Source of the DNA: Myxococcales bacterium
GTDB taxonomy: Bacteria > Myxococcota_A > Bradymonadia > Bradymonadales > Bradymonadaceae
Assembly (NCBI GenBank): GCA_007119175.1
Contig: SKQC01000363.1
Span: 1 to 41,773, forward strand
Length of the DNA: 41,773 nt
Direction: 5' to 3'
Shown: piece by piece, positions 1 through 41,773 of the stretch
How positions within the stretch are numbered: position 1 is the stretch's first letter
How the letters are laid out: every line of letters begins with the position of its first letter
The notes under the pieces: model-generated
What the model saw: the letters and a program-made list of their open reading frames with translations, nothing else
Database searches by the model: none
What the model was told of the DNA's origin: nothing
Made by a program: the position numbers and the translations under genes

Positions 1-102
1 AATCTGGGGGCCTTCTCCGTCGAGTTCGTCAAGGGTGCCGCCGACCCGGAATTCCGGGTCGGCGGCACCCTTGACGAACTCGACGGAGAAGGCCCCCAGA
101 TT
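1..102. repeat. Perfect 102-bp palindrome at the window edge
   Basis: Bases 1-51 are the exact reverse complement of bases 52-102, with no loop. The centre is CCGGAATTCCGG, which contains a GAATTC site. The right arm reads as sense codons of the gene that follows, and the left arm is the same segment inverted. A gapless palindrome of this length exactly at a sequence end is typical of a fold-back (inverted chimera) in amplified or assembled DNA, so everything left of about base 51 may not be genuine genomic sequence. Confidence 0.97.
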
Positions 103-534
103 GCCGAAAGCGGCGGTGGTGTCGGCGATATCACGCGCAGTGGCGGCGACTCTGAGGCCGGCCGACTCGACGCCCGCGAACGCCCAGAGGAGGTCCGCGG
201 CACAGTGCGCAACGTCAGCGCTCTTACCCAGGTGCAGGGAAGTTTGTCCCGCGATGATATTGAACGCGTCATTGGCCGCCATCAGGGGCGCATCACTGGC
301 TGCTATGAATCGGCGCTCAACGAGGACCCCAGTCTCGGTGGCCAGATCACCTTTCAGTGGACGGTCAATGCCGACGGTAGCGTCAGCTCCGCAAGCGAAC
401 AAACCAGCACTCTCGGCAGTGGCTCGGTTTCCAATTGCATCCTCAACATCATTCGCGGTATGGACTTTCCCAATCCCGATGGTGGAAGTTCTGTTGAGAT
501 CGCGTATCCCTTTGCATTCCAATCCGCCCATTGA
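1..534 (+). CDS. AgmX/PglI C-terminal domain protein, 5' partial
   Basis: Frame 1 is open from the first base to the TGA at 532-534, so this is the 3' part of a longer gene. The tracked ORF starting at GTG 205 is not the true start. The last ~100 residues have the AgmX/PglI C-terminal domain pattern: a helix with LSRDDIERVI, then a CYESAL element, a beta segment with a DGSV turn, and a second Cys in SNCILNII. In Myxococcus, proteins with this TonB-C-like domain (AgmX/GltJ, PglI/GltG) are inner-membrane proteins reaching across the periplasm in the gliding machinery. The Gly/Glu/Asp-rich stretch before it looks like a linker. The N-terminal part is outside the window and the first ~50 bases are suspect because of the palindrome. 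A lipoprotein gene follows after 36 nt, probably in the same operon. Family placement is good; a gliding role is inference. Confidence 0.8.
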   Translation, partial: NLGAFSVEFVKGAADPEFRVGGTLDELDGEGPQIAESGGGVGDITRSGGDSEAGRLDARERPEEVRGTVRNVSALTQVQGSLSRDDIERVIGRHQGRITGCYESALNEDPSLGGQITFQWTVNADGSVSSASEQTSTLGSGSVSNCILNIIRGMDFPNPDGGSSVEIAYPFAFQSAH

Positions 535-570
535 CGTCGTTTTATCCCTACTTTCGAGAGGTAAACTCCC

Positions 571-1089
571 ATGTCGTACCGCATTTCCGCCTCCTCTTTA
601 GCACTTTTGCTCGCTGTCGGTCTGATCGCATGTGGCGACGACGATGACGCCTCCGATATCTGCAGTGATCGCGAATTAGTACCCCACGTCTCTCCCGTCG
701 TTTTCGGCGAGCTCTCCGAGTCGCTGATCCCCCATGAATGGCACCTGTTATTGCACAATTCCTGCAATGCAGAAGTTACGATCGAGGAGGCCTGCCTGAT
801 CGGCGACGACGCCGACCAATTTGTGCTCGAAGGGCCAGAAAGCGACGTCGCAGTTCGCAATCAGGACAGCGTCCTGCGCCTTACCTATGAGCGAGAAAGC
901 ACCCATAGTGGCGACGATCAGGACGACCTCGCAATCGTCGTGCAATCCGATGCCGAGAATGCACCGACCATCGTTGTTCCCGTCTGTGCGCGTGTCGTCA
1001 GTGACCCCGATGAAGAAGCCGAGATGGAATGCAATTCGCCGATCGAGATTCCCGCCGAAGGTGAACGGGTCGACGGACTTTGCTCGTAG
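571..1089 (+). CDS. Small lipoprotein with ASH-like domain
   Basis: The product is 172 aa. A type II signal peptide ends in the lipobox LIAC (Cys21), followed by an acidic GDDDD linker, so it should be lipid-anchored in the envelope. Residues ~37-142 resemble the ASH/choice-of-anchor-D immunoglobulin-like fold common in secreted myxobacterial proteins: a VVFGEL strand, an HLLLHNSC strand, a DADQFVLEG loop, and a final strand ending in VPVCARV. Four cysteines after the lipid Cys could pair. A GAGAGG-like ribosome site lies about nine bases before the ATG. It probably shares a transcript with the AgmX-like gene, and a terminator follows about 150 bp after the stop. The specific function is unknown. 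Confidence 0.8.
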   Translation: MSYRISASSLALLLAVGLIACGDDDDASDICSDRELVPHVSPVVFGELSESLIPHEWHLLLHNSCNAEVTIEEACLIGDDADQFVLEGPESDVAVRNQDSVLRLTYERESTHSGDDQDDLAIVVQSDAENAPTIVVPVCARVVSDPDEEAEMECNSPIEIPAEGERVDGLCS

Positions 1090-1235
1090 TACTGAGCGCC
1101 GGAAGTACGCAGGTGACTGGACGACGAGGGCAAGCCGCAACACAGCCATCGTCATTCAGCACCGCCGAGAGTCGCAGCGTACTTTCCAAGGCTAGCACTA
1201 AATGCGCCCGGCCCCTGGCCGGCCCGTAAATAGCG

Positions 1236-1275
1236 CGGCCGGGATGCCCCCCTCGAGGGCTCCCGGCCGTTTTTT
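1236..1275 (+). terminator. Rho-independent terminator
   Basis: A 9-bp GC stem (CGGCCGGGA / TCCCGGCCG) encloses an inner 4-bp stem (GCCC/GGGC) and is followed by TTTTTT. It reads on the + strand, ending the AgmX-like/lipoprotein transcript. It sits between convergent genes; there is no U-tract for the opposite strand. The rest of 1090-1307 shows no gene. Confidence 0.85.
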
Positions 1276-1307
1276 GCGTTCTTGTGTATGTCGTTTAAGC
1301 CACCGGT

Positions 1308-1931
1308 TCAGCGTCTCGGTCGATCAAAGACCACATAAAAAGGCGTGACGTCACCACCTCCCCGGGCAAATGATGAGTAATCATTCCACCATTGCTGGGT
1401 CACCTGATCGAGACGCTCCATCTGCTGCATGATCTCACGATCAAGCTGCCGGGCTTCTTCCTTTTCGTCGTCGACGGCGTCCCGAATATCCTCCAGATCA
1501 TAGACTGCGCGATCATTTCGCACCGCTACCCGTGCCACCAGCAGTTCTAGTTCGGCTTCTGCCACGTCGATTTCAATCGCCGCTCGCTCCGCCTGAAGCT
1601 CCAGCAGATCCGTCCTCGCATCGAGGAGCTGATGAAGCGTGGTCACCAGCGCCGATGTGCCGTCAGGCCAGGTGCTATGTCGATTGATCTGGCGATGCCA
1701 CTGTTCCATGCGGACCAATTCAGCGCTTGCTTCGTCGTATTGAGCGCGAGCAACAGCGACCCGGTCTTGACCGTCGGCGATCAAGCGTCGATCGGCGGTG
1801 GGAACGCTGGGATCATGGATACTGATCGGATCAACTCCCGACGAGCAACCCAAAAGCAGAGCGATACAGCTCAGCATTATCCACCGGCTGTAGTCTGATA
1901 GTCGGAAACCATCGGCGCAATCACAACTCAC
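1308..1931 (-). CDS. Coiled-coil lipoprotein, last gene of TPR operon
   Basis: The product is 207 aa from a GTG start. The tracked ORF runs further upstream inside the preceding gene, but GTG at 1931 has a GGGAGG ribosome site six bases before it and overlaps the stop of the TPR gene, typical of translational coupling. ATG at 1877 is the alternative start. The N-terminus has a hydrophobic segment ending in LLLGC, a probable lipobox. The middle of the protein is Ala/Glu/Leu/Arg-rich and should form a long helix or coiled coil, and the C-terminus is short and non-helical. I do not recognise a family. It is the fourth gene of an operon with a beta-barrel and two TPR lipoproteins, which suggests a periplasmic stalk or adaptor in the same complex. 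Confidence 0.72.
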   Translation of the reverse strand: MSCDCADGFRLSDYSRWIMLSCIALLLGCSSGVDPISIHDPSVPTADRRLIADGQDRVAVARAQYDEASAELVRMEQWHRQINRHSTWPDGTSALVTTLHQLLDARTDLLELQAERAAIEIDVAEAELELLVARVAVRNDRAVYDLEDIRDAVDDEKEEARQLDREIMQQMERLDQVTQQWWNDYSSFARGGGDVTPFYVVFDRPRR

Positions 1932-4900
1932 GGCCACCCTCCCGTTCTGCGGAGTACCTCTCGGCAAGTTCTTCGACCAGATCAGACTGGCCATTTTCTC
2001 GAAGTATTCTCCCCAGATTTCGTTTGCCAGCCTGATTTCCGGCGTCAGCGGACCTCGAAAACGCCTCAAACGCTCTGCGAAGATCTCCCATCTCATAGCT
2101 CGCCACACCGACCAGGTTCATCTCCTCGCTGCCTCCGCCGGCGCTGACCGCCTGCTGAAATGCAAGGCGTGCCAGATGAGGATCGCCGCCGTCGAGTAAT
2201 TGAGTGCCCAGTGTGCGCAGGGCGTCGACATCGTCGGGATTTCGCGCCACACGCTCTCGCAGCTGCTCGGCGCCCTCGCCGAGCTCGATGCTGCGCCGCG
2301 AGCCGGGAGAAGCATATGTGGCAAGCGTTGCATCCCAGGGCTGACCCTGCAGGCATTGCTGGACGACATCGTCGAAGATATGACTGCTCCACAGCCGCGT
2401 CGAACACGCCTCAAGGGCCTCATCGACGGTCGCCTCGATGCGCTGGATGCGATCGTCGATTGCCCCCTGTAACTGCTCGCGTTGCTGAGAGTCGAGATCT
2501 GCGGGCAGCGACACGCGGGATAATTCACCGACGACATGCTGCATGGCATAGGCCAGCCGTGCGAAAGCGACCGTCGTATAGCGCTGGCTGCGCTGCCGGG
2601 CTGCGTTTAGATAATTTTGCTGAGTGACGTCGATCAGGGTGATATAGTCCTGAATGACTGTAAAATCTTCCAACTCCGGGAAGCGCTGCAAGGTCGCCAA
2701 CATCACCTCTGCGAGTCCGTAATGAGCGCGGGCCTCGGCTTCCGATGACGCTCCGGCAATGCCCAGTACCTGCTGAAAATACCCCGCTGCCTCATCAGGG
2801 TTGCCCTCGGCAAGCTGGGCGAGACCGAGGCGTACCAGCACTTCTGGCTGCCCCTCGTCTTCGTAGCGCACCAATTCGCGAAACACCTGCTGCGGCGATG
2901 CGCTCTGCTCGAGCAATTGCGCGTAGCTTCCCAGGGCCTGGGCACGGGCCTCCGGCGTCTCCGATGCGTTCAGCGCCTCGTGATAATAGCGCCGCGCCTC
3001 GTCGTATTCGCCCAGCTCCTGTTTGAGTTCTCCGGCAGCCGTTAAAAATCGCGTTCGCTGCTCTGGATCATAATCTCCGGCCCGCTCCAAAAACTCCACG
3101 CCGCGGTCGTATTCAAAGCGCCGCACCGCAGTCTGGGCCAACGAGGAGAAGATTCCCGATAGCTCGTCGCTGTCTGGATACGATGCCGCCAATTCATCGG
3201 CCATCTCATACATCTGCGCCGTATCACCGGAGGAGCGGGCGGCGACGAAAGCATTGAGCAATGCATTTTCTCCGGTCTCCGTTCCCGCGTGAACCTCGGC
3301 GAAATCCTGCAATGGCGTCAGATCGACGTCGTCATCACCGGCGGCCGCCAGCGTCAGAGCATCGAGCCGCTGCTGTTCGGCGACCTCGAGGATCTCCTCG
3401 ATATCGGTGCGCAAGCTACTGGAGGCCGGCGAACCGGATTGCAAAAACCGCTGGCTCGCCGCAATCAGGCCATCAAAATCGGTAATCGTCAAATAGCTGT
3501 CCAGCACCAGGCGAATTGCCTCTTCAGACTGGTCGGTGTCCGGGAATTGGTAGGCCACCAATCCCAGCTTGTCGATTGCCTCGTCATACTCTCCGGCATC
3601 GAAATGGCTTTCGGCAATCGCGAATTTAACTCGCTTTCGTCGATCTCCCTCCAGCCCCAACTCCAGTAATTGCTCACCGGCTGCACGCAGCGATGTCCTG
3701 GCGGTCACGCTTTCGAATTGACCGCGATCCGCCTCCCGCTCCAATGAGGTCTGAAAATTGACGACAGCATCGTAGAGGGCATCGGCTCGTTCCTCATCGT
3801 CGTCGATAAGGGTAGCGGCCTCCATGCCTCGCTGACCGGCTTCGAAGTTTCGGTCCTCAACCTCCAACACCTCCACCAGGTTGAGCAAAATCGAGACCCG
3901 CTCCTCGCTGTCGGGATAGGTGTCCAGGTGAGCCCGGTAGGCTCGCGCCACCTCTGCGGCTTGACGCTGCTCTTCTTCACCACTGGCCTGATTCATTTTC
4001 TCCTGGGCCTCCGTCGACAGGCTCCGGACGTAGACCTCAAACTCCTCGAATAAACCGACCGCTTCGCTCTCCTCAATTGAGATCTGACCATGGTAGTTGG
4101 TCAGCGCCCTGTTTATCAGTTCCACATCGGAGGCGACGGAGTCATAATCTCCCAGTTCGTTTAGCGACGTAAACAGAGTGCGGGCATCCTCCAGTCGATC
4201 AAAGTCGGCATGGCCGTAGTTGAGCAATTCTCTAGAGACGTCTCGTGCCCCTTCGAATTCATCGTGCAATCGGTATCGACGAGCCAGACGGTGAAGGCCA
4301 GCCACGTAAGTGGGACGATTATTGGCCCATTCCCGGTAATAGGCGATGGCGTCTTCCGGCTGGCGTTCCTGGCTGTAGCAATAGCCCAGATCGACAAGCG
4401 AGTTGCGTTCGACATCGATGGATTGATCGACGCCCGGCAATCCCTCCAATGCCGCCAAGTTGACCTCATCGCCCGCCAGATACTCCTCCCAGTCCGCCAT
4501 CGCCCCCATTGCCGACTCGAAGAAATCAAGGGCCTGTTCGCAATCGCCATCGTTAATCGCCACCCAGGCCATCTTGTATTGAGCCAGACCGGATGCCGAA
4601 TTGAGCTCGTCGTCGATAATTTGTTCGTAATAATGAGCGGCTTCCGACATCTCGTGCTGATCGAATTCATAGTCCCCAAGCACGATCAGCGCCTGGTGGC
4701 GAAGCAGACTGTCCGGATATTCAGCGACCAATCGCTGCATGGCCGTGCGCATCTCATCATAATTTCCCAGTTCCCGATGCTCATGGCCCATATTGAACAA
4801 CATCCGCGGTGCCTCCGCGCTGTCTGGAAAGCGGCGCAGAGTGGTCTGGTAGATGTCGATGGCGTCGTTTTTCAGCAGGCGCACCTCCGGCACGTATAGA

Positions 4901-5199
4901 TCGGCCTGTGCCTCTCCGCTTTCGCGAAGCCGGGCCAACTGATAGTGGTAGCGAGCCTCTTCGCTGAGCAATTCGGCAAGTCGCATATACAACTCGGGCA
5001 AATACTCCGCTCCCTGCGACCAGGCGATGGTCTCTCGGGTCTCGTCGACCGCATTTCGCACCTGGGCAATTCGCAGGCGCAGTGACTCCACCTCTGCTGT
5101 ATCTTGAGCCTCAAACGACGGTGTTGAGCAGCCGGCCACCGGGCCCAGAGCCAACACGGCCAGCAAACCGCCAACGACCAGATAGATCACTCGATGCAT
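1921..5199 (-). CDS. Large TPR lipoprotein
   Basis: The product is 1092 aa. A signal peptide ends in PVAGC (Cys24), a good lipobox. Nearly the whole mature protein is helical with degenerate tetratricopeptide repeats: recurrent A..YY/A..Y helices and BamD/YfiO-like FPDS turns spaced through the protein (for example near residues 125, 160 and 430), and clear repeats at ~690-830 and ~990-1080. TPR arrays are protein-protein scaffolds; with a lipid anchor this one should act on the periplasmic face of the outer membrane. The start overlaps the stop of the upstream TPR gene by 13 nt. In Myxococcus, large TPR proteins (AgmK/GltI, AglT/GltE) belong to the gliding apparatus, and the barrel plus TPR arrangement here resembles that. 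Direct orthology is not claimed. Confidence 0.85.
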   Translation of the reverse strand: MHRVIYLVVGGLLAVLALGPVAGCSTPSFEAQDTAEVESLRLRIAQVRNAVDETRETIAWSQGAEYLPELYMRLAELLSEEARYHYQLARLRESGEAQADLYVPEVRLLKNDAIDIYQTTLRRFPDSAEAPRMLFNMGHEHRELGNYDEMRTAMQRLVAEYPDSLLRHQALIVLGDYEFDQHEMSEAAHYYEQIIDDELNSASGLAQYKMAWVAINDGDCEQALDFFESAMGAMADWEEYLAGDEVNLAALEGLPGVDQSIDVERNSLVDLGYCYSQERQPEDAIAYYREWANNRPTYVAGLHRLARRYRLHDEFEGARDVSRELLNYGHADFDRLEDARTLFTSLNELGDYDSVASDVELINRALTNYHGQISIEESEAVGLFEEFEVYVRSLSTEAQEKMNQASGEEEQRQAAEVARAYRAHLDTYPDSEERVSILLNLVEVLEVEDRNFEAGQRGMEAATLIDDDEERADALYDAVVNFQTSLEREADRGQFESVTARTSLRAAGEQLLELGLEGDRRKRVKFAIAESHFDAGEYDEAIDKLGLVAYQFPDTDQSEEAIRLVLDSYLTITDFDGLIAASQRFLQSGSPASSSLRTDIEEILEVAEQQRLDALTLAAAGDDDVDLTPLQDFAEVHAGTETGENALLNAFVAARSSGDTAQMYEMADELAASYPDSDELSGIFSSLAQTAVRRFEYDRGVEFLERAGDYDPEQRTRFLTAAGELKQELGEYDEARRYYHEALNASETPEARAQALGSYAQLLEQSASPQQVFRELVRYEDEGQPEVLVRLGLAQLAEGNPDEAAGYFQQVLGIAGASSEAEARAHYGLAEVMLATLQRFPELEDFTVIQDYITLIDVTQQNYLNAARQRSQRYTTVAFARLAYAMQHVVGELSRVSLPADLDSQQREQLQGAIDDRIQRIEATVDEALEACSTRLWSSHIFDDVVQQCLQGQPWDATLATYASPGSRRSIELGEGAEQLRERVARNPDDVDALRTLGTQLLDGGDPHLARLAFQQAVSAGGGSEEMNLVGVASYEMGDLRRAFEAFSRSADAGNQAGKRNLGRILRENGQSDLVEELAERYSAEREGGREL

Positions 5200-6632
5200 C
5201 GGTCCTCCAACGGTACGATCAGGTCGTCGATTTCATCGGTCCAGAACTCTCCGCCGAACTGAAAATAAACCTGCTCTCCTCCTCTCGGCACCTCAAATAT
5301 TGCGCTCGGGGCTGTTCCCTCCACGCGGTCGCGACCGCGCAGCAGGGTGACGCTGATCTCGTGCAGCACCAATTGCACCCCCTGCTCGGCCTGCAGCAAT
5401 TCCGCGGCGAGAGCCTCTGTTTCATCTCGAAGATGCTCCCGCTCGCGCCGATCGGCCTCTTTTAACCCCCGCTGATATAGCGCGGTCAATGCGTCGGTCA
5501 GATTTTCCCCAAGGTCCGAGGCGTACTCGTTGACCAGTTGGAGTTCTAACTCCAGGCGGGCTCGATGGTCGGCCACCGGCTGGCTTACTTCACGGAGCCT
5601 GGCCGCCGCGCGAAGGGCATCGGAATCCTGCAACGACATTCCACTATGCAGATCATCGAGGGCCTCACCGTACTGCGCTCCCAGTCGAACCGCAGCAATC
5701 CGGGCCGGCTCAAACTGACACAGGCGCTGAAGATTGAACGCCTCCAATAAAAATCGCTCCGGAGCAATCAGATCACGATAGGCCGGAGCGTCGAGTGCCA
5801 GCAGTAGTCCCAGCGATCGACGGTGATTGTTGAGATAATATTTGGTCCAGGCCATCTCCAGCAACAACTGCGGATCATCGGGCGCGGTCTGCCGAATCTC
5901 TTGATAGCGATCCAATGCGTCTTCGAATTCCTCTTTTTCAAAGGCGATCCGCGCCAGGCTGCGTTGAATATTGGAGTGGATATCGTCGGGCAGATTGTCC
6001 TCGTATTCCTCGAGGATCATTTCCATCTCTTCGGCCGCCTCGTCGAGGCGATAATCGGCGAGCATTTCCACGGCTAATACATAGCGTGCCCGTGCTTTAT
6101 AAGGGCTTTCGTCGGGGATCTCGCTAAAATAATCGCTGGCCCACTCAGGATGGCCCTGCCGCAGGTTGTGACGCCCCTGGTAGAAGGCAACAAGAGCACT
6201 TGCTTCGTCACCAAAACTCGGCATCTCTGCGGTGGCCAAAAATCCGTCCACCAGTGTCCACTGGTCGTGGGGGTAATTCTCAATAACCTCTGCCAGGCCA
6301 AGGATTGCGTCTTCGACCAACTCTGCATCGCGACGGGCCGAAGCGATATCGTGGTACCACAACGCAGCCGCGTGACTCAGCTCCAACTGCTTGAGGTTGT
6401 CGGCCATCAGGCGGCCCGCCCTGTCGTAGCGGGAGTCGTCGACTGAGCCGGTGCGCTGGTATTGATAGGCCGCCCGTGCGGCCAACGCCGCATCGCCCTC
6501 CAGCGACGCCTCCACGGCCTGCGAGAAGAGATCGTCTCGCTCTTCGGCAAGCTGCACTCCTCCACAGCCCATCGCCAATAGCAGGACCACCACCAATCCA
6601 TATGCGAATGTCATCGACGGCGCATTGTTCAT
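5187..6632 (-). CDS. TPR lipoprotein
   Basis: The product is 481 aa. I chose ATG 6632, four bases after the stop of the barrel gene; the tracked start at 6677 would lie inside that gene. The signal peptide ends in LLLAMGC (Cys23), a probable lipobox. The body is an alpha-helical TPR-like array, with recognisable repeats around ~150-290 such as YLNNHRRSLGLL and FEKEEFEDALDRYQEI. A long charged helix at ~380-425 may be a coiled coil. A short C-terminal beta-rich segment (~430-481) contains YFQFGGEFW. It is co-transcribed with the barrel and the large TPR lipoprotein and is likely a periplasmic partner of the barrel. No specific family name can be assigned. Confidence 0.8.
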   Translation of the reverse strand: MNNAPSMTFAYGLVVVLLLAMGCGGVQLAEERDDLFSQAVEASLEGDAALAARAAYQYQRTGSVDDSRYDRAGRLMADNLKQLELSHAAALWYHDIASARRDAELVEDAILGLAEVIENYPHDQWTLVDGFLATAEMPSFGDEASALVAFYQGRHNLRQGHPEWASDYFSEIPDESPYKARARYVLAVEMLADYRLDEAAEEMEMILEEYEDNLPDDIHSNIQRSLARIAFEKEEFEDALDRYQEIRQTAPDDPQLLLEMAWTKYYLNNHRRSLGLLLALDAPAYRDLIAPERFLLEAFNLQRLCQFEPARIAAVRLGAQYGEALDDLHSGMSLQDSDALRAAARLREVSQPVADHRARLELELQLVNEYASDLGENLTDALTALYQRGLKEADRREREHLRDETEALAAELLQAEQGVQLVLHEISVTLLRGRDRVEGTAPSAIFEVPRGGEQVYFQFGGEFWTDEIDDLIVPLEDRCIE

Positions 6633-6636
6633 CGGA

Positions 6637-7281
6637 TCAAAATCCCAGCGACATGCCAAGTGCGATCGACAATTCATCTAGATACGACAAATCCTCGAAG
6701 AACTGGTCGTCCGGAAACATCAGGTACCGAACGTCGAGTCGAGTTGAAAATCTCTCATTGAAAAACAACCGCACTCCCGTACCCAGGCTCAATCCGGGGC
6801 GCTGGCTGCGGGTAAACCACCCGTAGGCGCCTCCAACGGTCAGCAAAAGCTCTCCACGAGCCAAACTGTCATTGAGCCAGGAGCCTTTCCAGTACAGCGG
6901 CTTAAACACCAGATTCGACGTCACATAATAGTCGAGGACCTCGAATGGGGACGGAAAAATGTCCATGGCCTCGAGCTGACCGCTGAGCCGGGTGTCAAAC
7001 TGAAAGGAGTAGTGGAACTGCGCCACCTCCCAGCCCACCAATTCACTAAAGTGAAGCGTATAACCACCGGATACGGTCACCCCGCGGGTAAATGCATCGA
7101 GCGGAAGAAGTCCCACCGTCCCACTTAGCTCATGGCGTTGAAAATACTGTCGGTCCTGAACGACCAGTGACGAGTATGGACGCAGCCCATCGTCATCCTG
7201 GGCGGTGGCGGTGGCGGGCAAAAAGAGGAGACTGATCACGATGGAGAACAGCACCAGCCCTACGCATGTCGACCTGATCAT
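6637..7281 (-). CDS. Outer-membrane beta-barrel protein
   Basis: The product is 214 aa from ATG 7281, which has GGAG eight bases upstream. The tracked start at 7314 precedes the signal peptide. The cleavable signal peptide ends near TATAQ. The mature part shows alternating hydrophobic/polar beta strands and ends in a C-terminal Phe (MSLGF), the usual signal for insertion into the outer membrane. Length and pattern match the short outer-membrane beta-barrel family widespread in myxobacteria, which includes barrels of the gliding complex. It is the first gene of the four-gene operon, so the promoter should lie in 7282-7575. A transport or anchoring role is inferred from context. Confidence 0.8.
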   Translation of the reverse strand: MIRSTCVGLVLFSIVISLLFLPATATAQDDDGLRPYSSLVVQDRQYFQRHELSGTVGLLPLDAFTRGVTVSGGYTLHFSELVGWEVAQFHYSFQFDTRLSGQLEAMDIFPSPFEVLDYYVTSNLVFKPLYWKGSWLNDSLARGELLLTVGGAYGWFTRSQRPGLSLGTGVRLFFNERFSTRLDVRYLMFPDDQFFEDLSYLDELSIALGMSLGF

Positions 7282-7575
7282 GGGGGAGACTCCAATGTGG
7301 CTAACTGCTGGCAATGGTTTGCTTGTCGGGCGACGCGAGCAATAACCCGTTTCTTGAGCGACTGTTACTCAAAGAGGCTAAGATAAAACCGAGGATTTCG
7401 CCAGTCGGTTCTTGTAGCTTTTACTCGCGCTAAGAATTCGAAAACAAGACCGTGAAGACTTGCCGTCGATCGGTTATCGTGGAAAGCCGGAACGCTCATT
7501 TGTGCCGTGCCACGGACCGGTTAATCGGCGCGATTGCCCAGTACGGTGTCACTACAACACTGACCGAGCCGCACT
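7282..7575. other. Divergent intergenic region, barrel operon / small lipoprotein
   Basis: This 294-bp gap must hold the promoters for the barrel operon (-) and the small lipoprotein gene (+). I see a weak TTGAG-N9-CTCAA dyad near 7350-7370 but no convincing -35/-10 pair. The tracked ORF 7452..7700 overlaps the real gene and has no coding hallmarks. Confidence 0.5.
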
Positions 7576-8064
7576 ATGTATCTATCATCGAATACATTCC
7601 GATCTGCGTGGCTCACCATTGTCGGTTTGGCAATAATGAGCCTGAGCTGCATTTCCGACGAGTCGGTATTTACCCAGGATCGTCTCGAAGCGTTATGTGA
7701 CCAGTCGCTTCCCATGTGCTCCACTCAGGGATCCTGTGTTCTCGATGAAACTACTTATGTCAGAAATATTTTTCCCGGCGGCTTTCGATCCATTGTTCGC
7801 AATGACTTCGACGAAGAGACATTGGTGGTCCGAATTCTCCTTACGGAGACCATAGCGCCGGGAACCGAATTGCACGTGGAGTTGCAGTCGTCCGATTGTG
7901 GGCAGATCGAAGAGGAACGCATTGCTGACGTCGATCTCTTTGAGGAGTCGGGCTCGGACCGCACTTTTACCTTTGAACTCGACTTTCACGACGACGGAGA
8001 CCACTTGCTTTCGGTCTTCTCAGATATGAATGCCGAGTATCTGCTCAGTGTCCAGCCGGAGTAA
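7576..8064 (+). CDS. Small putative lipoprotein
   Basis: The product is 162 aa. The N-terminus has a hydrophobic stretch ending in MSLSC (Cys25), a weak but plausible lipobox. Three further cysteines lie at ~41-54, and the C-terminal ~90 residues are predicted beta-rich, with a charged FELDFHDDGDHLLSV segment. It resembles no family I can name. It stands alone, divergent from the barrel operon and convergent with the acidic-repeat lipoprotein only 38 bp away, with no obvious terminator between. The ribosome site is weak. Confidence 0.65.
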   Translation: MYLSSNTFRSAWLTIVGLAIMSLSCISDESVFTQDRLEALCDQSLPMCSTQGSCVLDETTYVRNIFPGGFRSIVRNDFDEETLVVRILLTETIAPGTELHVELQSSDCGQIEEERIADVDLFEESGSDRTFTFELDFHDDGDHLLSVFSDMNAEYLLSVQPE

Positions 8065-8102
8065 TCGGTCTCACTGCTCTATCCCCCCCATGCCTGTATA
8101 GT

Positions 8103-9047
8103 TTAGCTGTCGTCACCGGCGTCCTCGCCGACGTCTGGCTCACCGCCTACATCATCCTCGTCGCCGACGTCTGGATCGTCGCCTACATCATCCTCGTCGC
8201 CGACGTCTGGCTCACCGCCTACATCATCCTCGTCACCGACGTCTGGCTCACCGCCTACATCATCCTCGTCACCGGTATCGGGTCCGACATCAAGTTCTGC
8301 ATCCGGTTCCGGCTCGGCATCCAGCTCGGGCTCGGCATCCGGTTCCGGATCGGCATCGAGCTCCGCGTCTAATTCGGGCTCAGCATCCGGTTCCGGATCG
8401 GCATCGAGCTCCGGTTCGGCGTCGAGCTCCGGTTCGGCGTCGGGCTCCTCGCTGACGTCGGGCAGATTTGGGCCTGGAGGAGTGACATCGCCAATATCCG
8501 GAAGTACTGGAGCGTCAACGTCCGGTGGGGGCAAATACTCTACATCGCTGCGGTCGATAAAGCCGACGTCCAACAACTCCTCTTCCGGCTCAAAGACATC
8601 GTCGATGATCTCCAGCGAACCCTCGAAATCTCCGGCCAGCGTCACCGACGTGCCGCCGGTGTCGATCTGGGCGGAAAAGTCCCCGCTAACTTCGGCACCG
8701 TCGGCTTCGCGAAACTCATCGAGGTGTATCTCTCCACCTGTGGCATCGGGAATCACAGTGGAGCCGCTCTGGCCGGAGACGGTTCCCTGCTGTGGAATCT
8801 TATAAGAACCGGCCCCATCCTGAAGCTCATCGGCATCGACGATCACGCGCACCGGCACCTGCCCGTTTTCGCGAAAATACTCGACTGACAACTCCGATGA
8901 ATACAAGCGAATGCGCACATCGTCAAAACTGCCGTCGTAGGTGTCGAGCAGGCTGCCGTCGAGCGAACCGGCCCCGGAGGAACTATCGCAGCCCACGGTG
9001 GCTGCAATAAGGAGACCACAGCCGGCAACGACTAAAATTTGCTTCAT
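8103..9047 (-). CDS. Lipoprotein with acidic tandem-repeat tail
   Basis: The product is 314 aa from ATG 9047; TTG 9068 is the alternative start. The signal peptide ends in ATVGC. Residues ~25-165 form a compact beta-rich domain with a DEF..ADG..VSGDFSA pattern and an FEGSLEIID strand, seen in form in other myxobacterial lipoproteins but not named by me. From ~190 onward the protein is almost only D, E, P, G, V and A: first EPELDA-type repeats, then four copies of a 12-residue unit (GDEDDVGGEPDV). The tail is highly acidic, probably disordered, and could bind divalent cations. It is the last gene of the surface-protein operon, starting 32 bp after the stop of the propeller-like gene. The acidic tail suits the calcium-binding theme of the operon, but that is inference. 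Confidence 0.75.
   Translation of the reverse strand: MKQILVVAGCGLLIAATVGCDSSSGAGSLDGSLLDTYDGSFDDVRIRLYSSELSVEYFRENGQVPVRVIVDADELQDGAGSYKIPQQGTVSGQSGSTVIPDATGGEIHLDEFREADGAEVSGDFSAQIDTGGTSVTLAGDFEGSLEIIDDVFEPEEELLDVGFIDRSDVEYLPPPDVDAPVLPDIGDVTPPGPNLPDVSEEPDAEPELDAEPELDADPEPDAEPELDAELDADPEPDAEPELDAEPEPDAELDVGPDTGDEDDVGGEPDVGDEDDVGGEPDVGDEDDVGDDPDVGDEDDVGGEPDVGEDAGDDS
8130..8273 (-). repeat. Four tandem 36-bp coding repeats
   Basis: Exactly four 36-bp units (8130-8165, 8166-8201, 8202-8237, 8238-8273) encode a 12-residue acidic unit. The last two are identical, the first differs by one base and the second by a few. The neighbouring 8290-8450 holds a less regular EPDAEPELDA repeat. Copy number is likely to vary between strains. 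Confidence 0.95.
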
Positions 9048-9079
9048 GATTCCAATTCGCTGTGCCAAGTGACCATCCT

Positions 9080-10537
9080 TTAGTCGACGGCGTCTCGCCG
9101 TGCCATCCGAATTTCGGTAGAGACCGTTTCCGCCTCTTCATCATAAACCTCACAGCGATAACTCACCACCGGTTCATCGCCGTCGAACAGCAGCGAAGGC
9201 CGCTGCCCGCATGCGGCGAGACTTTCCCCAGAATCGATTTCCTCGTGAGACCACGTACCGTCTTCCCGATAGGCAAAAATCACCGCTGTGTCCTCGGCAG
9301 CGCAATCCCCAAGTCCATTGGCGGCCACCGTACAGCGATAATAGGCAGCGGCGAGCGTTCCCTGTGGCGACTGGGCAAGCGACGGACTATAGCCCTCGTC
9401 GTAAGTGGAGTCACCGATCGTACTTCCATCGGTAAACTCCCAGGCGCTGGCCGATTCAAATTCCTCCCACTCTTTCAGCGACGCCATTCGTGGCGTTCCC
9501 AATTCGCTGTCATAAAACATCACATGAAGCTCGCCAGTATCCGGATCGAGGACGACCCCCGGTTCTTCTTCATTTCCCTGATTAAAGAGCTGGACCTGTT
9601 TCCACTCCCCGTCGACTCGCCAGGCGACCCAGTATCCCAGGCGCTCCTCGATATTGCTCTCCGTCGGTGTGTAATAGGCAATGATCGGCTCGTCGTCATC
9701 ATTGAAGAGCAACCTGTTGTACTGGCCGGCCCCGTTGGCCCATTCCACCGCTTCGGGCTCCCAACTTCCCCCGGTGCGGTGAACGAATTCCAGATCGGCT
9801 CGACGAAAATCATCTACCTGAAGGCCCCCGAAATGCACGTCGCGATAGGCGACGGCGGGCTGATTTTGAGAATCGAAGGCCAAACCGGGGTGATATCCGA
9901 CGACATACCCGGCATCGGCGGCCGCATGACCTGTCGCCGCCTCATCGCTCGTCGACACCGCCGTTTCGTGACTCCAGTCGCCCTCTCCCTCCCGATACAA
10001 CACGCCGACGTCATTGACTCCGCAATACTCTACCATCTGGGAGATCGGCTCCCCGGTCATCGTCACCACTACCGCCTGGCCCTCTGCGTCGTATCCCAGA
10101 TCCAGCCCCTGAGGGGCACTGAGAAAGGGTTTTGCGTGGATCAGCTCATCACTCCAGTCGCCCCCCGGTGAGCGCTCCATATAGTGAAGCGGCCACAGCA
10201 CGCGGTTGGGCGGCTCGTCCATATCAAGCTCGTCGCAGGGCTCACCGGTCTCGGGAGTCATCTCAAAAAACGCCAGCCCAATCGTACCGTCGTCACTTCG
10301 GGCCATTCGGAGTTGAAAGCCCGCCTCCTCATCAAAGGGAACGGTCTCCGTCTCCCAGGGATCCTCGACAGGATCGGGGCGAGGCGGAGGATCGTCATTT
10401 TGATTCTGATTTACCTCCTCTTGCTCTTCCTCCCCGCAGCCCATCACCGCTACCCCTACAACCAGTGCTGTACACAGGCTGAGTGCGACTACCGCTAAGG
10501 CATATCGCATGTTTGGTCGTTTTCGTTGATCACGCAT
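9080..10537 (-). CDS. Propeller-like lipoprotein
   Basis: The product is 485 aa. ATG 10537 has GAGG seven bases upstream and a basic n-region, which I prefer to ATG 10510; it overlaps the end of the PPC-repeat gene by 43 nt. The lipobox is VMGC. An acidic/Pro-rich linker (~35-65) leads to a domain with at least five recurrences of a D..G.P.VAY motif (for example SQNQPAVAYRD, DDEPIIAYYT, GDEPVVSYRC). These are the blade-like repeats of sialidase/WD40-type beta-propellers common in secreted myxobacterial proteins. No catalytic Asp-box set is evident, so a binding role is more likely than an enzymatic one. It is the fourth gene of the VWA/TSP3 operon. Confidence 0.72.
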   Translation of the reverse strand: MRDQRKRPNMRYALAVVALSLCTALVVGVAVMGCGEEEQEEVNQNQNDDPPPRPDPVEDPWETETVPFDEEAGFQLRMARSDDGTIGLAFFEMTPETGEPCDELDMDEPPNRVLWPLHYMERSPGGDWSDELIHAKPFLSAPQGLDLGYDAEGQAVVVTMTGEPISQMVEYCGVNDVGVLYREGEGDWSHETAVSTSDEAATGHAAADAGYVVGYHPGLAFDSQNQPAVAYRDVHFGGLQVDDFRRADLEFVHRTGGSWEPEAVEWANGAGQYNRLLFNDDDEPIIAYYTPTESNIEERLGYWVAWRVDGEWKQVQLFNQGNEEEPGVVLDPDTGELHVMFYDSELGTPRMASLKEWEEFESASAWEFTDGSTIGDSTYDEGYSPSLAQSPQGTLAAAYYRCTVAANGLGDCAAEDTAVIFAYREDGTWSHEEIDSGESLAACGQRPSLLFDGDEPVVSYRCEVYDEEAETVSTEIRMARRDAVD

Positions 10538-12606
10538 GGCGGTTCCTCACAGATATCGGAGACTTTCTCGATGCAAAAGCGGTATTGTTGATCTGGATCC
10601 CACGCTCGGGTGTCCTCGTTGACGGTTCGTCCGTCCTCCAGCAGCTCCAGGCGATCACGAACCAAAATATAATAGTCGTCATCGTCGTGGTGCTGTGATG
10701 AATACAGACACTCATTGCCCGGGTCCAGCCCTCCCAGTGTCATACTCCGGGCCGGGTGGCTATCCTCGTAGTCGCTAAATACCAGGGTATGCCACAGCGA
10801 TGTTCGGTTGTGCAGATTCATGACGTAATCGACTGGACCGGCATCGATTTCGTAATGGAAGGCAATAGTGCAGTCCTCCTCAGGACAGGGGTGTTCGTAG
10901 CGAAACCAGTCCATGTCGTTTTGGTAGCCCACACTGCCAGTGATCCAGTCCCCGCTGCCACAGCACTCTGGCTCATCACCGGTGCAGTCGAGCACATCGA
11001 CGGTCGTTGCAAATGCTTGGTTCTCTGAGATTGGAAGAGAACTTTCCACCTCGTTGGTAAACAGGTTATTCGGCTCGTTGGTGTCGGGATTGTCGCGGAT
11101 CCGTACCTCCAGATCGTAGCGAAGCTGAGGCTGTGCGGCCTGAGATTGAAAGTCGCTGGCACGCAGATAAATGGCGTCGCCGCCGAAAATCGGCGCCGAT
11201 ATCACCGCCCGGTTGCGATCCGGTCTCGTATCTGGCGAGGCGACGCACTCCGGGAGAAAATCGGGGCAGTCATAGCGTCGCTGTACTTGATTTCCCCCAC
11301 ATACCCCTTCCTGCAAACACGATCTGGGTGCCGCACAGGTATTTGTCGATGGATTGCATTGCTCGTTATAACCCGCGCAATCGAGCTCGTCGGCGCAGGG
11401 AAGCTCCAAAAATTCGCAGTCGTCATCCGCTTCACAGGGGCTCTCATGGTGGGGACGTACCATCATCAGATTGGCCTGTAATTCGTGGGAGAGATCCCAT
11501 TTTTCCTCATTTGATAGGTCGTCGGTATCAAAGACCATCTCCGCTTCCAATAGCCCGTTTTCACATCCCTCGATGGGGATTCGAAACCAGTCGATATCAC
11601 CGGGCGCACTGATCGTTCCCCAGGTGCTCAAGGTCTCGCTCCACCCGGAGCCGCAACTGACCGCAGACTCGCTCAGGTCGGTGGCTTGCTCAGGCGTGTC
11701 ATTCGGTTCGTTTGGATCGATATCTTCGATGATGTCCAGGGTCAGCTCGTAGGGCGTCTCGAGGTCGGCGTCGACGTCGTCCATATCTCGAACCACCACG
11801 AAGTAGGTTCCGGCTCCCTGCACGGCGACCAGGCGCTCAATTTCCGTCGCTTCCGTTTGCGACGATGCATTCTCCACTGTAGCCAGCACCTCGCCGTCGT
11901 CGCTGTGGACCTCGGCTTCGATCTGATATTGCAGCGGATCTGCTTCCAACTGCAGATGCAATAATTCACGATCGTCGAGATCGATTGAGTACCAGTCCTC
12001 GTCTCCTCGACAGGCGATATAACCCTGTGTGGTGTCTCCATCCTGTACCTGGGTGGCCTCTTCGGCAGTGTTATTGGGCTCGTTGCCGTCGGGATTTGCC
12101 CGGGTATCGATCTCGAGTTCATAGTGGTGATTAAAATCCTGGTTATTCTCCGTGTAATCGCGAAGGGCCACCAGGTAGTCCCCTGGCTCCAGACACTCCA
12201 ACGCCTGTAATGGCTGGGGCATACCGATCTCGTCGAGATTGGCACGGGCCACCACTTCACCGGAATCACCTCCCTGATCTTCGTAGATGGAGTACGTCAG
12301 TTCCACCGGCGTAAGCCCGGTACTCATCCCCGCCGAGATATCAATGATGGGTTCAGCGGCCTCAAGGGAAAACGAATACCACTCCTGATGACCGACCGGG
12401 CAGATATAGCCGGTCGTCACCTCACCAATGCTAAGTGAGGCCGCATCCTCGGGGGTATTATTATCTCCGCGCTCACACTGCACGGAGGGGTCTTCGTTAT
12501 TCGGATCGCCATTTTCCCCCTCTCCGTTTTCCGTGCACGCCACGGCAAATAAAAGAAGAAGAGAAAGGACGAACCATTTATGGCCACAGACAATGCTCAT
12601 CGGCAT
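10495..12606 (-). CDS. Lipoprotein with four PPC-like domains
   Basis: The product is 703 aa. ATG 12606 lies next to a GGGGAG ribosome site (ATG 12600 is also possible) and overlaps the VWA gene by 29 nt. The lipobox is AVAC. Four units start with an EPN(D/N)T-like motif (~47, ~170, ~295, ~525), continue to a DWY/DWF strand and end in a Y-x-L-x-strand: the pre-peptidase C-terminal (PPC) domain pattern, a beta-sandwich often involved in surface binding. Between the third and fourth units, at ~385-460, is a Cys-rich insertion with about a dozen cysteines in a C..DDDC / CADELDC pattern, probably a disulfide knot. There is no peptidase domain, so the PPC modules are not accessory to a protease here. 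It is the third gene of the operon. Confidence 0.78.
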   Translation of the reverse strand: MPMSIVCGHKWFVLSLLLLFAVACTENGEGENGDPNNEDPSVQCERGDNNTPEDAASLSIGEVTTGYICPVGHQEWYSFSLEAAEPIIDISAGMSTGLTPVELTYSIYEDQGGDSGEVVARANLDEIGMPQPLQALECLEPGDYLVALRDYTENNQDFNHHYELEIDTRANPDGNEPNNTAEEATQVQDGDTTQGYIACRGDEDWYSIDLDDRELLHLQLEADPLQYQIEAEVHSDDGEVLATVENASSQTEATEIERLVAVQGAGTYFVVVRDMDDVDADLETPYELTLDIIEDIDPNEPNDTPEQATDLSESAVSCGSGWSETLSTWGTISAPGDIDWFRIPIEGCENGLLEAEMVFDTDDLSNEEKWDLSHELQANLMMVRPHHESPCEADDDCEFLELPCADELDCAGYNEQCNPSTNTCAAPRSCLQEGVCGGNQVQRRYDCPDFLPECVASPDTRPDRNRAVISAPIFGGDAIYLRASDFQSQAAQPQLRYDLEVRIRDNPDTNEPNNLFTNEVESSLPISENQAFATTVDVLDCTGDEPECCGSGDWITGSVGYQNDMDWFRYEHPCPEEDCTIAFHYEIDAGPVDYVMNLHNRTSLWHTLVFSDYEDSHPARSMTLGGLDPGNECLYSSQHHDDDDYYILVRDRLELLEDGRTVNEDTRAWDPDQQYRFCIEKVSDICEEPPCVINENDQTCDMP

Positions 12607-14689
12607 CAAACTCCCCGACCTCGACGAAATCGTCTTCGGTCAAATGTACTTTTCCTGATGGTGGATTTTTATAATCGCCGTCGGGATCGTAATTCGCCAT
12701 TACACAGGCGAAACGATAGGTCCCGGACGCCGATGGATCATCGTATGGAACTTCACTGGTATACAGCAGAATTCGGTTCCAGTTATTTCCCGGATATACG
12801 GCCCGCTTATTCGGCAGGGTGGGTACCAGGGTAATATTGCTGACTCGATACTGATAGCAGGTCTGGGGCCCGGAACGTGGAATCTTTTCGGTCTGGTAAC
12901 GATATGCGACCTGTGAGCGGACATGATTGCTATCGCAGCGCGGGTCGGTATTGGCCAGCACCTCTTGCTTATTGGTCACCCCATTTAACGAATAGTCCTC
13001 GTGAGTATCGTCTCGTGTCGGGTCGGTACGGAAACGGGCTTCCACAAAATCGGGCAGACCGTCGCCGGCGGTGTCGACACCGCGCTGTGAGGTGCCGAAA
13101 TAGACCTCCTCACAATCGTGCATTCCATCGCCGGTTCGGTCTGCGTAATCGCAGCGACCGTCGCCGTTTAAGTCCGGACAATCACAGAGACCGTCTTCGT
13201 TGTTGTCGACGCAATCACGGCCGTATTCGCTTAGACACGGGGTATCGGGATCGGTGACACAGTCGCAGATCCCATCGCCATTAGAGTCGAAGAGGCAATC
13301 ACAGAGGCCGTCTCCATTGGAGTCGATACAGGGCGGTGGGATGTAACAATCGGAGTCATCGGGATCGAGGGGATCGAGGCCCGAGTCCCGAAAGCGCCAT
13401 TCCAGATAATCGCTGAGACCATCTCCGTCAGTGTCACGGTCAAGAGGATCGGTGCCGATGGAAAACTCCATCATATCTGCCAATCCGTCGCCATCGGTAT
13501 CGATAAGCGGCTCGCCGCACTCGGGCACCCCGCTTCCATTGACGTCGACGAATAGCTCGGGCTCCAGCAACCCCTCCCGGACCTGGGTGGCTAAATCGAG
13601 CTCTTCTGATTCCTCCTCTTCTTCCGAAGCATCGCCGTTTTCTTCTTCGTCTTGTGGCTCCTCCGGTGGCAGATCAGCGGGCCGAAAGGGGATATCGTCA
13701 TCGGGAACCACGATTTGCTCACTGTCGACGACGGTATTTAGATTCGTCGCCCCGAGCGTCTCCAATGTAAAAATCCGGCGTAGCTCCGTGAACTCGGCAA
13801 AGAGAAAATTGAGCTCGCCCTGGTTTTCAAACCCCCGGTAGTTGCCGCCGCCGACCTCCGCCATATCGCTGAGAAGCGCCTCCGCCTGGTCGTCAACCAC
13901 GGCCACTCCGGTGGATAAAAAGGCGGTGTGGAACGAAAACTCACCGACCCGGAAGGTATTGGCCAGATCGACCATGGCGTCGACGGAGTCCATGATCCGG
14001 CCGTGGGTCTGTTCCCGCCCTTCCCCGCCGTCGACATTGGGGATGCCGTCGGAGAGGAAAATGACCATATATTTGCTCAGCGGTAGTGATTCCAGGCTCT
14101 GATCGAGAAGTTCTGTGCGGAGCTGAAAATACCCCTCATCCAGAGCATTGAGGTAGTTGGTGGTGGCCGCCGTCTCGCGCAGCGCAGCGGTTCCCTCAAG
14201 GAGCCGATCGCGATCGTCGGTAAAATAATCAGTGGGTAACCCCGTGTCGTCGTCGATGATAGCCACCGTCGACTGTGATTCGCCATCAAAGCGATTGATT
14301 CCGAATTCCACCGCCCCCGGAGCTTCGTCAAGCAGTCGCTCCCAGGTCTCTCGCACGGCCCGTTCGCGGTTCGTCTCCCCCGTCACTGGATCGGGGGGAT
14401 CGACGACCTCCATAGAACTGGAGGTATCGACGATAAACAAAACTCGCATTGGAAACCGCAGCTCATCGGGGGGACTTGTGCAGATCTCGCCGCGAATTTC
14501 CAGCTTGTCGTCGCGATGGACCTGCTCGCTTGGTCCCTCTTCAAGATCCGCGTCAGTACAGGTAATGATCGCCGGCGACAGGGCCACTGCCGCCAGCAGA
14601 AATATCGCGGCCGGCCAGCGCCATAAGTCCCGGCGCCACTTATTGGTGTGCTGCAAGCTCACGTTCGCAATTCCTCGTCGTAGCGTCAT
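12578..14689 (-). CDS. VWA and TSP3 repeat surface protein (paralogue B)
   Basis: The product is 703 aa. The start overlaps the upstream stop as ATGA. A basic N-terminus and hydrophobic segment end in IITC, a poor but possible lipobox. The VWA domain (~80-310) has a full metal-ion-dependent adhesion site: DTSSS at 88-92, a Thr in the middle and FLSDG. An acidic Glu-rich linker follows, then at ~370-600 a row of calcium-binding TSP3-like DTDGDG / DSNGDG repeats with interspersed Cys pairs. The last ~100 residues form a domain shared with the neighbouring paralogue (CYQYRVSNITL, an NR..LYTSE turn, FACVMANYD). VWA plus TSP3 suggests a Ca2+/Mg2+-dependent adhesin. The VWA lipoprotein CglB of Myxococcus is an adhesin of gliding, a possible functional analogue. 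Confidence 0.82.
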   Translation of the reverse strand: MTLRRGIANVSLQHTNKWRRDLWRWPAAIFLLAAVALSPAIITCTDADLEEGPSEQVHRDDKLEIRGEICTSPPDELRFPMRVLFIVDTSSSMEVVDPPDPVTGETNRERAVRETWERLLDEAPGAVEFGINRFDGESQSTVAIIDDDTGLPTDYFTDDRDRLLEGTAALRETAATTNYLNALDEGYFQLRTELLDQSLESLPLSKYMVIFLSDGIPNVDGGEGREQTHGRIMDSVDAMVDLANTFRVGEFSFHTAFLSTGVAVVDDQAEALLSDMAEVGGGNYRGFENQGELNFLFAEFTELRRIFTLETLGATNLNTVVDSEQIVVPDDDIPFRPADLPPEEPQDEEENGDASEEEEESEELDLATQVREGLLEPELFVDVNGSGVPECGEPLIDTDGDGLADMMEFSIGTDPLDRDTDGDGLSDYLEWRFRDSGLDPLDPDDSDCYIPPPCIDSNGDGLCDCLFDSNGDGICDCVTDPDTPCLSEYGRDCVDNNEDGLCDCPDLNGDGRCDYADRTGDGMHDCEEVYFGTSQRGVDTAGDGLPDFVEARFRTDPTRDDTHEDYSLNGVTNKQEVLANTDPRCDSNHVRSQVAYRYQTEKIPRSGPQTCYQYRVSNITLVPTLPNKRAVYPGNNWNRILLYTSEVPYDDPSASGTYRFACVMANYDPDGDYKNPPSGKVHLTEDDFVEVGEFDADEHCLWP

Positions 14690-16770
14690 TCGTCGTCGCC
14701 ATCGTCATCGATGCCGGCACAACTTTCGCACGCCTCGGCAAGATCGTCGAGCAGGTCCTCTAAGAGAACCCGCTCCCATGGGCGATGGCAGTCACTGGAG
14801 GGGTCGAAGCTGCCCATGGGGACGAAGAATCCATACGATTGCTCCGGAAGCCGGAGCCGCGCCGAGCTGTCGATATGCCGTCCCATCAGCGCAAAGATCT
14901 CGTCGGGGTGAAATAGGCGATTATCCAGGGTGATACGCGGGGGCATACACTCCTCGACCATATCGGCCAGGTCACTGCGGTCGGCCAACTCCCCCTCGTC
15001 ATAATCAAAATATCCACACTCGGAAATCGTCTGCAGGCGCCGATAAAAGTCGTCGGCCCGGGCCTCCAAATTATCCGAAGTAACGTCGATCACCCCGTCC
15101 TCTGGGTATTTTGTCTGACCGTCATACAGGGCTTCAAAGCAGGCTACTTTGTGGATTCCTCCCACGCCGCCCATCTCGGTAAGCCGATCATGAGCATAAA
15201 TCTTGACCCGATTCCGGCCGCGCTCCCGGGGCAATTCGGTGGGCGCCATCTGGATGCGCTGGATGTCATAGTCATAGCACCGGCGTTCGTCGGTGCCACT
15301 GCTGCCGATGCGATCGACCTCGCCTAGTCCATGGTCATCGAGATCGTAGAGAATTCGCTCCGACCGATAGGCTGCTTCACTCGAGATCTGTGGGTGAACA
15401 CCACCGCGGACGGCGTCGAAATTGGAGACGCCATCGAAACTATCGTCGCGATCGCCGTCGACGGTCAATGGATCGAGGCCCAGGAGCACCTTGAGACGAT
15501 CGGGAATTCCATCGCCGGAGGTGTCGGGAGTGTTTAAGTCCGTGCCCAGATAATCCTCCTCACAAACCGTCAGTCCGTCGCCGGTGAGATCCGAGGAGTC
15601 GCGGCACGTCAGCGCCGGGCGCTCCGGATCGGTGGGGTCAAATCCCTCATTGCGAAACTGCCATTCGAAAAAATCACTATAGCCATCGTCGTCGGTATCC
15701 CAATCGAATGGGTCGGTGCCGATCTCGCGCTCCAGGGCATCAGAGAGCCCGTCTCCGTCGCTGTCGGGCTCCAGCCCCTCTTCGGTTCGCACCGCATTTT
15801 CATTATGGGCGATCATCGTATGGAGCCCGTATTGGGCGGGCATACTGGAGACATTGATGCGAAGATAATCGGAGTCGCCCTGCTCAAGGTTGATATCCTG
15901 GAAGATCCCTTCTCCGGCAGTGGCCATTTCCCTCAATAACCCGCTGGCCGCCTCCCGCTCGTAGCCGAACTCCTCGGCGACATCGCCACAGATCTGCTGA
16001 ACGACATGAACCGGCGAAAAAAGCAGTGTCGTATTCATATTGAGTCGACCCACATCGTATAACTCGCCCAATTCCATGAGCTCATCGACCCGGGCCAGTA
16101 TCTGTTCGGGCTGATTGTAGGGCTGACACGGCGTGTGCTCGACGTATTCCCCGTCCGGGATATCGAGATCTGTATTACACACTCCATACAGACTGTCCGG
16201 CGGTCCGCTGGAGTCGCATCCTGCGGTGCACACCGGCTCTGGAACTCCGTCGCTGACGAAGTTGACGATATAACGGGTTCGCGCTCGCTCTCTGGGATCA
16301 GTCTCGCGCATTTCTTCTTCAAGCATTCGCCCGGTACTGGCCAGAACTCCTTGATAATCTGTGGCATTGCCCAGCCCCTGAGCCGGATCGAGAAATTCCT
16401 GTATATCATCGATATCGCGGGTAAAGCCGGTCTCGCGCACCCAGGTGGAAAACCCAATAAATGCAAACTCGGCATTGGGAATGGCGCGAATATCCTCGAC
16501 GGCCGCCTGCAGGGCCTCAAAGCGCCGGTTTTCACTGTCCAGACATTGCAGTGAATAAGATTGGTCGAGCACAAAGACGACCTTGACCGGGAAAGTCACA
16601 TCGCCGCTGGGTTCGGTGCAATATTCGCCCGTGATGCGCAAAAGATTGTCGATCTCCTCCTCTTCTTCCAGTTGCCCTTGTTGAAGTCTGGCTTCGGAAC
16701 ACCCCGTGGAGGTGACGGCCAGCAAGGCCATAGCGAGGAGCACGAAGAGAGCGGGAATTCGTGTATTCAT
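14686..16770 (-). CDS. VWA and TSP3 repeat lipoprotein (paralogue A)
   Basis: The product is 694 aa. The signal peptide ends in STGC (Cys24), a probable lipobox, and a Glu-rich linker follows. The VWA domain (~60-310) keeps the adhesion-site residues: DQSYS at 69-73, a Thr in ATDYQG, and FVSDG. It carries a cysteine-rich insertion near 180-220. TSP3-like repeats (DSDGDGLSD, DTDDDGYSD, DTSGDGIPD) lie at ~330-450. The C-terminal domain parallels paralogue B (CYDYDIQRIQM, NRVKIYAHD, KVACFEALYD) but is longer, ending in ESCAG and an acidic tail. The gene is first in the five-gene operon, preceded by a strong terminator at 16805-16850, so its promoter must lie in the short stretch 16771-16867 or in the gene upstream. 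The likely role is a metal-dependent surface adhesin. Confidence 0.82.
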   Translation of the reverse strand: MNTRIPALFVLLAMALLAVTSTGCSEARLQQGQLEEEEEIDNLLRITGEYCTEPSGDVTFPVKVVFVLDQSYSLQCLDSENRRFEALQAAVEDIRAIPNAEFAFIGFSTWVRETGFTRDIDDIQEFLDPAQGLGNATDYQGVLASTGRMLEEEMRETDPRERARTRYIVNFVSDGVPEPVCTAGCDSSGPPDSLYGVCNTDLDIPDGEYVEHTPCQPYNQPEQILARVDELMELGELYDVGRLNMNTTLLFSPVHVVQQICGDVAEEFGYEREAASGLLREMATAGEGIFQDINLEQGDSDYLRINVSSMPAQYGLHTMIAHNENAVRTEEGLEPDSDGDGLSDALEREIGTDPFDWDTDDDGYSDFFEWQFRNEGFDPTDPERPALTCRDSSDLTGDGLTVCEEDYLGTDLNTPDTSGDGIPDRLKVLLGLDPLTVDGDRDDSFDGVSNFDAVRGGVHPQISSEAAYRSERILYDLDDHGLGEVDRIGSSGTDERRCYDYDIQRIQMAPTELPRERGRNRVKIYAHDRLTEMGGVGGIHKVACFEALYDGQTKYPEDGVIDVTSDNLEARADDFYRRLQTISECGYFDYDEGELADRSDLADMVEECMPPRITLDNRLFHPDEIFALMGRHIDSSARLRLPEQSYGFFVPMGSFDPSSDCHRPWERVLLEDLLDDLAEACESCAGIDDDGDDE

Positions 16771-16804
16771 GGCAGATGAATCACTGAGCAGAAGGGGCCA
16801 GCAT

Positions 16805-16850
16805 AAAAAGGTACGGCCCGGCCCAATCGGCCGGGCCGTACCAGAGTTTT
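16805..16850 (-). terminator. Strong terminator between TSP3 gene and VWA operon
   Basis: A perfect 14-bp stem (GGTACGGCCCGGCC and its complement) with a 5-base loop is flanked by AAAAA on the left and AGAGTTTT on the right. It can end the TSP3/PKD-like transcript on the - strand and could act in both directions. It isolates the sorting-signal protein from the VWA operon. Confidence 0.93.
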
Positions 16851-16867
16851 AGGTGGTACTCCACCGA

Positions 16868-18244
16868 TCAGGCCTCGGCAGGCTCTGTTCGGGGCCGACG
16901 GATTGCGAACAATCCGAAGAGAGCGAAGACCAATGCAAGCGTGGTCCCACCAGCGCCACCAGTCGACGAGCAGGAAGAGGGCTCTTCTGGAAGCTCACCA
17001 GCTTCCCCGTCGACGGTAATGGTGCTCGTCGCCGTCGCCGTCTGGTTGAGTTCACCGGTGACCCGGTCTTCCCAGATGGTTTCGACTTCCAGCCTCACTT
17101 CGTACTCACCGGGCAGATCGGCCATCAGATGCGGCACGTCATCGCCGACGTATCGATACTCGAAGGGAGTGGAAATAGTGGTCGTCCCGTTGGGGTCGAC
17201 AATACGAGCATCGGAGCCGTCGGGCGCCGAGGTCAGAGACCACTGATAGCGAAGCGCCAGGTTGCGTTGATTGGCGAAAAGGCGCAGGCGAACCGGTGTT
17301 ACCGTCTCACCGAGCATCGGCGGGCTATAAGCGTATAGCGGCTGCTCTGGGTCGAGGCAGTTATCGTGGTCGCCATCGACGACGAAACAGAAGGTGTCAT
17401 CACAGGCATCGCCGACACCGTCGCGATCGGAGTCGGTTTGGTCGGGATTGTACTCATAGGGGCAGTTGTCGAATTCATTGGGAATGCCATCGCCGGAGAT
17501 ATCCGAGCTGCAGGCATCGCCAATTCCGTCGCCAGCCATATCTTCCTGGTCGGGATTGTAGTGGTTCGGGCAGTTGTCGAGATGATCGTAGACCCCGTCG
17601 CCCGACGAGTCGCGGAAGCAGGAGTCGCTATCGGGAGCATCTTCGGTATCGGGATCCCAGACCACGAACGGGCAGGGATCTTCCTCGTTGGGAATTCCGT
17701 TTCCGTTGATATCATCGGAGCACGCATCGCCTACGCCATCACCGGAGGTATCTTCTTGCTCCGGGTTAAATACGTAGGGGCAATTATCTTCCTCATTGGG
17801 AATGCCGTCGCCGGAGATATCCGGGTCACATGCATCGCCGATGCCATTGCCGTTCGTGTCGGTCTGGTCGGGGTTGTTATGATCGGGGCAGTTATCACAG
17901 GCATCACCGACGCCGTCACCGGAGGTGTCGGTCTGGTCGGGGTTGTATTCAAATGGACAATTATCGAAGCTGTCACCGACACCATCGCCGCTATAATCGT
18001 CCTGGGACTGATAGGCGTCACCCAGGTCGGTGTTGGCGATCAGGATCGACCCGCCGCCACCGCCGTTTCCACCGCTTAGCTCGGGAGTTCCGCAATCATC
18101 AAATCGCGCATCGCACTCAAACGGTGGATCATCATCGTCTTCGCCTTCTTCTTCCTCCTGATTATCGGCCAACACGACCGATGGCGCCGTGAACGCTGTT
18201 GCCGCAAAAAAAGCACAGAAAAGAAATATCAAGTTCTTCTTCAT
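16868..18244 (-). CDS. TSP3/PKD-like protein with MYXO-CTERM-like tail
   Basis: The product is 458 aa. ATG 18244 has GGGAGA eight bases upstream. The cleavable signal peptide ends near VVLA. An acidic N-terminal segment is followed by a Gly-rich run and about ten TSP3 repeats (~75-285) with motifs such as SGDGVGD, DNCP and NPDQTD. In most repeats a Ser or Asn replaces the canonical second Asp. A PKD/Ig-like domain (~310-415) has RYQWSLTSAP and GEYEVRLEVE strands. The last 36 residues are a three-part sorting signal: a Ser/Cys/Gly-rich motif with a single Cys (SSCSS), a ~15-residue hydrophobic helix, and an Arg-rich end (IRRPR). This resembles MYXO-CTERM, which is processed on the way to the cell surface. 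Calcium-stabilised, surface-anchored protein. Confidence 0.85.
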   Translation of the reverse strand: MKKNLIFLFCAFFAATAFTAPSVVLADNQEEEEGEDDDDPPFECDARFDDCGTPELSGGNGGGGGSILIANTDLGDAYQSQDDYSGDGVGDSFDNCPFEYNPDQTDTSGDGVGDACDNCPDHNNPDQTDTNGNGIGDACDPDISGDGIPNEEDNCPYVFNPEQEDTSGDGVGDACSDDINGNGIPNEEDPCPFVVWDPDTEDAPDSDSCFRDSSGDGVYDHLDNCPNHYNPDQEDMAGDGIGDACSSDISGDGIPNEFDNCPYEYNPDQTDSDRDGVGDACDDTFCFVVDGDHDNCLDPEQPLYAYSPPMLGETVTPVRLRLFANQRNLALRYQWSLTSAPDGSDARIVDPNGTTTISTPFEYRYVGDDVPHLMADLPGEYEVRLEVETIWEDRVTGELNQTATATSTITVDGEAGELPEEPSSCSSTGGAGGTTLALVFALFGLFAIRRPRTEPAEA

Positions 18245-18691
18245 GTTCAGATCTCCCAGTAAAGAGGGTTATCGCCGACCCAGTTTCACCTACACATTCG
18301 GTGAGCACAGCTACGTGCAACCAATGCTCCTTTCATTTATCATGCGCCAAATCATATCAGATTCCGATTCCCATTCCAATGTCGAGGACCGGAAACGACG
18401 ATCCGCAGATCGGTATTTGTCAATCGGCAGTGCCGTCGCCGGGAAATTTCCGTCGACGCCACTGTGTTGATACGAGGAGTTTGAGCCGAGACTCACGGCG
18501 ACGCCAATCACGCCAAAACAAGTCCGGTCTGCTTGCCTTCCCGGCAACGCCCCTGCATCCTGACACTGAAATTCTGCGGACGTACGGTGTGCAACCGAGC
18601 CCGCCGGTGTGTCAGCGGCGCAAAAGATGCAGCCACCGCTGCACAGCTGGCATGCCGCCGGCTAAGGTCTACCGCGAGATTGAGATCGTTT
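18245..18691. other. Intergenic region between TSP3 gene and pgpH
   Basis: This 447-bp divergent gap must contain promoters for both neighbours, though I see no convincing -35/-10 pair. The one clear structure is a 37-bp imperfect inverted repeat at 18428-18464. Tracked ORFs here (18199..18702, 18311..18547) overlap each other or the real genes and look spurious. Confidence 0.6.
18428..18464. repeat. 37-bp imperfect inverted repeat
   Basis: Arms of 18-19 bases pair at 16 positions, with two mismatches and one bulged G around an AAATTT centre (CAGTG outer arms, CGTCG middle arms). No T-tract follows, so it is not a standard terminator. It could be an operator or a leader hairpin upstream of pgpH. 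Confidence 0.8.
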
Positions 18692-21364
18692 ATGACAAAT
18701 GAGTCAAAGCGAAAAGCAAGCCTATTTTCCTCTGCAGAGATGTTGCGGAAAAATAGAATCAGCAGCTTGTTGGACAACGTCTTCGTGCAATTCGTGGCGT
18801 TTGCGGCATTCGTGGCTGCCATCGTGGCCATTTTAATCGGGGGAATCGACGACCGCGACCGAGGCGTAGACGAAGCGATGATAGGTCAGGTCGCTCCGTA
18901 TAGCATTGAGGCGAGCCGCGACTTTTCATTTGCCGAAAAGGACGTGGCCACGTCCACCGAGTTGCGAGAGGAAATCGCCCATTCGGTTCCTCCGGTTTAT
19001 GACTGGCAGGAGAGTCTGAGTCCGGCAATTGCGGACAAAGTATCTGCGGCCTTCGCATCGATGCGTCAGATGCTGCGCGAGGAGGCCTATGAGCGTCTTC
19101 ATCAAGAGGACGCCGAGCGCCTTGAGCAGATCGAAGCACAGACCACATCGGAATCGCTGGAGGAGCGGGCATTAATCGATACCCTGTCGTTTGAAGATCG
19201 GATCCGAATCGCCCACCGGGTCCGCACTGAGGGCTTCGACTCCTATCTCGAGGCCCGAATTTCGGACGAGGATTATGAGACCTTTGCACGACAGGGGTTT
19301 CCCGCCGATGCCGAGGACGCACTGCGCTCGATTATCGACGATGTCATGTCCGATCTGATCGTGGCCAGCACCCAGCAGGTAGAACAACAACGCGAACAGG
19401 GAATTTATCTTCGCCGTCTGCGAAACGACCAGGCCCTAATTGAGTACCATATTACCGACCTGGACGGACGCTTTGTCGGATTCGACGAAAGTTCCCAGCT
19501 CGTCGAGGATGCCGCCCACACCCACACCATCGGCATCACCGGCGGCGATCTGCGGCACGCCATCACCGCCACCGCCTCGGCAGTGATCGAACCGAATACG
19601 ACCTATAATGAGGCGAAGACCCTTGAAAAGCGCCAGGCGGCACGCGATTCGGTCTCCGACCAGATCGTGCGGGCCGACTTTCGAGAAGGTCAGGTCATTT
19701 TGGAAGAAGGTCATATCGTCACGGAGCGCGACTTTCGGATCATCGAGGAGATGGCCGAGGGGGAGGACTCGTATCACGCCACCCAGGTGGTCAGTGGCGT
19801 GGCCTTATTCGGCCTGCTTTTGGTGATGATCTTATACGGTTTCGGCCGTCGCAATATCCGGGATTTCCGGCCCGGACCCCGAGATATCGTCTTTATGGGT
19901 ACCACGTTGCTGATCATGCTCCTGATCATGAGGGTGGGAACCACAGTGGGGCATGCCCTGGCAGAACAGCCCGGCGATATACCCATTGAGGCCTGGTATC
20001 TGGTGATTCCCGTGGCCGCCGGAGGGATGCTTATCCGCCTGGTGTTGGATACGGCGTATGCAATCGTCTTCACCATCGTATTTGCCATCCTCGTGGGGGT
20101 GATCGCCGGAAATTCACTGTTTTTTGCCGCCTTTACTATCATGGGGACATTGGTGGGCATTACCACGGTCCAGCAGGTCAAACACCGGATGGCTCTGATG
20201 TGGTCGGGCGTGGCGGTCGGCGGCGTCAACGTAATGGCGATCACCGGCTTTTTGCTCATCCAGGGAGAGCTGTTTTACATGGCGACCTTCGGGCACCTTC
20301 TGCTCGGATTTGGCGGCGGAATCGCCACCGGCTTTTTCATCCTGGCCGTGCTGCCGGTCTTCGAATCGGTATTCGGGTATACCACGGATATTAAATTGCT
20401 GGAGCTGGCAAACCTCAACCAGCCACTTTTGCGAGAATTGATCTTACGGGCGCCCGGCTCCTACCATCACAGCATGATGGTCGGTTCGCTGTGTGAGGCC
20501 GCGGCAGAAGCGATTGAGTGCAACGCCCTTCTCGCCCGTGTCGGTTCTTATTATCACGATATCGGAAAGGCAAAGAACCCGCAGTATTTTGCGGAAAATC
20601 AAAAATCCGGCGAGAATCCCCACGACAAACTCAAGCCAAATATGAGCGCCCTTATCATCAAATCCCACGTCAAAGACGGGGTCGATATGGCGCGGAGACA
20701 TCGATTGCCCAGCGAGATCCAGGATTTTATCGCCCAACACCACGGCACGAGTCTGATCGCCTATTTTTATCACAAGGCAAAAGAGGCCGAAGATCCGGAT
20801 ATTCCGGAGGTCGCAGAGAAGGATTTTCGCTATCCGGGACCAAAACCGCAGACCCGAGAGACGGCGATCTGCCTGCTCGCCGACGGTGTAGAGGCGGCGA
20901 GCCGGGCGATGCCAAAGCCGAGTCCTGCGCGACTGAAAGGACTGGTCCAGACCATGATTAATCGCGCCTTTACCGACGGTCAGCTCGACGAATGCGATTT
21001 GACGCTCAAGGATCTCAACAAGATCGCCAAGGCCTTTACGCGAATATTAACGGGTATCTACCACCAGCGTCCGGAATACCCCGGTGAAAAGAAGAAGCCC
21101 CGTGATACATCGGGAGCCGCCCACCGTCCGCGGTCTGCCGAGGGAGACGATGACGACGACGCCCCCGAATCGGGAAGCCTCGCCGACACCAGCTCCGATG
21201 TGTGGGATATTCAGGACCGCGACGGCACAACCAAAAGTGAGGGAGAAAATGCCGCTCGAGGTCAGCGTAACAGGTCGAGCAACGGAGCATCCAAGGGTCG
21301 AAAATCTGATCGAAACGATCAGAACACGCCTCGCGACGGTTTACCGCGCCTTGGATCTAACTGA
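18692..21364 (+). CDS. pgpH: 7TM-HD phosphodiesterase, PgpH/YqfF family
   Basis: The product is 890 aa from ATG 18692; the tracked start at 18533 has no support. An N-terminal TM helix (~35-52) is followed by a large extracytoplasmic domain (~60-365), a multi-helix membrane block (~370-560) and a cytoplasmic HD domain. The HD domain has the His pair at ~592-593 (HHSMMVG), the HD pair at ~622-623 (YYHDIGK), and a downstream QHHGTSL. In Listeria PgpH this architecture hydrolyses cyclic di-AMP. The C-terminal ~95 residues after GIYHQRPEYPG are charged, low-complexity and beyond the usual family end. The last ~38 codons overlap ybeY in another frame. pgpH next to ybeY is a known conserved arrangement. 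Substrate is inferred from the family. Confidence 0.92.
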   Translation: MTNESKRKASLFSSAEMLRKNRISSLLDNVFVQFVAFAAFVAAIVAILIGGIDDRDRGVDEAMIGQVAPYSIEASRDFSFAEKDVATSTELREEIAHSVPPVYDWQESLSPAIADKVSAAFASMRQMLREEAYERLHQEDAERLEQIEAQTTSESLEERALIDTLSFEDRIRIAHRVRTEGFDSYLEARISDEDYETFARQGFPADAEDALRSIIDDVMSDLIVASTQQVEQQREQGIYLRRLRNDQALIEYHITDLDGRFVGFDESSQLVEDAAHTHTIGITGGDLRHAITATASAVIEPNTTYNEAKTLEKRQAARDSVSDQIVRADFREGQVILEEGHIVTERDFRIIEEMAEGEDSYHATQVVSGVALFGLLLVMILYGFGRRNIRDFRPGPRDIVFMGTTLLIMLLIMRVGTTVGHALAEQPGDIPIEAWYLVIPVAAGGMLIRLVLDTAYAIVFTIVFAILVGVIAGNSLFFAAFTIMGTLVGITTVQQVKHRMALMWSGVAVGGVNVMAITGFLLIQGELFYMATFGHLLLGFGGGIATGFFILAVLPVFESVFGYTTDIKLLELANLNQPLLRELILRAPGSYHHSMMVGSLCEAAAEAIECNALLARVGSYYHDIGKAKNPQYFAENQKSGENPHDKLKPNMSALIIKSHVKDGVDMARRHRLPSEIQDFIAQHHGTSLIAYFYHKAKEAEDPDIPEVAEKDFRYPGPKPQTRETAICLLADGVEAASRAMPKPSPARLKGLVQTMINRAFTDGQLDECDLTLKDLNKIAKAFTRILTGIYHQRPEYPGEKKKPRDTSGAAHRPRSAEGDDDDDAPESGSLADTSSDVWDIQDRDGTTKSEGENAARGQRNRSSNGASKGRKSDRNDQNTPRDGLPRLGSN

Positions 21365-21749
21365 TCCCGGCGTCTCCCTGCTATTGACCGATGGGCAGCG
21401 AATACGCCAGCTCAATCGGCAGTGGCGCGACGTCGATTCGTCAACGGATGTGTTGTCCTTTCCTGTCCATTCCCCCGACGCGCTGCCCGACGAGCCCGAT
21501 CATCTCGGCGATATCGCCATTAGCATCTCCGATGCCGAACGGCTCGCCGAATCAAAGACGCACCGTGCGCGGGTTGCCGAGGAACTCGATGTCGATCCGG
21601 ACTCCCTTCAGTGGACGCTGAGCGATGAGGTATCTTTTTTATTCGTCCATGGACTTCTCCATCTGCTGGGCTACGATCACGCCCGGCCCGAGCAAGAATC
21701 GAAGATGCGGGCCATGGAGCAACGCCTGTGGCAATTGCTGAGAGACTGA
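21249..21749 (+). CDS. ybeY: Endoribonuclease YbeY
   Basis: The product is 166 aa from ATG 21249, with GGGAG just upstream. This start gives the normal family length and retains the first beta strand (LEVSV); the tracked start at 21084 would add 55 unrelated residues. The metal-binding motif HGLLHLLGYDH is intact near the C-terminus and the family STDVLSFP motif is present. YbeY is a zinc-dependent endoribonuclease for 16S rRNA 3' maturation and ribosome quality control. The start lies 116 nt inside pgpH, so translation may be coupled to it. A DnaC-like gene follows after 6 nt. Confidence 0.95.
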   Translation: MPLEVSVTGRATEHPRVENLIETIRTRLATVYRALDLTDPGVSLLLTDGQRIRQLNRQWRDVDSSTDVLSFPVHSPDALPDEPDHLGDIAISISDAERLAESKTHRARVAEELDVDPDSLQWTLSDEVSFLFVHGLLHLLGYDHARPEQESKMRAMEQRLWQLLRD

Positions 21750-21755
21750 CATTTC

Positions 21756-22625
21756 ATGGAACACCTCGACGACTACACTGCTGCCTGCCCGAAATGCGAC
21801 CGCAATCGCTATCTCATTGACTGTGATCGCGATTTTACCCGGGCGACGATCTGCGAGGAGTGCTTTGATGAATGCCCGGCCTGTGATGGACAGGAGTACC
21901 AATATGTGCGCGATGAACGGGGTTATGAGATCGCGCAGCAATGTCCGGTGTGCGGAGCACTGAATCGACGGATCCGCGCTTTTAACGAGGCGGCGATTCC
22001 GCGGCGACACCGGGATGCGACGCTGGAGAATTTCAAGACCAGTGCCCCCGGTGACGGCGGCAAAAAAGGAGAGCCGATAGGGAATCTAAATCGGGTTCGT
22101 TTTCGGCTCTATAATTGGGTCAAGGGATTTACCCCCGGTGAGCGGGGATTTTTGCTCCACGGCCACGTCGGAACCGGAAAAACCCATCTTCTGGCGGGCA
22201 CGATCCGACACCTGGCCCTTGAAAAGGGTATCTCGGCGCAATTTGTCGAATTTACTCACCTGTTGAGCGAGTTGCGACAGCAATTCGACCAGGGCCGTGG
22301 TGAGACGAGTATCCTGGCCCCGATCATCGATATCCCGGTATTGGCCATCGACGAGCTGGGAAAGGGCCGAAATACAAACTGGCAGTTGTCGATCATCGAC
22401 GAGATCATCTCTAAGCGCTACAACCGCTCGCTGACCACCCTATTTACGACCAATTACCCGCTGGACGAAGCGAGTTCTCCGTCCGGCGATTCTACCAGTG
22501 GGGACTTTCATCATTCGGCGTCGACGCAGACGCTGGAGCAGCGCGTCGGCGCCCGGGTCTACAGTCGGCTATTTGATATGGCCGACTTCGTGGAAATCGA
22601 AGCCCCGGACTACCGACGGCGCTGA
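21756..22625 (+). CDS. DnaC/IstB-like ATPase with zinc-knuckle N-terminus
   Basis: The product is 289 aa. Four CxxC pairs at 11-14, 33-36, 40-43 and 63-66 probably bind two zinc ions. The AAA+ domain has Walker A GHVGTGKTH (136-144), Walker B VLAIDE (195-200), a sensor-1 TTNYP (231-235) and an arginine-finger region at RVGARVYSR (263-271). This is the DnaC/DnaI/IstB ATP-binding family, which loads replicative helicases. A Ser/Thr-rich insert at ~239-260 precedes the finger. No transposase or IS21 ends are nearby, so a chromosomal helicase-loader-like role fits better than IstB. Probably in one operon with pgpH and ybeY. The client helicase is unknown. Confidence 0.8.
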   Translation: MEHLDDYTAACPKCDRNRYLIDCDRDFTRATICEECFDECPACDGQEYQYVRDERGYEIAQQCPVCGALNRRIRAFNEAAIPRRHRDATLENFKTSAPGDGGKKGEPIGNLNRVRFRLYNWVKGFTPGERGFLLHGHVGTGKTHLLAGTIRHLALEKGISAQFVEFTHLLSELRQQFDQGRGETSILAPIIDIPVLAIDELGKGRNTNWQLSIIDEIISKRYNRSLTTLFTTNYPLDEASSPSGDSTSGDFHHSASTQTLEQRVGARVYSRLFDMADFVEIEAPDYRRR

Positions 22626-22639
22626 TCCGTCGATAAGCG

Positions 22640-24043
22640 TCATCCACCCATACACTGCTCGGCAACAAGATGCTCGAAGGGGTGACTCCAGTCAGTGGCG
22701 TCCCCCCCGTCGTCGATGCACATGCCGGCGTCGGCGTCTACGCCCAGGTCGGTGTCCTCCGACTGAAGAGAGAGATGACCGCGCAGGACCTCGACGCCAT
22801 GTTCAGCAAATAAGATTGCGGGGTTATCATCTCCGCCGAGGACGAAGCTAAGAACCTCGTCGTAGGCCCAGTCGTCAAAGCCGTCGTAGGTGTCGGCAAC
22901 GCGGTGAAAGAAGGTGCCGATCTCGAGTTCGATTCCCGGTTCCACCGAAAATTTCAAGTCGTCGTCTTGAAGTTGGAGGACGGCATCGAAGAAGCCGCCA
23001 ATTCCGGAATTGAGATCGATATAGATGACCTCTTCACCGTTTATTGAGATGACGGCCGGGCCATCTCCGAGTCCAACGCCGGTCCATTCAACATATTCGG
23101 AGCCGGGATCGAAGCTTACCTCCGAGGTCAGTCCCGCCAGCTCGACGCCGACGGTTTCCGGCTCCGTGCCGCCGTAGCTGTCATAGGTCTCGAAATGCAG
23201 GGCGAACTCGCCGAGGCTTGCAGCTCCAAACAAGGTCTCGGCGGCCATGTCGACGCCGAAGGCCAGAACTTCGCCGGCGGCTTCAACATCGAGTTCGAAA
23301 GCCTCGTAGCCGTCGACCTCAATCCCCAGGTCCTCATGGATATGCAGGGCGAATTTAGCGACATCGCCGTCGAGGTAATAGCCGAGTTCGACCACTCCTT
23401 CGAGGCGCTCCGGAAAGGTTCCAGGTTCTTCACCGAAAGTGTCGGCCACGTGATTGACGGCGGGCTCGACGTTTTCGAGGATCGTCGTCGCGCTGACTTC
23501 CTCGGGAGAAAACGTAAAGGAGAGAGGATGGATCTCATCGGGTCCGAGTAAAATGTCGAGACTCAGACGATCATCGCCGTTCATGACGGCATGAAGGCGA
23601 ATCTCAAGGGCGTCGACCTCGTAGACGCAGTGGTTGTAGCCAGCATCGTCGAAGAATAGATCGGGGTCGCAGACCACATCGCCCCGGAGCAGATAGGTGA
23701 CGTCGCCGCTGCTCGACGATTCGACATTGTCACTGGTGAAGATATGATCTGCCATCCAGTCCGTCATCTCCTCATAGCCCGCCTCCAGTTCGCCGGAGTC
23801 CGGTGCGTAATAGGAGGCACAATCGACGTCGCCATAAGCACCGCAGTCGCTGACGGCGGCGTAGTCACCGACCATCTGTGAGGACTCCAAAAGCGCCATT
23901 GCGCCTACCATGGCGTCGACGGCGCCCTCAGTACTCTCGGAGATAGTCTGTGCCACCTCGCGGTGATCGGAATCACCGAGACACCCGATCGTCATGCTCG
24001 CTACGAGTAAAACACACCCTATTTTTGTCCACTTGCCGTTCAT
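22640..24043 (-). CDS. Orphan lipoprotein
   Basis: The product is 467 aa. ATG 24043 has GGAGG five bases upstream. The signal peptide ends in MTIGC (Cys21). The mature protein is acidic. Residues ~25-110 are helical with a few cysteines and ~115-420 are rich in alternating beta-type strands (for example ALEIRLHAVM, KFALHIHEDL, EFALHFETYD), suggesting an extended beta-sheet or lipid-binding-like fold. A short Cys-containing tail ends in CMGG. I recognise no family. It is monocistronic, convergent with the DnaC-like gene (14-bp gap) and 248 bp downstream of mnmG; that gap shows nothing clear. Confidence 0.72.
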   Translation of the reverse strand: MNGKWTKIGCVLLVASMTIGCLGDSDHREVAQTISESTEGAVDAMVGAMALLESSQMVGDYAAVSDCGAYGDVDCASYYAPDSGELEAGYEEMTDWMADHIFTSDNVESSSSGDVTYLLRGDVVCDPDLFFDDAGYNHCVYEVDALEIRLHAVMNGDDRLSLDILLGPDEIHPLSFTFSPEEVSATTILENVEPAVNHVADTFGEEPGTFPERLEGVVELGYYLDGDVAKFALHIHEDLGIEVDGYEAFELDVEAAGEVLAFGVDMAAETLFGAASLGEFALHFETYDSYGGTEPETVGVELAGLTSEVSFDPGSEYVEWTGVGLGDGPAVISINGEEVIYIDLNSGIGGFFDAVLQLQDDDLKFSVEPGIELEIGTFFHRVADTYDGFDDWAYDEVLSFVLGGDDNPAILFAEHGVEVLRGHLSLQSEDTDLGVDADAGMCIDDGGDATDWSHPFEHLVAEQCMGG

Positions 24044-24291
24044 TTAAACCTCCATCTTCGTCAATTTCATTCGAGTTTACGCTGTCGACTATTCCGGACT
24101 ATGAATTCCATTATCCTGGGGCCCATCGGTCATGCATGGACTATTCCAACGCCCTCTCCCGGTCCATATCATCTCGAAACAGCGACCGATTGGTGTAATT
24201 GCACACCAGGAGTGCCGTATCATCTCGCCACAGAGACGAGCGCCGCGGCCACAAAATTCATTCGCCTCCGCCGGGCTTCGGAAAAGACAGC

Positions 24292-26187
24292 TCAACTGGC
24301 TTTTAGGTGCACCAGAAGTGCAGAAATGGCGGCCGGTGTCACTCCGGAGACCCGCGATGCCTGACCGACGTTTTCAGGACGCACATCGTCGAGCTTTTCT
24401 CGGACCTCGTGTGACAGGCCATGGACTGCCGAGTAATCGAGGGCCGTGGGAATTCGCTTTGCTTCCATCTCCCGATGACGAGCGACCTGCTCGCGCTGGC
24501 GTTCGATATAGCCCTCGTATTGAACTTGAATTTCGATGGCTTCCTTTTCCTCGTCGTTCAACCCATCGAGTTCGAGGCCCGGCGCCACATGAGCAGCCAT
24601 CGGCAGCAATGCGTCGATGTCGACGTTCTGGCGTCGCAACAGTGCTTCGAGGGTCATTCCATTTCCGAGGCCGCCAATTCCAGCGTCTTGAGCGACCCGG
24701 AGGTTATCCTTAGAGGCCCCGACCATCGTGTCTTTAAGCGCTTTTCGCGTCGTCTCGATGGCCTCCCGTTTTTTGCGGAATTGCCGGTAGTGGTCCTCGG
24801 AGATCAGACCTAGCTGATAGCCGTGTTCCGACAGGCGCCAGTCGGCGTTGTCTTCGCGCAACAACAAGCGGTATTCGGCGCGGCTGGTAAACATCCGATA
24901 GGGCTCATCGACGCCGCTGGTCACGAGATCGTCGATAAGTACACCGATATAGGCCTCGTCGCGGCCGAGTACGAATGGATCGTCATCGCTGAGCTTCATC
25001 GAGGCGTTGACGCCGGCCATCAGTCCCTGGGCGGCCGCCTCTTCGTAGCCCGACGTTCCGTTGATCTGTCCTGCCAGATACAGGCCGTCGACGCCGCGCA
25101 ATTCCAGAGAGTGGTCGAGCTGGATGGGGTCGACGAAGTCATATTCGACGGCGTAGCCGGCGCGGATAATCTCCGCATTCTCCAGGCCGGGAATGGTCTT
25201 GAGAAAGTCGATTTGAACGTCGAGGGGCAGACTGGTCGACAGGCCATTGGGATAGACCTCGACGGTATCTAGGCCCTGTGGCTCTAAAAATACCTGGTGT
25301 TGGTCCTTGTCCGGAAAGCGGACCACCTTGTCCTCAAGGCTCGGGCAATATCGCGGCCCGATGCCCTCGATGACGCCGGTAAACATTGGGGATCGGTCGG
25401 TGGCCTCGCGGATCACGTCGTGGGTCTTTTCGTTGGTATGAGTGATAAAACAATCGACCTGCTCCATCATGGGCGGCTCGTGATAAAAGCTGAACCGGCG
25501 CGGCGGATCGTCGTGACGCTGGCGCTCCAGGCTATCCCAGTCGATGGTGCGGGCGTCGAGTCGAGGGCAGGTGCCCGTCTTAAGACGTCCCATCTTGAGA
25601 TTCAGGTCAGCCAGCGTCTCCGAGAGACCGTAGGAGGCTTTGTCGCCGGCTCGTCCGGCTTCGAAATTATCCAGTCCCACATGGCATAATCCGCGAAGAA
25701 ACGTCCCGGTGGTCACCACGACGGCGTCGGCCTCGTATAAAACGCCCAGTTTGGAGACCACGCCCTGCACAATCCATTCGCCATCGCGCCTTGAGATCTG
25801 GAGATCTTCGACGCTTCCCTGCTTGATATCGAGATTATCGGTATTCATCAGCGTCCACTGCATATGCCTGCGGTAGGCCCGCATATCGCATTGAGCACGC
25901 CGGGATCGAACGGCCGGTCCTTTGCTCTGGTTGAGGCGCTTATAGTGAATCGACGCCGCGTCGGCGACCAGCCCCATTACCCCGCCGAGGGCGTCGATTT
26001 CCCGGGCCAGGTGTCCCTTGGCGACGCCACCGATGGCCGGATTACAGCTCATATGGCCGATGGTATCGATATTCATCGTAATGAGGAGCGTTTGATGGCC
26101 ACGGCGGGCCAATGCGCTCGCGGCCTCACATCCGGCATGACCTCCACCGATCACGATGGCTTCGTAGGTTTTGGGGTTTTTCAACAT
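24292..26187 (-). CDS. mnmG: tRNA U34 modification enzyme MnmG (GidA)
   Basis: The product is 631 aa, the usual length. ATG 26187 has AGGAG eight bases upstream. The FAD-binding motif [10 protein letters not shown] is at 14-23, followed by the family segments CNPAIGG and GTFLRG and the C-terminal helical domain that contacts MnmE. With MnmE it installs the 5-carboxymethylaminomethyl group on wobble uridine. All expected regions are intact. The rsmG/parAB neighbours common elsewhere are not seen; it is divergent from a helicase gene with a 184-bp shared upstream region. Confidence 0.97.
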
Positions 26188-26371
26188 TAGAACGGCTCCT
26201 GATTGCACGGACACTGGGCTCGACGGCGAATGGTAACGAGGTTGCGCAAAAGATCCAGCTCGACGTGGACAATGCCTGCGGCACTCAACTAACTTGGAGC
26301 TCTCCGCCCCCCTTCACCGGGGCAAAGCCAGATGGCCGGTTAATGAAATCGCAACAGCGCAACCATATTTT

Positions 26372-28420
26372 ATGGATCTTCAACTCGATCTGCTGAACCC
26401 ACAACAACGAGAGGCCGTCGAGCACTTCGGCGGCCCTCTTTTGATCCTGGCGGGAGCCGGAAGCGGAAAAACCCGCGTGATCACCCACCGCATCGGCTAT
26501 CTAATCAAAAAGGGAATTGCCCCCGGAGATATTCTGGCGGTCAGTTTTACAAATAAGGCCGCCGACGAGATGCGCGAACGGGTCGCCGGATTAACCGGCG
26601 CTGATGTGGCATCTAAGGTCTATCTGTCGACCTTTCACAGCCTGGGAGCCGACATTCTGCGGCGCGACATCGAACACCTCGGTTATAAACGCCCCTATAC
26701 AATTTTAGATCAGGCCGACCAGTTGTCGGTGGTCAAAGACGGGATCGACGAGTTGAATCTCGATCCGGAACAGGTCGACCCCCGCCGGATTCTCAGTCTA
26801 ATAAGTCGGGCGAAGATGGGATTTTGTGAGCCCGAAGAGCTCGAGGAGCTGCAATTCGATCCGATGACGCCCTTCGCTCAGCGTGTCTTCGAGCGTTACA
26901 AAAGCGCCCTGCGCGGCTTGAACGCCGTCGATTTCGACGATCTGATCTGCTTGCCCGTCCAACTTTTTCAACAAAATGCCGACGTTCGCAAGTGGTGGGC
27001 CGAGCGCTTCCACTTTGTGATGGTCGACGAGTACCAGGACACCAATCAAACTCAATTGCTCTTTCTCGACGAGTTGGTCCGCGATCACGAAAATATCTGC
27101 GTCGTCGGTGATGACGACCAATCAATTTATGGATTCCGCGGTGCGGTCGCCGAAAATATCCTGGAATTCGAGCATCGCTTCGCCGATACGCGAGTGATTA
27201 AATTGGAGCAAAATTACCGCTCGACGAATCATATCCTCAAGGCGGCAAATACACTGATTGCCCACAACCGGGTGCGCAAGGATAAGGAGTTGTGGAGTGC
27301 TCAGGGCGATGGCGATCCGCTTCGCTGGGTCCATTGTGCCGACGACCGCGAAGAGGCGGAGTATGTGGCCGCCGAAATCGAGCGATTGAAATTCAATCGG
27401 GGCTTAAATTATCGGGATTTTGCCATCCTGTATCGGGTCAACCCGCAGGCTCGGCCATTTGAAGAGGCCCTCCGCGCATTTCGCGTGCCCTATACCATCG
27501 TCGGGGGCACGGAGTTTTTCGACCGCAAGGAGGTCAAGGACTTCGTGGCCTACCTAAAGGCGTGCTTAAATCCGAATGACGAGATCAACCTGCGGCGCAT
27601 CGTCAATGTGCCGCCCCGAGGCATCGGCCCAACGCTGCTGGAGCGAATCAGCGATTACGCCCTGGAGCAAAAATTGCCGTTCTTCGACGCACTGAGCAAT
27701 GTCGCCGAAGATCCGTCATTGATCCATCGCCTGGGGCCGACGGCCGGAGGCCATCTGGCCGAATTGGTGGAAACTCTGTTGCTATTTCGAGCGCGCTTTG
27801 CCGCTGCCAGAGAAGAGGGAACGCCACTCTCGGAGGTGGGACGGGCATTTCTAAAGCGCATTGGTCTTTTGGAGCACCTTCGAAATATCGAGAAAAACCC
27901 GCGGCGCGCGCGTCGGCGGATTACTAATGTGGAAGACGTATTGGGAAGCATCGCTCATTTCGAGGAACAGGAAGGAGGCACGCTTCGCGGCTATCTGGAG
28001 CGTATTTCACTTGACCGTTCCTATGAGGCGGAGGACGAGACGGACAAACAGGGAGTGCGCCTGCTGACCGTCCACTCCTCGAAGGGACTGGAGTTTCCCG
28101 TCGTCTTTTTCGTGGGCATGGAGGAGGGTTATATGCCCCATCACCGCAGCGCAGACAGTGAGGAGGGGATCTCAGAGGAACGACGGCTGGCCTACGTGGG
28201 AATTACGCGGGCAAAGCAGACCCTCTGTTTGACCTCAGCAGGCGAGCGCAGCCGTTACGGAAAAACGCATGAAAGGGAGCCGAGCCGATTTCTGGAGGAG
28301 ATTCCACCGGAATTGTTGAAGTCGGCCGACGCATCGGGAAGTCCCTCGCTCAAAGCAAAGAAAGAAGATCAGAACGAGAAATATCTCTCGGCACTCAAAT
28401 CGGCGATTTTCGAGGACTAG
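26372..28420 (+). CDS. Superfamily 1 DNA helicase, Rep/UvrD/PcrA type
   Basis: The product is 682 aa from ATG 26372; the tracked TTG at 26294 is less likely. It has all SF1A motifs in order: Q-motif LNPQQREAV, motif I GAGSGKT, Ia FTNKAADEM, II VDEYQDT, III DDDQSIYGFRGA, IV QNYRSTNHIL, V TVHSSKGLEF and VI YVGITRAK. Such enzymes unwind DNA 3' to 5' in repair, replication restart and removal of protein blocks. The STFHSLG and LISRAKMG regions look closer to Rep than UvrD, but I cannot settle that by eye. Monocistronic, ended by the bidirectional terminator that follows. Confidence 0.95.
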   Translation: MDLQLDLLNPQQREAVEHFGGPLLILAGAGSGKTRVITHRIGYLIKKGIAPGDILAVSFTNKAADEMRERVAGLTGADVASKVYLSTFHSLGADILRRDIEHLGYKRPYTILDQADQLSVVKDGIDELNLDPEQVDPRRILSLISRAKMGFCEPEELEELQFDPMTPFAQRVFERYKSALRGLNAVDFDDLICLPVQLFQQNADVRKWWAERFHFVMVDEYQDTNQTQLLFLDELVRDHENICVVGDDDQSIYGFRGAVAENILEFEHRFADTRVIKLEQNYRSTNHILKAANTLIAHNRVRKDKELWSAQGDGDPLRWVHCADDREEAEYVAAEIERLKFNRGLNYRDFAILYRVNPQARPFEEALRAFRVPYTIVGGTEFFDRKEVKDFVAYLKACLNPNDEINLRRIVNVPPRGIGPTLLERISDYALEQKLPFFDALSNVAEDPSLIHRLGPTAGGHLAELVETLLLFRARFAAAREEGTPLSEVGRAFLKRIGLLEHLRNIEKNPRRARRRITNVEDVLGSIAHFEEQEGGTLRGYLERISLDRSYEAEDETDKQGVRLLTVHSSKGLEFPVVFFVGMEEGYMPHHRSADSEEGISEERRLAYVGITRAKQTLCLTSAGERSRYGKTHEREPSRFLEEIPPELLKSADASGSPSLKAKKEDQNEKYLSALKSAIFED

Positions 28421-28444
28421 CCCTCATTTAGAAGATTTCACACA

Positions 28445-28487
28445 AAATAAGCCCCCGAATCCAGGCCTGGGTTCGGGGGCTTTTATA
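28445..28487. terminator. Bidirectional terminator
   Basis: The stem AAGCCCCCGAA / TTCGGGGGCTT surrounds a self-complementary CCAGGCCTGG and is followed by TTTAT on the + strand and A-rich sequence on the other side. It serves both the helicase gene (+) and the Bax inhibitor-1 gene (-), which converge here. Confidence 0.95.
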
Positions 28488-28508
28488 ATGGTCGGAATCG
28501 GGCGGTGT

Positions 28509-29354
28509 TCAGCCGTCAAATCCGAGGATCATAAAGATATACCAGAAGAGCATTCCGATGGAGCTAAACAGCGCCAGAGATGCGCCGACATGGTGCTCCG
28601 TCGGGTAGTGATGCAGAATATTCGACGTCTGATAGACGATGATCGCGGCGCAAAAGCCGACCATGGCGACGGCAAATCCAAGGCCCAGGGTAAATCCGAA
28701 GAGGACGCCGCCGGCGATGGCTCCCAGGGCGAGAATGCCCATGACCATCAGCCCAGTGCGCAGAATCGAGAAGTCCTGCTTGGTGATGAAGACGACCGCC
28801 GTCAGCCCTCCGAAGGTCACCAGGGTCAACAAAAGTGCCTGAATGAGCACACTGGAGTCGACTCCGTATTCAGGGGTAAATGCTCCGGATACAAGCATTA
28901 GATAACTGAAAATGACGGCATACGCTCCGACACCGACGAGAAGCCCGATATATTGGAGGGCTTTGGAGTCCACCCGGTGAGCCATCCAGTCGCCGAGGAA
29001 ACTAAAGCCGATAAAAAGCCCCAGGATAATGAGCCAATTCGCGCTGACCATATAGGTCATCACGGGTTCAAAAAACGGGGAGAACATAAAGAGAGCCATC
29101 ATGGCGACACATAAGAATATAGTGCCAGTCAGCCATGCGTAGGTGCGTCGGATAAAGGCCATTCGCTCTTCCGATACGGCGTTGGCCGCGGCGACGTCAC
29201 CGGGACCGAGAGCGGAGCGGCCAGTACCTTTCTTCCGTCCTCGTTTTTGACGCGGCTGTCGCGGCTGCTGCCAGTCGCCGCCGTCGGGCTGCCCTTGTCG
29301 ATTTCCCCAGGGATCTCCCTGCGGCTGGCCACCAGGTCGTTGATTGTGATCCAT
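28509..29354 (-). CDS. Bax inhibitor-1/YccA family membrane protein
   Basis: The product is 281 aa from ATG 29354, which has better spacing to AGGAG (8 nt) than ATG 29360. The first ~60 residues are hydrophilic, Gln/Gly/Pro/Arg-rich and likely cytosolic and disordered. Seven hydrophobic helices follow with the family pattern, ending in GMLFWYIFMILG. Members (YccA, YbhL, BsYetJ) include inhibitors of FtsH and pH-sensitive calcium leak channels; which applies here is unknown. The disordered extension is longer than in the E. coli proteins. Convergent with the helicase, divergent from the DUF4159 gene. Confidence 0.9.
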   Translation of the reverse strand: MDHNQRPGGQPQGDPWGNRQGQPDGGDWQQPRQPRQKRGRKKGTGRSALGPGDVAAANAVSEERMAFIRRTYAWLTGTIFLCVAMMALFMFSPFFEPVMTYMVSANWLIILGLFIGFSFLGDWMAHRVDSKALQYIGLLVGVGAYAVIFSYLMLVSGAFTPEYGVDSSVLIQALLLTLVTFGGLTAVVFITKQDFSILRTGLMVMGILALGAIAGGVLFGFTLGLGFAVAMVGFCAAIIVYQTSNILHHYPTEHHVGASLALFSSIGMLFWYIFMILGFDG

Positions 29355-29722
29355 CGTCATTTCTCCTTGGAGTGATTCCCACTCGCCAGTCGCTGAAGTT
29401 TGAGCGCCGATCCACTTACTGGGCTTTCTAAACGCCCCATAGATCGCCGTTTATTTCGCTCTCGGTTTATGCAACCGGGAAGATAGCCATGTTTCCCGAG
29501 AGATTTCAAGCAATTCCTTGTTCGCGCGATTGATCCAGGTCGTGTCTTATGACTATTACGAGGGCCTGGAAAGTCGGCGGAATGCCCGCGGGTCAACCCG
29601 ATGTTAGACTCAGCGCGGCAGTCAAAGATCTGCCAAATAATGCAGTCCAGTTTTTTGTGACTCCTTTGAGAATCATCTCGGGTAGAGACCTCGGGGTTAT
29701 CAGCCATTTTTTACGAGCCGCT
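29355..29722. other. Intergenic region between BI-1 and DUF4159 genes
   Basis: This 368-bp divergent gap has no credible gene; the tracked ORF that starts at 29549 is an upstream extension. A CTCTCGG arm (29459-29465) and a CGGGAA arm (29476-29481) can each pair with the same downstream TTTCCCGAGAG (29492-29502), giving two mutually exclusive small hairpins. TTGATC-N18-TATTAC near 29530-29560 is a weak promoter candidate. Confidence 0.5.
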
Positions 29723-30490
29723 ATGAATCGACGACATTTTCTAAAGATTATCGCATCGGGAGTCGCGTTAAGTTCGATACCGAGTGCGGCGATGGCTTTT
29801 GACCGCCAGCACCGGATCACGATCGCTCGACTGCAATATCCCGGGGGAAACGACGATCCCCGCCCGGGAGCTTTACGTCGGCTGCTCCAGGAGGTGGACA
29901 AACGGACCAGCATCGAGGTCGACACGGATATCCCAGTTGTCTCGGGGCGACGCGACGAGATCTTTGACTATCCCTTTTTATATATGGCTGGGGATCGCGG
30001 TTTCGATCCCCTGGAAGACGATGTCATCGATGCGCTTCGCACCTATTTATTGGCCGGTGGCTTTCTCTTCGTCGACTCTGCAGAGGGTCTTACGGAGGGC
30101 CCGTTTTTGGAGTCAGCACGCCGAGAGCTGGCGCGGATTTTTCCGGATCGCGAGTTGGTGACCATCTCCCGGGATCACACTCTGCACGAGTCGTTTTATC
30201 TAATCGATCGCCCAGTGGGGCGCGTCGATATCACCGGAAATTTCGAGGCCATCGCCGATGGGGGACGCCTGGCGGTAGTGGTCAACGGAAACGATCTTTT
30301 GGGGGCGCTGGCCCGCGATACCTTCGGGAATTGGGAATACGACGTCTCCCCTGGCGGGGAACGTCAGCGCGAATTGGCCTTTCGCCTTGCGATCAATATC
30401 GTCATGTATGCACTGACGATCGACTATAAAGCCGACCAGGTTCATATCCCGTTTATCCTTCGCCGACGGCGATGGCGCGTCGACGACTGA
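29723..30490 (+). CDS. DUF4159 protein with Tat signal
   Basis: The product is 255 aa from ATG 29723. The N-terminus has a twin-arginine motif (NRRHFLK, residues 2-8), a hydrophobic segment and an AMA cleavage site, so a folded protein is probably exported by Tat. The rest matches DUF4159, a Rossmann-like, class I amidotransferase-related fold: an IARLQYPGG start, a DYPFLYMAGDRGF segment and a GGFLFVDS strand. DUF4159 genes usually lie beside MoxR, DUF58 and membrane VWA genes; here only the following VWA/amidotransferase-like gene is present. The partner starts 23 bp downstream, so they are almost surely co-transcribed. Function unknown, envelope-related by context. Confidence 0.85.
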   Translation: MNRRHFLKIIASGVALSSIPSAAMAFDRQHRITIARLQYPGGNDDPRPGALRRLLQEVDKRTSIEVDTDIPVVSGRRDEIFDYPFLYMAGDRGFDPLEDDVIDALRTYLLAGGFLFVDSAEGLTEGPFLESARRELARIFPDRELVTISRDHTLHESFYLIDRPVGRVDITGNFEAIADGGRLAVVVNGNDLLGALARDTFGNWEYDVSPGGERQRELAFRLAINIVMYALTIDYKADQVHIPFILRRRRWRVDD

Positions 30491-30513
30491 TTATTTTCAC
30501 GCACGAGTAGCCC

Positions 30514-32847
30514 ATGTTCGCATTTGGCGATTACAATACGAGCGACCTGTTGTGGCTCGGCGACTGGAGTCCGCGATGGATCGCCGCGCTGGTGGTCGTC
30601 GGCCTCGCCGTTTTGGCGTTTAGCGCCTATGACCTTCGCGACTTAAAGCGCTACCGGCGCTGGTGTCTGCTCGGGCTTCGAGGGCTGGTATATGCCCTGG
30701 CAGTATTATTGTTGCTGGAGCCGGCAATTGACCTGCGACAGACCTCCAAGGTTCAAAACCACGTCGCCGTTTTGGTCGATACGAGCCAGACAATGGATCT
30801 GAAGACCGATGACGAAACCACACGCATCGCCCGCGCCCGGCAGGCCGTCGAGGAACTGAGACCCCTCGAAGAGTCATCGGCCGACGACCACCACTTTGAT
30901 TATTTCACCTACGGCGAGGAGTTGATGCCGAGCTCCCGGGGAGCCATCGCCGGTGCCGAGGCCAACGAACCGGCCGCCGATCTGACCGGTGCGCTGCAGT
31001 CAGTAAAACAGGAGTACGAGGGCGAGGATCTGGCAGGGATTATCATCATCAGCGACGGACTCGACACCGGTGGGATCGGTCGTCGCATCGAACGTGGCGA
31101 GTCTCTCGACGAGTCGACGCGGGAGCTTCTCAAGTCGTTGGACGCCCCGGTGCACACCCTTGCCGCAGCCGGTGACGCAGGGCTTCGTGACGTGGCCGTA
31201 AGCCGTGTTCTCCACGATGATTTTGCGTTCGTGCACAATAAATTGACCGTCGACGTCGAGTTGCAGGCCATTGGAATGGACACGACCTCCATCCCGGTCA
31301 CATTGCGCCGCGACGGGGAAATTCTGCAGACCCGAAATGTACAGGTCCATCCCCAGGAGTCGACCTACGAGGTTTCCTTCGAATTCGTCCCCGAGCAGAT
31401 CGGCAAAGAGGTCTACACCGTCGATGTCCCGGAATACGAAGGAGAGGCGCTTTATGAGAATAACCAGCATCACTTCGTGCTGCGCGTATTGCGCGATCGG
31501 ATCCGCGTACTCCAGGTCGTCGGCCGGCCCAGTTGGGATCAGCGCTTTATGCGCCGGCTGCTAAAGCGAAACCCGAACGTCGAACTCATCAGCTTTTTCA
31601 TCCTGCGCACCGACCGCAATCCGCAACTGGTGCCCCAGGACGAAATGAGTCTGATTCCCTTTCCCACAGACGAGCTATTTCGCGACGAGCTGGGGAGTTT
31701 CGACCTGGTGATCTTTCAAAATTTTAATTTCGGGCCCTATCGAATGGGTCAATATCTGAGCAATATCGCCGACTTCGTGCGTGACGGTGGGGCGTTTGCA
31801 ATGGTCGGAGGCGATCTATCCTTTGCAAGTGGTGGATATGCTCGTACTCCCATCGAGTCGCTTCTGCCGGTGGAGTTGCCGACGTCTCGATCGCGCTCGG
31901 CGATTATGGATTCCGAGGATTTCCGACCGGAATTAACGGAAGCTGGCCACCAGCACCCGATTACCCAGCTCGCCTTCGATCCGGAGCAAAATCTCGAGAT
32001 CTGGTCGGAACTACCGGCATTGCAGGGGACGAACGTCGTCGACGGGGCCACAGATGATGCCACGGTGCTCGCCGAGCACCCGACCAGAAGAAATCGCGGA
32101 GAGCCGATGCCCGTGATCAGTGTCGCCGAACGGGGAGAAGGTCGAGTGATGGCGATGACCAGCGATTCGACCTGGCGTTGGAGCTTCGAAAATGTCGGAC
32201 AGGGAGGCACGCCGCGGGAGTATCAGAGCTTTTGGAGCAATGCGATCCGGTGGCTAATTCAGGACCCGGAGCTTAAATTGGTGCGCCTGGATATGAATCG
32301 AGATATCGTGGCCCCTGATCGGCTGATCGACGCCACGGTGCGGGTCTTTGCGCCAGATTATAGCCCGGCCCCTGACCGGGAAGGCACACTCACAATCGAC
32401 CACACCCCGCTCGACGATCTTGCCGAGGGCACTGAACGAGGAGCTGTCCACTACGATTCGACCGAATTCGTTACCGGACACGACGGGACATGGGATCTGG
32501 ACCGCCGGTTCTCAGAACCCGGGGTCTATGAATTCGATGTAGAGGTCGAATCAACGGCCGGCTCGCTACGCGATGAAAACCTGATCCTTGTGACGCCGGA
32601 TATCGAACAATATCGCGACATCGTCCCGCGTAACGAATTGTTGGCGCTCATCGCCGGGGTCACCGATGGATATCATTCGGTGCTACCCGAGTTTCAGCCG
32701 CGCAATCTGAGCTTTAATGAGCCGCGATACGTCGAAATTCATCAGCGAGAGCTGATCCAGTTGTGGGACAATATTTTTCTCTTTTTCACCATCCTGGCAC
32801 TTCTGGCTGTCGAATGGACTCTTCGACGGCGGTGGGGACGGCTGTAG
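30514..32847 (+). CDS. Membrane VWA and amidotransferase-like protein
   Basis: The product is 777 aa. Two TM helices at ~22-40 and ~52-70 are followed by a periplasmic VWA-type domain at ~83-230 with DTSQT (89-93; Thr replaces the third Ser of the metal site) and IISDG. Beta-rich domains follow at ~230-330, a glutamine-amidotransferase-like domain at ~340-590 (VLQVVGRPSWD, FVRDGGAFAMVGG), another beta-sandwich at ~610-700 and a final TM helix (~753-770) with basic end. I see no amidotransferase Cys nucleophile, so it is probably non-catalytic. It resembles the large membrane proteins of MoxR-DUF58-VWA loci. The MoxR ATPase is not in the window. Confidence 0.82.
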   Translation: MFAFGDYNTSDLLWLGDWSPRWIAALVVVGLAVLAFSAYDLRDLKRYRRWCLLGLRGLVYALAVLLLLEPAIDLRQTSKVQNHVAVLVDTSQTMDLKTDDETTRIARARQAVEELRPLEESSADDHHFDYFTYGEELMPSSRGAIAGAEANEPAADLTGALQSVKQEYEGEDLAGIIIISDGLDTGGIGRRIERGESLDESTRELLKSLDAPVHTLAAAGDAGLRDVAVSRVLHDDFAFVHNKLTVDVELQAIGMDTTSIPVTLRRDGEILQTRNVQVHPQESTYEVSFEFVPEQIGKEVYTVDVPEYEGEALYENNQHHFVLRVLRDRIRVLQVVGRPSWDQRFMRRLLKRNPNVELISFFILRTDRNPQLVPQDEMSLIPFPTDELFRDELGSFDLVIFQNFNFGPYRMGQYLSNIADFVRDGGAFAMVGGDLSFASGGYARTPIESLLPVELPTSRSRSAIMDSEDFRPELTEAGHQHPITQLAFDPEQNLEIWSELPALQGTNVVDGATDDATVLAEHPTRRNRGEPMPVISVAERGEGRVMAMTSDSTWRWSFENVGQGGTPREYQSFWSNAIRWLIQDPELKLVRLDMNRDIVAPDRLIDATVRVFAPDYSPAPDREGTLTIDHTPLDDLAEGTERGAVHYDSTEFVTGHDGTWDLDRRFSEPGVYEFDVEVESTAGSLRDENLILVTPDIEQYRDIVPRNELLALIAGVTDGYHSVLPEFQPRNLSFNEPRYVEIHQRELIQLWDNIFLFFTILALLAVEWTLRRRWGRL

Positions 32848-33100
32848 GGTCGCGCTTCTCCCCTGCCGGTGCGGTCATCGGCGGTAAACGAATTCATTGA
32901 GTGGATAGGGACCATGGTGTACAGTGGCAGTTGCATTACGGGCCTCCTCATCTGAAATTCGTCCAACCGCTCCGACTTTCCTGATTTTGGAATTTATTCG
33001 GCCCCGTTTGCGAGCGGATTCGGTGTCGCCGACACCGAACGAGCCTGGACGCTCGTTGGATGAGGAAGCGCAATCCAATCTAGAATTGCGAGTGACTTTC

Positions 33101-36100
33101 ATGGGAGAAAAGACTCCCGACGCCATCAAGGTAAAGTGTCCTGGCTGCGATAGCCGATTTCGCCTGTCCCCGAAAAAGGGGCGTATGCCGAGCGGCAGTA
33201 TCTCCTGTCCAAAATGCGGGGTGGCGATTCCCATTGAGAAAGGTAAGTCCGTCACCGCGTCGACGGAATCCGAAGACCAGTCCGAGGATTCGGAGAAGTC
33301 TTCAGCGACGCCGGACTTTGGTGTGATTCCGCCGAAGACCAGGAAGAAAAAAACAAAGTCCAAGACTGTAGAGGGCGGGAGCGCCACTGATTCTAAGTCC
33401 GGTAAGAGCGAGGCTGACGAGGCGATCGAAAAGCTGGAAAAAATGGCGAATGACGCGCCTCCAGGATCGACGATGCACGGGCTTCCGGGGGTTGGAAAAG
33501 AAAACCCATTTGCCCCCGACCTGCAGGAAGGGACGGCGCGCGTCGACCCGTCAGTCCTTGAGCAGGCCGCCGCCAATAGCGTCACCGAGGTCAATGACGC
33601 CAATAGCGTCACCGAGGTCAATGACGCCCATAGCGCCACCGAGGTCAATGACGACGGGCCAAAGACAGCGGGCGAGGAAGAGAGTTCGGACGCGACGGAT
33701 TTCAGTCCAAAAAACCAGGCGAAGACCTCTCCCCGATTGGTGAGTGAAAAGATGGTGGAGCGACTTGCTGAAGAGTCGTCAACCGAGCGATCGGACTCCC
33801 GGGAATTACCCGAAGAAAACCAGAGACGCCCTGGCCTTCGCCGTTCTCAGGCGACACGTGAACAGGATATCCTGACGCCGAAAAAATTAAGGGAATTATC
33901 AAAACCCAAGGCTCAAGATGCAGATACCTCCTCAGCGCCGCGTGACGAGGTCAGCACGAAACCGGCACAACCAGCCCCAGAGACGAAGTCAACGGCTGCA
34001 GGCAAAGAAAAGAAGGCATCGACGAGCTCGAAAAAAGATGCCAAATCAAATCTCTTGGCGCGGATCAAAACCAAGACGGTCAAAAAGTCGCGACACGAAC
34101 AAAAGCGCAAAAAATCAAGGGGTTCCACGACGGATGATGATCCGTCAACGAAATCATCGCTATCGCAGCTATTCAAGAAGGTCCGCGATCGGCGGGGCAC
34201 CGATTCGGGCACGCTGCGTGAGAAATTAAAACAAAGCGGCGGCAGTGATGGCGCTGAGAAAGATTCCTCCTCAGAGCCGGACCTCGACCTTGCCGGCGAG
34301 GTCGAGATCAGCGAGGGAGTGTTGGCCGATATCGTCGATCGCAGTGCAGAAGATGACGACGATACGCCCCCTTCTCCTCCCGAGCCAGAGCAAAAGAAAG
34401 ACGACGGCAAACACACAAGCCTATTCGACGATGTAGACTCTCAGCCCCAGTCACAGGGGTCGTCGCCAGAGATCGGAGCGGTATCCAAGAAAGGAACGAG
34501 GACGACCAACTCGATGTTGGCCCGGCTGCAGAAAAAGAAGAAAAAGGATCGCGGCACCAATGTCGATGCGCTCGAGGTCGGTGCAGCAGGTGAAGGCCGT
34601 GGCAGTGGCTATATTCGCCTTCCCACCTCTGAGATTCAGGACGTGCTCGGCCAGGGGAATTTCCGCCTGAAGATCGAAGGGGTGATTTATGAGCCGGTCG
34701 ATAAAGACGGACTGATCCAGCTCGTCAAAGGAGGCGTCCTGCTGGGAGCCGAACAGATCTCGGAGGGCAATGACGACTGGATGCCCGTGGCCAAGCATCC
34801 CGTCTTCGGCGAATTGCGCCGAAAGATGGCTTCCGAGGCCCATCAGGTTTTGTCTCGACTGGGCCTGGAGAAGAGAATCGACAAGTCGGCGTCCAGCGAG
34901 CCACCACCCGATGACGAACAGAGCGCTGAGATAGGTGGTTTCGAGTTTCCCGTCGACCCGCCGACGACGCGGGAGCTCGATCCCAACCATTCGGCGACGC
35001 TGGTCTCGAAATCGGCGGGCAACCTACAACCGCCGGATGATTCCGCCGGAGTTGAAAAGCCGGCCAAGAGCACCCAGCAGATGCATACGCTTCAGCGCTC
35101 TTCGTCTGCTCCGGCCAGCCCGGAAGGTAAACCCGCCGAGGAGGACTCGCAGACACCTGACAAAGCAGACACTGCCGCACAAACGGAGCTCGATAAGCCG
35201 GTGCCGGACGAGCCTGAAGAGTCGGTGCCAGATGAGCCTGTCGTCGGGGATAGTGCCGAGGCAGATGAGGCGGTCGCTGAAGCACCAGAACTGCCAGAAC
35301 AACCAGAAGGTGTTGAAGATTCGGCAGCGATAGAAGATGAACCAGGCGCGGAAGAAGAAGTCACCGAATCGGCAGCACCTGAGCCAGCAGCACCTGAGCC
35401 AGCAGCACCTGAGCCAGCAGCACCTGAACCAGCAGTACCTGAACCGCCTTCTGAAGATTCGCGGAGCGACGAGCTCTTTGACATCCCTGAAGGGGAGGCA
35501 TTCGATCCCGACTTTGCCGTAGAGTCCGGCGACAGCTCGCGCACGCCGAAAGTGATTCTTCTGGGCCTCGCCGTTGTCGTCATTGCCGGCGCTGGCCTTT
35601 TGCTCACAGATCAGGGACGAGACATCGTGGAAGACACGACCGGCTGGGCGCCCGGTGGAGCCGCAGAGCAATTAGATGACGCCGCACCGGAAACTCCCGA
35701 TCCAGCAGTAATTGAAGCGCAGGAACTGGCACAAAACGAGGTGGCCGCCGCCCTTCCCTCGGAGACCTTCTCAGATACCTCGCGCGCCGACGACTGGGCC
35801 CGAGAACGCCTGGAAGACCAGGCAGATGAAAATGTCAGTGAAGTACTCGGCTCCCAATGGGACGAAGGCCGGCGTGATAATGAGTTTCTCCACCTCTACG
35901 CCGACGTCCTGGGCGAAACCGGAGACTACCAAGGAGCCCGCCGAGTGGCGATGACGGGAATGACGAAGTTCCCTGACGACGAACAATTTTCTGAGGTGCA
36001 CCGACAGGCGATCATCGACGATGATCGGCTGCGGTCCGACAAGCCCACCTATCTCGATGATCCCTCGAATTACCGTGCCCAGGGCCTTTATGACGTCGCC

Positions 36101-36979
36101 AACCATCGTGGCATCATGCTCGAAGCCGAGGGCGATTCCTCGGAGATGCTTATTTTTAAGCCCGAGAGAGACGGATGGAGTGACGAGTGGCGTGCCGAGG
36201 TAGCGGCCTGGCGTTTCTGCGAACTCGTGATCTGTCATTTCGAAGTTTTCGAGGTGCAGCCAGCCGTTGTTACACGAGACTTCGTCGCCGGACTGGACGG
36301 CGAAACCGAAGAACTGGAGTCCCTCGTCGACCAGGCGGCCTGGACGACCCTCGAGATCGACGGCGAAAATGTCGAGGCCGTACAGGGGAGCCTGGAATTT
36401 GTCTCCACTGCTTCATCGTCGGCATTTCCCATCGAATACCTGACGCTCTGGCGTGGCTGGCTGAACGCCAGTAATGACTCCGCTTTCGTGGACCAGCCGA
36501 TGACGGACAATCTCGATCGGCTGGCAAGTCTTGCCGGGGGACGATTTCACGACGAGCTGATGGATGGCCTGGTAGATGCATCCACCGGAGAGGTCGCCCG
36601 ATCTGTATCCAGCCTCCTGATCTTTGATTATCTCACCAATAATTGGGAGCGATTTTATACGCGGACCGAGGAATACGGGCAAAACAATCCGGTCATCGAC
36701 TCCACGATTGTCTCCCGGCATAACGGTGATGCCTTTCAGCCAAGGGCCTCGCGACGAGTCCGGGAGCGATTCGAGTGGACGACACGGTTTAGCCACAGTA
36801 CGGTGGCATCGATTCGCGCCCTGGAGCGCGATCTGGCCTCGGAAGTCTTATTTCCGAATGCCAACGCGACGGAACGCCGTCGCCTCGATGTAATGTGGTC
36901 GCAACGGGACGCGATGTTAGAACGCGTCGATCAGCTCATCGCTCAGCATGGCGATGAAGACGTCCTGTTATTTCCCTAA
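33101..36979 (+). CDS. Zinc-ribbon/GYF-like, disordered, single-TM protein
   Basis: The product is 1292 aa from ATG 33101; the tracked start 59 codons upstream lacks a ribosome site. The N-terminus is a zinc ribbon with CPGC (13-16) and CPKC (36-39). A long charged low-complexity cytoplasmic stretch (~45-490) contains a repeated NSVTEVND unit. Residues ~504-575 look like a GYF_2-type domain (YIRLPTSEI start, DDWMPVAKHPVF end). More disorder follows with Ala-Pro-Glu-Pro repeats (~758-782), then one TM helix (~818-838) and a ~450-residue periplasmic region with a TPR-like helical part. Zinc ribbon plus GYF plus TM is the architecture of Myxococcus AgmX/GltJ, where the cytoplasmic domains contact the gliding motor switch, but the TonB-like end is absent. 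GYF assignment is tentative. Confidence 0.72.
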   Translation: MGEKTPDAIKVKCPGCDSRFRLSPKKGRMPSGSISCPKCGVAIPIEKGKSVTASTESEDQSEDSEKSSATPDFGVIPPKTRKKKTKSKTVEGGSATDSKSGKSEADEAIEKLEKMANDAPPGSTMHGLPGVGKENPFAPDLQEGTARVDPSVLEQAAANSVTEVNDANSVTEVNDAHSATEVNDDGPKTAGEEESSDATDFSPKNQAKTSPRLVSEKMVERLAEESSTERSDSRELPEENQRRPGLRRSQATREQDILTPKKLRELSKPKAQDADTSSAPRDEVSTKPAQPAPETKSTAAGKEKKASTSSKKDAKSNLLARIKTKTVKKSRHEQKRKKSRGSTTDDDPSTKSSLSQLFKKVRDRRGTDSGTLREKLKQSGGSDGAEKDSSSEPDLDLAGEVEISEGVLADIVDRSAEDDDDTPPSPPEPEQKKDDGKHTSLFDDVDSQPQSQGSSPEIGAVSKKGTRTTNSMLARLQKKKKKDRGTNVDALEVGAAGEGRGSGYIRLPTSEIQDVLGQGNFRLKIEGVIYEPVDKDGLIQLVKGGVLLGAEQISEGNDDWMPVAKHPVFGELRRKMASEAHQVLSRLGLEKRIDKSASSEPPPDDEQSAEIGGFEFPVDPPTTRELDPNHSATLVSKSAGNLQPPDDSAGVEKPAKSTQQMHTLQRSSSAPASPEGKPAEEDSQTPDKADTAAQTELDKPVPDEPEESVPDEPVVGDSAEADEAVAEAPELPEQPEGVEDSAAIEDEPGAEEEVTESAAPEPAAPEPAAPEPAAPEPAVPEPPSEDSRSDELFDIPEGEAFDPDFAVESGDSSRTPKVILLGLAVVVIAGAGLLLTDQGRDIVEDTTGWAPGGAAEQLDDAAPETPDPAVIEAQELAQNEVAAALPSETFSDTSRADDWARERLEDQADENVSEVLGSQWDEGRRDNEFLHLYADVLGETGDYQGARRVAMTGMTKFPDDEQFSEVHRQAIIDDDRLRSDKPTYLDDPSNYRAQGLYDVANHRGIMLEAEGDSSEMLIFKPERDGWSDEWRAEVAAWRFCELVICHFEVFEVQPAVVTRDFVAGLDGETEELESLVDQAAWTTLEIDGENVEAVQGSLEFVSTASSSAFPIEYLTLWRGWLNASNDSAFVDQPMTDNLDRLASLAGGRFHDELMDGLVDASTGEVARSVSSLLIFDYLTNNWERFYTRTEEYGQNNPVIDSTIVSRHNGDAFQPRASRRVRERFEWTTRFSHSTVASIRALERDLASEVLFPNANATERRRLDVMWSQRDAMLERVDQLIAQHGDEDVLLFP
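33575..33655 (+). repeat. Three tandem 27-bp coding repeats
   Basis: Units at 33575-33601 and 33602-33628 are identical; 33629-33655 differs by three bases. Each encodes nine residues (NSVTEVNDA type), so length change keeps the frame. It lies in the disordered linker. Confidence 0.97.
35372..35446 (+). repeat. Five tandem 15-bp coding repeats (APEPA)
   Basis: Five units at 15-bp spacing encode AAPEP-type pentapeptides. The first three are identical and the last two carry one and three changes. They form a rigid Pro-rich spacer just before the TM segment. Confidence 0.97.
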
Positions 36980-37000
36980 AACTCTCGCTTCCCGGATAAA

Positions 37001-37699
37001 ATGACCAAAGTTTATTTTGGCTGTGACGAAATCCCCCGTCACTGGAGCCAGTATTTTACCCTCTGTAATGCGATCGAGCTCGATCTCGATCAGCTCGATA
37101 ATATTCCCCGTACAAAGACATTGAATCGATGGCGAGTGGAGTCTCCGCGGGGCTTTGCCTTCAAGCTGCACGTCGATTCGGCGGTCGTCGATGGCCTGAA
37201 CGAAGCTGCGGCCGCCGAGCGCGTGGAGTTCAACGACGCCATGCGCAAGGGATGGGAGAATACGCTGGAGCGAGCCAGTGCCCTGGCGGCACGAGCACTC
37301 ATCCTCAGTACACCATCGACCTTTAGTCCCGGGACGACTTCCAGGGCGTTGATCGAAAAATTTTCCAGCGAATTGGGGCAGGAATTCGATCGCCCCATCA
37401 TCTGGGATGCACACGGAATGTGGGATACGGGATCGACGCGAGAGCTGGCGCGCGATGTCGGCTTGACCTACGCCTACGATCCCTTCCTGGCGATCCGCGA
37501 CGAGATCGAATTTCTACATGGGGACGGCGCTTTTATTTTGAACGAGCGAGCCGGAATGCGCCGCGACTTCGATCGCTACGATATCCGCCGGCTTTTGGAC
37601 TCATTACAACCCTATAATCGGGCTTTTGTCTTGCTTCGCGGGCGCTTTAAATGGGAGCACGCCCGATTATTTCGCGACCTTCTGGGCGAACCCTCGTAG
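37001..37699 (+). CDS. DUF72-like protein
   Basis: The product is 232 aa. Its order of motifs resembles the DUF72 (YecE-like) TIM-barrel family: a tripping start (VYFGCDEIP), a W...SP.GF.FK segment (WRVESPRGFAFKLH), and later PIIWDAHGMW. It is slightly short and divergent, and I do not see the full set of conserved residues. Its function is unknown in the family. It starts 21 bp after the zinc-ribbon gene and is probably co-transcribed; GGA precedes the ATG. The next gene is 95 bp on. Confidence 0.62.
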   Translation: MTKVYFGCDEIPRHWSQYFTLCNAIELDLDQLDNIPRTKTLNRWRVESPRGFAFKLHVDSAVVDGLNEAAAAERVEFNDAMRKGWENTLERASALAARALILSTPSTFSPGTTSRALIEKFSSELGQEFDRPIIWDAHGMWDTGSTRELARDVGLTYAYDPFLAIRDEIEFLHGDGAFILNERAGMRRDFDRYDIRRLLDSLQPYNRAFVLLRGRFKWEHARLFRDLLGEPS

Positions 37700-37794
37700 G
37701 CGTCGAGGGGATGCTGGACAATTAAAGCTCCCCGTTCCACTGTTGGACTCCCGACAAAAACAACTGACCCCTGCGATGAACGGAGATCTCTACG

Positions 37795-39549
37795 ATGACG
37801 ACCGCACACGGTGGCGATATCATCGCCGATACGCTGGCACGACACGGCATTGGACATATTTTCACCCTCTGCGGTGGACATATCTCGCCTATACTCACCG
37901 GGGCGCGGTCCCGAGATATCAACGTCGTAGACGTGCGCGACGAGGTCAGTGCCGTCTTCGCCGCCGATGGCATCGCTCGGCTGACGGGGGTGCCAGGAGT
38001 GGCAGCCGTGACGGCCGGGCCCGGAGTGACCAATACGGTGACCGCCGTCAAGAATGCACAGATGGCGCAATCGCCGGTCCTCATCTTCGGTGGAGCCACA
38101 GCCACAGTGCTCAAAGGTCGCGGCTCGTTGCAGGATATCGACCAGTTGAGTCTGATGGAGCCACTGACGAAGTGGGCCACGTCATTATCCGTGGTAAAGG
38201 AGCTGGAGCCAGCAGTTGAATACGGCCTTGAGATTGCCACCAGCGGAACGCCGGGGCCGGTCTTTATCGAGGTCCCCGTCGATCTACTATATCCGGAAAA
38301 AGTGGTGCGGGACTGGTTTATGTCGGAGAGCGGCGTCGACGATGCGACGGGATTTGCCTCTCGAGCCTTAAAGCTTTACTTAAAGGCGCATCTGATGCGG
38401 CAATTTCGCGCACCTGCCAACCCGCTCCGCTATAACAACCTCTCAGGCGCCCCCCTCTCCAACGAGGATCTGGCGCCATTGCTGGACGAAGCCGCCGACC
38501 GACTGGTCCTCGCCGAGCGCCCTGCTCTGGTGATTGGCTCCCAGGCGTTGGTGAATTATACCCCCGATGAAGCGGCGAGTCTGGCCAATGCAGTCGAAAA
38601 GCTGGGCATACCGACATTTCTGGCCGGTGGGGCCCGCGGTCTTCTGGGACAATACAGCGAATTGCAATTTCGGCACCGGCGCTCCCGGGCACTGAAAGCG
38701 GCCGACCTGGCAATCATCGCCGGGTTCCCCTTTGATTTCCGGCTGAAATACGGACGTTGCTTTGGCTCAGACACCGACGTCATCGCCGCTAATTTGAGCT
38801 CCAAAGATCTCACCCTCAATCGCAAACCGGACCTCCCGGTTCCCATGCACCCCGGTGAATTTCTGCGGGAGATCTCATTCCGGGTGGGAAGTCCCACATC
38901 GCGGACGGCCTGGTTCGATACGCTGAGCGTGCGCGAGCGAGAGAGAGATGACCAGATTGAACAGATAGGAAAGCAGGACACGGAGTATATCAACGCCGTC
39001 CATCTCTTTGAGCGAATCGAGGAGAAAATGGCCGACGACAGCGTCCTCGTCGTCGATGGCGGTGATTTTGTGGCCACCGGTGCCTATGTATTGCGGCCAC
39101 GTGCACCTCTGTCGTGGCTCGACCCGGGTGTCTTTGGAACACTTGGGGTGGGCGGTGGATTTACTGTCGGCGCCGCCCTTGCACGGCCCGATGCCGAGGT
39201 ATGGCTTATCTGGGGCGATGGCTCCAGCGCCTATAGCCTGGCGGAATTCGATACGTGCATCCGCCATGGGCTGGCACCGATCGCCGTTATTGGAACCGAT
39301 GCTGCGTGGGCGCAGATTGAGCGGGACCAAACGGAAATCCTCAACGACGACGTGGCGACGCGACTTCGGCACACCGACTATCATAAGGTCGCCGAAGGAT
39401 ATGGCGCCGAAGGCATCCTGGTTACCGAGGACGACGAGATCGACGACGCCATCGATCGAGCCAAAGAGCTGGCCGCCGGAGGAACACCGGTGGTCCTCAA
39501 CGTCCACATCAGCCAGACTGATTTCCGCAAGGGCTCATTGTCGATGTGA
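37795..39549 (+). CDS. ThDP enzyme, ILVBL/acetolactate-synthase-like
   Basis: The product is 584 aa with the three-domain layout of ThDP-dependent decarboxylases: an N-terminal Pyr domain with catalytic Glu50 in VRDEVSAVFAADG, a central Rossmann domain (~225-375) and a C-terminal PP domain with GDGS (474-477). The ThDP/Mg second element is GTD (500-502) rather than NN, and the EFDTCIRH and QTDFRKGS segments match the ILVBL (2-hydroxyacyl-CoA lyase 2) branch by memory. That branch cleaves 2-hydroxy acids in animals; the bacterial substrate is unknown. No small regulatory subunit (ilvN-like) lies nearby, so biosynthetic acetolactate synthase is unlikely. The ribosome site GGAG is ten bases upstream. 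A bidirectional terminator follows. Confidence 0.85.
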   Translation: MTTAHGGDIIADTLARHGIGHIFTLCGGHISPILTGARSRDINVVDVRDEVSAVFAADGIARLTGVPGVAAVTAGPGVTNTVTAVKNAQMAQSPVLIFGGATATVLKGRGSLQDIDQLSLMEPLTKWATSLSVVKELEPAVEYGLEIATSGTPGPVFIEVPVDLLYPEKVVRDWFMSESGVDDATGFASRALKLYLKAHLMRQFRAPANPLRYNNLSGAPLSNEDLAPLLDEAADRLVLAERPALVIGSQALVNYTPDEAASLANAVEKLGIPTFLAGGARGLLGQYSELQFRHRRSRALKAADLAIIAGFPFDFRLKYGRCFGSDTDVIAANLSSKDLTLNRKPDLPVPMHPGEFLREISFRVGSPTSRTAWFDTLSVRERERDDQIEQIGKQDTEYINAVHLFERIEEKMADDSVLVVDGGDFVATGAYVLRPRAPLSWLDPGVFGTLGVGGGFTVGAALARPDAEVWLIWGDGSSAYSLAEFDTCIRHGLAPIAVIGTDAAWAQIERDQTEILNDDVATRLRHTDYHKVAEGYGAEGILVTEDDEIDDAIDRAKELAAGGTPVVLNVHISQTDFRKGSLSM

Positions 39550-39592
39550 CGGCACTTTCAGACATTCCAGAACTGAGTTAGACCAGCAACAC

Positions 39593-39632
39593 AAAAAAGG
39601 CCCACCGGATACGTTCCGGCGGGCCTTTTTTG
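39593..39632. terminator. Bidirectional terminator
   Basis: A GGCCCaCCGGA / TCCGGcGGGCC stem with a 5-base loop sits between AAAAAA and TTTTTT, so it works in both directions between the ThDP enzyme gene (+) and the Kazal lipoprotein gene (-). Confidence 0.95.
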
Positions 39633-39650
39633 TTGGAGTACCGATGACAG

Positions 39651-40676
39651 TTACGGAGCACAGGCATTGTCATCGGCTATGTCGACACCGGCGCAATCGG
39701 CCTTACAGGGATTGCCGTAGGTCTCTCCATCTTCGCCGCAGACCGGGTCGTAGATCTCATTGCATATACACTCCGTATTGTCCGCGCACTCCCCTTCGTG
39801 GGCGATTTCTACATCTTCGCAGCCGGCGGCGCAGGCATTTCCGTAGGTTTCACCGTCGACCCCGCATACCGGGGCATATTCCATGGTGCAGATGCATTCG
39901 TCCTCGCACTCTCCTTCGTAGGCGACATCGACACCGGCGCTGAGAGCATAGCAGTCGTTGCTATAGGTCTCGCCATCGACACCGCAGACCGGATCCCAGT
40001 TGTCATCGCATCCGACGCCACACTCGCCTTCGTGGGCGATTTCTACATCTTCACAACCAGCGGCGCAGGCATTTCCGTAGGTTTCGCCGTCAACCCCGCA
40101 TACCGGGGCATATTCCATGGTGCAGATGCATTCGTCCTCGCATTCTCCCGGATAGGCGATATCGACGCCGGCACAATCGGCGGTGCAGGCATTTCCGTAG
40201 GTTTCGCCGTCAACCCCGCATACCGGGGCATATTCCATGGTGCACATACAATCCTGTTCGCACTTGCCGTCGTAGGCGATGGCGACACCGGCGACGTCGG
40301 CCTCACAGCTATTACCGTAAGTGTTGCCGTCTTCACCACAGACCGGATCCCAGACGTCGGGACAGGCCACCTGACACTCTCCGTCATAAGCGACGTCGAC
40401 CCCCACACAGTCGGCAGCGCAGGAGTTGCTGTAGGTGTTTCCATCTTCCCCACAGACCGGGCCGTAGTAGCCGGGGCAGGCGCAGAGCTCTTCGCCATTA
40501 TCTACGTCGCCGTCGTTCTCGTCGTTCTCATCGACCTCCCAGGAGTCGTCATTTTCGTCGGGACTCAGTGGTCCGTCGGAGGAATCGGAGTCGAGGACGC
40601 CGCAACCGGTGGCAACGAATAAGAAGATGAGACATCCCAGCAATGTGGTGGTGAGGAATCCTTCGATGCGCAACAT
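39651..40676 (-). CDS. Seven-domain Kazal lipoprotein
   Basis: The product is 341 aa. ATG 40676 has AGGAG six bases upstream. The lipobox is VATGC (Cys25). An acidic linker (~28-62) leads to seven Kazal serine-protease-inhibitor domains at 65-101, 105-139, 143-179, 183-219, 223-257, 261-297 and 303-339, each with PVCG.DG.TY.N.C. By analogy to ovomucoid the P1 residue is Gly, Asp, Met, Met, Asp, Met and Glu in order. Domains 2 and 5 keep only four cysteines. Probably outer-membrane anchored and protective against secreted proteases, its own or those of prey or host. It is divergent from oxyR. Confidence 0.93.
39660..40484 (-). repeat. Kazal coding repeats, near-identical copies
   Basis: Seven ~120-bp units. 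The copies coding domains 4 (about 40020-40136) and 6 (about 39786-39902) encode identical protein and differ by only a handful of bases; domains 3 and 4 share a long identical stretch. This indicates recent duplication or gene conversion. Confidence 0.9.
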
Positions 40677-40921
40677 GGTGGCTCCTGTTTTCAGTATTTA
40701 GCTATTCATTTAAAGCGTCACTCTCGAACTCGCCACAACGATATGCACATCCCGTACCAACCCCAAAATCGGGCATATATTGGCGAAATCGGCCCATTTC
40801 ATCGAAAAACGCCTTGAAAATCTGTGAGACTCTCAAATTTCTTATTCACTCATCCCCCGTGCTGGACAGATATTATTTTGCACGAAAAACCGATAACGTA
40901 TTCATGCGGGCCTACCACAGA

Positions 40922-40944
40922 TCCTATAACCTCGGGTAATAGGA
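40922..40944 (+). promoter_or_regulatory. Dyad before oxyR, candidate OxyR operator
   Basis: A 23-bp dyad starts with TCCTAT and ends with ATAGGA; nine of eleven positions pair. T40927 and A40939 are separated by 11 bases, the T-N11-A pattern of LysR-type binding sites. It contains TATAAC, a possible -10, and runs into the AGGAG ribosome site, so binding could repress oxyR. The -35 is unclear (TTCATG 18 bases upstream). The rest of 40677-40921 shows nothing firm. Confidence 0.55.
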
Positions 40945-40950
40945 GTACTT

Positions 40951-41773
40951 ATGAACGTCACTCTTCGCCAGATGGAATACGTCGTCGCCGTTGCCGATGA
41001 AAAGTTTTTCGGACGGGCCGCTGATTCCTGCCACGTCAGCCAGCCTGCGTTGAGTCGTCAGGTCAAACAGGTAGAGGAGACACTGGGGGTTCCACTTTTC
41101 GAACGCACATCGAAGGGAGCGATTCCGACACCGGCGGGACGGGAGTTCGTGGACGGGGCGCGCACGCTTTTGACAGGAGCCCGCCAGTTGATAACCCGCA
41201 TCGAATCCCGAAGTGGCGATCTGCGAGGGCTTTTAAAGCTCGGTGTGATTCCCACAGTCGCTCCCTATCTTCTGCCCGGCGTGCTCGGCCGACTCCACGA
41301 GATGCACCCCGATTTACAACTGACGATCGTGGAAGACGAGACGAGCCGTCTCATCGAGCACCTGGAACGAGCGAGCCTCGACGCCGCCTTGATGGCTACT
41401 CCCGTCGACAGCGATCAGGTCTTCGTCATGCCGTTGATCGCCGATCCTTTCGTGGCTGTGTGCCACGAAGCTCATCCCATCGCCGAAGTCGATCAGGTCG
41501 AAGCTGCCGATCTGACTCAATATCCGCTGCTGCTCTTAGAGGAGGGACATTGCTTTCGCGACCACGCCCTCGAATTTTGCACCGCCTCCGGAGCGATCGA
41601 TGAGGCCGATACGCGCTCGGCAAGCCTGTCCACTCTCCTCGGCCTGGTAGAACTCGGCCGCGGAGTCACCATCTTGCCCTCACTGGCAGTGAGCCGAGAG
41701 CTACCAGCGCGGCCTCGCCTGGTGGCCCGCCCGTTTCGCGGTGCTTCCCCGAGGCGCACATTGAGTCTCGTGT
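40951..41773 (+). CDS. oxyR: Peroxide sensor OxyR, LysR family, 3' partial
   Basis: The first 274 codons are present and the gene runs off the window; E. coli OxyR has 305 aa. It is absent from the ORF track because no stop is reached. The N-terminal winged helix (1-60) includes the LysR recognition segment CHVSQPALSRQ. The sensor domain carries the redox pair Cys201 and Cys210 in GHCFRDHALEFC, spaced as Cys199 and Cys208 of E. coli, which identifies it as OxyR rather than a general LysR protein. It activates peroxide defence genes when the disulfide forms. AGGAG lies five bases before the ATG. The dyad at 40922-40944 suggests autoregulation. Confidence 0.93.
   Translation, partial: MNVTLRQMEYVVAVADEKFFGRAADSCHVSQPALSRQVKQVEETLGVPLFERTSKGAIPTPAGREFVDGARTLLTGARQLITRIESRSGDLRGLLKLGVIPTVAPYLLPGVLGRLHEMHPDLQLTIVEDETSRLIEHLERASLDAALMATPVDSDQVFVMPLIADPFVAVCHEAHPIAEVDQVEAADLTQYPLLLLEEGHCFRDHALEFCTASGAIDEADTRSASLSTLLGLVELGRGVTILPSLAVSRELPARPRLVARPFRGASPRRTLSLV

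Follow-up and report, generated by a model that had tools for sequence, protein, structure and literature searches.

A distinct Agl-Glt/Nfs-class envelope machine probably specialised for Mts-type surface adhesins

The window analysed here, the whole stretch of 41,773 nucleotides, carries most of a Glt-type trans-envelope machine distantly related to the gliding machine of Myxococcus. Its genes keep a conserved order in relatives, and across genomes it is accompanied by a constant set of surface proteins that are predicted to be sticky and are akin to MtsC and MtsD, the cohesion proteins of Myxococcus, which suggests a motor built to work adhesins. We consider it probable, at roughly two chances in three, that within the Agl-Glt/Nfs class the locus represents a lineage of its own, a proton-driven trans-envelope machine specialised for Mts-type surface adhesins. 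We infer that its parts assemble into one complex, transfer force and serve cohesion.

The window starts at a contig end, where the GltG-like gene A is truncated. A perfect inverted repeat (100% self inverted match) occupies bases 1-102, thus the codons before about base 52 belong to an assembly fold-back. Contig C175 of the same genome ends in a near-identical palindrome and the reading frame of gene A carries on there; C175 is the real sequence upstream of the window. It codes for TolQ, two TolR proteins, a small exported protein S, and the N-terminal part of protein A. The preliminary description had delimited a unit at 1-7281, which proved too narrow, as the conserved block continues in the window until about 18244 and extends some 8 kb further upstream on C175. 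Promoter and terminator scans gave nothing above chance. The features are as follows:

1..51, no strand: assembly fold-back, inverted copy of 52-102, not biological
52..534, + strand: gene A, C-terminal part of a GltG-like protein, a periplasmic tail with an AgmX/PglI domain (NF033768)
571..1089, + strand: gene B, lipoprotein with one predicted Ig-like beta-sandwich of PapD/ASH type (AlphaFold, Foldseek)
1308..1931, - strand: gene C, short lipoprotein, helical and coiled-coil-like, at the end of the operon (comes after gene D in relatives)
1921..5199, - strand: gene D, GltD-like TPR lipoprotein of 1092 aa (hhalign)
5187..6632, - strand: gene E, GltC-like TPR lipoprotein (hhalign)
6637..7281, - strand: gene F, predicted 8-stranded outer-membrane barrel, GltA/GltB-like (TIGR04565, hhalign, AlphaFold)
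7576..8064, + strand: gene H, small conserved exported protein (orthologues beside the operon in relatives)
8103..9047, - strand: conserved lipoprotein whose C-terminal repeat tail is rich in Asp, Glu, and Pro (adjacent orthologues)
9080..10510, - strand: conserved surface-type lipoprotein without a family (phylum search)
10495..12600, - strand: conserved lipoprotein with PPC-like domains (PF04151 sub-threshold; orthologues in linked clusters)
12578..14662, - strand: MtsD-like lipoprotein with a VWA domain (MIDAS DTSSS) and TSP3 repeats (NF047639, 138 bits)
14686..16770, - strand: MtsD-like lipoprotein with a VWA domain (MIDAS DQSYS) and TSP3 repeats (NF047639, 182 bits)
16868..18244, - strand: MtsC, TSP3-repeat protein with a C-terminal MYXO-CTERM-type anchor (NF047638)

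The tail of gene A and the lipoprotein gene B converge on the minus-strand genes F-E-D-C, which overlap or lie no more than 5 bases apart and thus form a single operon. This arrangement of an AgmX/PglI gene facing a barrel, two TPR lipoproteins, and a helical lipoprotein had been read from the sequence beforehand, and all these open reading frames lie where they had been placed, with the start of the 496-aa protein E probably at 6632, not 6677, judging from an alignment. The likeness of these parts to the Myxococcus trans-envelope gliding complex, and the profile searches proposed to check it, were borne out by the recovery of counterparts of GltA/B, GltC, GltD, and GltG. In profile comparison with the canonical Glt-type loci of relatives, the correspondence is one-to-one, F with GltA/B, E with GltC, D with GltD, and A with GltG. 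Gene D aligns with the relatives' GltD set over 921 columns (hhalign E 5e-50) and gene E with their GltC set over 394 columns (E 2e-21); each matches its own counterpart best and the reciprocity is clean. Gene F passes TIGR04565 (OMP_myx_plus, 63.2 bits vs cut-off 60) and matches GltA (E 1.7e-15); its AlphaFold model is an 8-stranded barrel (pLDDT 83) with NspA, OmpA, and OmpX as the nearest solved structures in Foldseek. Gene E reaches 38 bits against NF033756, under the NCBIfam GltC cut-off of 450, and its lineage is monophyletic, apart from the GltC clade (support 99/99). By eye, lipoboxes are seen in the two TPR proteins (LAMGC and VAGC), in gene C (LLGC), and in gene B (LIAC). The products of genes B and C had been called unrecognised; both are real open reading frames with lipoboxes, and the former, which has orthologues in at least 10 loci, can now be assigned a probable fold, since its model (pLDDT 81, pTM 0.74) matches PapD-type chaperones and the ASH domains of HYDIN and CEP192 (E ~1e-5). 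GltE is absent from the locus and present only in basal loci (L079, L120, L121, L123). A shortened GltE was considered for gene C and rejected at 17% probability, with the alignment mainly in the signal region, and because a separate GltE coexists with gene C in those four basal loci. A GltD-GltE fusion in gene D was likewise rejected, as the resemblance of its C-terminus to GltE (E 3e-7) seems to be of the general TPR kind.

The AgmX/PglI domain of gene A scores 99 bits against NF033768 (cut-off 40) in the window. Its tail reaches 101 bits against the GltG tail model NF033760 and aligns with the relatives' GltG set (hhalign E 4e-24); in the window and relatives it scores 86-101 bits, which does not pass the NCBIfam GltG cut-off of 650. 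That the domain might belong to an unrelated TonB system, a concern raised earlier, is contradicted by its GltG-like character, its position beside TolQ-TolR-TolR, and a TonB score (TIGR01352) of 14 bits, below the cut-off of 27.1. The rest of the gene on C175 (L208:17155-19998) codes for a kinase-like head, a linker, and a transmembrane segment, and full-length orthologues are found in L039-L042. In the clade the kinase-like head replaces the FHA head of GltG, and an FHA-type head is found only in basal relatives. The HRD motif is altered to HGG in 4/5 relatives and to HDD in the source genome; the cytoplasmic head is a degenerate kinase fold that probably serves for docking or as a switch, where GltG has its FHA head. 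An FHA remnant between the kinase-like head and the transmembrane segment was sought, and the profile match was not significant. Several gene A proteins have an SxxxH-type membrane helix. In relatives, as on C175, TolQ (PF01618) and two ExbD-family proteins (PF02472) lie upstream of gene A, so the machine possesses its own motor. Throughout the loci the proton site is Asp in one TolR of the pair and Asn in the other, and only TolR2 retains the protonatable Asp. The position of protein S would suit GltF, and profile comparison gave no significant match. The initial proposal of a reduced or alternative Glt-like machine is supported, though it underestimated the machine, which is not cut down to a few parts because the motor sits on the adjoining contig.

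The surface-protein block occupies 8103-18244. MtsC passes its equivalog model (NF047638, 458 bits vs cut-off 350, model 22-427 of 428), and the VWA domain of the 14686 protein passes PF13519 (30.4 bits vs cut-off 27). The two MtsD-like proteins score far under the MtsD equivalog cut-off of 800 bits, and by that standard they are similar to MtsD and not orthologous. MtsC and MtsD are Myxococcus cell-cell cohesion proteins according to the NCBIfam names and to Zhang 2007 as cited in PMC11980579. Orthologues of the 8103 lipoprotein are adjacent in L040-L044, L069, L073, L114, L212, L215, and L217. The surface-protein genes at 8103-18244, the best clue to function, went unremarked in the first reading.

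The proposed check of neighbourhood conservation found the locus conserved in relatives. Among comparable loci with sequence at the relevant place, E-D is retained in 31/31, F-E in 28/29, and D-C in 21/25. The order barrel-GltC-GltD spans many Myxococcota families and Nitrospirota MAGs, and a Nitrospirota locus repeats the order motor-A-F-E-D-9080-like-MtsD-like. Among 379 genomes, 23 of the 25 that carry the machine have the 12578 MtsD-like protein, whereas it is absent from the other 354 (Fisher P 8e-35, with no correction for phylogeny or for transfer as a single island). The MtsD-like gene is often on a different contig from the machine, which argues against mere hitch-hiking. A full-length MtsC orthologue is present in 21/25 machine-positive vs 0/25 tested machine-negative genomes, and 21 of the 23 genomes matching the 9080 protein in the phylum search are machine-positive. 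Four congeners of the source genome lack the machine, the MtsD-like, the MtsC, and the 9080 proteins alike.

With the Agl-Glt system of M. xanthus (AglRQS, GltA-K; PMC3169522) the locus shares the TolQ/TolR/TolR motor, the GltG-type AgmX/PglI protein, GltC, GltD, a GltA/B barrel, and, as candidate end effectors, VWA lipoproteins at the surface. It differs in that GltE, GltH, GltI, GltJ, and GltK are not found in it, in having a single barrel where that system has two or three and a kinase-like instead of an FHA head, in Glt scores far under the NCBIfam cut-offs, in forming its own clade, and in its linkage to MtsC/MtsD-type proteins instead of CglB. The standalone Agl-Glt core (AglRQS with GltC, D, E, and G; Luciano 2011, PMC3169522), whose function is not known (PMC3169522, PMC3858216), has 6/7 of its parts in the locus, whereas GltE is not recognisable, the short helical lipoprotein C standing in that place, and surface proteins are linked. 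The Nfs sporulation machinery (NfsA-H; PMC3858216) likewise devotes a paralogous Glt-type core to a surface task other than gliding, but the locus lacks NfsE/GltE, has its own motor genes in the cluster, and is not linked to spore-coat or polysaccharide genes. TonB and Tol-Pal transducers also pair an ExbB/TolQ-type motor with a bitopic protein that has a His-containing membrane helix, yet the C-terminal domain here is AgmX/PglI, not TonB or TolA, and a receptor or Pal is not linked. With the mts cohesion genes (NF047638, NF047639; Zhang 2007 as cited in PMC11980579) the locus shares MtsC above its cut-off and VWA/TSP3 lipoproteins like MtsD, whereas the latter are distant, occur as two or three paralogues, and are linked to a dedicated motor.

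The same parts might instead move focal adhesions in gliding, the MtsD-like VWA lipoproteins acting like CglB. The architecture is that of Agl-Glt, which recruits the VWA adhesin CglB (PMC13104615), the MtsD-like proteins weakly match the NCBIfam CglD model (33-42 bits), and in one relative (L067) MglA/MglB-like genes lie downstream. We nevertheless regard gliding as unlikely: relatives (in G002, GltC 212-342 bits and GltG 413 bits) and the source genome (L045-L047) carry separate loci much nearer canonical Glt, GltI, the GltJ-type zinc-ribbon, and GltE are absent, the annotation of MtsC is that of a cohesion protein, and the example of Nfs teaches that such parts need not mean motility (PMC3858216). 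The tie to Mts-type surface proteins in the window indicates cohesion or adhesion rather than gliding. Slightly less likely still is a device for export or assembly, one that would carry lipoproteins of the Mts type through the outer membrane or along it instead of exerting force on adhesins already placed. The close linkage between the machine and the surface lipoproteins would suit it, gene E weakly matches the TPR domain of Slam factors, which assemble surface lipoproteins (27.9 bits, under the cut-off of 35.2), and Glt/Nfs machines have been proposed as carriers of various cargoes, possibly proteins (PMC3858216); however, barrel F is modelled as a small OmpA/OmpX type without a protein-sized pore, and MYXO-CTERM proteins already rely on myxosortase and the type II system (PMC11980579).

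A spore-coat or exopolysaccharide machine like Nfs, with the Mts neighbourhood as joint inheritance only, is very improbable. Nfs is the best-studied relative besides Glt, AglRQS-Nfs moves spore-coat glycan (PMC3858216), and multiple Glt-like copies per genome are usual (PMC3169522), but polysaccharide genes are not a recurring part of the conserved block in the compared loci and the Mts-type proteins co-occur with the machine even when unlinked.

In a machine adapted to Mts-type adhesins, a TolQ pentamer with TolR1/TolR2 as its central axle would exploit the proton gradient and drive the GltG-like protein A via its membrane helix. The periplasmic AgmX/PglI tail would span to the outer membrane and engage the lipidated TPR proteins D and E and the barrel F, aided by B and C as accessory proteins. 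Force could be transmitted onward to the MtsD-like VWA/TSP3 lipoproteins, to MtsC with its TSP3 repeats and MYXO-CTERM-type anchor, and to the 9080 and 10495 lipoproteins, which the machine may display, position, or tension, thereby favouring cell-cell or cell-surface cohesion. Precedents for such a working are AglRQS-Glt with the VWA adhesin CglB (PMC13104615) and the movement of spore-coat glycan by AglRQS-Nfs (PMC3858216). More tentatively, and at somewhat less than even odds, it may be a dedicated proton-powered cohesion machine that pulls on or relocates TSP3/VWA adhesins via the Glt-type complex and is switched by a transducer-fused pseudokinase. Diversification by cargo is assumed for the Agl-Glt/Nfs class, with gliding and the spore coat as the only shown roles (PMC3169522, PMC3858216), and a dedicated cohesion machine would, if true, be the third proven task beside gliding and spore-coat assembly. 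The locus suggests a motor behind Mts-type cohesion, and gene A suggests that a force transducer can carry a pseudokinase as its cytoplasmic control head, which would be a new kind of such head. The near-perfect co-occurrence of machine and surface proteins names the latter as testable cargo or end effectors.

The window spans the full length of contig C461 of a MAG. Gene calls made with a simple script agree with the preliminary description of positions 1-7281, which had an AgmX/PglI gene converging with a four-gene operon of an outer-membrane barrel, two TPR lipoproteins and a further lipoprotein. The four minus-strand genes F, E, D and C form a single operon, while lipoprotein B and the AgmX/PglI protein A, whose 3' end lies in the window, have the opposite orientation:

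6637-7281, minus strand, barrel F, operon gene
5187-6632, minus strand, TPR lipoprotein E, operon gene
1921-5199, minus strand, TPR lipoprotein D, operon gene
1308-1931, minus strand, helical lipoprotein C, operon gene
571-1089, strand opposite to the operon, lipoprotein B

The genome of the window and its relatives also carry more canonical Glt-type loci elsewhere, which in the relative G002 score 212-342 bits for GltC, 110 for GltE, 413 for GltG and 158 for GltJ with NCBIfam models. In profile comparisons against such loci, the reference sets being the relatives' own paralogues and NCBIfam models, D matched GltD (E 5e-50, 921 columns), E matched GltC (E 2e-21), F matched GltA (E 1.7e-15) or GltB (E 4e-12) and the tail of A matched GltG (E 4e-24); cross-matches to non-counterpart Glt proteins were far weaker. 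The same comparison gave no Glt counterparts for C, B and the small exported proteins H and S. For B, the prediction is one Ig domain of the PapD/ASH type; the barrel F has 8 strands. In the GltC-family tree every E protein falls in one clade (support 99/99), separate from the relatives' GltC copies. Genomes of the window's order, covered by 26 genomes in the comparison set, bear up to three additional Glt/Nfs-type loci each, namely a zinc-ribbon GltJ-type, an FHA GltG-type and a third, motor-bearing type with long GltC-like proteins.

By profile search, E was found in 25 of 379 genomes of the phylum (about 12 families), and a scan of genome contigs added further named MAGs, two of them Thermodesulfovibrionia. 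D follows E in 31/31 loci, F precedes E in 28/29 and C follows D in 21/25. GltE as a gene of its own and an additional barrel persist in basal loci, suggesting that the form seen in the window represents a derived, trimmed lineage. In one MAG, a response regulator directly precedes genes for an MglB-like roadblock protein and an MglA-like small GTPase 3' of the operon (L067:17269-18351).

Bases 1-102 of the window are a perfect inverted repeat in self-comparison. The terminus of C175, a second contig of this genome, is an in-frame near-copy of it (94% over 35 bases), and the genes on C175 run from a third MtsD-like protein through TolQ, TolR1 and TolR2 to a small exported protein and, last, 948 residues of A. 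The contig start is therefore most likely an assembler break with fold-back at a natural palindrome, where C175 joins; the first ~17 codons are an assembly artefact and the motor genes lie directly upstream. The order from motor to operon is uninterrupted in G009, G010 and G133; in G002 the locus is split: F-E-D-C sits at 2.12 Mb, and the motor, A and B at 2.35 Mb.

In relatives, A starts with a protein-kinase fold at the N-terminus; a long linker leads to a single membrane helix, which is followed by the AgmX/PglI tail. PF00069 is above cut-off in two loci (L039 and L040). The catalytic-loop HRD reads HGG in four and HGD in one of the five relatives read; in the window's genome, read by eye, it is replaced by HDD, and the catalytic Asn and VAIK Lys are altered. 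Judged by these residues, most copies of the head should be inactive. An FHA-type head, also read by eye, is kept in basal relatives (G027, G093, G336, L079 and the Nitrospirota loci L078 and L085), a feature that the basal A proteins share with Myxococcus GltG (PMC3169522). At the proton-carrying position, wherever the start was read, TolR1 has Asn and TolR2 has Asp in all. The Asn of TolR1 (e.g., L208:15622-16179 on C175) also occurs in one TolR of the relatives' other Glt-type motor loci (L050, L055).

Downstream of F, genes 8103, 9080, 10495, 12578, 14686 and 16868 (named by first coordinate) recur with the machine, i.e., A-F with the TolQ/TolR motor. The 16868-18244 protein scores 458 bits with the NCBIfam equivalog model for MtsC, against a cut-off of 350, and is MtsC by that standard; 12578 and 14686 encode VWA/TSP3 lipoproteins with intact MIDAS motifs and distant MtsD-likeness. 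The third MtsD-like VWA/TSP3 protein (L208:12668-14740), immediately 5' of TolQ, has a degenerate MIDAS (DESNG); this copy adjoins TolQ in many relatives too. The 8103-9047 lipoprotein has a long acidic Asp/Glu/Pro repeat tail that differs in length among relatives.

Counted without regard to kinship, the 12578 protein occurs in 23 of 379 genomes, all machine-positive, full-length MtsC in 21/25 machine-positive versus 0/25 machine-negative genomes, and the 9080 protein in 21 machine-positive genomes, plus a weak, partial match in two others. Partial MtsC matches in other genomes are TSP3 repeat arrays, and the two machine-positive genomes without the 12578 protein are 75% and 67% complete. The co-occurrence of 12578 with the machine reflects more than linkage, since the two lie on separate contigs in G027, G093, G138 and G174. 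The machine and the 12578, MtsC and 9080 proteins are all absent from four congeners of the window's genome, and a Nitrospirota locus (L085) repeats the arrangement. Homology, gene order and co-occurrence are established.

In the Glt and Nfs machines, the AglRQS motor is coupled to outer-membrane parts, the Glt end effector being the VWA adhesin CglB and the Nfs cargo spore-coat glycan (PMC13104615, PMC3858216). Here, judged by gene content and co-occurrence, a machine of this kind is tied to Mts-type adhesins. A citing paper (PMC11980579) gives MtsC, printed there as MstC, a part in cohesion between cells, in S-motility and in development. Because a Glt/Nfs-type machine is tied here to Mts-type adhesins and MtsC is described as a cohesion protein, we propose that the locus encodes a proton-driven cohesion machine acting on these adhesins. 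The main rivals are a gliding machinery and a role in exporting the Mts-type proteins. Complex formation, force transfer and the function of the proposed cohesion machine are what we infer from the genes.

Elsewhere in the window, 18767-21364 encodes a PgpH-type 7TM-HD phosphohydrolase (PF07697/PF07698/PF01966), and a 1252-aa gene at 33221-36979 has a low-complexity start and a strong positive AT skew (0.14-0.25) across the stretch.
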